A stretch of DNA of 64,000 nucleotides from Rhea pennata (Eukaryota; Chordata; Aves; Rheiformes; Rheidae). This document shows positions 1-64,000 of this stretch, one piece after another. Below the pieces are notes generated by a model, which saw only the letters and a program-made list of their open reading frames with translations, was not told the origin of the DNA and did not search any database. The translations under genes were made by a program, and so were the position numbers. The stretch spans positions 93,563,765 to 93,627,764 of the forward strand of contig NC_084663.1 in assembly GCF_028389875.1 (NCBI RefSeq), in the 5' to 3' direction. Within the stretch, counting starts at the first letter, position 1, and every line of letters starts with the position of its first letter.

Positions 1-489
1 TAAACAGTGCAACTTCTCTATGCTTTGATAATATGAAAGTCTTGGATATACGAATTTATGCTTTTGTTTCCATTTTCTTAAAAAAAACACTTTGAGTAGT
101 CTTGCATATATGGAAAAAGTTCAGATTCTGAGTTATAGCCATCCTCATGCTAAATACTGCAGTACAGTTCTGATCATCCATTATGTCATCTTTGAGATGA
201 AGGAAGACTGAAACTGGAAAAGGTAGAGAGGGGATAGGGTGACCAGAATAACTGAAGGGTGTGCAGCTGTTTTCAAATAGGAAACAATTAAATAACTTGG
301 TATTGTTCACCTTGGAAGAGAGCTGACAGTGACCTCTATAATGCCACAGAAAATGAATAAAGTAACAGGTGTTCGATCTTTTCCAATAGCAAAACTAGTG
401 GCATTGAATGCAACTTACAGGTAGCATGTTTAAAACAAACAAAAAGAGAAAACTCTGTGCACAACACCTAATAAAATATTAATTTAAAT

Positions 490-1521
490 AGTCTCGAAAA
501 GCCTTTTGACACTGTCTCCCATAACATTTTTCTAGGCAAGTTATTAGAGTATGGGCTAGATAATCAGAGAGTGAAGTGGACTGAAAACTGGCAGAGTGGC
601 AAAGCTCACAGGTTGTGCTTAGAGCGCAAAGTCTGGTTAGAGGCTATAGCTGGCAGTATCCTCCAGGGGTCAAAACTGGGTCCAGTCTTGTTCGACTTCT
701 TCATCAGTGAGGTGGACAAAGGGACAGAGAGCCTTCTCAGCAAGTTTGCTGATGATACCAAGCTGGGAGGAGTGGCTGACACACCTGAGGGCTATGCTGC
801 CGTTCAGAGACACCTGGACAGGCTGGAGAGCTGGGTGGAGAGGAACCTCATGAATTTCAACAAAGGCAAATGCCAAGTCCTGCACCTAGGGAGAACTAAC
901 CCCCCCATGCACCAGTACAAGGTTGGGGCTGACCTGCTGGAAAGCAGCTCTGCAGAGGAGGACCTGGGAGTGCTGGTAGATGACAGATTGACTATGAGCC
1001 AGCAATGCACCCTCATGGCCAGGAAGGCCAATGGTATCCTGAGGCACATTAGGAATAATGTTGCCAGCAGGTGGAGGGAGTTGGTCCTTCTACTCTACTG
1101 AGCTCAGATGAGGCCACACCTGGAGTACTGAGACCAGTTCTGGGCTCTCCAACACGAGAGACATGGAGCTACTGGATCAAATTCAGTGAAGAGCTACGAA
1201 GATGACTAAGGAACTGGAGCACCTCTCATACGAGGAGAGGCTAAGATGCCTCAGGCTGTTCATCCTGGAGAAAAATCTACTGAGGGGGAGATCTTATCAG
1301 TGCATCTAAATATCTGAAGGGAAGATGTAAAGATGATGGGGCCAGACTTTCTTCAGTGGTGCCCAGTGACAAGATGAGAGGCAACAGGCATGAACTGAAA
1401 CCCAGGAAGTTCTGCCTGAACGTAAGGAAAAATTTAGTTGACCTTGCTTGAGCAAGGGCTTGGACTAGATGATCTTCAGAGGTCCCTTCCAACCTCAACT
1501 GTTCTGTGATTTTTGTGATTC
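490..1521 (+). mobile_element. CR1 LINE, 5'-truncated, with reverse transcriptase remnant
   Basis: The stretch reads as the last part of a CR1 non-LTR retrotransposon. It opens with a KAFDTVSHN-type reverse-transcriptase motif near 495-540. A mostly open segment (571-1101) follows, with the catalytic FADDTKLGG block near 740-770 and the downstream thumb-like part (LDRLESWVERN, LGVLVDD, MARKANGILRHI). Beyond 1101 the reading is broken by stops and indels. The end (about 1460-1521) has the typical CR1 tail: a GGACTAGATGATCTTCAGAGG block, then TTCCAACCTCAACTGTTCTGTGAT. The 5' part of the element, including ORF1 and the endonuclease, is missing. This is an inactive fossil; CR1 is the dominant LINE in birds. 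Confidence 0.93.
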
Positions 1522-4500
1522 AGAAAGCAATGTGACGCTAATGAAAGGAAAAGTCTGCCAAAGATTTTTAAGGGTGAAGTTTCTGAATTAGAAAGTCTCT
1601 AGGTGACATTGCTGGAAACAGCAGGAATATTTTGATGAAGGACTGCTAGATGCTTGCTCTGGCCCCTTTCTTGAGCACCTTCTATGAGCTTGTTGGACAA
1701 GGAGGAAGTCTATGCAGACTCTTGGTTTGATGCAATAAGGTCATTCTTACACCTTATGAACGTATCAGTTTTAATATGTCAACCTGTTAGTGACCTTGAT
1801 CTTGGTTTTTTGCAGTCTGCAGAATTTTGGAATTAAAAGGAAATGCAGGTCCTTGTATAACTGGTATTTTTGAAAGAGTGTCAAGTGAGATGAATGTAGA
1901 ATGGAGTGTGAAAGACTGACTAGGAAGGAAGATGATCGATCAGAACAAAGGAGAAAAAAGTCTGAAGCTGTGGCTTGATTTCCAGGCTTGGAAGCCCTGC
2001 TAATGGATTGGTTGGGAAGAAGCTTCTGTTGATAGATGCAGATTTCCGGGATAAGTGGGAATGACAGCCCTCACTGGTTAGATAGAGCTGTGGATCTTAT
2101 GCTGGGCAGTGACTATAGCATAATCATTTAATAAATTTTTGCAAAACTCCTCTGCAGAGTAAGAACAACAGGTTTAATACTAGCTTCTGAATTCATATTG
2201 AGATTTTTCATGGAGGGAAGCTGTTAGTGTATGTATTCATTCCTTCCTCTTAAGTGAGTGAAGTGCCTGTTATGTAGTCCACATCTACTCTTGAAAAATT
2301 GTTTGCCTCATGATATGTCTTTCAGTTAATCTTTTTAGGATGGAAGAGAAAGTTAATACTGCAGTGAGACGTTCACTGATAGTCTTAGAAGATGTAGAGA
2401 AAACTGTTTAGACTTTTTCAAAAAAAGGTAGCCATCTAGTTGACTGGCAACTGCTTCTGATATTGCTGATGTAACTGCTTGACCTTGGAAAGGTTTGAAA
2501 GGGTCATCTTGAAATGTGAAGGAAGTGGCTAACTGATAGTATATCTAAAATGAGTCTTAAAGGGTTTTGTGTGAAAAAGCTAGGTGCCAATATTGTTAAG
2601 TCCTTGGCTAAATGAATTCTTGTGCTGCTTGAATCTTGAAGCTTTAAATATGTTCTTTTGTTCCGTAAGATGAGCAATTCCATTTCCTTCTTTTAATGAG
2701 GCTTACAACTAAGAAGGTGTATAATTGCAATGTTTAGCTAGCCCTGCTGCTGTTGCTTTCCTACATGTTACAATAATTTTGTAACGTGGAATATTAAGAT
2801 GGTGCTAAACTCACTTGGCTGTTTGCAATGTGTATATCTTCATACCTTGTGTCAAAGAAAGGTATTGAAATGGGCGGGGCGTGTCACTGTCAGCTGCTTC
2901 AGATTGCTTCTACTTTTAGTAGTCAGTTGAAACTATTCATTTGGCAGTCCAGGTGGAAGTTGTATTTCTTGTCAGCATTTTTATCATTTATATCTTATGA
3001 TGGTGGGAAGAACTACTCAACTTCCACATTAATTAGCTGCAAACTAATCAGTTTCAGTAGATTTTATGAATGGAATATCAAGCTGGTTAACCACTAAATG
3101 CATGAGTTATTTATTATGTTATGAGTTATAGATATGAGTTACTTATGTTAATTCCAAGGACTTATTTTCATCTATTTTGGAATAGTTGCTGATAGGCTTC
3201 TAAGGTCTTCGTTCTTTTTTTCTGTGTATGTACTCTTAGCACCTGCAGAGAAGGGGGTAGAGACAACTGCCAGGACCACTGAATTGTACATCTTAAGGTT
3301 AACTTGGGGTTCTTGCAGGTTCTAGAAGCTTCAAGTAAGGATGACTAACCTGTTTTTTTTTGTTGTTGTTTTTTTTTCTCTACATGCTTGTCTTGTGTGT
3401 GGACAGTCACAGACACTGAATCAAATTTAAACTAAACTTCACTTAAAAGTACGTTATTCTAAGAAGTGTTGAATTCTGCTCTTCATTATGCAGCCTTAGT
3501 AGTTGTTATCTGCTATGCTGAAAACCCTGTGGAAGGCTTTTTTTTCTTTCTCTGAACAGGAGTGGCAGGGGTGAGATGACAGATGACACCAATCACTGTT
3601 TTGGTTTTTTTTTTCGTTATTTCAGGAGGGCCCTTATTTTTGGCCTTTACTTTCTGCTGATACGTATTTCGCTTCCAGCTAAAACAGATAGTGTTAGTTT
3701 GACAATTGTGCTGAATTCCAATGTGAAGTTAGTGACAAATCTTTGGTTGCTTTCAAAGCAGAAGGGGGATCTTCAGTTAGAAAGCGAACGCTGTCAATGT
3801 GAGCATGAAGGGACATTTAATTTGTCTAAAAATGGGCTCCTTTTCAGTAGGAACAGCAGTGTCTGACTGACTCAGTCTGAATAATTCCTTATATTACTTT
3901 AATCTCCTCAATGGTCAGTTGATACACCAGAACGCAAATGTGTAGTAGATGTTTCAAATGTCTGCTTTATTTGATAGCTCACGGTGATCTACATACAGGT
4001 CCTGAAACGAGCATTGATGAACATGTAATATTTGCAGTCATCTTGAGTAAGATGACCTGTTATCTGGGGCTAAGGTGGAATTTTTCTTTCTTTTTTTTTT
4101 TTTTTAATCAGGAGTAAAATCTTAATCAGAAGAAAAGAAATCTATTTCTAGATAGTTAGAGTCCTTAAATTACATTTCTTCCGAGGTTATCTTATTTTCA
4201 TTTAGAGGTGGGGAGAATGTATGCTTCATGTTAATTCCTCAAATTATCCTTAGAGAAGGAAAATGAAAATGAGAAACAAACTTTTTAAAGATTATAAAGC
4301 ACTTCTGAAGCTTCTAATCTGTAACTAGAGGACTGTAAGAATGACTGTCATGGTGGCTGTTACAGATTTCCAGATATCTATCCTGCCCTTTGAAAGCCAA
4401 CAAAAATAAACGTCATTGAGACGTACTGGTAAGACTTTATTAAGCTGAGCTTAATACTGAATTACAGTATTCTGTAAAGGAATTCTAAGGTCATAGAATG

Positions 4501-5221
4501 ACCTGTATTTTGTTCCAGTACAAAAAATATCCTATAACTACAGATAAGGTCAAAGCTTAAATTTTGATAGTGGCCAGGTTCCTGTGTCAAAGCAGCTGCC
4601 TCTGGCACCTGATATGACAAGTGTGTTCTGCAATCATGAGAAGCTGGTAGAATCGGAATCAGCTGTGAGGCCTAGCTGGTTTATAAGGAAAAATAGCATA
4701 GCAAATGATAAATGCTGACTTTCAGTATTTCGCCAGACTTGCATGTTCCTGTTTACAGTGTGTTTTGGAAACTTTGCAACAGCTTCCTTCCTTCTGTTCC
4801 TAGTCATCTGTTTGGGTTTGCATCATGATATCAAAGCATATTCAGTAAGTTACATGCTTAACAGTCTTCCTTTCTCTTAGTAAGCACATTGTTTGTTTCA
4901 GGATTAATATTTTGAACTAACAGTAATTTACAGTGTTGTATTGGTGGGTGTCCATAACACTGCTTGGCCTCACTGATTAAGGATTGCACTACAGAATCAT
5001 GAATTTAAATCAGAAAAGTTGCAGGGTAGATAAAAGTAGGATTGGTTACTCATCTGGGAGTTTTGTTTGTTTGTTTTGTTTATTTTAACTCAGTTGGCCT
5101 TACAGTGCTGCTCTTCTCTGACCGGTATGCTTTTCATCCCATGATTTATGGCATATAAGAGCCATCCTGAAAACAAGACTATTACTTCAGTACTTTAACT
5201 AATATTGAAAAGATCTAAAGT

Positions 5222-5358
5222 CTCCATCCTTGGAGATATTCAGAGTCAGATCAGGCAAGGTCATGAGCAACCTGTTCTCATTTACTCTGCGGGAATGACT
5301 GGACTATACAATGTCCAGACTCTCTTTCAACCTCAGCTATTCGTGATTCCATGATATA
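5222..5358 (+). mobile_element. CR1 LINE 3' tail fragment
   Basis: A short diverged CR1 3' end in + orientation. It has the CCTTGGAGATATTCAGAG block, a GGTCATGAGCAACCTG block, a degraded GGACTATACAATGTCC segment, and the final TCTTTCAACCTCAGCTATTCGTGATTCCATGAT-type tail. The order and spacing match the last ~130 bp of CR1. It carries no coding content. Confidence 0.8.
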
Positions 5359-6196
5359 TTTACAGCATCGTCTTTGTACCGAATTGTTCATGTAGTTTGT
5401 AATAGGTCTGTTGTGTCACTGATCACTTAATTCAAAAAAATGGTTTAATTTAGTGCTTGTCCTCTGAGAATGCTTTACAATAACAGTCTAATTTAAAGTG
5501 CTTGTCAGCACCTAGGCACATTTTTAATCATGAAAAAGCAGAAGGTACTTTAGAGAACTATTGAATTAATTTACCATAGAATCCAAGTCACAATTGCACC
5601 AGAGAAGGTTTCCTTATGAGTCAGTCCCAGAGCAACAGTTCTGAATTCACACAGGGTTGATTTAGCCCTGCTTTTCCTAGGAAACTCAGTATGAACTGCT
5701 GAAGTGTTTGATCTCTCTTAAATTCTGCAAATTTAAGAGTGCAGCAGAGGAAGCTAACAAAGTTGCAGCAGTTCTGGGCATTATCTTCAGGGATCAGCTG
5801 GGAACTTCAGGTAGCTTGCTGATGAGGAGGAGGATTAGCTTCTGGAAATTTATCTGGTGGCTTCTTTGGAATTTAGCAATTAAATTATACCAGTGACAAG
5901 CAAAATGTGCTGCCTCTCATTATGACATTCTGTCTAGATTGTAGCTTAGAGCATCTTTCTGTTTCCTTGTGGAGGCAAGAGGCTGACAGATAACATGTTG
6001 TATTCATCACTTAATATTAACTTTGAGTTATTTTGGGGACTATTTTCTAGTAAACTAGTAAAAAGAAGAATTTCCTCTTGCTACTACTGAAGCTAACCAG
6101 CCAGAACTATTTAACTTGCACAAAATCTGATTTTATTGAGATGAAGAAGTTACTTTTCTTTTAAATACCTTTGCTGTTTCTAATTTGTTCTTTTAG

Positions 6197-6265
6197 GCAT
6201 GCAGAAGTGATGAAGAAAATAATTGAGACTGTTGCAGAAGGTGGGGGAGAACTTGGAGTTCACAT
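6197..6265 (+). other. Exon-like segment of unknown gene (candidate)
   Basis: A 69-nt stretch follows a pyrimidine-rich run ending in TTTTAG and is followed by GTATCC. Entered after one nucleotide of a split codon, it reads as an open, charged, coding-like peptide ([17 protein letters not shown], then ELGVHM). Length and phase suit an internal exon (1 nt + 22 codons + 2 nt). I do not recognise the protein and found no partner exon in matching phase, so it may be chance or one exon of an unplaced gene. Confidence 0.25.
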
Positions 6266-8730
6266 GTATCCTTTTTGATTACTGCATGGTATTTTTTGAG
6301 ATTTGCTGCAGCGTAAGGTGCTAATCTGTGCCTCGGGGTTCCTAAACTGGAATGCGGTGGTATGTGAAAGCAGTCAACAACTGTTTGTAGTAGTACTTAC
6401 TGTAGTGGTGGGATGAGCACATTTGTGCACTGCAGAGCTAATCAGTTATCTGCAGAGTGAAAGAGGAGAGCAAGAGCAACAGCAGAAAGTAGTGAAAATT
6501 GAAGGGACATAGTTGAGCCCTTGTTTGTAGAGGTGGAAGAGGCAGCTGGGAGCCTGAAGCCAAGGCCCCAGTGTGGGAGGATGTATTAGAGGGATGAAGA
6601 TGGAGGTTCATAGACTCTGGCCAGAATACCATCCTTGCTGTTGGTACCGAAGACTCTCAAACTTTATTCGCTATGGTATAATATGATCACAGATTGAAAG
6701 ATTCAAGAGTACAGGATATGCTGCTATTATATTCAGATCTGATACTCAGTTTCTGAAAGGTGTGGAGGTCCCATTATTCTCTAATGTACGCATGAGCAGT
6801 GTTTAAAAGACATTATAAAACAGCTGATAATGAAGCACTGAAAAATGGCTAAAACTGTTCTGAACATCAATATTTAATGCCTCACAATTAGATTTTTTTT
6901 TTTTCTTTTTTTAGTGAGGTGACTGTTCTTAAATTGTAGTAATTGCTACGGTGCTTTCTGATTGAAGTAACCTCCAAGGTTGGAGCAAGTATGTCCATTC
7001 AAAACAGTGATCTAACTGCTTGTGATGCTAGAAAGCTGGGGAGCAGGGGAGGAATTGCTGAGCACCTATAGGTCCTGAATCAGAAAGATTCATGCTCACT
7101 GTGTAAGTTGAGATACACTCAAATTGTGCAGTAAGTGACTGAAAAATAAATTTTCTGAGTAGTTCAAGTCTTCCACTTCTCAGTAGTTAGAAATAGCTTA
7201 TTTTCAAGATCTTGATTACTCTTTTTTGTTAAATCTCAATTTGTTTACAGGCATGTTTTCACCTCATTATCGTCCAATTTGTGTTTGATGAGAAACGATC
7301 TGTAAGACTGATGTGCCAAAATACTAGGCTCTACTTCTATCCAATACCAATGTAATTGATACCTTTTTTTTTATGTTGGCTATCTGCTGCAGTCCCAAGC
7401 AGGCAGATGTTTCAGTTTACAGTTATCAAGCATGCTGCAGATTCAGGCCCGATGTGTTTTCCAAGGTGACTTACACAAAGGAGGCTGGGAAGGTCTCCTT
7501 CACAAAGGCACACTGCTTAGCTTAGCAAAGCTAATCACTCTACTTTCCCTTATCAACAGGAAGGAGCCCTTCCAAAGGGTGGTTCAGAATAGCAGCCTAT
7601 TTCTTTTTCTGAGCATTTGAAACAGTCTGAGAAGGAGCTTGACTTCCTCTACAGCTACAGGAAGGTAGCTAGTGAATACGTGCTAGATGCAAATTTGCCT
7701 TGACATTTATCAGTACCAAATGTTACGTGTATAAATGGAAATGTAAATATTAAAGTGTGGCTTTAATAAGATTTACTGAAAATAAAGCAGGGAAGTTGAT
7801 CTGAAGTTAACTTAAAAAAGTAAGGTTCGAGTATTTGGGCAAGCATCAGATATACCAAAATTCTGTTTTCTTAATTCTCAAGTCTCATAATCTAAGTGTT
7901 AATTTACCGTTAGGAGGAAATACTGGTGAACAGAATAGTTGGATATGATTTTTACTTTATTTTGTGCAATTTCTAGTTACTTTGCCTGTTCCTTAACTAG
8001 AAACTCAGGTATCTTCTTATTTTCTTGAAATTTGTACAAGCAGTCATTCCAACAATAGAATATGACTATACAAGGCACTTTACAATGTAACTAAAATAAG
8101 AGATGTTCTGTTCTACTCATCAAATCTGACTTTTTTTAAATAACCAATACCTGTGACTTACTCAACATTATACACAGTTTCTGTAATTCTAACCTTTTGT
8201 CAAGTTGATGCATTAAAATAAACTGTTCCATTACCAGCCTTTTAATAAAAATCTTTGTGTGTAATAAATAAATCACTTTCATTCTTATACACATACTGCA
8301 CTAAGAAGTGGAATTTTTTTCTCAATAGTTCTTTTGGCTTCCTTTCAACAGAAGACTATAGTTTCTCTTTATCAGAAGGTAAAATACGCTTTTGAGTAGA
8401 AGCCTAATGCTTTGGCTTTATTACTAAGATGATTCCTGAAAACGTGATTTCTTTTTTACCCCCATTTTAAATGGGAGAAGACTGTCATGCTAGAGCTGGG
8501 TTCAGTCATGATCACCTCTCTCTACCTCAACTACCTTAATTGATAAATACAGAAGTAGTGCTATAAAATTAGGTAACTATACATGGGGCCATTTATGAAT
8601 ACAGATATTGCAGACAGATCCAGGCTTTAGCGTCTACTTTCTGAAAACACTGGCAACCACCTTCTCCTCCTCTCCCACACAAACACACTCTGTAAAATAC
8701 AACCGTTTTCATTAATGAAATCAAGACTAC

Positions 8731-8806
8731 CATATGAAGTTCATTTAAGGAACTCTGCTCAGCTTTCAGGGCGACATCTTTGTCTCCCGAACATTCAACT
8801 TGTATT
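8731..8806 (-). other. Exon-like segment on minus strand (candidate)
   Basis: On the minus strand a pyrimidine-rich run ending in TTTTAG precedes a 76-nt open stretch that ends before GTAGTC. It translates as IQVECSGDKDVALKAEQ, then SSLNELHM, and contains two CpG-bearing codons, which is unusual in this AT-rich flank. I do not recognise the peptide. It may be a single exon of an opposite-strand gene, a pseudogene piece, or chance. Confidence 0.22.
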
Positions 8807-11800
8807 CTAAAAGACAATCTGTGAAATTAGGTGTGTAATACTATCTGAATTTGCTTTTGGATAGAAAGATTGACAGACCTGGTTCCTGTGTAAGCTGTAC
8901 TCTGTACTGTGCTTTTTCTTATGAGTTTACAATCAGGTTCCAGCTACTACACTTAAATCAGCTTTCTTCCTTTGATACCCATCTTGGCTTCCTTCTTTTT
9001 GGATAATATCTTAAGCAATGCTTGCATAAGTGAAGAGTAATGCTAGCTAAAACCTGTTAAAACTTAACTACACCCACTGAGTCATGCAGGAAAATTTTCC
9101 TATCAGACACATTTCAAAGACATTTTGTCCTTTTTTGAAGGACAGGAAGGAAGTAGTTGCCCTCCACCCAGCAAATAGGGTTCAGCAGGGGCTTAGAGGC
9201 ATGAGGAGAAGGGGGGAGTTTGAATCTTAAAATAACCAGCATTGTTTTGTTTTGTTTTTTTTCTTTTCCGCTGCTTTGTCAGAATTTTTTGAAGCCTTGT
9301 TCCCTAAAAGCTGTCTATCCTCCTTTAGGAAGATGAATGTTGGTCTTTCATTAGTCTCCAGTTATACTGGAGACAGCAACTATCACATTCATCTTTGATG
9401 TCAGTCTGTTTAAGGAAGTAAGTAGCGTGATTATACATTTTTTTTTGACTAGCGAAGGCCTTTTTCTCTGACCCTAGCATAAAAAATGGGGGCAGCAGAA
9501 CTAGTCCACTGCTTCCATCAACACCATGGTATTTAACATCTTAAGGTATGCTTGTGTTGTGATTTCCATAGGAATCATAAAACCTGCCTAACACAGGAAA
9601 ATGAGTGGATGCTTGGTGACTAACATGTTATTCTGCATGGCTGTATATGCTATTGGTTGTACCTGAGCTCACAAAGTTGACCTGGGTGCACCTGCAGTGT
9701 GTACACATCCTTTTCTTGTTTGGGACTAGGATTAAAAATTCCTGTTAGAAGTGAAGACTGCTGCTCTAGGAACTGCCATAAACATATGCAAACATAGTAA
9801 CCTCAGTTATAGCTTCTAGCAAATCCTATGTTCTCATTAATTGTCTGAATTTTGCCTCAAACTCAAAATGGCTCTTGAGGAGTCCTACTTTGATGGAGCT
9901 CCTTTCCTAATATACATCTTACCATTCTTGAGACTCTTTACTTGCCTTCTAAATAGCTGTCCATTGATCTTGCACTTTTCTGAGTACAATTTAATTTATA
10001 GGTGCTGCAGTGAAGATCAGGGTGAAATTTTGATTCTACTGAGTCTGCACCGAAGATTTACCATAGGGAATGTGTTATAATGTGAAAGGGGGTAGCTTTA
10101 CAGAAATTAAAATGACCGTCACAAGCTGTACTGCCAGGCTAGCTCTCAGTTTACATGAAATGCTTCAAAACTATAAAAAATCCTCAAATTTCCGATGGAA
10201 AGTAAAGATAGGAACCAAAAATTACAAAGCAGTAACTTCAACACATGATATGTATGGACATATAATTAATTTATAGCAGGCTCACTTTTTTGATACCTAC
10301 TCAGCCCCAACAAGGCCTTTATGATGAAAAGATAAAAATCTCTCTAGTTGCAAACTACTTCAATTGTGTGCCACCTGGTTGGCATCATATTGTGGACACT
10401 GATGATATTACTGTTTTTATTTTCTGTAGAAAGACTGCCTTGTTAAATCTGCTGCTAGAGTGACTTAGCATGAGGGTAGTTGGTCATACCAACACCTCTG
10501 TACTTAGCATGTCAGTTATAAGCCTTGGCAAATAAAGGACTCCACTAGTATAGAAGTGAAAAAGGAACACAGAAAACGTAAGTATGGTGTAGAACAGAAG
10601 CAAAATTCAGTGTGGAGTCACACTGGAATTTTTGGGGCAAAAATCAAGAAAGTGAAAAAGGTCTTGTTTGGAGACAATCCAAAATTGAATCAAATGTTAT
10701 TAATATAGTTTTTAAGGAAAAGAAGTTGATTTAACGTTTTCTCTTTTTCTTCCTTAAAATAAAACTTTCAGACTAAAAGCTAGAGATATTAGATAAACTT
10801 GTTAAATCATTTAAGTTTTGCAGTATTTACAAAATTCTTATTTTTCTTTTTCTCTGAAACACTCAACTCTAACCAAGAACTCTTGTTTTTCTCCTACAGA
10901 AGAACACATTTAGAAAACTGAATGTATTTAGGCTTCAATCAATATCATGCTCTATCTTCTGAAGCCTTTAGCATCAGACCAGCCTAAAATGCTGCTACTC
11001 TGCATTTTTACTGTCTTGAAGTAGTGTGTATGACTGCACAAGTTGTGTTGCCTGCCTTCATTTTTGAATTATGCAGAATATGTTTTTACACATGGTGCCA
11101 TCAAATAGCCATCCATTAGCAAATCTACATAGATACTCCTTTTGAATAGATTGTTAGCTGAAAGAAAGCTTAATAGTTCTCTGCTATCTATTTTATTTCC
11201 TTCCTTGTGTGGTTTTTAACATGATACATCTGCTTTAAGCTTCCAAAAGGAGCCATTTCACAAACTAATCTTTCTTGGCTTCAAGTGTGTTCTTGCAGAA
11301 GTGAAGATATATATCTGATGGCTTCTGTTCTGAGTTGTGCCTGGTAGATTTGGTAAGTGCCCCCTGTATCTTTTACCTACATTCAGAAGCACATGTTTAC
11401 TGCTGATCAATAATTAACTCCCTATTTGTCCATAGAAGTCCTTTCGCCCTGCACTAAAAAAGTATGTTTGCTGGACAGATTGTGCATTGATCCATGTGTG
11501 TGTATGTGTGTGCGTGCACACGCAGGGGGGAGGGAGATCTGTGTTTGGACATTATTAGCTACCAATTCAATAATTGTTCTATGCCTTTCTTCCCTATACT
11601 AGTCTCTTCTGTAATACGATTTCAACTGATGGCAACCATCAAAATATGGTTGCCTGATAGCATTTAGGATCTGATGTAAGTATTTGTGATGAAGTAGGAT
11701 CAAGTTTATGACTGGTCCTATTCCGTAATGTGCACAAAGTTGCAAATCAGCACTTAAAACTCTTTAAAGATCTGTATGTTCTTGATTTCTTAGATTTGGC

Positions 11801-12335
11801 CTAAGCTATTCTGCGTAGAAAACTGGCAATACCAGCTAGCCTTAAAGGTCAGTCTTCAGTAGGGCAGCATTTTACACTGTGGCTCTTTCAGTATGTCTTC
11901 ATATGTAGCAAAGCAATAAAGAAGACCGTAATTACTGTGTGTCAGAACATAAAACAATCTTTTTCCCAAGTTAGAAGATGGGGACCTGTTTTAATGTTGA
12001 AAAGTACTACTTTTGTTTCTCTTTACATACTTTTCATTTAGCATTTAAATATCAATACTTCTCAGATGTACTGCTTTGCTTTGAGAATCATATTGTTCAT
12101 GGTGCTGCACAGAGTGTTTTGCCAACATTATACAGGAACATAGATGATCCATGATCCCCTTCACATGGCTTTTGCCCACAAGTTCTTCTGATATGCTTGT
12201 GACCAAAAGTAAATTAAGCTTAAAACTTGGACAGACAGTAAGGGTAAAGCTAGCTGCACATGCAGTATTGTTTCATTCAGTATTTTTTCTAGGAAAAGAT
12301 AAGATCATAGCTATATGATCTGTATGAGCTATATG

Positions 12336-12437
12336 CAAGCTAATCAGTGTAGTTTAATGGAGAATAGATCTGGTCTAATTTGCTGTTCCTCTTTAGTACT
12401 AGCAGTATTATCAACCAAGCTTGTAAAAGTAATTTCA
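12336..12437 (+). repeat. 102-bp direct repeat, copy 1
   Basis: This block recurs at 12,848-12,949, 512 bp downstream, in the same orientation. I count three substitutions and no gaps across 102 bp. It starts CAAGCTAATCAGTGTAG and ends AAAAGTAATTTCA. The flanks of the two copies are unrelated, so the duplicated unit is sharply bounded. It has no coding content or known family that I can see. Confidence 0.95.
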
Positions 12438-12847
12438 TATAGACAAAAAAGTTGCATTGTCTTGGAAGATACCCGAGGAACGTATTCTGTATGTCATGTG
12501 ACTTGTAAGCAACCATATGCTTCCTGGAAAGATTTTACATGTGTTTAAAAGACTTTCATCATGCCAGACAGAGGATATAATGCAAGTATTAGAAACTAAT
12601 GGTCAAGTGGAAGAGTTCAAGCCATTAAGGACTACTAATACTGATTTCCAGAACACTGTGGAACTTTCTAAAGCCTAGAAGAGACATGTGGTGCAGTAAT
12701 TATTTAAAAAAAGAAAGAAAAAAAGTCCCGGATATTTTCTAGCCTCTTAGCTTTATATTGATCCTGAGGGATGAGGGAAGTCTGTAGAAAATAAGGGAAT
12801 AGCTGATGTACGACTTTTTCTTCTTAAAGGATTAAAGAAGGGTAATT

Positions 12848-12949
12848 CAAGCTAATCAGTGTAGTTTAATGGAGAATAGATCTAGTCTAATTTGCTATTC
12901 CTCTTTAGTACTATCAGTATTATCAACCAAGCTTGTAAAAGTAATTTCA
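12848..12949 (+). repeat. 102-bp direct repeat, copy 2
   Basis: Second copy of the block at 12,336-12,437. The differences are single bases inside the GATCTAGTCTAA, TTGCTATTCC and TACTATCAG segments. About 410 bp of unrelated sequence separates the copies. The near identity suggests a recent local duplication. Confidence 0.95.
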
Positions 12950-15348
12950 CTAATGCAATGCATTTTGATTTCTTTTTCCATTTGATTGCTTGTACACGGT
13001 ATGTCAACTAAGAAATTTGAAGAAGACAAACACAAAATTCGTTAAATGGTTATAAGACAAGTAACTAACTCATCTCAGCTTTGATGGTTCCCAATCATAA
13101 AGCACGGGTTTTAAAGCAGGTATTCTGGTTATTAATTCTTGGAGTAGAATATTTTAGCTTTTCATTACAGCAAAGAGTTAAGTATTAGACTCCTGCCTAT
13201 AATGAAAAATTCAAACATATAGTTCATCAAACAGAATCAAAAGATGACTTGTTCAAAGTGTATTTTACATTGGTCTTATCAGCCAGTCACATAAGATTAC
13301 AAGAAGGTCTTCAAATCCCTGTATAGGAGGGAGCTTTTGGAACAGCACTGTGAAGTCCAGTGCTGGAGGCTAGAACGGGACATGAACCAGCTTCCTTCTT
13401 GACAGAGAGATGCATGATATTTTCTAGATGCTTCTGTGCAGATATTTAAGAATTGGGGATAAGACAAGCTGACCTAAAGATGCTTTATTTTTGACAATAT
13501 ATGCTAGTATTGACATGAGACCACATATAGGGTATCTGGTATTTCAGCGCCAACTACACCTCATCAATTCCAGACGTTAGTCTAAAAGGAATTGTTCATC
13601 TGCCCAGAAGAGGGGTTTTTATTTTAAATGCATCTTACCGGCACTTTCACACCAGCTGCCATGTCCATTAGTATTAAACTCCTGACCACCAGTGTTGTGA
13701 AGAAATACTCTTCTACTAAGCCAGAGATGAGATTGGGCACAGAGTAAAAATGATGCAAGTTTTATATCTTACTGCTTAAAAATAATTGGAACAGTTTACT
13801 AAGGGTTGTGGTGGGATCCCCAAACAAAACAGTAATTAATTAGTAAGGAAATGCTATTGGACTGCCTTTACATAACATTTTGGTGTCAATATTTGTGCAC
13901 ACATGGTGGTCCAACCTACTTTTTGCTAGATCATAGGTTTTGAATCCTTTTGTACATAGTATATGTGTCAAAGGAGCTCATGGATACAAATGATTTGCTC
14001 TATGCAGAAATAATCAAAGGTGTTTTAACATTGACTTCAATATACTGCCTTGAAACTTTTTGTGGTGCCTCTACTCTTGTGTTCTCCAGGTGATCATGGT
14101 TGTTTTCAGGTTTAGGCACCAAACTATCCAGAAGTGGCAGAGAGCATTTGGTTCTTAGGCTTCATCTATGTTTCTGAAAACTAATCTCCATCTCTACTAT
14201 GGCTAAATGGTGCTTGTTTGGATGGAATTATCATGCAGGCTGCCAGTTAAACTGTTCTTGAAATATATACCAAACGTAGGATTTAGGAGGTTTTGTTTCA
14301 AAGTAGTCTGAGGAAATGTCATCCTCATTTTCGTCTGAATGTGGAATGGAATTATTTTGATTTGGAATTTTAGGTCTTTTTTTTTTCTTAAAAACATAAG
14401 CAAAACCTTATTGAAAACATTGTTTTATCTGCATTGAGGTTATTGAAAAAAGAAAAAACACTACCTATTTTTCTCGTAAACAGAAGGTTGCAAAGTCAAC
14501 AAATTTCTAGTTGTTTCGGCAAACTGCTCAGGAGGGAGGGGAACATCTTTTTGTTGGTATGATTGACATTTGTAATTGGCTTGTCAAAAGGCATTTTCTT
14601 AATAATTTCTCTTTTGATAAATTTCTACAGATCCTGATCAAGACTAGTTTGGAAGGATTCTGACTATGGGCAAGTCTTCAGGCTGGTCTATAGTTGCCAC
14701 TGAGAAGCCAGTTCATTATCCATTATCCGACACTGTAGATACTTGGAGACGAAACTGAAGTTGACAACGCATTTGGAAAGGATATTGAATTACTATCATA
14801 AGGTAACAATATGAGGTAACCTAAACTAAATTTGAACTAGTAATTTAGCTCTATAGCCACCTATAGCCCCCAGACCTACTTCATCAGCATTTTGCTCTCT
14901 CAGGTTGGGAAAGATTCCTTAGATCTTAGGACATGTGGCATCTACCTGGAGAATTTCCATCAGTAACAGTGGTGTGCTAATATTTTCTTTACTGGGCAAG
15001 ACAGAAAATGTGCCCCCTTGCTTCCTAACCATAAAAGTCAAGCAGCCAAGTAATTGCTTTTTGCCTCTGATTATCCTGCTGCTCTGATAGATGATGACTG
15101 ATGACTTAACCAGAATCTGTTGTGGGGTCAGAGCTACTTCTCCTTGATGCTTGTCCCTCAGTGAAAACAGTGTGGAGGAGGGGAGGGGAGGGAAGGGAAG
15201 GTAGTTTAAACAGCTTTTCATCTCTATTGGATCCCTGTCAGCAAGGGGAGGAGGAAGTGAAAAGCAATGACCTGAGCATAGTGAACACTGTTGCCATCTT
15301 GCGTCATAATTATTTCATTTCAGAGGGGAAGTTAGGAGCAGCAACAGC

Positions 15349-15406
15349 AATAAAAGCAGCAGTTCCCACCTTGTCTTCCAGAGAAACATCAGTGGGCATC
15401 TGTATC
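15349..15406 (+). promoter_or_regulatory. Possible F5 core promoter / 5' leader
   Basis: An AATAAAAG element at 15,349-15,356 lies about 50 bp before the F5 start codon and could act as a weak TATA-like box. There is no CpG island here, which fits a tissue-restricted (liver-type) promoter. No transcript evidence is available, and the leader length and true start site are unknown. Confidence 0.2.
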
Positions 15407-15567
15407 ATGACACTCCATTGCATACATCTTTTTCTCTTGCTTCTGCTTGGTTCATGGTGGCCAGATTCAGAGAAACATGTGGTGGGAGCTGCGAAGATCA
15501 GAGAGCACTATATTGCTGCTCAGATCACTAGCTGGACCTACAAACCAGAATCTGAGGAAAAGTCCAG
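15407..15567 (+). CDS. F5: F5 exon 1: signal peptide and start of A1
   Basis: It starts at [18 protein letters not shown], a typical secretory signal peptide with a leucine-rich core. The mature N-terminus aligns with the human one around residue 29 ([11 protein letters not shown]), although signal cleavage could fall earlier. The exon ends in AGTCCAG before donor GTAACA, leaving 2 nt of a split Arg codon (residue 54). Confidence 0.95.
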
Positions 15568-18500
15568 GTAACAAAGTTCAAGATAAGGAGGATGAAACTT
15601 GTCCTCTCTTGTGACAGAAAGTGTTTTTAGTCCCCTGAGGCACTTTAGAGCCCAGGAGGACTTTAGAGCCTGATCTTTTGACTTCAGAGGAACTGTGTAT
15701 CTTTGAACAGCATGATCTGAACTGGAGCAAATGAAGTATTAAAACCTCCTTTTTAGTTACTTGCTTAGTTATCAGAATTATTTATATGTTTTCAAAGCAA
15801 TTTTGTTGAATCTGTTCCAGGGCTTGCTTTTATAATCTTCTGTGTGTTTTTTTTCAATGTCATTATTTTGGGGTATATGGATTTTGAGCAATGTTAAGTT
15901 GAGCTTGTTTGGCAGGATTTTGAAAACTTTCAGACTCTAAAATTGGCTGAAGGAAAAATAGCTTCTAATTTGGTTGCCATCACTTTCACTTAAATCAGAG
16001 CCTGATGAACTTTGGAACTAGCTGTTGTTTTTTCTGAGTTGTTCTGTAGTTTTTGTGAAATATTCTTCCTGAGTTTGGCTGAGCAAAGATTGTAGGATCA
16101 AGCATTGCTGTACTATACTAATTTCAAATCTTTTCAGATTGCACTGCAGAATGGCCAGCCTACATTCACACAGCAAACAAGCATATAAAGTATCTTCTTG
16201 TACAACCAATATTATGCTTAAGATTATAAACACTGCAATTGCAATGCTGTACATGGCAAAACTTTAATCTAATTTAGAATTTTGTTTAAATTAGGCTTGG
16301 TGCATATTCTGCATTCACTATAGTCACCATACACAGCTTTTGTTTGTTCATGAAGTGGCATGAAATGGGAGATAATGTTTGTTCTCTCATCCTATGTTGA
16401 ATGGGGCATTTGGACACTACTGAGTGTTTTATATTGGTGGGTGGCTTGTCTTCTTTATTTTGGTTTAGTTTGTGAGATTTTTTTAATGTGTGTTAGATCT
16501 TGTATTTCTGGATGTTATTGGAAGGTGCATTTCCGGTTCAGATTTAAATTTTCTAAATATCGCTCTTTCAAGACTAATTAAAACGAAGTTCCCATGATTT
16601 CTAAAACTCCCCTTGGAAATTCAATGCAACTGATATGAGCATAATGTCAGAGTGGCAAGATAGGAGAAAATATGATTTAAATGTAGGAAGCCAAATGCCA
16701 TTTGAGTAGTGACCTAGGCATGTGAATTTAGTATTTAGATCTTCATTCTCACCTGCACTGAATGCATCAATGTAAGCATCAGCTGGTATTTCTCTAAGCA
16801 TCACTTAGCAGATAGATGGATTTCACGCTGTAGAAATCAAGTGACTGTCTGAAATCTCAGTTTAAATATTATGTGACTAAGTAGGAGTTTTTCATACAGT
16901 GCCTGTTGAGATATCTCACATAAGTGTTTAGAGCAAGTTCATATCCTGAATGCATCCAACTAACTTTCTAGAATTTCTAGAAATTTAACCAAAAAGAAAG
17001 AAAGAAAAAGGATATTTATTGAGCCTGAGTCTTCAAAGACATTTCAGTATGTAACGCTCTCTGATTTCAGTAGAAGCTGAATGTCTAAGTGCAGTTTAAG
17101 AATATGACAGTTTGCGGGGTTTAGTACTAAGTAACTGAAGAGCTGCTGAAAAGAAAATAGATTCTTCCTGAATTATTACCTTAATTATTTTTCTTGGGTT
17201 TCATTTTCATTTACTGAAAATCACAGGAGTTTAGATAGGTCACTTAACTTCTCTGAGCCTCAGTCTTTTTATCTTCATAGAGTTCTCTTGGTTAGCATGT
17301 GCAAGTGATATTTGTAAGGCACTTGAAAGCAAAGTAAAAATGTATTATTTTTGCATACAATGCTGCTGATTCCAAGATTGAAGGTTATGTATCTAGACCT
17401 GATTGCATTGTCTGAGATTTTTGAAGTGCTAGTAACTTAAGTGTTCTGTTCCTTCTAGCTCTACAATCGCTATTAATAAATTTCCTCTTCCACCCTATAG
17501 CCTGATGTGCAGAGTACATTGACATATTAGGAACAGCATTTGTCAATGAGGATTACATATCACACCCTTCTCCTTAAGAGTAAAATCAAATTTTGTCAAT
17601 GATTTCAAAGACAGCAGAATGAATTGAAACAGGTACTGCTTCTGCCTGACTCTGTTAGTGTGAGGGAGTGTCACAAAAGGATTTACACCTTTACAAAAAG
17701 AGATGTCCTCATTATGCACCCTGAATGTCACTGTGAAGCAGCCTCACTTTTTATCCCTGCCCATTCTCTGTCCATGTGCAGCCCATCAACTTCCCACTTT
17801 CAAACACATACCTTGCTTAACTGAAAGGGCAATATATATATATAAAAAAAGCAAGTAGACTTACTGTTGGATCCAGCAATAGCAAATACCAAGAAAATCA
17901 CCAGTAAATGTGAAACTGAACACACACCATGCTCCCACCAGCCCTCATTTCTCTATTACTCACGTTCTGGAGGTGTTGTATGCTGATTTCTTTCTGGTTG
18001 CTTGAGTATTTTCTAAAATAAAGCATGCGAGAGAGGGGGAGAGAGAGGAAGATATGTGTTGATTGAGTGATTGTCAGGAAACAGTTTTATATTTATCTGA
18101 AAGCACAGCAGCTGCAGATGCTTGCTATTAATGCCATTATACAATCATTGTGGTGAGTCTTAAAGCTCAAGCATGGGACTGAGTAAAGAAAAATCCAGGT
18201 TTCTCTTACTGTTCTGTCAGTTTCATTTCCTGAGATAACTGCTAGACAGCATTGGCATCTATGAGAATCTTTGATCTTTTAATTTTTATCCTAACTCTTC
18301 TGGTTTCAGATTGGCACATTCAGATCCTGTGTTTAAGAAAATTGCTTACAGAGAATATGAAGTGGATTTTAAAAAAGAAAAGCCAGCAAATAAATTTACA
18401 GGTAAATTGGAAGGAAATGTTCTGAGGTATTTTTGTTTGATGCTTCTCTTAAAGCCAGTAACAAGCTAGGCAAGCTTGTACTTTTTTGCCCGTTATTTTG

Positions 18501-21500
18501 CACACCAACCAGACAGATGCAAAGTATGAGGTCTCTACAGTGCACTAGCCCTCTGAGAGGCCATAAAGAAGTTGGATTTTGAGAGGCTGGTGCTCAATGC
18601 TCTCTGCAAATCAGTTGCGCAGTACAGAGTTTTTTTCTTAGTTTTCTGCATCTAGTGAGACTCCCCCTGCATGTTTAGAATTGTACAGAACAGTCACAGT
18701 GATGACACTATGAATTCAATTGGAAAGAACCTAAGGCCTGAGACTGAATAGACTGAATATTGTGATAGATCATTGGAAAGGAAAAGACAACTATGAAGAC
18801 GAGAGTGAGAGATATCCCCTTGCCTTTACCATGTATTACTACTTGAAGTTGCTTTAGGTAGGTGGGGATAGGTTCTCATGCCATCCATAAGTATGGTACT
18901 TACATTCTGATACTTAGGCAGAAGTTTTATACTCCACATGTACTTCATATTAATCAATACGGTAACTTTAGGTGTTACAGCCACTTAAATTTCAAAGTGG
19001 TTGATGGTATCAATTTGTTACAAGTCAGCCTGAAAGGTCTAGCCTATGATCTGATTCCTTTCAGTTTTGTACATTATCCTGTCTTTTCTGAAACTGCTGC
19101 TTTCTTTTCAGAGAAGGAGATTTGCAGAATAGTTTTACAGAATTGCTAAATGGCGGGGAGTAGGGATACAAGCCCGTTTTAAAATCTTTTGCAGGCAATG
19201 CCTAAAGAAATTTGCAACATGGAACTGATTATGTCTTTAGATGACATTCTGTGATTGTTCTTGTTCTGCGACTTCTGGCATTGAGAGTGCTACTCAAAAA
19301 AATGTGCTTGAATGCCTATCTAAACTTTTAGACTTTAAAATATCTGCCTTTCTTAGTAGTGTCTGATTAAATTTTATGTGAAGGATTCTTAGAAATTCCT
19401 AATGAACTTCAAAATGAACCTTTTGATAAATATCTGGAAAATACCTTTTTTCAGATCTACCATTTCCTATGATTTTAGTTTTAGTTGCCAACACACGATT
19501 TGTAGCATTGTTGACTAAGCTGCAGGTGTTAAATTCCCATGTGCCTTTTTACAGGTAAATTTTCATTGTGATAGTATTACATACTCTGCCTGTGTTTTGT
19601 ACAACCTATAGTTTATGAGAGCTCATGTTCCCTGCTGGGGAAGGAGAACTCTTCCTTTCACTAAACGCTGTTTTACTCATATTTTGCTCTCTCCTTATCA
19701 TGAATAACTACAGGACTGCTGGGACCAACTCTTCGTGCTGAAGTGGGAGATACTTTAATAGTTCATTTTAAGAACATGGCTGACAAACCAGTCAGCATTC
19801 ATCCCCAAGGCATAGCTTACAACAAAGAGGCTGAAGGTAAATACTATAAAAACTCCATGTTTTGTTCTTTTACTTGTAGACTACTGCATGAAATATAGAG
19901 AGGGGCCCAGGCCAATGTTTGGAGACATGTGTAGCACAAATACCTGTTGATCAAGCGTGGGTTAGAACTTCGCACCTGTTAGCTCCATTCTTGTTCATCA
20001 GTGTAGTTCTAGCATGTAGTTCTATACATGCCAGTGTTGTATGGCATGTATATTCTCCACACCAACTCCCTGCCTGTGTTTGGGTGTTAGCAATCTGAGG
20101 AAAAACAAGGGTGCTTCATGCTTCCTGGCAGAAGCTGAACTTACATACTTGGATAGTACTAATATAGATAGATGGTTTTCTAGTTTGCCACAGTGGTTGA
20201 GTCCTATATGGATAGAATTAGCAGGTTTCTAAATGCTCAACTTCATGCTGTCCAGCCATTTAATTTCATCTAATAATCAAATTAAGAATGGAACACAATT
20301 ATGATGTTGGAACCAAGTGTTAGTCAGATGGACTGCAAAGTTGCCACAGGAAAGTAAGTGTAATGGTGGAGAGACCTTCTAAAATTTTGTAGGGCTGCAA
20401 AGACAGCCTGCGCCAGGCATAGAGACTGACTCTTGTGCTAGAGAGTATGTATTCTTATAAAGAGAAGCAGCTTCAACTGTGGGGATTTATGAGATGCCTT
20501 CTCCCACAATAACCTGAAAGTTGCTGTTTCCCTGGCTTAAACTGAATGGAACGGAGCAAAGACGTGAACCCGTTGCCCCTACTTCTCATAGAAAGAGCTC
20601 CAGCTATGGCTATTATAGCAAGGAAGAGAGTGACCGCAGAAAAGTGTTTGTGTTGAAGAGGATCTGTTTCTTTAGGGATTTTGGACTTTTCTTTCCCAGT
20701 AGAGATTTTAGTGGAGGAGAAAGGAAGAGACAGGGATTCTAAACTTCAAAAGTTTTGCAAGGCAACACTGATGTAGAAAACCCTGAGAAAGTCCTCCATG
20801 AGCTGATCTGTAGACTGCATGAGGGTCTGACAACTTTGTGACCTTTGAAACGAGTAGGTGGTTAGCTGTTTGCAAAGCAAGTGAACTTCAGGACATTATC
20901 TTGATTCCTCTCGTAGTGCTTGCGGTAAACATCCACAAAGTTTTCAGAGGACATAATCTTGTAATTGCAAAATATTCTATTTTAGTAAATGTAAATCCTT
21001 AAAGTTGGAATTAAAAATATTTCTAAATCCCTTGCAGTAGTGTACATCAAGGTATTACTGGTAAAGGACATGACAGTGTTGATAATATTATTCTAATACT
21101 CAGCATTTCATGCCTGGCTTTGTGTTGTTTTGCCCCTGGAGCCCTCGTTTGTTCTGGTGACAAAAGAGCATAACATGCATCCAAGTTGAAAGTTCAACGC
21201 CTGCACTAGCACAAAGTTTGAATTGCCTTGCTCTAAGTGCTGAGCCAGAGCTCTGATCAGCAGTTTACAAATTACTGTGTTGATGATGAAGCTGGTTGAA
21301 ATGTTTTGAATCCTGGAAAAATGTGTGAGAAATACTAATATTCTGAAGGATTAGGAGGCAAAAGTATTTTCTGTTTTCAAATAACTACAGAACTAGTTGG
21401 AATTTACTTTTATTTCTTAGGTTTTTTGGGTGTCTGACTTTTAGGGTGTTTATTTGAGGGTTTCTTCATTGTGTGGGTACAAAAGGAGTTTTCTTGCTTT

Positions 21501-24500
21501 CCATGGAGTTGAATAGAACATATGTTATTGGAAGTGATAAGCGATTCAGTTTAACTATTATGTTGATTTGCCTTTTGCACCTAGAATTTTGATGATATCT
21601 CTGGATCCTCTCTGAGATCGTGTATTTTTGTTTGATATCATAGGCAGAGATTAGGATCTGTGATATTACTGCCATTTGGATTTGCAGTGCACCAAAGGCA
21701 TAAGGCAGCGCTAGCCTGCACAATGGCTGGCTTTAAGTAGAATAATCAGAAAGCTGAAAAAGTAGGCAGTTAGTATTCAGCCTCCGCAGAATGACATTAA
21801 GCAGAGGCTGAAGCTTCATGACATCCTAACCCCAGTCATGCTAGTAAAGAGCCCCACCTTTTGGCAGTAATGACAATCCTAGGAAATTTTGACTCAGTAA
21901 GAAATAGGACAATGAAACAGATGCTCTGCTTGCTCCTGTTCTTACTCGCAATATGAGTGGAATCTGGAGTCATCTCAATGAAACTGAAGTATGATGTAGG
22001 CAAGAAATAGATAAAGATTTTGCATACTAATTATAAGAAGAACATTCTATATGCTTTAGTTCTTCTTCATGCCACCTTATTGCATGGCTCTCTTCCTGGT
22101 AGGTTCTCTATATGATGACAGAACATCATCTGTGGAAAAACAAGATGATGCTGTGCTTCCAGGCCACATCTACGTATATGTGTGGGATATTACTGAAGAA
22201 GTTGGGCCAAGAGAAGCTGACCTTCCATGTCTTACTTATGCCTATTATTCTCATGAGAACATGGCAATGGATTTTAACTCTGGTCTGATTGGAGCATTGC
22301 TCATCTGTAAGAAAGGTAATAAAACCATTTGTGTAGTAGGTATCAGCTCTAAGGTAATGTGATCTCATTCTTAATAAAATTAAGGTTGTATGATAATGAG
22401 GGACAGTATATTATTTTCCTTTCCCCATGTTTACATGTAGTGCAAAGAAAATGCTTTTCAATGTCTTTTCTTTCAGATAGTAAAATTTTAAATGCCTACT
22501 TTTATGCAGGTTAGTACAGATTAGCCCTATAATTGTAGAATGGACAGTGTTATTAATAGATAATGTTATTAATTAATAGATAGTGTATTAATTGCATTTT
22601 CAGTTGCTTAACTATTAAATATATGACCTCCGCTGTCCCATCTCAGAATGGATATTTTTTAAAACTTCACTTGAACTAATTCAGCCATTCCAGAGAATAA
22701 GTGAAGGAAATAATCATTGCTTTACTCATGCCTTTTCAAGCCTTCCCGATTAAGAGGTTGTAGCTCCCTCTTCTGTAACAAAGATTTGAATCTCTGGGCA
22801 GTGTTTCTTTTGGTAGTATTTTGAATGTGTCTAAATTAAAACAGATTATGTATCTTTGAAAACTAAGGTGCATGCAAACAGAGACTTGAGAGTTTAGCAG
22901 TTTGTCTCTGGATTCCACTAACCTCCATTAACACAAACTGATGTCTTCTAGGACATAACTGTTAGGTAAATGCTGTTGGTTTGAGGTAAGTCTGAAATAG
23001 CATGCCACTGAATAAGCTACCTAACCTATTTGCTGGTCTCTTGAATCCTAAATTCATCAAATTATATAGTCGTCTTTTAGTAGAAGTCCTGTGAGTTATT
23101 TAGCTTGGTCCTTCTTCCCTGAAGTTTGAGTCAAATGTTTTGTATAGACAGCAGACTGCATATAGTTGGACCTCAAACCTTCCTTGAAAGAAAACATACA
23201 ACTAGTTCAGTGTGGGTTGCACAAAAGCACTCTTCTCACTGTTAGACATCCTTTTAATTACAAGGTGTGCCTGTTTATATCACCCCAAAGGATTGGCATC
23301 AAGATTAATCATGTTCTTCTCAAAGTTTTTGGAGAGCTAGTGCTTCTAGTGTTATTTAGGATTTGTTATCACCCTAATATTCTTGAATTTTATTCTTTCT
23401 TTATGTGAGTACACACACATTTTATTGGTGGCATTAATCTCGATGAATGATTTGGAATTGTTTTCCTTTCTTCTCTGGTTTCTCAGATTCATAGATATAT
23501 TGTGGGATGAGTTGGATATGAGGTTGAGATGGATTGGTTTGATCACTGTCTTCAAGGCAATTTGAGTGTATGTTTCTGCCTAGAACATATGCAAATTTGC
23601 TTATCTAAGCAAAGGCAAATGCATAACTACTCAAATTTTTAAGATTTTTGGACAGTGTTTGAGCACTGTATGGGGAAGATGGAAGCCGAAGCAGAGAGAT
23701 ACTGTAGATGTACAAAAAGCCTGACACATTATGAGCAGCATAGATGGTATAAGCTGGGAAGGTTATAGAAAGGAAGTTTTTGAGTTAAAGCACTGACTGA
23801 ACACACTAAATCCTCTGTTAATCTGAGGCTTCCTCTGTGCAAAAAAGCTGGATTTTGTAGCTTGTAAATAAATAGACTTGTTAGAAATCACACCTGTATC
23901 ACAAACTCTACTAGGTAGTTTCTTATACTTGATTCAGTTTTACAATATTTGTCAAAGTCTTTCTTAGGTAAAGACAGTTTGTTGAGAGGTCTGTTTTATG
24001 CATTTTAAAGGAGCTTCTTAGCTCAGTGCAGTGCTTGAGAAGACCATGTTTGCATTGCAGATGACTATATTGTAGTTCCTCTCTTTGTCTGGTAGTCCAA
24101 GAGAAGAGGCCAGGGTCGAATGGGATCAGAAGGCTGTTCTGCTCTCCCATTTGTTAAGGTGATCCCTGCAACACATTGCCAGAATTGTCTGAGGCAATTC
24201 ATTGCCTATTGCTTAATCTCCTCTCGAATATTATAGGCTTTCAGTTTCATGGTTACCTAACCCAAGAGCATTTTCAGAAATAAGTTCACTTTATGACAGT
24301 TCTTAAGATCATTTCTGGTCAGGCTCAGTCATTACATGCTGACAGTTGAAAAGAGAGTCGAGAGGAGGTAAGCTCATTAAGTACATATGAATGTCATTAC
24401 ACTGATGTGGAAACTGCTTCACTTCTGCTAGAATTAAGACCTGTTGTTTCTCCTTCAGGAAGCCTAGAGGAGGATGGGTCGCAGAAACTTTTCAACAGGG

Positions 24501-27500
24501 AGTATGTGCTGATGTTTGGTGTGTTTGATGAAAGCAAAAGTTGGCAAAAGTCATCATCACTGAAGTACACAATTAATGGCTATGCTGATGGGACATTACC
24601 AGGTACTGTGCAACCATATGCAACCTGAAATGAGCATTGGTGAAGACTGAATATTGCATTTCTTTGCTTTGTTTTGTGCAAGAGAACAGGAATGCAGAGG
24701 AATGGGATACATCTTCTTTATAACATGCTTATGGTCGTAAGCATCTGTGTTGCTGGAAGGACATCAAGCCATTTTGCTGATACATTCGAAGAACAAGATT
24801 ACTAACTTTAAAAAATAAGAAATTCCTCTTTCTTTACTCAGCTGCTGATCAGTCAGTGACGTGGTTAATTGAAATGCTTGTTTTAGAGCGCATGGAATGT
24901 ATCAGATGGAAAGCTTCCTTCAAGTGAAAAGTCATTTACCAGTCATTCAAACAACTGAGTGAGAGGACTTGGAAGGTGGTAATGGGACTGTTCTGTCATT
25001 AGCATTTTCCCATTGTTCTCCTAATGAACTGCTTTCATACTTCTCTCCAGTCCATTGAACAAATAAAAAAATGTGTTGGTTTTTGGTGTTGTTGTTGTTT
25101 CTCTTTTAGACAAATACCATTGCATAGAGTAGTTACTTTCATTAAACCTAGCCTTATTCTTTAGCTTGGCTCCTTGCCATATTTTACAAAGACAGATCTG
25201 ATGTCTGAAATAGTATGTGGCTTTTCTACCGCCTTTTACAGCTCCACATAAGCCAAATTGTTACTTGCATGTAAGATTTAGGCACCTAGTCTTCCATTGA
25301 CTTTAAAGGATTTTGGTACCTATTTTATTTACCTGTTTTTGAAAATTATTCTTCAGGAGCAGGATTTTCTTATTATTATTATTATTTTGAGCAGAGATTC
25401 ACTTCTGACCTCCTGTGGAACATGGTGAACTTGCATGATTCACCTGCATTCTGAATCTTGTTCTCCTTTTTCTTTCAGACTTAGAGGTTTGCACCTATGA
25501 CAACATTAGTTGGCATTTAATAGGCATGAGTTCCAAGCCAGAAATCTTCTCCATTCATATCAATGGCCAGACCATGCAGCAAAGACATCACCGAGTTTCT
25601 ACTGTTAACCTAGTGGGAGGAGCATCGACCACAGTGAACATGACCGTCAGTGAAGAAGGAAGGTGGCTGATATCATCTCTTGTTCAGAAGCATCTGCAAG
25701 GCAAGGAAACATATATTTACTCAGCATTTTAGAGGTTGTACTTTTCTTCTGTATGTCCCAGAGGGCTCCTGCCTTTTTTCAATGGTACAGTTACTGCGTT
25801 TCGGATGGTTGACATACTAAGAAACCACTGGAGGTAGGGCATTCTGTTGGAATTAGAACTACAGAACAAACTAAAAGGCATTGTTATCTGCAGCTATACT
25901 GCTTTGTGCAGATCACAGAGCCACAATGAGTCAGAGTTCTAGCTTCTAGGTCTCTGGGGAGTGTTCAGATAAACAGAATTACAAAAATTTCCCGTTCCTT
26001 CTGTTTCCTGAGAAGCTGAGCATTTTCAACTGAGAACCACTCAATCTGGTGAAAATATTTGCTGTTCATCTTTTGAAAGTGGGTAATAAGTTCAGCTGAT
26101 ATTTTCAAAAGCACAAGTTGAATGAACTGCTGTATCCTACTTGATTGATGTGGGCTTCTCAAAAGGTGCCAGCCTACGTGCTTACAGTCTTTTCAAGCCT
26201 GAAAAGATAACATTTGGATGAACCAATGCTTGCAAGCAGCCTAAGCTAAAGAAATGAGAAATGCAGTGGAAGTGGCAAGGGTGCATAAAATGAAAAATCA
26301 CTATTGTACTCTGCTTCTTTTCAATTAGCTGGACTGCATGGTTACCTCAGTGTAAGAGGCTGCGAGGACAAAGAGGTGAAGAAGAAGAGTCTCTCCTTTA
26401 GAGAACGCCTTATGGTCAAGAACTGGGAGTATTTCATTGCTGCAGAAGAAGTTACTTGGGATTATGCCCCAAATATTCCAGACAACCTTGACAGGTAAAA
26501 TAATACTTTGTCAACGTAATATGAAGTGTTAACTTGGAATCACAGAATAAGTTAAGTTTGAGAAGAACTCTGGAGGTCATCTCACTCAAATTCACACTCT
26601 GAGAAGGGCCAACTTCAATGTTAGTTCCAACTGCAAAATTAGACCAATTGCACAGGGCCTTTTCTATTTAAGTTTTCAGTATCTCGAAGGATAGGTACTC
26701 TGCAACCTTTCTGGGCACCTGTTCAACCTCACTGTGAAAAGGTTTTTCCTTATAACTAATCAGACTTTATTGTGTTGCAGCTTGTGCACATTCCATCTCA
26801 TCCTTTCACTATACAACTCTGAGAAGAGTCTGGTTCCATTTTCTGTGAAACCTCACGTTAGGTAGTTGAAGATAAATATAAGATGCTCCCTTAAGATGCT
26901 CCATTAATCCTCTCTTCTTGAGGCTGAACAAACCCTGTCTCTGCTTGTATGTCATGCTCCAGCCTTTAATCATCTTGGTGACTCTCCATTGGACTCACTC
27001 CAGCATGTGAACATCTTTCTTATGCTGGGAAGCCCAAAACTGGACACCTTCTTCCTAATGGGGAGCCCAAAATATGAAATGGCTTAGGAAATATTCTATC
27101 TAGCATGCAGATCTAATTCCTAAAGAGAAAAGTAAGGAGGAAATACTTCTGGAGAATAGGAGTTTTAAAAAGATCTGTATAATAAAGCGTTTAGAGAGTG
27201 GGAGAAAGATTTCTCTGTAAAAAATGATCTTTGTGTGACACCAAGAGGAAATGCAGTAAAAGTCTTAATAAATAAGCAATTTGGGATATTTTGTTCAATT
27301 TATCTCTAAGGTACATGACGTCATGGTACACAGTACTGCCAGTGCAATGTACGGAAAAATCTGTGCTCTGACAATCCCTCACTGCTGGAGCACTGTTGAC
27401 CCTTGCTGTTCATGGGTCAACTATAGAACCTCTTGTTTCATCCTGGTAATTATTCAGATAAACTGAAACTGGCAACTTTTCAAGCTGATGCTCATAACAA

Positions 27501-30500
27501 CCTTTAAAAATTCAAGCAGAACAAGGAAAATTCCTTAGCCCTCATGGAGTAATAGTTACATATACCTCCTTAGTTTGCAAAAGTTATATTTTCATATAAT
27601 TCTTAAGTACTCCTCCTTTTTTGGTATGGTTGCTTCCCTTCTCATTTATTCTTGAGCTATACCTGGCATACTTGTCTCCTTTTATATCTTTTTCCCTGCT
27701 AATTACATCAAATTGATGGTTATGGCATCAGTTACCATCTCTGTGCTCTGTTTTTTCCTGCCCTGTTCAGAATTGCAGATCACAAATTTATCCCTGTTCA
27801 CTAACCTTTTTTTAAAGGACCAGCAACCAGGGCAAACACATGACTCTATGTTACTTCCCAGTATTTACCCTGGTTTTGCACAGCGTTGAGAATTCTCATG
27901 TTTTTAAACGTAAATATAATGCAACTTACTGTATGGTACTTGACTGAGATTAAGGTTATCTGAGCACTATTCCTGGCTCTCCTGGAGTCTTTGCTACTGT
28001 AAGCAGATAGTTAATTTTTCCTGTCCTCAACTCTGCTGTAAGAGGAGAGCAGTAATTGCTGCTAACTCTTGAAAATGCAGCTACTACTTCAGTTTCTGTT
28101 TCTTTCTTGCATCTATACACTATCAAACTCAATGAAAATTCTGATAGTGATTGTCATATGTGACGCTGAAGTATGAGTAATGTTCCAGGCCTCTTCTAAC
28201 CTAATTTGCTTTTCTTCCCCCAAGTGCTGAAGTTTATACCAGTTTTTTGACTAGCAGTTCTACATTCTAGGAGATGTCACTATTCAGATTGTTGATCATT
28301 TGTCTTTTCCTTTATATTTAAGACACTACAAAGCACAGCACTTGGACAACTTCTCAAATCTCATCGGTAAAAAGTATAAAAAGGCTGTTTTCAGGCAGTA
28401 TGCAGATGCAAGCTTCACCAAGCGCCTGGAAAATCCTCGACCTAAGGAAACTGGAATTTTGGGACCTATTATCAGAGCTCAACTCAATGACAAAGTCAAA
28501 GTAAGTGTATCAAATCAGAGATTATTTATAATATAGCAAATTTTCTGTTTGGCAAAGACCCATATGACCTAGTGTGGTTTGTTTTTTGTGAAATAATATA
28601 GCTAATGTTGTGAAAATCGGCCCTATTAAAAGATACAATTCCAAGTGACAGACTTATGGTTAAATTTTTCATCACTTTCTCTGTAATTTCTATGATTTTG
28701 TTTTATTTTACAACATAAACACATTTCATTCACAGTCTTTATAAAGAATATTTATATGTTGAAGCTAGTCCAAAATGAAGAAGCTTAGGTACAGATGGAC
28801 TTCTCAGGAAATTTAGAGCTGAGAATTAAGCTTCACAAGCCCCTCATTCCTAATGTTGTTATTTTTTCTGGCTATTTTAGATAATGGTACTCACTTTTCA
28901 TAGTTAGTTCTTTCATGGAGTTATTAAATGAAACTACAGAGCATTTGCATTAAAAGCTTGTGCTGCTGTTTTGCAATGTCACATCCCTTCTGTTGTCTGC
29001 TTAGTGATATATCAAGTGATATATCACAAAGTTTAATGACCCCTAGTTGCCACCATGACTGTGTGACTCTGACTTGGAATAGCACAATATTTCTTCTTTT
29101 TTTCTGGTTTCATCCGGAATAGGCTGGAGAGTTTGCCTTTCCTTCCCACTTCCCCTATGGGTCCTGGAACATGGGAAAATAATTTTTTTAAAGTATTTTT
29201 CTCCTATATTGAAGATTCTTAGGAACTTTAGTCAGTAACTTCATCCTCCTTGAGGCAATATGTGCCTAGCAGCTGCAAGAGAACATGTGCTTTTTTGATT
29301 TACCAGACAGAAGAAGCTGAACCCCACTCAATGAGTTCTACAAAGCCTAGCAGCAGGGGATCCTGCTAGGTACCAGCAGCATTTGGTCTGTAGATTATAT
29401 TACGAGATGGTGTTTTAAGGCATCTCTTCCCTTTCTAATACTTCTACAAGGCTGAAACCAGACAAATTCTACTGTAGCTGGAACTTTTAGTAATGTATTC
29501 AGATAAGGATTTTCTGGATACTAAATTCATTCTTTTTCACTTCCCTATCAATATAGATTGTATTCAAAAATAAGGCCCATCGACCCTACAGCATTTACTT
29601 CCATGGAGTGTCACTTTCAAAAAATGCAGAAGGAGCTAATTATCCTCTGGATACCACAAGTAAGAAACGAATGAATTGGATTTTGCATACCACTGACTGT
29701 TGTGGAGGGTTTCATTAGTTTGAAAGGGATGTTGTGGACTGGGAGAGCTGAAGTTTCTGTTCTTCCTTTACTGACCTATATTACCTTATAGAGAAACAAA
29801 GGTATTATATGCAAAACATAGATATTGGCACCTCATTTTGCTGTTCTTGTTTATGATTCTAGAGAAGGACTGGACTCAACTTCAGTTATTTGAAGTAGCT
29901 TCAACTGGCAAAACTGCACCGATTTCATTAAAAGGTGTAACATGACACTATCTAAAGATCTGGCACTAAATTTGTATCATCATTGTTCTTCCTCTTCATT
30001 TTTCCTTCAGGCAACAGCACCCAGAGTACAGGAATTCAACCAGGGATGACCTATACTTATGAATGGAAAATTGCTGAAACAGATCAACCCACTGCTCAGG
30101 ATGCACAGTGTATTACAAGGCTATACCATAGTGCTGTAGATATTGAGAGAGATATAGCCTCTGGACTGATTGGTCCACTTCTGATTTGTAAAAGCGAATC
30201 ACTGACCCAGAAGGGTGTGCAGGTAACATGTTTGGCAACATCACAGAGATAGATTCTGTTCATTAATATAATTTGAACTACAATGCAATTTGGTTCTGCT
30301 TGCCCTCTGCTTAATGTGCTGTGGAAAAGCTATCAAATTAATAGGTTTCTGAAGAAATGACTTGAAGAAATAGTTCTCTCATTGTCCACAACAGTTAGAG
30401 GAATGACATTCTGATTTTTTCAATATGAACAGCGTTTCAAGAAGAAGTGAGCCTGATTTGAAAGTCTCATTGTAGACGTGGTAGTAAACTTCCCTGCTTC

Positions 30501-33500
30501 TGTTATACCCTCACACTCTAAAGACATTTTGAGACACTCTGACTCAGACACTCTGTTAACAGATTTAAACCATCTGAAAATCTCAGACATCACTGAATCC
30601 AGAGCAACAAAAACAAGCTTAAGAAGTTTGGGAGAGCAGTTCTTCCTTTTTTTGTCCATGGAAATGTTGTTTGGCAAAAGCTTGAGTGTTACTTGAGAGA
30701 AAAAATGTTGAAAGGTTAGGTTTAAGTCAAACCAGGTAGCTGGCCCTTTTACAGAGAGACCAATTTAATGCTATCTGCATGCCAGCAGTGCTAGTGTCTT
30801 GCACAGTGTCCCACCATGGCTTGGTTGCAGCAGTAACAGTGTCACTTTGAAGTCTTGACCCCATAGTCCCTCTCACTTAATTCCTGGGTCTTATTTATCT
30901 CAAGTCTCGTAGAGCTTGTAGCTTGCATATAGGTAGTAGATTTGGGTCCTTAATACGTATAACTGCTCATAAAATGTATCTGTGCTGTGTTTATTGTCTT
31001 TCAGAAAAAAGCAGATATGGAGCAGCAAGCAGTGTTTGCTGTGTTTGATGAAAATAAGAGCTGGTACATAGAGGATAACATCAAGGACTACTGCAGCAAC
31101 CCTTCCAGTGTTAAAAGGGATGACCCCAAGTTCTATAACTCAAACATAATGCACAGTGAGTGGGAAATCAAGCTGAAGATTATGAAAACTCATGTGAGCC
31201 AAAGCATTCGATGATTGCTCATTCTCATATGTAGTGCAAAGAGGGAATTCTCTAGAGGGACAGTGATTGTCTAACCAGGACAGACAGTACGGTACAGAGA
31301 TTTACAATATTTTAAGGACTGGACTAGCTTTGGGCTGTGAAGCAAAGGCAAGAGTTATTTAACTTTGACACAGCATCCTACTGATAAGAGATATTATTTC
31401 CAGGGCTGGGATCTTCATCAAGGCTGTTGTGGTTTCAGCCCTGTGACAGTCTCTTTTACAGTACAAATGTGAGTCCAATTCAGTGAACTGATGTCAAAGA
31501 ACAAGAAGTTTTAAAATTCTAGCTCTTTAGTTTTTAAACTGGTGAGGCATGAAAATATTTAGACCTCTTCTATTTTGCTTTCTTTTTAGCAATAAATGGC
31601 TATGTGTCTGACAGCAGTGAAATCCTTGGATTTTGCCAAGATAATGTGGTTCAGTGGCACTTCTCCAGTGTTGGCACTCATGATGAGATTGTCTCTGTTC
31701 GTCTTTCTGGGCACTCTTTTCTATATCAAGGGAAATATGAAGATGTATTGAACCTTTTCCCAATGAGTGGAGAATCAGTCACAGTGGAAATGGACAATGT
31801 TGGTAAGTGGCCAGACTGCGCTGTCTATTTCGTAGCTCCTCTAAGACTTTCTTTAATTTCTTGTCCGTAAGGATATATCCAAATAGGAAAGTTTTTTGGA
31901 TAAACACAGCAACGGAAAATCTTGAATCATCCCCCAAACCAATTGATGTATATGGAGTTTTATTGTCTACACAAACTTGGTGCATGTCATAGCTGTATAC
32001 TGTGCCACTCTACTGTGGCTGTTTTAGTTTATCTTTTCCACCCCACAGTTAAGATTAGGGTTAGCAGTGGTCATTTTAAGGCTATTCTAAGTTTTCTTAT
32101 GGGAACAGTCCAGTATCAATTCCACTGTATGATTCACAGCTTTGCTACATACTTTTCCATCCTGAGTTAGCTAAAATGGGCCCAAGCTGTCAAATTATGC
32201 TAGTCACTGTTGAATATACCTCATCTCAGGCCTATGGTCATTTAGGAGCAGTAAAGTCTACCAGACTGAATCAGACCACTTGTCCATCAGTATCCATCTA
32301 ACAGGCTTAATAATGGAGATCCTGAAAAGATGACACTAGAAGTCACGTAGTGTGCACTTACAGCATTACCTGCCAAAGGGCAGAGATTCCTCCTCACTGA
32401 AGTATGTGAGTATTGGTGATGGTCTTAAAATCTCAGCTGGTTTAGATATATTTATCCTACTTAAATACTGATTAATGTTTCTTTATTTTTTGTCTATTTA
32501 AATAACTATTTCTTTAGGCCTTCTAAACTTCTTTTCAGTGATCTCACTGCCTCAAGGCCTTGTCAATTTTAAAAATGTATTACAAGTTAGGTGGGTTATT
32601 TTTATTATTTAAGACTAGGGAATCATTAAAACTCCATCAGACTTGATAGAAATTTCTCTGGTAATGGAGCTATACACTTCCCTGGTTTTGATCTGTGATC
32701 TGTTCTTTCCACCTAAGCCATGTTTTCTTTTGTGAATTTAGTTATTTTTGTTGGACATGAGGAAAGCTATGCAGATCACTAAAGTCTGATAAAACCAGAA
32801 AAAATCTATTTGACCTTTTATTAGAAGCTGTTTTTCTCAGGCTCTGTCATTCTGTGTTCTATTTGTCATTTCTGATAGTTCTAAAAGCAAACTATAACAA
32901 GCAAAGAACTCAAGCTGATGCTACTTAGGGAAACAGATTTTATATTGCTCTCTGCAGATTCTTGTTTCAAATGGAGAACTTAAGTTCTGTCTTGAAGGTT
33001 TCAATAAGCCCTCCAAAAACTAGTCATTTAGATGTTCTGCTTGGCAGCTTAATGTTTTGTGCCCAGACTCAAAATCCCACGTCCTCGGACAATCCCTTGT
33101 CCTGTTTTTTCAATCATTCAAAGGGGTTTTAAAATACAATGTGTTTGTAAAATGTTTGTGAACGTTGTCTCAGAAAATGTTTGTTGTGGACAGAATTGTT
33201 TTTCCTTGTGGCAATGCATACAACACTAAGGACAGAATAATTTTAACTTTTTACTTAGAAGACCCCAAATTTAGATCAAGATCTAAACAGAGGACCTTTT
33301 ATATCATTTCTTCCTCTTTCATCTCCATCTTTCTTTCATGGTGTGTATTTCAGCTCAGGTCCTATGTACAGCTTAATCTTTGGAGAAGAGCTCCAGCTCT
33401 TATATGTATTTATTTATATGTCTTAATTATTTTTTATTACAGTGTGAGCTCATATGAATCCCATCTGAGGATCAACACTCTGCTGTGGCAGGAGCTGTGG

Positions 33501-36500
33501 AAACAAACCCAGCAATTTGCCCTGTCCATTCATGTCATGGGCAAGATTAACTCCCATAAATAATGCATATTAGGAAAACAATTTTTATTTCAATTGCAGG
33601 TACTTGGCTTTTAGCATCCTGGGGTACCCCAGAGATGAATTACGGCATGAGACTGAGATTCAGAGATGCCAAATGTGACTATGAGGAAGATTACGCGTAT
33701 GATATTGTGGATTTTGCTTCCACTAAGACTGTTAAAAATGCGCTTTCCACCTCAGTTGAAGATGAGGGAGAAGAAGAAGAAAGTGATCAAGAGGACTTGG
33801 CTTATCAGGACTACCTGGCCAATGCTTACTCCATCCGAAGCTCAAGGAAGTCAGAAGGCAATGAAGAAACACAAAACCTTACAGCTCTGGCCTGGGAACA
33901 GTACTCTGGCACTGACACTGCGAGTTCTGAAGTGGCTCGTGGCTCAAACCCAGTGTCTAATAGGAGTAATGAATCTGCAAACACTTACATGCTCTTAGAA
34001 AGTCTTACCACTTCTCTTCCCTTAACTGAGGCTGAAAATTTGACATTACAGTCAAATTACGCATCAGTCACAGCAGAAGAGGATGTATTTTTAACTAGCA
34101 CAAGTGATGGAAAGTGTGACTTGGTATTTGAGAATAGAAGCCTAAGTAATTATGGAGTAGATCATAGTAATGTGTCTGGAAGTGAACACTTGTTGAGCAT
34201 TGAGGAAACCCAAATGAAAGCTGCAGAAGAGCTTCTCACTGATGGAAATTACAGTCATTTTTTTTCAGAAAAACATCAGGAGGAAAGCACAGGAAGAGGA
34301 AATGATAACATTGATCATAAAAGAAAAAGGCGAAACTCACTGGCCACTAAGTTTTACTCTGTCCGAAAGATGAGTGCCCTTCTACGTCATCTACGAAATA
34401 AAAATGTCTCATTCTCTGACAAGACAAATGAACCTCAATCCATGCGTCATCCAGAAAATACATCCAATGTAGCCATGGTGGGAATTGACCAGCTTCCAAG
34501 TGATTATGATGATGAACTGGAAGAGGAGGAAACTAAGATGGGTAATGACACGCATGCAATTAACTTGACACTTGCTTTGGAACTCACTGTAGAAAGAAAC
34601 GAATCTAATGCATACAGCCTCTCCGGATTTAATCTATCCAAAGATAAACAAGGAGGCACTTCTTTAGATCACCCTTTAGGTAATATAAGACCTAATTCCA
34701 GTCCTGCAATAGTGAAGAACTTACTGGAAGCATCATTGCCCAGAACTGTCAAGTATTCATCTAAAATGACAAATGAGGAATGGAATTTGGTCTCTGCAAA
34801 GGAGAGTCTGGGATTAGAGGCAAATTTAGATAAATCTGTTAGTGATAAATTAAATCATGGTCACAGAAATGGTACAGTATTCCTAAATGAGAAGCATATG
34901 AAGAAGTACTCGCATCTAACGGAAGGAAAACAGGGAGGGAGCCACATGCACTCAACTCTGAAAGGAAAGAAGAGGAGCAAGAATGATACTTTGAGTACAT
35001 TTGGAACCTTCATCAAAACCCGAAGGAAGAAAAAGGAATATCCAAAGACTACTTACTTACTGAGCCCAAGGAGTAAAAAGCCATCCAAACTCACCAAGCC
35101 TACTGTGAAGTTCAACTGCACATTGTTCCCAAGTGAGGCCAACCACACAACACAACCACATTACATCAATGCAACGGGGGCACCCAATGATGTCAACCAT
35201 ACAGTGCATCTGAGTAGAGCCAACCACGAAGGGTTGACAAACCACACACTGACCCCACGACAGTTTAAACCATCAATCACAATTGGGCTTCCCAATGAAA
35301 ATGGGGACTATGAATATGTTACGAGAGACTATTACAGTGAGGAAACATCAGGTGGTGAATATGAATACCATTATGTGAGCTTTGAAGACCCATACATGAC
35401 AGACCCAAAAGTGAATATCAAAGAACAACGTAATCCAGATACCATTGCTGGACATTACTTGCGTAGCAAAGGGAACGAGAGGAGATACTACATTGCAGCT
35501 GAAGAGGTTTTGTGGGACTATGCAGGATTTAAAAAAAGGTTTGGCTAAATTCTTTGCTTTCGTTTGACACATCATCCTAATACATACTGGGAAAATGTGG
35601 TTCAGATGCTGATAAAATTAAGAGCATCTATTACATGCGATGTGATTTCCAACATCTCGGTTATAGAATTCTATGGATTTTTCATGGGAGGTAGGGGACC
35701 CATTTAGAAATGTTATATAAAGAAATTACTGTAAGAAAGAAAAGCAAAATAACTCATTTTTTTCTTAGCCTCCTTTCATGGATTTACTAGAAACAGTCTT
35801 TAAAACAGTAGTTGAAAAACCCACCATAAATGGGTGGGGAGGGGAATTTCCAGTTAGTTTTGTTGTACTTGAATGACCTGTTTTAGTTTCACCTTGAGTT
35901 CTTGAATGCTAAAGGAGAGACAGAATAGAGACCCATTTGTACAAAGTCTTTCCAGGAATTTGATGGAATAACTGATCTAATATGTGCATGAGCTTGTCTT
36001 AAACGTTCCTGCTGTGTTTGAGTATTCAGATTTCATCATCAGAACTGATATTTCTACTTCCACTATGGGTTTTTTTAATTGGGAATTTTCTTTCAGCACA
36101 ACAATGAATGACAAAACACGTCAAAATGGGGGCAGCATCAAATATAAGAAAGTGATTTTTCGAAGCTATACAGATAGTACCTTTACAACTCCTCAGGAAG
36201 AAAATGAATATGAAGAACACCTTGGCATCCTGGGGCCAGTTATCCGGGCTGAAGTGGATGATGTCATCCTGGTGGGTTACTGTTTTGATATGTGTGCAGT
36301 ATGTTAGGATTCTTCTGGAGATCTAACAGGGTGACACAGAACTGTTTTGAATATACCAAAAAAAATTGAAAGAAAGCTCTAGAGGAAACACATTTTCAAG
36401 GCCAGAAATTGCAATGAGGACATAAGAGCACAGTGGCATGTTTCACTGAAGGGGTGTAAGAAGCCCCTTTCCTCTCCTCTCCACAGTAAATCCATGTCTG

Positions 36501-39500
36501 TTTTTCTTCTTTATATTTACCACTGTTACAGTGTGGTAAATACAGTTTATCAAATAACTCAAATTTATCAATTTTTAATCAAATCCTTGTTTATTAAATA
36601 CTGTTTTAATATAAAAGCAGGCTTAAGCTTAACAATAAATTTTTAAAAGATTTTTTAAACCTAGACATAATTGAAAATACTACTTTTTAGATGAAAAAGG
36701 GAACTTTTTTAAAGAGATTAAAAAATTTCCTTCCAAGATGAAAATACATCTTTGTCCAAAGAGTATACTTTCTTCTGAAAACTCTTGCTGTAAATGTGTT
36801 GGCCAGTTCTCCTGAAAACAAAAAGGATGGAGAGGAACTGTATCTCTAGTGATACAGTAGTATATTTGTTTTAGGAAGCAAATTAATGTAGACTTTTTGC
36901 TTCTGTCTGTATCATTCTCCATACAGTCTTCCAAAACAGAGGGATGGACTAGATAGGGCAGAGTTTACTTCAATATGAGTAGTATGCAATAGGAATATAT
37001 TGAGCTACGTTGAAAACGTGAGTAAGAAAAGAGAAGAGGCTGTCTGAATTTGGAAATATCATTCTGTAAGGGGAGGTAAATATATAATCTCTAGGATTAA
37101 GGAGAAGCACTGGCTTCAGTGAGAGTGATACATGCAGAGGTCTCGTGTTACAATATGGTTATCTTTTACCCTTCTCTAGTGCAGCCTCACAGAAGAGCAG
37201 AAGGAGTAGAAACTCCCAGTCTCACTGTTTGCTCTAAAGAAGTATATCCAGTAGCGAAGACCTGCAATAAAAGTCCTAGGACCCTAGGCTTGATAGAAGA
37301 TGGGGCCTTGGACGCGTGCTTCATGCTTTCCAATTAACTGCTTGCATCGAAGGGTGTCACTCTCTGAGATCTCAAAGGCTATAGCTGCCAGATTTGCTGT
37401 GTACAACTTGGCCTGTAATCATTGTACAAATTGGGACTCTGCTTTAAGATCACTGAAATGTATTATCTGGGGACTCTGTTTTAACCCAAATTCACTGATC
37501 AGAATCTACTGCTTCTTTTTCTAGGTTCATTTTAAGAATATGGCATCCAGACCGTATTCCCTTCATGCTCATGGACTCTTCTATGAGAAGTCCTCTGAAG
37601 GGAGCATTTACGATGATGAGTCTAGTGCTTGGTTTAAGGAGGATGATGCTATTCAACCAAATAACAGCTATATATATGTATGGTATGCAAACAGGCGATC
37701 TGGACCTGTGCAGTCAGGAGCAACTTGTCGGTCCTGGGTCTACTATTCTGATTTAAATATGGTAAGGAAGGCAAAATAGAGGTGGTAGTGTTACTGGGAT
37801 TGATGTGACTGTGCAGTTCTGGAAAAGTAAGCTGCAGAATGCTTTTTAGATAGCTGTCCTTTCTTTGGGGTCTGATGTTCCCCTGTCTGATATCTAATCT
37901 CTTACATTGAGTTAAAAGAGGGAGTAAACCTGCAATTCTTGTAATATGAAAAATTCAAATTAGTGAACTCTTTGGTAGATTAGGCAGGGGAGAGTTAATG
38001 GGAAGTCAAACCTTTTCTCTTAAGTTTTCAAGACATGATGTATTTCTGCAGAACACTATGGGTTTTAGATCAGGCCCTCAGTTAGCAGTATAGCACAGTC
38101 GACAAATTCCCCCCGGCAGCCTAGAATTTGAAGTCTAATGTAAAAGCACAGGTTGGATATGCCCTATTCCTCCTAAAAGATAGGAGCAATAACCTGCCTT
38201 TCAGGGCGGGGGGGGGGGGTGACAATTGATGAACAAATATTGTTTTGCATCTTTCTCTGGTTAATTTGAACTAAGTCAAAAACAGAAGAATAAACAGAGT
38301 GGAAAATCAAGGTATTTTGAAGTTTCTGTAACACAAAATCATAGGTCACTAATCAATTACAATTCTTGAAGACAATTTTAAAACAGCAGATAGAGTTTGA
38401 CAAATCTTTGTTTTTAAATTTGCAACTTTCAAAACAAGACCACACATGAGAGACTACTAAACTAAATAGAAATAGAATGAGAGAGGCAGGACTCATGGAT
38501 CAAATCTACAGGGAACTGGGAGGAGATTAGTACAGTGTTAATGTGGGTAATCCACAAGGGTCCACATGAAGCCAGAGTCTGTAATATGTGATTAATGAGA
38601 AGTGGTAGGAATTGTGAATAACGAAGTTAACAAAATCTGCCAATGACAAAATCATTTAGATTACTAAATTAGATATCTAAATTATCATTTAGATATTCCT
38701 ATTAGTTTAGGAGAGGAATTTGAACATCACAGGCTCTGTGAAGGATTTTCCTCAACATTTAGCTATTGTCAAAAAGAGAAGATTGGGGTGCATAAGAAAT
38801 AGATTATGGAATAAAACAGAACACTATGGGGCTGTAATATGAATTAGTTGTGCAGCCTCACGTGGAATGCTAAACATACTATTTCAAAGTGGTTATTGCA
38901 GAAATTTGGCGAATTCACGAAAGAGCAAATGAAAATGACTTCAGAATGAGGAAAAACGAGTGAAAGAATGAGAAAGAAGGAGCAGAGAAGAAACCTGATG
39001 TTGGCTAAATTCAGAGACAGGGTCCTTTTTTATCTCTAGCTTGCAGGTAATCCACCCTTAGCAAATCCTCAAATTCAAAAAGCTAAACAAAGGCTCAAAG
39101 AAGTAGTTTTATAAGAATGCAAATTCTTGCATTTTGACGTCTTTTGAGAAATCCACTCATAATATGGATTTACTGTTTTCTAGGAAAAAGATATTCACTC
39201 TGGTTTGATTGGGCCAATACTGATATGTCAGAAAGGAACCTTCAATATGTCGAACAACAACAGAACACCGACTCGAGAATTTTTCTTACTTTTTATGGTC
39301 TTTGATGAAGACAAAAGCTGGTATTTTGACAAATCTTCTAGAAGGCCTTGTACTGAGAAGACCCAAGAGATGCAAAAATGCCACAAATTCTATGGTACTT
39401 ACTCCCTTTTGCCTATTACTCAGTCTATTCGGAGGGTATAGGGAAAAGGCTTGGAATTGGATGAATCTCAGCTCACTGTGTCTTTGAACATACCTAAGTT

Positions 39501-42500
39501 CTGCACATGAATAAATTATGAAAATTATTAAAAGTTATTATTTGGTGTTATCCATTGTGCCTGTAATCGTCATATTTTATAAGCAGAGACTAGCGCTGGC
39601 TAGAAATTTTTCAACAGAATATTTCTCTCTCTCACTCACATGCATCTACCTTTGTACATTAAAAAAAAAAAGAAAAAGAAAAAGATTGAGGAAACAAAAC
39701 ACCTCTTTTTTCACAAGAAGCTAATTCCCTGGAAAATGGGAAATTTGTGCAAGAAATTTTAAAATACAATAATAATCTGACAAAACAACTAGTTCTGCTG
39801 GAAGACTTTGAAGCAGCTCTAGGACAGCCCTTCTTGTACCTCTCTGTGGGTAGAGATTTTAGCCATGTAGAGTTGAAGTTGAGGAAGTGGCTAAATATTC
39901 AAAGTTAACATTTTCTTCTGTTCAGGATAATGGTCAGTGATGAAATTTTCTGAAATCCATCCTATACGTGAGCTGTCTTTGAAAACCTGATGCTTCTGTG
40001 TTATAAATCACATGAACAAGTGATCATATATGAAAGTAGTGTTTGGAGAGATGGAATCTGCATTTTTGGAGAAGTGGAGAATCTGCATTTTGAAAATATG
40101 ATCTATAAAATCAGTTGTTGATCAGAGGTGTCAGTTGTGGCAATATATTTCCTTATTCTCCTACCTGCTGTGTCTTACAAGCAAACTGTTCAAAACATCT
40201 GGTGAGGTTCCTATATTATTTGAGCTGATGGTACAACAGACTATTAAGTGTGTAGCACTTTAAACTGAGAAAAAATTTTGTCATATACCTTACTTTATTA
40301 AATATTTGGCTCATTTTAATAACTGCATTCTAGTACTTTAAAAGAGCTGTTTGTGAACAGTTAATCTTGATAACAATGTTTTTTCCCCCCAGCCATTAAT
40401 GGGATAACCCACAATTTGCAAGGCTTGAAGATGTATGAAGGTGAGCTAGTCCGATGGCATTTGCTGAATATGGGAGGGCCAAAAGATATTCATGTTGTTC
40501 ATTTTCATGGACAGACTTTCATAGAACAAGGAGAGCCAAAGCATCAGCTTGGTACATACACACTCCTTCCAGGTAAGTATCAGATTGCAATAAATTTTCT
40601 TGGGTGGCCTTTCTAGTCTGTCTTCTTTATATCTGTGTAAGGGTGAACAGAAATTGGCTTTGGGCACAATGGGAAAGTGTTTGAGAGCAGTAACAATTAA
40701 TTTTGTGTATGATGATCAGAAGGAAAATTCAGGTCTTTGCACGTCATTTAATATTGTGGGAGAGGGGAAATGAAGAGGAATTGTCCTCTAAAACAGGAGA
40801 TACTGGGTAAAGTTAGGAACAAAACATAAGTACTTGGACAAATGTTCTCCTCTTACATGAGAAGGGATATAAATGGAAGATGAATGTCAGTATAGTCTAT
40901 AGCACTAACTATACAGCACCACTATATGTAGTAAACTTAATAGTACTGTTCATTACATGGGTACTCAGCACTGTGCTCAATGTGCAGACATCTACTGTTG
41001 CATGTATCCAAGGTTGTATAGTTTATAGCAGCAGCAAAGCTTAGGTTTTCATCTGGTTAGGTTTTGATTCCAATCTCTGTCTCCAACTGGAATTTGCCTG
41101 TTAAGAAAAGATAAAGACTGAGATGGTGGTGGCTATTGCTTTGACTGAAATGTGTTGCAGGTTATTTAATTCTTCTAGGTCATGACATAGGATTATCTTT
41201 GGTTTAACCTCCAGCCTCACTATCACCAACCTTATGATAGCACTAAACTTCTTCCTTCTATTTTTTCAAGGCTTATTTCGAACAATTGAAATGAAGCCAC
41301 AGAAACCTGGCTGGTGGCTTTTAGACACTGAAGTGGGGGAATATCAACAAGCAGGAATGCAGGCATCCTATATGGTTATAGAAAAAGGTACTGAACTAAG
41401 GTATTTGTGGCTGGGGGACTCTGGCTATAAAATCATCTCTACCCTTTTAGGATCATTAAAAGAAATTTGGGAAGTTACTTAGAAAAAATCTTAATCAGAT
41501 TAAAGAAATGAGTTTCCAAGTAGGAAATGATTACTATAATTTAGTCTAGAATAAAAAACATTCAGCCTTTAACATACTGCCTTCAAAGTAGTAATTTTTC
41601 TTAGACTGATCAGTGGATTAAACTGTTGAGAGGAATTGCAGAGATTAATTCGGCCTTCTCTGGAAAAAGAGTGGTTATGTTACAGTATTACGAAGAGTTG
41701 TTCTGAGTGGTGTTGTCTTAGAGCTTTCTACCAGACTATATGTTGGAGTAGCCTTCCTTTTCTTTAATAACAAAATTACTCTGCTGTCTCTAGAATGCAG
41801 GATTCCAATGGGGCTAGCAAGTGGAGTTGTACTTGATTCACAAATCAACGCTTCACATCATATAGGTGAGTTAACACTTGTGAAGGTCCAGGCATGCCCC
41901 TGAGTATACTTGGCAAAATACTGGAATTCCAGATTCTTTTGGCATCTCTTGATACGTCTTACAAGATTAGTTCAGCAGTGAATCAACTGTTAGATTTAAA
42001 AGCTCTCCAGTCCTGCAGGCACAGAATCTGAGCTGTACTAGGAAGCCCTCATCATTATATTCTAACAGTGTCGCAGGTCCTTTGGCAGTAGCACAAGCCT
42101 GAGAGCCAGAAGGTCCCCTGTCAGTGGCTTGCTGGATGATCTGGAACAAATTTAGCTCTATCATTTTATCTTTCAAGTTCCCTTCTTGAAAATCAACACC
42201 AAGTGTTCAAAAGGCTTTTGAGATTTGACCTGCCCAAACATGTCGTGTGAGCTGTGAAAGTGCAAAGAATTCTACATGGGCAATAGCAAATAAAGGTGTA
42301 CAGATTACAAACACATGCAGAAACACACATCCTTTCCCTTGAAATAACAAACAAATTACTTATTTTGGAAACCTCATTTCACTGTGGATCTAACTTTCTT
42401 TCTTTATGTCCTCCCACAGTGTCATGAAGGCTTGAAAGCTGTGTTGTCAAACATTTTCAACATCAGTTGTTAACCTGGAAACCTCCTTATACAGAGGGAA

Positions 42501-45500
42501 GCTCTCTGCTGTTAATGCAGACCACATTTTGTGTCTGATCCTGCTTGCAGCTAGAACTTGTTTAGAAAACTCCAAAGCCTGGTTGTACTGTAGACAGTAC
42601 GTTACATAAAAGGCTGTTACTTTATAGTCATTCTTCTGACTATAATTTTTCAAGGTAGCTGCTGACTTTTAGTTGTTGATTGTGTCCAAATTATCCCATG
42701 TGATACATTTGGAGTTTCTACGGGGTTTTTTTCAAGACAGATTTGAAAGGAACTGAAGTATTCAATCTCAGCAGCTAGTTACAGCCTCCATTGTTTTCAG
42801 CACTCCTATTTACAACCTTGTTCTATTCCTGTTTTCTTCTTAGACTATTGGGAACCCAAGTTAGCCAGATTAAACAATTCTGGAAGCTATAATGCTTGGA
42901 GCACTGAAATGAAAGAGGATGAACTCCCTTGGATCCAGGTATGGTTGATGCAATACATGCTAGGCCATTGTTGAGCCTTGGCAATGGCTATACAATCCTG
43001 TCTTGGGATTTTCTTGCATCTTGTGTTAGAGTGTCAAGTCTTTCTTGCTCCTGCCAGAAAGACTGCAGGGGAAAACCAGAGATGTAGCAGGTTTGACTTG
43101 TGATACGGTAAACTGTCTGCTTCTCTGGAGTTACCCAGTCTATCGGTACTGAGACCCAGTGGCTGACCAGTTGCCCTCACAGTCTAAGCTGTAACCATTT
43201 TGTAGGCAATTGAAGTCATTCCTTCTGCTACTACTTTTCTCTCTCTTTCTAACAATGCATGTTTATGTAAGCTTGTTGTGTGATCATCTGAAATAGTCTA
43301 ATATCTGAAACATTGCTTCAGATTGAGTTGGGGGAGGTGCTTCTATGTCCAGTTTGACACAGCATAACCTGACTTCACAGGCAAATGAAACTCATACAGT
43401 TGTGGTTTTAGGCAGTGTATCTTTCAGTCACCTCACTTCCTCCACCTTTTTGTTCCATCAAAATCACCTTTGCATCAGATAATCAATTGTAACTAAATTT
43501 AAGGAAGACGTTTCAAAGACAACTAATTTCCTAAAAAGCTCATAAAAATTGGCAGCTGGGAGAGGAGAAAAAGTCAAAGTAGTGGTGCAGCTTAAGTTTA
43601 ACAGGTAGCCATTACATCTGGCTGATTGCTGACCTGTCAGAATGTGTGTGGCTTGGAAGTGGTCACCATATTGTGCTTCCTCTCACCCAGCAAATAGTTG
43701 GTGGACATTGGAAGGAGAGTGAGAAGGTTGAGGGACTCTTGTGTGGAACTGGAAATGATGCTGGGAGGAGAGAGAATTTCATAGAGGACATGGTAGCGAG
43801 GAGCTGAGTCCACTACAGGCGAGTGTGCAGAGATGTACGGAGCCTGTACCCAAGAATGAGTCCTGCTGCCGATAGGAACATCTTGCTGTTTTGTTTTTAA
43901 GTGCTAAGTGCTTTCATCTGATAGAGCTGGAATTGTGACTCCTCAGCACCTCAGAATATTATGTCCTGTTTCTCAGGCTAGATATACAAAACCAGAGGCA
44001 GCTTATGAAAATAAGGATTGGATTTCTTTAGACTCCTTTCTCCCCCTCTGTAATACAGGAACAGCAGTTCTGCTTAGCACAGGGACACAGATATTTTTGA
44101 GGTGTCTTTGTAGTGACATGATGAACACCAAAAATGCTGATGATAGTAAATGCACACACAAATGAAATGAGAGAGAGAGAGAGAGACAACATTCTTTTTG
44201 ACTCTGCCATCTGCCTATATTCCTTCTGAGAGCACTAGTTTTACAGGTGCCAAAATGCAGAGCTCAATGCTATTGTGTAAACACCAAAGGATGAAACTGA
44301 TTTCTCTGTATGATTTTGATTTTGTAAACACACTATTTGCTGTTCCTAGGTGGACTTCCAAAGAGAAGTTCTAATAACTGGGATACAGACACAGGGAGCC
44401 AAGCAGCTTTTATGGTCCTTTTATGTCCAGAAGTTCTTTATTGCTTATACCAAAGACAGACGGAAGTGGCTTACCTTCAGAGGAGATAGCTCTGCAGTAC
44501 AAAAGGTCTGTGCATGCCTTATGGATTACAACAACCTAGGTAGCTTCATGGAATGATGCAATGATGTGACAGACAGTTTTATTTTACCTTAAGAAGTAAA
44601 GGACAAATTAATGCAGCTTGAGTCTCCAAAAGACATTTAACAATCTAATCAAATTCAGATCAGAAAACAAACTGTAAGATGAGGAACTTCCTAGACCGGG
44701 GTTTAGACTGAGCCTGTGACCTTGGCCATAGAGTCCGAATTTCTAACAAGCATCTCCCCCTGCTTTTATTTCCTAAGCCCATTTCAGCTTTATGAAGCAA
44801 GCAACAAGCTGAACTAAAAATTAGGCCCTGCCTCATTTGGAACCAGATCCTTCTTCCTGTTACAGTAGTTGAATTTTAAACTCTCTGAATTGCCTACTGA
44901 AAGCCTGTATGTAAGTATGGTCATTCTGAGAGACTCATTTTATGCCCAAACATGCCACCCCTACCAGTTACAGCTCAGTTCCATTTACCCTGAGATTTCT
45001 GAGGTAGAAATCCCAAATCAGAAAACCTGTTGTCATTCGCTCTCCTTTCTGCCTTTTAATTAATATTTTCCTACAGATTCATATAGTGCGTAGCAATGTG
45101 TATTTATTTGAACTGAGGCCTTCAGGTGATTCTGGATATACTAAGATGTAACCATCATTATTCTAACCTGCTGTGCAGCGTGGGCCACTACATCGCAGTG
45201 GATGGGGCTAATGGCATAAACAAAGACTGTTTTTGGAATAGAGCAGGGCTTTCAGCATCTAAGTTGGTATCGCTTTGAATTAACCATATGTGGATATATT
45301 TTTTAAATAGGTTTTTGAAGGTAATTCCAATGCCTATGGGATAAAAGAGAACATTATTGATCCACCTATCATTGCTAGGTATATCCGAGTCTACCCAGCA
45401 CAGGCCTACAACAGGCCTACTCTTCGCATGGAGCTCCTGGGCTGTGAAGCAGATGGTAAGAATGGGCTGTGGGCTGGTGCTTCCTTCGTGGCTACTTTTG

Positions 45501-48162
45501 AACTAATATTTTCTCTGAATGCTCTTGGACTATGAAAAAAAAATCAAATGGTGATTTGGGAGAATGTGATGGTTTTCAGATATGTTTTCAGAATTCTCCA
45601 GTGCTATGAAAACTAGGCTTCACTGCAATGTGTCACATTGTGCTGCTTCCTCCCCCTACTCCCACAGCACTGATGAGCTGTTGGAGATTTATTGTCTCCA
45701 AAGGAACAGGGTTGAAACAACCTAGGTACTTTGGAAAGCCTTACCTGAACAATTGCATGCCTAAGCAATTCATTTGACTGTGTTGCCGAATGTATTTTTA
45801 GTACTGTCTGGAAAGAGGAAGTTCCACTTCTGGATGCATATTTATTTTCTCTCCTTCTTTTCTTCTTATTAAATTTTCCTATTAGGTTTTATCTGTCATG
45901 TTTTACTAAAAATAAGCAACTCTCATAATGTCCCAATGAAGGAAGACCTGATTTTAATGTAAGACTTGGGAAATGAAGACACCAAGGGGAATGGCTTGAG
46001 TTTGATTGCTGAGCATGCCAGCCATTAAGTGAAGCTAAAATTGTGGGTATTCTCAATTCCAGGGCTGTGGCTTAGGCTATGGCTACTCAGATGAACTGGA
46101 GATATACAATGGTTCTCTTAACAGGCTGCTCTGTGCCACTTGGAATGGAAAATGGAGAGATCAAGAATACCCAGATAACAGCCTCTTCCACTAAGACAAC
46201 CTGGTTTAATATTTGGGAGCCTTTCCTTGCTCGTCTCAATCTGAAAGGAAAGATGAACGCCTGGCGAGCCAAGGTAACAACCGAGAAATAAAGAGGGATA
46301 AGGAAAAGACAGCTGTTAATAAATCTGTGCTGCCTGTGTGTTCTTGTGCTTCCTGCGCGCCGTGTCCTGTACCAAGCATGATAGGATTGCTTTGCAGTTC
46401 TTTAGCCATCCTTTGCAGAGAAGCCCATTCAACTCCTTGCCCCTAGAAGACTTTCTGGACTTCTGACAACAGCAGTGAAATCATATTTGGAGAGCTGGAT
46501 GGTGTCCTGTGGGCCAGGCCCTGTAGTACTTCCCTACAAGAATAGCCCAATACAAGTTGAATATTTGGCATCAAGGGATTAAAGAGACCTTTCTTGGGTT
46601 GGTTTATAGGCAAACCAACTTAATGGGTGGTATCTGAGGCTGCAGATTCTGCCACTCTTCCACTGGGTGATGTTCAGCAAGGCATGTGAGCTCCTGTGCC
46701 TGCAAAATGGAGCTGCGTTTCTTTACAATGCATTTCCTGGAAGCTACTGTTTTATATAAGCATTCAGTACTAGTATTATATATTGCATTACAATCCTGGA
46801 GATAAATTTATGTTATTTTTCATTATTTATTGGAAATAAAAGTGAAAATCTTAAGAGGAGACAAAATACCCCATCTACAGTGGAGAAGTTAATTGTGTGG
46901 GCCACCGGGAAGTCTGGTGGCTTATGCCTCAGCTTTATTCTTCTGCATTTTTATGACTTTGTTTTGATGCAGTCTTAACTATCTTTCAACAGGAATTTTC
47001 ACTTATACAAATAAAGACACAGACATGTTTGCTAATATGCCATCTTTTATCAATTGTAGTCAAACAACAACCAACAATGGCTGCAAATTGATCTCCTCAC
47101 AATTAAGAAGATAACCGCTATTGCTACCCAGGGCGCCAAGTCCATGTCTTCTGAAAACTTTGTGAAATCGTATGTTATCCTGTATAGCAACCAAGGCTCC
47201 GAGTGGAAATCATATACAGATGATTCAAGCTCAGAGGCAAAGGTATTGTGCTAAATTCAGACAATTCTGTCATTGCTTGGTTTTAGATTCTGAGTGCACT
47301 CAAGACCCAGAAGCAGAACAGGGCCAAAAAGACATTCTCACAGGACTTTAAAATGCTAGGGAGCTGTACTGATTTTGCAGTAACAAAAGTGCTCCAAATT
47401 TGTAGAGAATGTAGTCAGCTTTGTGATTAAAAGGAACTGACACTATTTGTAAAGGAGGACTTTTAACTTGGATGCACAAAGGATTTCCCAGGATCTGTTT
47501 TCAGTTTTTATATGCATATATGTGTGTGTGTGTGTGTGTACGTGTAAATGAAATTCATATTAATGGACAGTTTTGTTGTAGCAGAGCTGGAGAGCTCTAG
47601 ATACCCACAGAGCAGACATAGTACTTTGTATTATTGTTACCCATTTCACCCTCTACCAACCTAACCCACAGGGGCTGTCAGTACAGGTAAGATAAGGGAG
47701 GTCTGGTTTTGTATTCCATCCAAATTGCAATGCCAGGCTTTTTTGATGTGGCTGGAAGCAGAGGCTGTTTAATTCCTTCAGACACTGATACTGCTGGTCT
47801 GAACTAGCTTTGACTCAGGAAGTTAGGAAGAGACTGGATTTTATTTAAAATCAGAAATAAGCCAGTCCATTTATCCTGGATGGCTAATGCCACAGTTTGG
47901 AACCGTTTTAAAAAGAAAAAACAGCCTTTTAAAAACGCTGCCTTTTAACTAATGGTGTCTTTGTGTTTTTCAGGTTTTCACAGGTAATGAAGACAGCAGT
48001 GGGCATGTCAAGCATTTCTTTAACCCACCTATCATGTCCAGGTTTATCCGCATTGTTCCAAGAACATGGTATCATGGTATTGCCCTTCGAGTAGAACTGT
48101 TTGGCTGTGATTTTCTTGGGAATCTGGCTGTGAAGAGGACTGATGAGTCCAGGAGCTCTTAA
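15407..48162 (+). CDS. F5: Coagulation factor V, complete gene (25 coding exons)
   Basis: The gene encodes the secreted procofactor of the prothrombinase complex. After thrombin or factor Xa removes the B domain, factor Va binds factor Xa on anionic membranes and speeds prothrombin activation. The 25 exons identified here join without frame error into 5,826 nt, or 1,941 residues (human about 2,224). Layout: signal peptide (about 1-28), A1 (exons 1-7), A2 (exons 8-13), B (residues 740-1281), A3 (exons 14-19), C1 (exons 19-22), C2 (exons 23-25). The three A domains show parallel landmarks: HPQG/YFHG/HAHG, SGLIGxLLIC-type and VFDExKSW. Thrombin-site arginines are at residues 739, 1150 and 1281. 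The whole shortfall against human is in the B domain. ATG 15,407 is the only ATG in its frame over the preceding 285 open bases. All introns are GT-AG except intron 6, which is GC-AG. The non-coding intervals are described in separate entries. Confidence 0.99.
18310..18401 (+). CDS. F5: F5 exon 2: A1 domain
   Basis: This 92-nt exon follows TGGTTTCAG and ends before GTAAAT. It encodes residues 54-84, including [18 protein letters not shown], which matches the human A1 segment closely. The phases agree with exons 1 and 3. Confidence 0.97.
19714..19836 (+). CDS. F5: F5 exon 3: A1 domain
   Basis: This 123-nt exon encodes residues 85-125, with the conserved [14 protein letters not shown] start of a cupredoxin subdomain and the KPVSIHPQG segment. 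Acceptor is ACTACAG, donor is GTAAAT. Confidence 0.98.
22103..22315 (+). CDS. F5: F5 exon 4: A1 domain
   Basis: This 213-nt exon encodes residues 126-196. It contains [10 protein letters not shown], a WDITEEVGP segment, [11 protein letters not shown] and the A-domain signature [13 protein letters not shown]. Acceptor is CTGGTAG, donor is GTAATA. Confidence 0.98.
24459..24602 (+). CDS. F5: F5 exon 5: A1 domain
   Basis: This 144-nt exon encodes residues 197-244, including the VFDESKSW signature and [10 protein letters not shown]. Acceptor is CCTTCAG, donor is GTACTG. Confidence 0.98.
25479..25700 (+). CDS. F5: F5 exon 6: A1 domain, GC donor
   Basis: This 222-nt exon encodes residues 245-318, with [19 protein letters not shown] and an NMTV glycosylation sequon. 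The frame and the human match require it to end at CTGCAAG. The following intron bases are GCAAGG, a GC-type donor with an otherwise strong consensus. The next exon restores the AGL sequence expected here. Confidence 0.96.
26329..26494 (+). CDS. F5: F5 exon 7: end of A1, region of APC site R306
   Basis: This 166-nt exon encodes residues 319-373. It ends with [16 protein letters not shown], shared with human. The ungapped stretch of 22 residues between the conserved Cys and Trp is the same length as in human. The residue in the R306 position is Val335 (codon 26,376-26,378). An arginine occurs eight residues later. Confidence 0.97.
26535..27055 (-). mobile_element. CR1 LINE 3' fragment in F5 intron 7
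   Basis: Read on the minus strand this is the 3' part of CR1. On the + strand it begins with the reversed tail (GGAATCACAGAATAAG, then GGAGGTCATCTCACTC). The CACTGTGAAAAGGTTTTTCC block follows, then the CTCTTCTTGAGGCTGAACAA block and the CATCTTGGTGACTCTCCATTG block. Divergence and small gaps indicate an old copy. It lies antisense to F5 and holds no open reading frame of note. Confidence 0.88.
28323..28500 (+). CDS. F5: F5 exon 8: start of A2
   Basis: This 178-nt exon encodes residues 374-433, with [17 protein letters not shown] and [11 protein letters not shown], which opens the A2 cupredoxin fold. It ends in phase 0 before GTAAGT. Confidence 0.98.
29557..29659 (+). CDS. F5: F5 exon 9: A2 domain
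   Basis: This 103-nt exon encodes residues 434-467: [17 protein letters not shown] and a variable loop. Acceptor is AATATAG, donor is GTAAGA. Confidence 0.96.
30011..30222 (+). CDS. F5: F5 exon 10: A2 domain, region of APC site R506
   Basis: This 212-nt exon encodes residues 468-538, including [15 protein letters not shown] and [14 protein letters not shown]. In the segment aligned with the human R506 site the sequence is TQKGVQ. Lys535 (codon 30,211-30,213) stands where human has the cleaved arginine. It ends in phase 0 before GTAACA. Confidence 0.97.
31005..31155 (+). CDS. F5: F5 exon 11: A2 domain
   Basis: This 151-nt exon encodes residues 539-588, with [16 protein letters not shown] and [13 protein letters not shown], nearly identical to human. 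Acceptor is TTTCAG, donor is GTGAGT. Confidence 0.98.
31590..31802 (+). CDS. F5: F5 exon 12: A2 domain
   Basis: This 213-nt exon encodes residues 589-659, with [19 protein letters not shown] and [12 protein letters not shown]. Acceptor is TTTTTAG, donor is GTAAGT. Confidence 0.98.
32255..32400. repeat. Possible ancient interspersed repeat in F5 intron 12
   Basis: The block CTGAATCAGACCACTTGTCC resembles a recurrent old amniote repeat block (a GATCAGACC...GTCCATC pattern). The rest is too diverged for me to name a family. Treat as a weak candidate. Confidence 0.25.
33600..35538 (+). CDS. F5: F5 exon 13: end of A2, whole B domain, start of A3
   Basis: This single 1,939-nt exon encodes residues 660-1305. 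In order it has the end of A2, an acidic a2 segment ([13 protein letters not shown]), thrombin site SIR739/SS, a sequon-rich B domain, a furin-type RKRR (901-904), a basic region ([11 protein letters not shown], about 1130-1140), and thrombin site LSPR1150/S. After that come five 9-residue units beginning with Asn (35,114-35,248), an acidic tyrosine-rich region (about 35,297-35,410), thrombin site YLR1281/S, and the A3 start [14 protein letters not shown]. The human exon is longer because of its nonapeptide array. The donor GTTTGG after a run of seven A and a G is weak, but the frame into exon 14 fits only this junction. Confidence 0.96.
33836..33838 (+). other. F5: Thrombin cleavage arginine, human R709 equivalent
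   Basis: CGA codes Arg739 in the context YSIR/SSRK, after an acidic stretch. It aligns with the human heavy-chain C-terminus (LGIR/SFRN). Cleavage here ends the heavy chain. Confidence 0.9.
34322..34333 (+). other. F5: Furin-type RKRR motif in B domain
   Basis: Residues 901-904 read R-K-R-R followed by N-S, matching the proprotein convertase consensus R-x-(K/R)-R. It sits in a strongly basic patch about 160 residues after the first thrombin site. Whether it is cut is unknown; human factor V has a basic but not R-x-K/R-R patch nearby as I recall it. Confidence 0.6.
35009..35041 (+). other. F5: Conserved B-domain basic region
   Basis: The codons give [11 protein letters not shown] (about residues 1130-1140), very close to the human FLIKTRKKKKEK segment. 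In human factor V this basic region pairs with an acidic region to hold the protein in the inactive procofactor state. Its conservation here suggests the same control. Confidence 0.85.
35069..35071 (+). other. F5: Thrombin cleavage arginine, human R1018 equivalent
   Basis: AGG codes Arg1150 in the context LLSPR/SKK, aligned with human LSPR/TFH. It lies 15 residues after the start of the basic cluster, as in human. Confidence 0.88.
35114..35248 (+). repeat. F5: Five degenerate 27-bp coding repeats (9-residue units)
   Basis: Five consecutive 9-codon units each begin with Asn: at 35,114, 35,141, 35,168, 35,195 and 35,222. Their first three residues are NCT, NHT, NAT, NHT and NHE, so four carry an N-glycosylation sequon at the unit start, and the last unit has a further NHT inside. 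Units 1 and 4 also share a similar end (AGT GAG GCC and AGT AGA GCC). The position, just after the middle thrombin site, corresponds to where mammalian factor V has its nonapeptide array. Confidence 0.8.
35297..35410 (+). other. F5: B-domain acidic, tyrosine-rich region
   Basis: The codons give a stretch rich in Glu, Asp and Tyr ([27 protein letters not shown]) just before the third thrombin site. It aligns with the human acidic region that partners the basic region and, in short factor V forms, TFPI. The tyrosines are candidates for sulfation. Function is inferred from human. Confidence 0.75.
35462..35464 (+). other. F5: Thrombin cleavage arginine, human R1545 equivalent
   Basis: CGT codes Arg1281 in the context GHYLR/SKGN, aligned with human AWYLR/SNNG. 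Cleavage here frees the light chain, which starts at Ser1282 and has 660 residues. Confidence 0.92.
36097..36271 (+). CDS. F5: F5 exon 14: A3 domain
   Basis: This 175-nt exon encodes residues 1306-1364, with [16 protein letters not shown] and [19 protein letters not shown]. Acceptor is TTTCAG, donor is GTGGGT, phase 0. Confidence 0.97.
37525..37761 (+). CDS. F5: F5 exon 15: A3 domain
   Basis: This 237-nt exon encodes residues 1365-1443. [17 protein letters not shown] and YEKSSEG are almost identical to human, and the NNSY sequon is kept. Acceptor is TTCTAG, donor is GTAAGG. Confidence 0.98.
38208..38219 (+). repeat. Run of 12 G in F5 intron 15
   Basis: Uninterrupted run of 12 guanines on the sense strand, preceded by CAGGGC. 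Long G runs can form G-quadruplex-like structures and are prone to length change and sequencing error. Confidence 0.9.
38560..39000 (+). mobile_element. Ancient CR1/L3-type LINE remnant in F5 intron 15
   Basis: The order of degraded blocks matches the reverse-transcriptase-to-3' part of CR1/L3 elements. A block like AAAATCTGCCAATGACAAAA (the ADDTK region) lies near 38,631. A block like AAGAAATAGATTATGGAATA lies near 38,795. A CAGCCTCACGTGGAATGCT block (the 'hypothetical thumb end') lies near 38,852. A run like AAAGAGCAAATGAAAATGAC follows near 38,920. No frame survives. The match is from memory of the family. Confidence 0.5.
39184..39394 (+). CDS. F5: F5 exon 16: A3 domain
   Basis: This 211-nt exon encodes residues 1444-1513, starting [18 protein letters not shown] and containing [14 protein letters not shown]. 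It carries sequons NMS and NRT. Acceptor is TTCTAG, donor is GTACTT. Confidence 0.98.
40393..40572 (+). CDS. F5: F5 exon 17: A3 domain
   Basis: This 180-nt exon encodes residues 1514-1573, with [19 protein letters not shown] and [12 protein letters not shown]. Acceptor is CCCCCAG, donor is GTAAGT. Confidence 0.98.
41271..41387 (+). CDS. F5: F5 exon 18: A3 domain
   Basis: This 117-nt exon encodes residues 1574-1612, with [19 protein letters not shown] and the AGMQASYMV segment. Acceptor is TTCAAG, donor is GTACTG. Confidence 0.98.
41794..41865 (+). CDS. F5: F5 exon 19: A3/C1 boundary
   Basis: This 72-nt exon encodes residues 1613-1636. [20 protein letters not shown] opens the C1 discoidin-type domain. 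Acceptor is TCTCTAG, donor is GTGAGT. Confidence 0.97.
42844..42938 (+). CDS. F5: F5 exon 20: C1 domain
   Basis: This 95-nt exon encodes residues 1637-1668, with [19 protein letters not shown] and PWIQ. Its middle is slightly shorter than human (TEMKEDEL in place of a longer loop). Acceptor is TTCTTAG, donor is GTATGG. Confidence 0.97.
44169..44186 (+). repeat. (GA)n microsatellite
   Basis: About nine GA units in F5 intron 20, about 165 bp upstream of exon 21. Confidence 0.9.
44350..44505 (+). CDS. F5: F5 exon 21: C1 domain
   Basis: This 156-nt exon encodes residues 1669-1720, with [18 protein letters not shown] and [12 protein letters not shown]. Acceptor is TTCCTAG, donor is GTCTGT, phase 0 at both ends. 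Confidence 0.98.
45311..45455 (+). CDS. F5: F5 exon 22: C1 domain end
   Basis: This 145-nt exon encodes residues 1721-1768: [27 protein letters not shown] and the closing cysteine of C1 (LLGCEADG). Acceptor is AAATAG, donor is GTAAGA. Confidence 0.98.
46125..46273 (+). CDS. F5: F5 exon 23: C2 domain, membrane spike
   Basis: This 149-nt exon encodes residues 1769-1818, with [20 protein letters not shown] and [10 protein letters not shown]. The membrane-inserting spike that is WW in human (W2063/W2064) is Trp-Phe here (46,202-46,207), in a loop one residue shorter. Acceptor is TAACAG, donor is GTAACA. Confidence 0.97.
47060..47242 (+). CDS. F5: F5 exon 24: C2 domain
   Basis: This 183-nt exon encodes residues 1819-1879, with [29 protein letters not shown] and a YSNQGSEWK segment. 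Acceptor is TTGTAG, donor is GTATTG, phase 0. Confidence 0.98.
47519..47545 (+). repeat. (GT)n microsatellite
   Basis: About ten GT units with flanking TGCATATATG and TACGTG in F5 intron 24. The alternating purine-pyrimidine tract could adopt Z-form DNA. Confidence 0.9.
47974..48162 (+). CDS. F5: F5 exon 25: C2 end and stop
   Basis: The last coding exon encodes residues 1880-1941: [26 protein letters not shown], and the closing LFGCD of C2. Human factor V ends two residues after this point, but here 16 residues follow ([16 protein letters not shown]), giving a short basic/polar tail before TAA at 48,160-48,162. Confidence 0.97.
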
Positions 48163-49555
48163 CCTTTCTGCAGTCATCATGCAGAGCAACAATTTTTTTT
48201 TACCCTTAAAAAGATCATACTTAATAATTCAGGTGTGTGCTTCATCAAAGGACCTAAATGTTTTGCAAGCAAGAATTGAGAGAAATTTCTTTGTCAGATT
48301 TTTTATTTCTATAAATAGATACCTAAGAAAATAGCTTATTTTCTATGGAAAGAAATAGCAGCAGTATTTGAATACCATTTCTTCATCCTAGCTGTAAACA
48401 GTAGTCTGTCTTGCTTTTTACTTAAAATTAAGTTCTGAATCCCTGGGGACAGAGCTCTAGCCTTAATCCTGAGTCCTGATTACCCTTGTTTTGTAATGCT
48501 TGTGAGGCACAGATGAGGAGTAGAAGGCTACTGGTGAGTGTTTTCCATACATAGGGTTGAGAAGAAAAAAACAGTGAGATACAGAGCTGTAGTGCTGCAT
48601 TCCAGCAACGCCTCAGTAAGAAGGGATTGTAAAGATGGCCTCACTCCTATGCATCTTCCATCTGCCCTGGGATGGAGGAATAACACATCCCAGGATTGAG
48701 GTATATGTAACCCCTTCTTGAAGAATATTGGTTCATCTTATTGATTAGATTCTTACATACCAAGTATACCTGAAATGCTATGGATTTACTAGCAATTGAT
48801 CTTCAGTGCCCTGGCAAAAGGAAGAAGTGTCACCAATACCTTTCTTCTGCTGAAATGGGAAGTGAAGTAATGTAGCCCTGATGATGGTAGGTTGTGGAAT
48901 GGCAAAGGTAGAAACAAGAATCCAAAACTCCCGACTTTCAGTCCCATACAAATTTCTAGACCATGGAGAGGGGAGAGAGAGCTCCCTAGGAAAGGAAGAA
49001 ATTGAGAACCAGAGTTGTCCAGTGAGAATACATTCTAGCAGTGGCAGAGGAGGGTAGATGAAACTGGGTGATAAAAACACCTGCATCTTTTTTACTATTT
49101 AGCCCTTAAAAGTGTTTTCACTAATGGAGCCACTATTGCACAGAAAATGTATATGGATTTTTCCCAGAATGACTACATCTAGTGGAAATATATACAGCCT
49201 TTGAAATTGTCATTCCAGCAGACTTCTAGCTAAGTGTTCAGCAGTACCTTTGGCTTCTGTCCTGTACACTGTTTAATTGCAGTACTTCCATTTATCACAC
49301 TAGGAACCCTTTAGCAGAATGGAATACCTGTTTTAATAGTTTGTCTTTGTGCCTTACACAGTGTTTTTTCAGTAGTTTCAATTTTTATATCTTATAAACT
49401 GTTATAAAATGAAGGTATAGAACAGGAATGAAAGAAATATAAAACTAAATATTTTTCTTTTTCCTTTTTTACTGTGTCACAAACTGTTGTCATTTTTCAC
49501 TGGAAAATAAAGACAATATTCTGCATGAATAAAGACAGCATTTTAATTTATATGT
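48163..49555 (+). other. F5: F5 3' untranslated region
   Basis: AT-rich sequence with no reading frame of note follows the F5 stop. It ends at a pair of poly(A) signals about 1.35 kb downstream. The exact cleavage site is not visible. Confidence 0.75.
49506..49533 (+). terminator. Two AATAAA poly(A) signals of F5
   Basis: AATAAA occurs at 49,506-49,511 and again at 49,528-49,533, inside an A/T-rich end. They are the likely 3'-end signals for the F5 transcript. Confidence 0.7.
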
Positions 49556-50281
49556 TTGCATTGACAATAGTACCTCTTTCACAAAAATTAGTGAAATTTT
49601 GCATTATAAACGTAACATTTTCTGATTGATAGTAAATTTCAATGACAAGTAGAATTTCTTTCAGATTGTGAAACTGTATGAATAATTGCTTAATTTTAGA
49701 AGATCAGTTGCTTAATGTTTTGTAATGGCACTTAATCTATTTTTATTTTTGATACAGCCATGAAATTGCAATGCGTGCCATATTCACTAACAGAAGAAAA
49801 AAATCCAAACTCTGGAGACAGGTTTTACCCTAGAAAACAAATAGTTAAATACTTGTAAACCTCAGCAGAACCAGGATTTTGTGTGGTCAGTGCTAACCAA
49901 TTAATGTTTATTAAGGCCATGATCTTAAAAGTTTTAAATAAGTAATTACTTCATCTTGTATGTGTAAAGTTAGACTAATTCATTGCAGGAGCAGGACCCA
50001 ATACCTCTGCGTCAGTTTTACAAGCTGGAGATTGATGCTACTTGCTAAAGGATAGGATTAGATTTTTTAATAGATGTATTTTACTAAATACAATAGATAA
50101 AATTCTATATAAAATTTTCTCTTAAAAAGTATAGGAGAAATTGAGTAGATTTGTTTATAATTTTCCATGATTAATACTTTCATAAAAATGGCATTTGTTA
50201 GATATACTATGTATTTTTAATTTACTGGTTTTCCTTTCTTTCTTTCTTTTTTTTTGGGGGGGTTATGACAAACACAAACAG

Positions 50282-50348
50282 CAAGCCAGAAGAGGGCTAC
50301 TACTCAGCAAGGGTAGAAGAAAGTAGAGAGAGTAGAAGAACCCCCAGG
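50282..50348 (+). other. Exon-like segment of unknown gene (candidate)
   Basis: A 67-nt stretch lies between AAACAG and GTATGAG. Only one frame is open; it reads KPEEGYYSARVEESRES and then RRTP. The composition would suit a polar cytoplasmic tail, but I do not recognise it. The stretch is purine-rich, so chance openness is possible. Confidence 0.18.
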
Positions 50349-51846
50349 TATGAGTGGCATTCACTCAAATGTATTCATTTTTAAAGGATGTCTGATATTA
50401 TTTGAAGGATTTATTGGTTATGAGGAAAGGACTTGCAGAAAGTTGTGATACTGTCCTGGCAAAGGACATAATGCCATATTTTAGATAAAAAGAAATCAAA
50501 GTATTTTTCTATGGGAAAGTGTGAGAAGTCATGTCATTTATGCTTTTAATTATTTAAGTAGTGTAATATCTAGTAATTAAGATCAGAAACATCAAAAACT
50601 TCAAACTCAGCCATTTTAATGCACATATATTCAAAAAGTAAAAAAAAGAAAAAAGAAAAAAGAAAAAAAAATAATTGGCAACATGGGCTGATGTGAGAGA
50701 ATATGATTTTCTATGGAAAAGAGTTTGTAACAGTTAAGTTTTTTCTTGAAAGTCCAGGCTATGGCAAACTTACTTGCTTATTGTATGCCTTTTATGTGAA
50801 AGCATTTCCACATGCAAATGGAGTGTGAAATTCTTGGTGCATATGTACAGCAAGGAAGATATGGAAGCATATCTGCACTGGATCTGCCAAAGTGAGGGTA
50901 AACTTTGTTTAGTGAGCCCTCAGATGACTCGAAAACAAAGAACTCGTCATTCATACAAAGCAGTCAGTTTAGATTGAATCTGCCTAAGCTTTTAGAAATT
51001 GTTAGTTAAAATGGTCAGACTTACACACCCTTTCACAAAACATGGAATGAAATCCTGTGGATGATGAAGTTATTTGAATAATTCACATGGCTCTCAAGGG
51101 AGCAAGAATTCCTGCAGTTCTTCCAAACTAAAGAAAAGATGCATTTCACAACGTAATGGTTTAAAAAATACAAAGTGTTTTGAACTGAGGGGAGAATGTG
51201 GTACCAAAGTTCAGAGTATTACCATCTTTCTTTACACATAAATCTGAGTGGATGCCTTCACAATGGTCTTTTAATCCAAAATATGAAGATACCTGTTTTT
51301 AGCCTTGAAGTAACATAATAATGGGGTTGCTGCACTCTATAGTTGTTTCAGCTTCCAGGAGGCCTTCAAGGGCCCAGCACAGAGCACCCCAATATGGCTG
51401 GCTTTGTATGAATTCCCATGCTTTTCTCGCAAGGTGCCAGACCATAACTGTTTCCTTTTGCTTTCCAGAGGTGGTGGCTGTACGACTTCCTTCTGACACT
51501 GGCAGTGTCTATGCTGCAGTTGGAAATGGGTGGAAGTATATGCAAATGCAGCTGGGCAGCTCTAAAGTAGTTACTGACAGCAGCAGCATAGTAGTTTTTT
51601 CTTCAGACCCTGACGCATTAGCCCAATATTCAGACAGGTTTGTACAGACTGCACTGTAAAGTATAGTTTAAAGCTGACTGAGGCAGGTTCACATACATTG
51701 GTAAGCACAACTCTTTCTTCGAAAGTCGATATACCCTCATTTTTTGCTGGTTTTTCTGCTGGCTGTTCTGACCCTAGCACCTGTGCTGTAGAGGTAGCTG
51801 AACTGAGTCTGAACTAGTTCTCATCTTCACCGAGGTTCCGAAGAGT

Positions 51847-52338
51847 TTGCAAGTGGGTGGTTCTCTCCACACCACTGGCATAGCAACGGGTGGTAGAGAC
51901 ACAAAGCTGCATATTATCTATGGATTAAAGTCAATGCAAATCATGCATCTATGTTCCCTCTCCCAGAAGCCTCCTCAGATGTGCATTAAAATAGAAGCAA
52001 AAGTGAAACATAAGCCCTGGGGCACTTTACATGTTAGAAATGTCGCCAAGTGTGCAGAGCAAAAACAAGGAATTACCAATGTGAAGTGCCAGGAGACTTG
52101 TATGAAAAAAACTGTTACACAAGTTGGAATCTGGCCAGGACTCCAGACAAATATTGTGCCCAGTGACGATGCTCTCCCCCATCCTGAAATGGCCAGAAAC
52201 ACTGGTGGTTCGATCAGGATTTTAGGACTGTGCCAAGGGGCAACAGAAGGGTTACAATTTCATGAGCAGTGCTGCTCAGTAGGTATCTTTTATCAGAGGA
52301 AAAGGCCTGTGGGAAACATACCTATCGGAGGAAGGTAA
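51847..52338 (+). other. Unassigned open reading stretch, cysteine-rich
   Basis: A frame is open for about 163 codons, long for this base composition, with about ten cysteines in the predicted peptide. An ATG-type start is not evident, no splice pattern is clear, and I recognise no domain. It could be an old mobile-element or gene remnant, part of a non-coding transcript, or chance. Confidence 0.2.
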
Positions 52339-55300
52339 AGGTTGTACTCATGAACGCAGGGGTGCTAGGGAAGACTGTTATAGTATGTTACTACTTAGCA
52401 CCATAGAAATAAGATGCAACAGTATCCTGGAGTGACCAACTGCTGTTTTGTATTAGTGAGTCATTCATTCCACTTGATCACGTTGAATGTTCTTATTGCT
52501 CTCAGTCCTACATTCTGTTTGTTTATTCACGCTAGCTGTGCATCATAACTAGTTTATCCACCCACACTCTCCTATCATTGCTGTGCCTTGTTCCCCTTTT
52601 ATTTGTCACACCCAGTAGTTGCATCATGCTTTAATTACAATAATTTCTTCTGGGCAGGGACTTCATCTTCCTCAATGTTTGTACAGCAAACATTGTTTGT
52701 TTCCAAAATGAGACATGGAATCATTCACAGGGTTCCTGGGCACATCTGTGACACCATTCCTGATGGGAACAATACTGTGTTAAGCCCACTGTGACCCAGG
52801 TATGTCTAAAACGCATAGACTGATCCAAATCGACCTGTATGCTTCTACATTTAATGACAGTACTGGGTAAGTTTTTCTTTATCTCTACTCAATCCATTGC
52901 TTCCTTCTCTTTATAACACCTACTACTGTAGTCTGTGTTAGCACTTCCTGTGAAAATGTGTACATCGGTGTCCCCTATTTGTAGCAGACTTAAGTGACAT
53001 TTCTAATTTTCTCCCTGCTTAGCTTACTGTAAAATACTTCAAAACCAACATTATGCTGGTAATGGAAATTTATTGTGCTGTACAACATGATGCCTCTTAG
53101 ACTAAGCATTAATCTGATATCCCATTGAAAGTTATTCCATAAATGAATTCTTCAGCCATGGATGTCTTATTTCTAATAGCTGTGTGCTTCAGCCTGCAAT
53201 GTGTCAAATGCATAGACTGCTGTGGTATGCTGTGGGTAGTGGCAGTTCTCTACCAGAGGCTCTAGATAGCAACCTGTTACCTAACTGCTTAATTTTGCAG
53301 AGAAGGCTACAGTTAGTCCTAAGGCTTCTGCAGGTCTTTGTATCTTGGCTTTTATACAGGGTTCTCTATCAGCTGTGTTCCTGTAAACTGCAGTGCTGCT
53401 TTTTTTTCCCTCTCTCTCTTCTCTCTATTCCCCTCAGCACAGCTTTCAGGATATACTTGGTTTAGGAGAAAAAGAAATAATAAAACCAAAGATACAGTAT
53501 CTGAGCAAGGAATGATCCGTGTTAAAGCTTTTGAATTAACCCTTCATTGCTACATAATTTTGTAAGTCTCCCGTTCAGAGCCCCAAAATAATTAAAAGGA
53601 TCGGTCAGGGGAAGCTAGAAGAGATGGACATCCAAGGTTGCATCCAGTCTTCTGTTGTTACATATAGATGTTATCAATAGGCCTTATTGTAAACTAATCT
53701 CATATCATTTCAGAAATAACTTGCTTTATGGTTCTCACTACTCCTGTTGGATCAAGTATGCATCATAGTTAACAGAGTCTACCTCCCCAAGTTAATTACA
53801 ATATCCAAAATCATAAAAACATTGAAGTAATTTGCTGTCTTTTCTCATGTTCGTGTGCCTTTGTTCCATGTGTACTCAGCAAAGGACATACCTATTTTAC
53901 TCTCTGCTTTTGGCTAGTCTCAGAGTCATTTGTACCATGTTAATGTTAAATACTGGCTTCACAAGAGTATGGGAAGCTCTTACTTTACGGAAACTTTTTT
54001 TTCCAAACAACATAGGATGACTTTAAGGGAACTTTTCTTGCACACAGGTCTTACAAATTCCTCCACATGAACTGCAAGCCAAAACTGGTTAACAGTACCC
54101 CTCCCTGGTACATTTTTATGTGAAACCTGTAAGAGTTTATGGTTTGGGTAAGATGTGGCCTTAAAACCTTACTGAGTCTGAGATTGAACTGTGCATTTAG
54201 ATGAATTGCTTGTGTCTCACACTGAATCAAACACCCTCAGGATGATCCCACCCTAGATTCAGACAAAAGAGATGCTTAGTTCCTAGCACTAAGGAAAGGA
54301 GCAACAGGGTCCTGCTGAAGGGCTTGGTATAATTTTTTCTAACAACATGCCAGCAGCAGTTTCTGAGATGGATTTGAAAATGTGGAGAGTTCTGGGCGAG
54401 TGCAAATTTCAAGCTTCCTTTGTGCAACAGAGGAGCAGGGAAAACACAGCTGGGATATCCCATGGAGCCCTTTGGCATACTACAGCCCGACGTTTTATGG
54501 AGGTGAGGTTTCTTCTAAAGTGACTGTATGAGGAAACCCATACACCCTGAAGACAGTTCTGAGTGGCCAAGTAACCCAGCACAGATGTTATCAGCAAAAG
54601 AGTGAACTAGTAAGGGACCGAGGATCTGCATCCATCGGAATTCAGTAGGAAAGGCCCTGAAGGACAGTGGGCACTGACCTGAAGCCTGCAGCCTCTGTGT
54701 TAAGGTGAGAGTCTCAGAAATGCACAGTCCCCACATCTTGGGCTTTTCTGCAGTCAAGTATAAATCTACTCAATTAGCATTTAATTTAATGCAAGTTGCA
54801 TTATTGTATCCAAGATCAGACCCGAATTTTAAATGGATTCCTTATGGCTTTGATTTTCTGTTGAAATTTTAACCTCAAGATATCAGCTTGCCAGTTCTCT
54901 TCCCTCCATGATACGGACTCTACTGGATAAATCAGTCTCAGGTTCTGTCCAATGCTACTGCATGACTTATGTGCTCATATAAAATGTTACTCACTGGGAT
55001 GTGTTCAGGCGATATATAAGCCAGAGTTGGATCTAGAGAGGGCAGCCATCACACAGCGTGTCAACACTGTAACTTTCATTCATTCAGTCCAGGTCATACA
55101 TATGCGGGTGGTACCTGTGTCTGACAGACTTGCATGGGCTGTTATGATATTGAAAGATTTGACAACTATTTCTATGTACTATTATTTATATGGAAGCCCT
55201 CATAATAAGACCAATCATAGCAATCATTCAGACTGGTCAAACCTTTCCGGCAAGACGATGATTCTATCTGGAAAAGTGGTTTCATCCTGCATAGAACATA

Positions 55301-57241
55301 GTCTTTTTCATAACACTCTTCACATCTGATTGGCAAGCTAGAAACAAGCTAACACATAACTTTGAAATGAAATAAATCATTGTTCAGTGTTAATATAAAT
55401 TGTAAGGTTATTTTCGCTTGGCTTAATAATTAAAAAAAAAAAAAAAAAAGTTTTACAGCTGAAGGTTAGAAAATTTTCTCCTATTCTTGCTTCTTTATTT
55501 TTAAACCTCCTATTCTTTTCCCACTGAAAAAGAGGTATCTTCATTGAGAGGTTAGGGACCAGGTAAGATTTTTTTTTCCCACAGCTTATGTTTTTTTGCA
55601 TTTTGGGAAAAAAAGGAAAAAGTTTGGAAGTTTTGAGGTTTTCTTTTAACTTTACCTTTTTCCCATAGAGTGAAGGGGCAGAGAGAGAAAATGGGAAGGA
55701 AGACTGGGGGAAGGAAAGATAGCAGTAAAAATCCAAGGAATAAATTTTAGGCTTGTTTCTAGAAGCTGAAAATGTTCGTGAAAACAGAATAAAGTGAGTT
55801 CTTTGGAGAACAAAAGAAACTCTGAGAAAATCTGGAGTATTTCAGTCAAAATATTCCAGGTTGTCTTTCTTAGCATTTTTTGGAGAAATCTAGGTTCCCT
55901 TATTGACTATCTGTGTAACAAAGTAACTGTATTGACAAAACTCACTCCACCCCAGCCAACTCCCCTCCAGAAACAGCAGTTGAGCCCCAGGGGTTTAACT
56001 CCGGGGATTCCTAATGAGGAGGTGACTGAGGCCACCCATCACACCCTCTGAGCGACTTGGAGTTTGTGAGAACCGCTGCCCCTCAGCTGGGCGCACCATG
56101 GTTCCTCCAAAGCGTTAGTCCTTCTTTGTGGCTCTGCTCAGCACGCAGCAATGAAACCAGCAGGGAGATGCCAGCTATTGCCTCATTCTGTCAGCCCATG
56201 CCCTCCCCTTACCTGCACCCGAGCCGTGTGCTGACAGTGCAGAGGGGCTGTGAGAGCCACGTGAGAGGGGGCTGTTTGCTTCCCCATTGCAATTTGTTTA
56301 GCAGTTGCTAAAGTCGTTGCTTTGGCCCTTTCTACTCTAGCCATGCTGCTTTAAGAGATCAGCAGTTCCTTGCAAATGGCTAAGATGGATGCTACCATTA
56401 ATAGGAGCTGATACTTTCTGTTTAGAGTTTTGCTTCAAGCTAAGGTAAGGCAAAATGTCTACCATTGTCTTTATTTTTTCTTTTTTTCTGCATGCTAAGA
56501 AACCTACAAACAAAAGAGGACATGCAGCTGCTGAGGAGCAATGGTCTGAGAACAAATAAAAGGAAATTTTGTTTGACCCAGCATATAGCCAGCAAGCAGC
56601 AAATCACTGACACCAGGTGGTACAGCAGTGAAATGTCTGAGTTTTACAGAAAGCTGAATAATCTTATGGCCCTCATACCTTTCGTAGCTATGCATGTTAA
56701 GCTATAATGATGGAAGTAAATAAAATCCTGTGGTTCAAGGAATCTATTCTGGGCGCTCAGAAGCACCTGTTCTTGCCTCCCGGCTATGCATAGCCAGATG
56801 CCTTCATAGATCTTTTATTTTGCTTCCTCAGGTATTGGCTGCAGCTAGGAGGCACGATACATGATTGCACAGGGGGCAGGTCTGAGCCGTGGTGTGAATT
56901 TTCTGTGGCATTAGTCAGCTTGGAGAACAAAGCACAGGTGCAGAGGAGAAGCCACGGCAGCAATAGCAATGGAGTTGTGACTGTGGGAGCGGAGTACGGG
57001 GAGAGAGAAAGCAGGTAGGTAGAAAGATGACGTGGGGTAACCTGAGAAGGAGAACAACAAACAGCTTCGAGAAGGGCTGCAAAAACCTTGAGAATAGTCC
57101 TGGGCAAAGCTTTTGGAGAATTGCTTTGAATGCAATGTTTTTTTTCTTCTCTTGTCGGACTATTTCTTCTGACAGGATAACAAGGTGAAGTTTTTATTAA
57201 TCCAAGGAAGTGCTTCCAGCTCTGATCTTGCTACAGGGAAG

Positions 57242-57284
57242 AATAAAATAAAATAAAATAAAATAAAATAAAATAAAATAAATC
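57242..57284 (+). repeat. (AAAAT)n pentanucleotide microsatellite
   Basis: About eight uninterrupted units of an A-rich pentamer (AATAA/AAAAT register), about 100 bp before the start of the SLC19A2 CpG island. Confidence 0.95.
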
Positions 57285-57379
57285 AGCAACTGGATTAATT
57301 TGGGACCAGAGAAGAAAAGAACAAGAACAGCCCGGAAGGCAGAGGATCTCTTTACATTACCTCAGAGGAAAGCCTTGTG

Positions 57380-58080
57380 CTTCCCCTCAGGGAAAGGGCG
57401 GCGATGGGGAGGCTGTGGGGGACCGCGGTGCGTGGCGGCATCTCGGCAGCGGCAGGAGGGGCCTCAGCGCGGCTGTCGGGGAGCGCCGTGACCGTGTCCC
57501 CTCCCCCTACAACGCGCCGGGGCCGCGGAAGCCAACGGACCGCCCCGCGCCCAAGCGTCCGTTACGGCCCCAGCGCCCCGCCCCCCGCCGAGGGGGGAGG
57601 GGCGCCCCCGCCAAGCTCGCGCCCCTGCCCCGCTCGCGCCCCGCCGCCACGTGCTTGCCCTCACACCGCCCTCCCCTGGAAGAGGCGGCGGCGCCCAATC
57701 AGAGGGCAGCGCGGCGTCCCGCCCCACCGGGCGTCGGCCAATGGCCTTGAAGAGCAGCGCCGCGGCCCGCCGGCTAGAGGTGCCTTTGCGAGGTGGCGGC
57801 GGCGGCAGGAGCCGCCTGGGACGGGGCTGCGGCCACCCCCCCCCCGCCCCGTTCTCTTCCCCCCTCCCGGTACCGGCCCGTCATGGCGGGGGCGCGGGGG
57901 GCCCGGACGGGCGGCGGGCGCTGCTGGGCGCTGCCCACGGCGCTGCTCTGCGCCTACGGCTTCTTCTGCAGCGTGCGGCCCTCCGAACCCTTCCTCACCC
58001 GCTACCTGCTGGGGCCGCACAAGAACCTCACCCAGAGCCAGGTACCGGCGCGGGCGCGCCTGTGCGCACGTATATACGTA
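57380..58080 (+). promoter_or_regulatory. SLC19A2 CpG island promoter
   Basis: A sharply GC-rich, CpG-dense block in an otherwise AT-rich region covers the SLC19A2 first exon. It has a CACGTG E-box (57,648-57,653), two CCAAT boxes (57,695-57,699, in CCAATCAG, an NF-Y-type site, and 57,738-57,742) and several GC-box-like CCGCCC/GGGGCGG runs. There is no TATA box near the start. This is the usual layout of a broadly expressed housekeeping-type promoter. Long open frames on both strands here are by-products of base composition. Confidence 0.85.
57883..58041 (+). CDS. SLC19A2: SLC19A2 exon 1
   Basis: ATG at 57,883 (context CCGTCATGG) starts [12 protein letters not shown], followed by membrane segment 1 ([12 protein letters not shown]) and the family motif region [19 protein letters not shown]. 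Human has Pro where this has Arg40. The N-terminus is shorter than human. An in-frame GTG at 57,793 is ignored. Donor is GTACCG after CAG. Confidence 0.94.
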
Positions 58081-61000
58081 TGCATGCATTTTAAAATAAT
58101 TTTTCTCAAGTACCTTGGTGACGGAGGGTTACTGCTGTGTCTTCCCCTTGCAGGTGTTCAACGAGATTTACCCGGTGTGGACCTATTCCTACCTGGTGCT
58201 GCTGTTCCCGGTATTCCTGGCCACTGATTACCTCCGATACAAGCCCGTGGTGCTGCTGCAGGGCCTGAGCCTCATCGTGACGTGGTTCATGCTGCTGTAC
58301 GCCCAGGGGCTGCTAGCCATCCAGTTCCTCGAGTTCTTCTATGGTGTGGGCACTGCCACAGACATTGCCTACTACTCCTACATCTACAGCGTCGTTGACT
58401 TGAACTGGTACCAGAAAGTCACTAGTTATTGCCGGAGTGCCACTCTGGTGGGCTACACTGTGGGCTCGGTCTCCGGGCAGGTCCTTGTGTCGGTGGCAGG
58501 CTGGTCCCTCTTCAGCTTAAATGTTATCTCCCTAACCTCTGTGTCCATTGCCTTTGGTATGGCCTGGTTTCTGCCGATGCCCCAGAAAAGTCTTTTCTTT
58601 CACCATGTCTCAAGTCAGCAGATTAGTAGGGAAATGAAAGTCATAGACTGTAAAAATGGATCTGCTGTCCAAGATCATCCTGACATGCAGAGGATGCCTG
58701 GTTGGGAGGATGAGACAAAAGTTCCCTTAAATGAGGAAGAGCTACCATCACAGAAGCAGGTAAGCTACATCCTGGGTTGAAATAAACAGAAGATGTAATG
58801 CTGTTGTGGCTGTTGTATGTACATGTATGTGTGTACACACACACATATACATACATACTTGTGTGTGTGTATATATATATATACAAACACACATGTACAA
58901 CTGTTTTGTGTGTGTGTATATGTGTGTGTGTGTGTATGTTTTGCAAGTGTTGTGTGAGTTGTTCTGCGAGGCACAGAGTGATGGGGTTTTATGTTATGAT
59001 TCTGGAAGGAAGCTGCAGTATTCCTTGTGAGATAACACTGGTATATTACAGATGTACAGAATTTAGCTAAGTTCCAGGAAACATCTTTGCGTAATCAGAG
59101 TTTAAATACAATCTGCCAGAACACTAGGGGCTAAGCCAGCAGCATCCTGCTTTTGTGGGCTATGTAACTTAAAGTCACTGAGGGCAGTTATATATCCTGT
59201 TCATTACAGATACCTGACCACATCCATGGAAAAAAAGCATACGAGTGCTGTCCTTCCATCAGCGATGGCATGTGTTAGGTCTTGTGATGAGCAAAGCAGC
59301 CTCCAGTTTTGAGGCTTGATGCCTGTGCCCAGTTGCTTGATGGGACAGGTCTCTGCCATGTGTCAGCTAGGTAATATGCATTTATAAGAGCCCAGCATGG
59401 CAGGGAGGCTTCAAGGCCCAGGTGGAGGCTCTGATGTTGTTTAGGCTTGGATGGCATTAGCTTGGTCGATAAGAGGGTCCCAAGATGGGTTTGGAAGTGA
59501 AGTGTCAAATCAGCTCAAAGAAAATGGAGGAGGTTTGGTGGGGAGAGAGGTCACTGCTGCTCTTTCCTCAGGAGGAAGTTGTGCTGGTTTTGAGAACAGG
59601 GCAGAAAGTAGCCACTGCTGTGGGTTTAGCAAACTAAAAGGGAATTCACTTGTAAGCCAGCCGCTTGACTGAAAGAAATGAGGAATTGGTGTGTGTGTGT
59701 GTGTGTGTATCTATCTATATTTATTTTAAGACAAAACCAGAGAAATAGATGTGTGTAGGCTGTGCTGTTCCTGTATATGTCAGAGTTGTGGTTTGAATAT
59801 CCGCATGGGGAGGGGAGAGGGGCTTGGTGCTGGCTGTGTTAGCTGAGGCTAGAGAGGAAGCATCAGGGGTTGCTTTCAGCTTGTGCCTCTTCAAGCTGCA
59901 ACTGGGAATTCAAAGAATTAACATTCCAGGGAACTAATCCTTTCCCTATCCAGCCTAGTTCTGCAAGACCCAGCTGCTGAGACAGCAGGGAAAAATACTG
60001 AATAATAATAATAATTAAAAAAAAAGCATTCTTTATTTTGCTTTGCCTTCCAGTGGGAAGAAAAGGATGTTCCAGAGAAGAATCAAGTATTTGTAGCGTA
60101 ATATCTGAATTGGTGAATTTGAAGGCCTTTTCCCTTGGCCTTTGGCTCAGGGAACACCTCACACAGTCCTAGTCAGAGTGGGGCTATTTTCAGATACTGG
60201 CGTCAGTGCTCGAAGGGTACTTTCCTTACCAGGCCTCCTGGTGCCAGCAGTGGAAACAGCATAGCCATTTTCATGATAGCTTGTGAATGCTTTTGGAGAT
60301 TTTCTGTTTTAAGGGTAGGGATGGCTTTATTGAGGCAATTAAAAGCAGAAGTATCTTGAGCCATAGTGTACTTAACATATTGAGATTAAAACACCTTAAA
60401 GCATCTAAAATTCCGTGCCAGTAATGACTAAGGGATTAGTATCAATTATCTGTCCCTCTTTCTTTTGTCTCATTCCCAAACTATGAGAGCAAGGGTGGTT
60501 CTAAACTAATGGTGAAAATTTTTAAATAGATGTGAATTTGCTTAGTTCAGTTATAAAAGTATACAGTGTATACTTAGTTTGGTATATAAAAGTTGAGAAG
60601 CATTCAGATGTGATTGTAGTCCTCATTACTAAGGAAATGGTAATCGCACTGTGTGAACCCAAATTAATGGCTATATGAGAAATTGTACTGAAGAAGTATT
60701 TCCAGATGGTGGACGGACAAAGGCTTCTTCTGGATCATCAGGCACCTGCTTGTGTAGAACTTGCTGAATCAGTTTTCGCAGCATATATGACAGTTCCCTT
60801 CCTTGGTTTTCCTGTACCAAAACCTGCACTTCGTACAAAAACTTCTGTTTGAGAGTTATGTTGCTAATATCACAGAATCAGTAGGTTGGAAGGGGCCTCT
60901 GGAGATCGTCTAGTCCAACCTGCCTTTTATATAAAATAGTGTGTGTGCACACACACACACGCTCTTACTTTGCCTTCAGCTGATCTCTTTCTATGTGGTT

Positions 61001-62387
61001 CTGTCAGGCTTTAGAGCAGGGACAACAATCCCAGAGCAAGTATCTTTCTGTTGGAAAGCACTAAAGGGACTGGGTGATATTAAATAAAATAATGATACTC
61101 AAATTAGTGACCATTTGAAGGGTGCAGAAGAGGAGTCCAGGGCACAGTAGGCTAAAATCAGTGTTGAAGTCTTACTGGATAGACCTTAAAATGAGATTTA
61201 TTGCTTGTGGATAATGGTTTTTTTCCAAGGCATGCAATGCATGATTCCCCCAAGAGCCCCAAATTGTCGCAGCTGGTGGATGGAAACTATTCTGAAACTG
61301 TACAATGGCACAATATGCAAAAGCTCTGTCCTGTAACTGTGTTAAAAGTTTCCATGCAGGGAAGTCAAGAGAAAATCTTCTACTGGGCTTCAGATGTTTA
61401 GTGGGGCTCAGGAGTTCTGCAAAGTCTTATGTGAAGGAACTGTTTTGACTTCCATGAAAAGGGTATGCCTGTCTTCAAAGACTCTGTATGTATGCACATA
61501 CAGTGACTATAATTAGCAGCTGTAGTTTCAAAGGACAGGTATACTAGTTTTCTCTGCTACTGTTCACATAAAGTGGCTTGGAATAGAACTCTAGCAGCTT
61601 TTCTGTAAAAGGAAATTTTCACTTTCATTGTAAACCCAGAACACCAGTACTGAGGAAGAAAAATTGACTTTGAGAAAAGTACTCATTTGGTTTCTTTCAT
61701 ACTCTATCACATTTAGCTGAATTTGGATCAGGACTTAACAAGCAAAAAAAAGCATCAGTCATGCTTTTACCTTTATGAAGTACTGGCTTCTGATCCTGTT
61801 TGCTCAAAATTAATATTATGGTCCATTCTCCTGCATTTCTTCTCTTTGATACCCTTCAGTTGCTCACATGGTGCTTTCAACAACCAGCAGTTGCTGCTGT
61901 CTGCTTAAGAGAGCCAAGGATCAAATGGGCCTTGGGGAGCAAACCTAACCCTTCTTTAGCACAGAAAGGGGCTGTCCTGGTTAGAGTAGAGATCAGCTGC
62001 TAGAACAGTGTGATGGGGAAGCTTTTTATTCAGTACTGTCTGGAGGTTTGTGACCAAAAATGGTAATGTCACCAATTAGCAATCAGTTCACTTAAAATGA
62101 GCAATGTGAAGTATATATAAGCAGAGACTAACATTCCTCCCTGTTCCCTCTCTAATCTATGCAGGAGCAGAAAGTAGACATTTTAAAAGTGCTCAGTGAC
62201 CTCTGGCAGGACTTTCTGCAGTGCTATTCCTCCCGAACCATGCTCTGCTGGTCCGTGTGGTGGGCACTATCAACCTGCGGCTACTTCCAGGTCATCAACT
62301 ATGCTCAGGGCCTGTGGGAGATGGTGCTGCCTTCCCACAACTCAGAGCTCTACAATGGTGGTGTGGAGGCGGTCTCAACGCTGCTAG
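57883..62387 (+). CDS. SLC19A2: Thiamine transporter 1, 5' part (3 of an expected 6 exons)
   Basis: This is the high-affinity thiamine carrier of the SLC19 family, a plasma-membrane protein with about 12 membrane segments; the human gene is mutated in thiamine-responsive megaloblastic anaemia. Three coding exons (57,883-58,041; 58,154-58,759; 62,165-62,387) join in frame to give about 329 residues, and the rest lies beyond the window. Sequence such as [31 protein letters not shown] and [16 protein letters not shown] matches human SLC19A2 more closely than SLC19A1 or SLC19A3, and position next to F5 agrees. The central loop (about residues 200-260) is the least conserved part. Confidence 0.97.
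58042..58153 (+). other. SLC19A2 intron 1
   Basis: A very short intron of 112 bp, GT-AG, from a CpG-dense donor side into a TTGCAG acceptor. Confidence 0.9.
58154..58759 (+). CDS. SLC19A2: SLC19A2 exon 2
   Basis: This 606-nt exon encodes membrane segments 2-6 and the start of the central cytoplasmic loop (residues 54-255). [20 protein letters not shown] is near identical to human. The anionic residue of the TATxIAYY motif is Asp (58,361-58,363) rather than Glu. It ends with a loop LPSQKQ before GTAAGC. Confidence 0.97.
58815..58938 (+). repeat. Compound GT/CA/TA microsatellite
   Basis: Alternating tracts of GT, CA, TA and CA, then GT again, spread over about 120 bp, starting about 55 bp after the exon 2 donor. 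Nearly all is alternating purine-pyrimidine, with complementary GT and CA blocks that could pair. Confidence 0.92.
59688..59710 (+). repeat. (GT)n microsatellite
   Basis: About ten GT units in SLC19A2 intron 2, followed by ATCTATCTATAT. Confidence 0.9.
60868..60926 (-). mobile_element. CR1 LINE 3' tail, reversed
   Basis: The + strand shows ATCACAGAATCAGTAGG, then TTGGAAGGGGCCTCTGGAGA and TAGTCCAACC, the reverse complement of the CR1 3' end. Only about 60 bp remain, followed by a GT/CA microsatellite. Confidence 0.88.
62165..62387 (+). CDS. SLC19A2: SLC19A2 exon 3
   Basis: This 223-nt exon encodes residues 256-329: [32 protein letters not shown] and [13 protein letters not shown]. It ends in phase 1 (CTA G) before GTAAGC. 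The next exon, expected to continue with the AVAVFAVGYIK-type segment, is not in the window. Confidence 0.97.
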
Positions 62388-64000
62388 GTAAGCTGCTGAC
62401 ATAGCTCCTGTTTTGCTCCGCGATGGCTGATAAATGCCTCATGTCCCTCAAAATCACCAGAGCAAGAATTGGGAAGCATCTTGCATTTCCCAGCATACAC
62501 AGCATAGGAGATCTCTTGTGTAGGACAGTGCTAAGTGATGTTGCTTTGGGGTGAGTCTCCTGTGAGGTACACAAGTGTTCAGTACTAAGTTTGCTGTGTG
62601 CTGTGCTGATTCTTGTAATCCAGTATGTAGGTGTTTAAAGGAGTCTCGCAAGTCAATCTTCTTTCTGAAATATTTGACAGAAGATTGCAGATACATGGCT
62701 GACTGTATGTTCTTGGTTGTTAATGTGACTGTTGGCCTAAAACAGTAGGGGTAGTACCTGTTTTAACCACTGATAGTCAGAGTGAGAGTCCTACCTGTTT
62801 GTTGTTGGGGTTTTTTGGGAGGGGTGGGGCAGAGGTGGAAGGCGTTAGTGTTTGCTTCCTTCCCCTGGAAGTGTAGGGAATGTGTGAGTTTCCTGTGCAT
62901 ACTCAGCATGCAGTGAGCCATCACGTAGTCATTTCAGTTACTAAGCAGAAAAGCTATTAAGATGAAAGAAGTCACTTGACTTGAAAGGGCCAAGTAGGTC
63001 AGTCAATACAAACATCTTGCTTATTAAGTTGTTTAATACTGTTCCATTATCAGAATGAGGACAATACTTTTCTAATATTGCTAACATATCCTTTCAGAGG
63101 TTCCTTAGGTGATGTTGCAATATATTCCTTTTTTTCTGATGGATTAATTGTTCCATCCTCTGCAGGGGGCCTCATTTTTTTTTGAGGGGGAAGAGGGCAG
63201 CAGAAACAAAGGTATACAAATAATGAAGGCCTAATGCTTGCTTAAACGTGCTCAGCTTCCAGTTGGAATTCAGTGGGAGCCGTGGCAGCTTTGTAGGTCT
63301 GGAAACTGGTCTAGCACCTGTTGTTAGTTTGGCTCGAAACTATCAGGGATTTGATTCTTAAGGCTTTGACTGTTACTCATTAAGCTTAGTGTGCCAAAGA
63401 AGATGGTTTATGTGGTTGTATTCTATTCCTCTGTTCTCCTGTGATGCTGTGGCTCTTATTTCTTTTCTGATTTGGTTTCCTCTGATGCCCTGCCTTGGTC
63501 CTAGGAAAAAGAATCAGTACTAAGTGAAAGAAGGCACCAATTCTAGTCATCATCTCTGCCCAATAACTGTGATTCTCTGTTACTGAGACAATTCTATTTC
63601 ATAAAAAAAATATATATATTATGTGCTTTTTATGTTAAAACTCTTTTCCAAAGCCTGTAGACACAGGACCTATTTGAAGAAAAGGTGATTGGCTCTATAT
63701 TCAGGCAAACTTGAGGCTTTTCTTCTTTCCAATCCTGATGGTTTTCTCCAACATCATTTTCATAAATGGCTGAATCATATCAGGTGAAGTTTTCTGAAAG
63801 CAGATTAACCTCTGTCCCTGAACTGCTCAAAAGACAGACATAAAAAAATCCTTCAACTTGACACAGATTCAGACAAGCGAAGTTTAGTAAAATAATCCCA
63901 ACTAAAAGCCTGAAATCTCTTGTAGGAACCTCTTAAGGATGGGAATCCACTGACCTGACTTACTGGGTACTAGAGCAAATGTAACTTCTTCAAATTTCCA
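62388..64000 (+). other. SLC19A2 intron 3 (partial), to window end
   Basis: Starts at GTAAGC and runs to the end of the window. I see no exon resembling the next SLC19A2 segment and nothing notable beyond T-rich runs and a short A/AT tract near 63,602. Confidence 0.8.

Follow-up and report, generated by a model that had tools for sequence, protein, structure and literature searches.

The weight that APC cleavage carries in people is shown by human factor V Leiden (R506Q). Outside mammals, the described system closest to ours is the factor V (FV) of Pseudonaja textilis, also represented by the cofactor subunit of pseutarin C (PDB: 4bxs). In the available sections of PMC8288481 and PMC2994417, the cuts reported for human APC in P. 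textilis FV fall at Lys507, at Arg742 and at further, unplaced positions within 508–742; cleavage took 750 nM APC as against 10 nM in the comparison, apparently with human FVa, and activity was kept. Exchanging the 306 stretch, as described in the accessible text of PMC8288481, gave a P. textilis FVa that is cut in its human R306 stretch, yet stays active, and a human FVa that is still partly inactivated when carrying the snake stretch (i.e. partial resistance only); R306 alone thus does not decide the outcome. The same text ties retention of A2 after cleavage to a compact A2 ‘loop 2’ that is conserved among reptiles and takes another form in mammals.

In the portions of PMC8288481 available to us, Arg306 is described as conserved only in mammals and the snake form of the 306 stretch as well conserved across snakes and reptiles, with the suggestion that Arg306 arose later than Arg506; the mammal-only statement comes from this one paper, and the word ‘bird’ is absent from its main text. 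The accessible part of PMC11511063 presents pseutarin C as being without APC sites; for position 306 this fits, though it goes further than the cleavage data do. As regards the enzyme, fast cleavage at Arg506 is said in the available part of PMC7293249 to need a basic APC surface formed by loop 37, the calcium loop and the autolysis loop. Among the matches listed for the open-access literature we found no report of APC cleavage of a bird FV, and the available portions of PMC9637641, PMC13183543, PMC12390032 and PMC13200511 hold nothing on this subject.

We analysed a 64,000-nt stretch of the Rhea pennata genome (‘the window’), in which tblastn with human FV, together with a spliced model, places F5 (coagulation factor V) at 15407..48162 on the plus strand, the human query matching exons from position 15491 on. 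The model consists of 25 coding exons encoding 1941 amino acids, with 24 introns of consistent phase and no internal stop; acceptors are AG throughout (24/24), and donors GT (23/24) or GC (1/24). The human heavy and light chains align in order and free of stops, with the B domain between them, giving the arrangement A1-A2-B-A3-C1-C2. Downstream, on the same strand, lie exons of SLC19A2 (57922..62377; query residues 29–340), a gene that we take to be the neighbour of F5 in human; the intact 25-exon model and the presence of SLC19A2 beside it thus identify the gene as the F5 ortholog. A SELP query returned no match inside the 64,000-nt window at an E-value of 0.01.

When exon 7 (26329..26494, plus strand; the A1–A2 linker and the start of A2) is compared with the PDB, five FV sequences are matched through their heavy chains with E-values from 2.8e-24 to 1.2e-14, closer than the best ceruloplasmin (6.9e-7) or the best FVIII (1.6e-5). 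For the A2 stretch the top whole-chain score belongs to ceruloplasmin, from three repeats summed, the best single stretch among the matches listed being that of P. textilis FV (156.7 bits). Pfam assigns exon 7 alone to 0 families, and PF07732 was found in 0 of 1 genomes genome-wide; the joined F5 heavy chain does match this family. The donor of intron 6, directly 5' of exon 7, is the GC (AAG/GCAAGG; window positions 25701-25702), the sole non-GT among the 24 donors. Whilst our data come from a single assembly (1.27 Gb), an error in the assembly or gene model, or a pseudogene or paralog in place of F5, strikes us as very improbable: the 25 exons keep consistent phases and hold no internal stop, SLC19A2 is in place, exon 7 finds its best matches in the PDB among FV heavy chains, and both the FVIII gene and the other F5-related matches sit elsewhere in the genome, outside the F5 locus.

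From the conserved cysteine of the A1–A2 linker (codon at 26361-26363) to the tryptophan, the FV of all three species (human, P. textilis and Rhea pennata) has 22 residues with both ends counted, upholding the preliminary description, in which the human and rhea loops were of equal length and needed no gap. At gap-open penalties of 11 and 8 no other alignment equals the ungapped one (score 77); it pairs human Arg306 with a GTG codon (26376..26378, plus strand), which encodes Val335 in precursor numbering (mature 307), so that the valine claimed for this site is confirmed, with no arginine there. Lowering the penalty to 5 yields four alignments with gaps, each scoring 78, of which the displayed one still pairs the valine with R306; at 3, the linker splits into gaps and R306 pairs with Lys336. 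The linker columns are likewise gap-free in the PDB comparison of exon 7.

Arg343 (26400..26402, plus strand; the human 314 column), common to P. textilis FV in the motif LSFRE, had been named as the nearest arginine; at eight residues it is the nearest downstream, but the nearest overall is R328, seven residues upstream. Lysines come closer to Val335 than any arginine, with Lys333 two residues before it and the basic run Lys336–Lys338 (26379..26387, plus strand) immediately after; further on, Arg345 (26406..26408, plus strand) stands opposite human Arg316. Such residues invite the reading that the site has simply moved, avian APC cutting at Lys336–338 or at Arg343/Arg345 and A2 being released as in mammals, all the more so as APC turns to alternative A2-domain positions once three sites are mutated (PMC8288481, in its available sections). 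We regard this as unlikely, despite its being partly compatible with the explanation that we prefer below: P. textilis FV has an arginine and a lysine at 309–310 as well as the LSFRE arginine, yet the cuts reported for human APC are at Lys507, at Arg742 and at unplaced positions after 508, and human FVa bearing the snake 302–308 stretch shows no R306-like cut, again with human APC and with R313, R316 and R317 lying outside the swap (accessible text of PMC8288481 and PMC2994417). The further idea that a cut at the nearby arginine might replace that at R306 is answered in part by the same protein, which shares this arginine, yet has no human-APC cut identified there in the available sections of these two papers; this we take as mild evidence, based on human rather than avian APC, that R343 does not stand in for R306.

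How unusual is the change at 306? The 32 arginine positions of the human heavy chain are occupied in rhea by arginine at 11 and by some other residue at 21, including lysine at 5. Across the human 301–322 window only 6/22 residues are identical, as against 422 of 706–709 aligned residues over the heavy chain, an identity as low being found in 44/688 heavy-chain windows. With two thirds or so of the arginines altered (21/32) and a linker that is poorly conserved, an altered arginine at 306 is unsurprising. A selective loss of the APC-site arginines of FV was considered and rejected, since 21/32 heavy-chain arginines have changed anyway. A peculiarity of birds is similarly unsupported, P. textilis having threonine at 306 and Arg306 being described as mammal-only in the available part of PMC8288481.

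Further along the heavy chain, exon 10 ends just past the site corresponding to human Arg506, where we see an AAG codon (30211..30213, plus strand) for Lys535 (mature 507), in the context TQKGVQ. It is matched by Lys507 of P. textilis FV (VKGVQ), KGVQ being common to both. The statement that both main APC sites are absent therefore stands in so far as there is no arginine at 306 and R506 is replaced by lysine, but is overstated, the homologous P. textilis lysine being cut by human APC, if only at high enzyme concentration; on our analysis, Lys535 is best called a weak APC site rather than an absent one. The region of human Arg679, covered by Lys702–Asn706 (KTVKN; 33725..33739, plus strand), is also without arginine, the column itself being loosely aligned and holding Asn or Lys according to the alignment, with lysines at 702 and 705. 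The arginines at which thrombin activates FV (709, 1018 and 1545) are all kept: Arg739 (33836..33838, plus strand) lies opposite human Arg709, and motifs identify Arg1150 in LLSPRSKK (35069..35071, plus strand) with R1018 of the B domain and Arg1281 in GHYLRSKG (35462..35464, plus strand) with R1545 before the light chain, given what we assume to be the human letters of these two motifs.

Exons 9 and 10, with the intron between them, occupy 29557..30222 on the plus strand, and a reptile-like A2 loop 2 spans their junction. Within stretch limits of our own choosing, this loop of rhea FV is identical to that of P. textilis at 12/26 positions versus 5/26 for human. An EG pattern seen in A1 and A3 of both human and rhea FV is missing from human A2; its presence in A1 and A3 of both proteins suggests that the mammalian loop 2 is the derived type.

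The partners of the protein C pathway were detected exon by exon, rather than as joined genes. Protein C lies on contig C9, its protease exon matching human APC in the PDB with an E-value of 2.2e-66 and factor Xa with 9.4e-47, and keeps its catalytic triad (His211, Asp257 and Ser360). Next to PROC, at G000:C9:26329284-26345521 (minus strand), there is an additional pair of exons, one of the Gla type and one of the trypsin type, which match human protein C at 60% and 41% and perhaps belong to a tandem relative. PROS1 is represented by 11 matches at C1:100172-100203 kb that cover query residues 1–634 apart from 41–74 and 511–581, 3/11 having an internal stop that probably reflects exon edges, and a THBD-like open frame of 777 amino acids matches the piece of thrombomodulin searched at 43%. 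FVIII, found at G000:C11:3484000-3502000 (two matches with a stop inside the matched stretch, again probably at exon edges), keeps R562 in MDQRGNQ and a thrombin arginine in IQVRS. In the R336 column FVIII has a lysine, in CPEERLMKM (L011 1501-1761, minus strand, G000:C11), though R562 is kept. From the exons of PROC, PROS1 and the THBD-like gene, and from the retention of FVIII R562, the protein C pathway looks present. Its loss was rejected as a candidate on the grounds that these PROC, PROS1 and THBD-like exons exist. For the enzyme surface, we compared twelve positions that we take to form the human APC exosite; over the aligned exons, 4/12 are basic in rhea versus 5/12 other basic residues kept (Fisher p 1.0), so that a selective loss of the exosite was likewise rejected.

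Taken together, valine and threonine at 306 and lysine at 506 in the two non-mammals, the reptile-like loop 2, the kept thrombin arginines and the exons of PROC, PROS1, the THBD-like gene and FVIII lead us to a reading that we hold to be likely: an intact, ordinary F5 ortholog with a non-mammalian A1–A2 linker, the Arg306 APC site being a mammalian gain that was absent from the bird/reptile ancestor. Avian APC would then clip factor Va slowly at Lys535, perhaps also at a linker lysine, and avian factor Va would lack the cleavage at R306 by which release of the A2 domain is aided in mammals; shut-off of prothrombinase would lean more on the cutting of FVIIIa by APC, and on antithrombin, TFPI or plasmin. 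Saying this, Lys336–338 could, from their sequence, serve as a cut site, which we count against this explanation.

The opposite polarity, an original Arg306 that birds lost and that reptiles lost as well, whether in the same event or independently, giving a more procoagulant FVa under selection, appears to us quite improbable. An APC site of FVIII does lie near the equivalent linker (R336 in human, lysine in rhea), and a basic P1 residue near FV 306 / FVIII 336 may be old, pairing of these sites requiring gaps; against this, both non-mammals compared carry unrelated residues at 306, and turnover of arginine is high across the heavy chain (21/32), so that selection is not needed.

A wider and more tentative proposal is one that we consider possible although doubtful: that shutting off factor Va via A2 release, built on R306, on flexibility of loop 2 and on an APC exosite that is strongly basic, is a mammalian invention, and that the whole protein C pathway persists in birds with FVIIIa and cell signalling as its main fields of action. 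The rhea protein has no R306 and a lysine at 506, yet protein C, protein S and thrombomodulin are still encoded in the genome, from which it follows that the APC cut sites are not universal; this raises the question of what rhea protein C is for, and advises caution in using bird plasma as a substitute in APC tests.

The sequences compared with rhea FV are those of human and P. textilis. Gene and domain order are the same as for human factor V (PDB: 8fdg, 7kve), at the heavy-chain identity given above (422/706–709), the differences being Val for R306, Lys for R506, a 679 region without arginine and a loop 2 of the other type. Where a mammalian-type, APC-sensitive factor Va has arginine at both 306 and 506, the rhea protein thus has valine and lysine. 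Rhea FVIII is homologous to rhea FV in its A1–A2 architecture, its linker differing by an acidic insert. P. textilis FV shares with rhea FV the LSFRE arginine, Lys506 and a similar loop 2; at 306 it has threonine rather than valine, neither being arginine, and Cys642 of the A2–A3 disulfide of its venom form (PMC8288481, available sections) is unmatched among the nine cysteines of the rhea heavy chain. Rhea pennata FV hence extends to this genome the pattern of Arg306 in mammals only, as published in the accessible text of PMC8288481.
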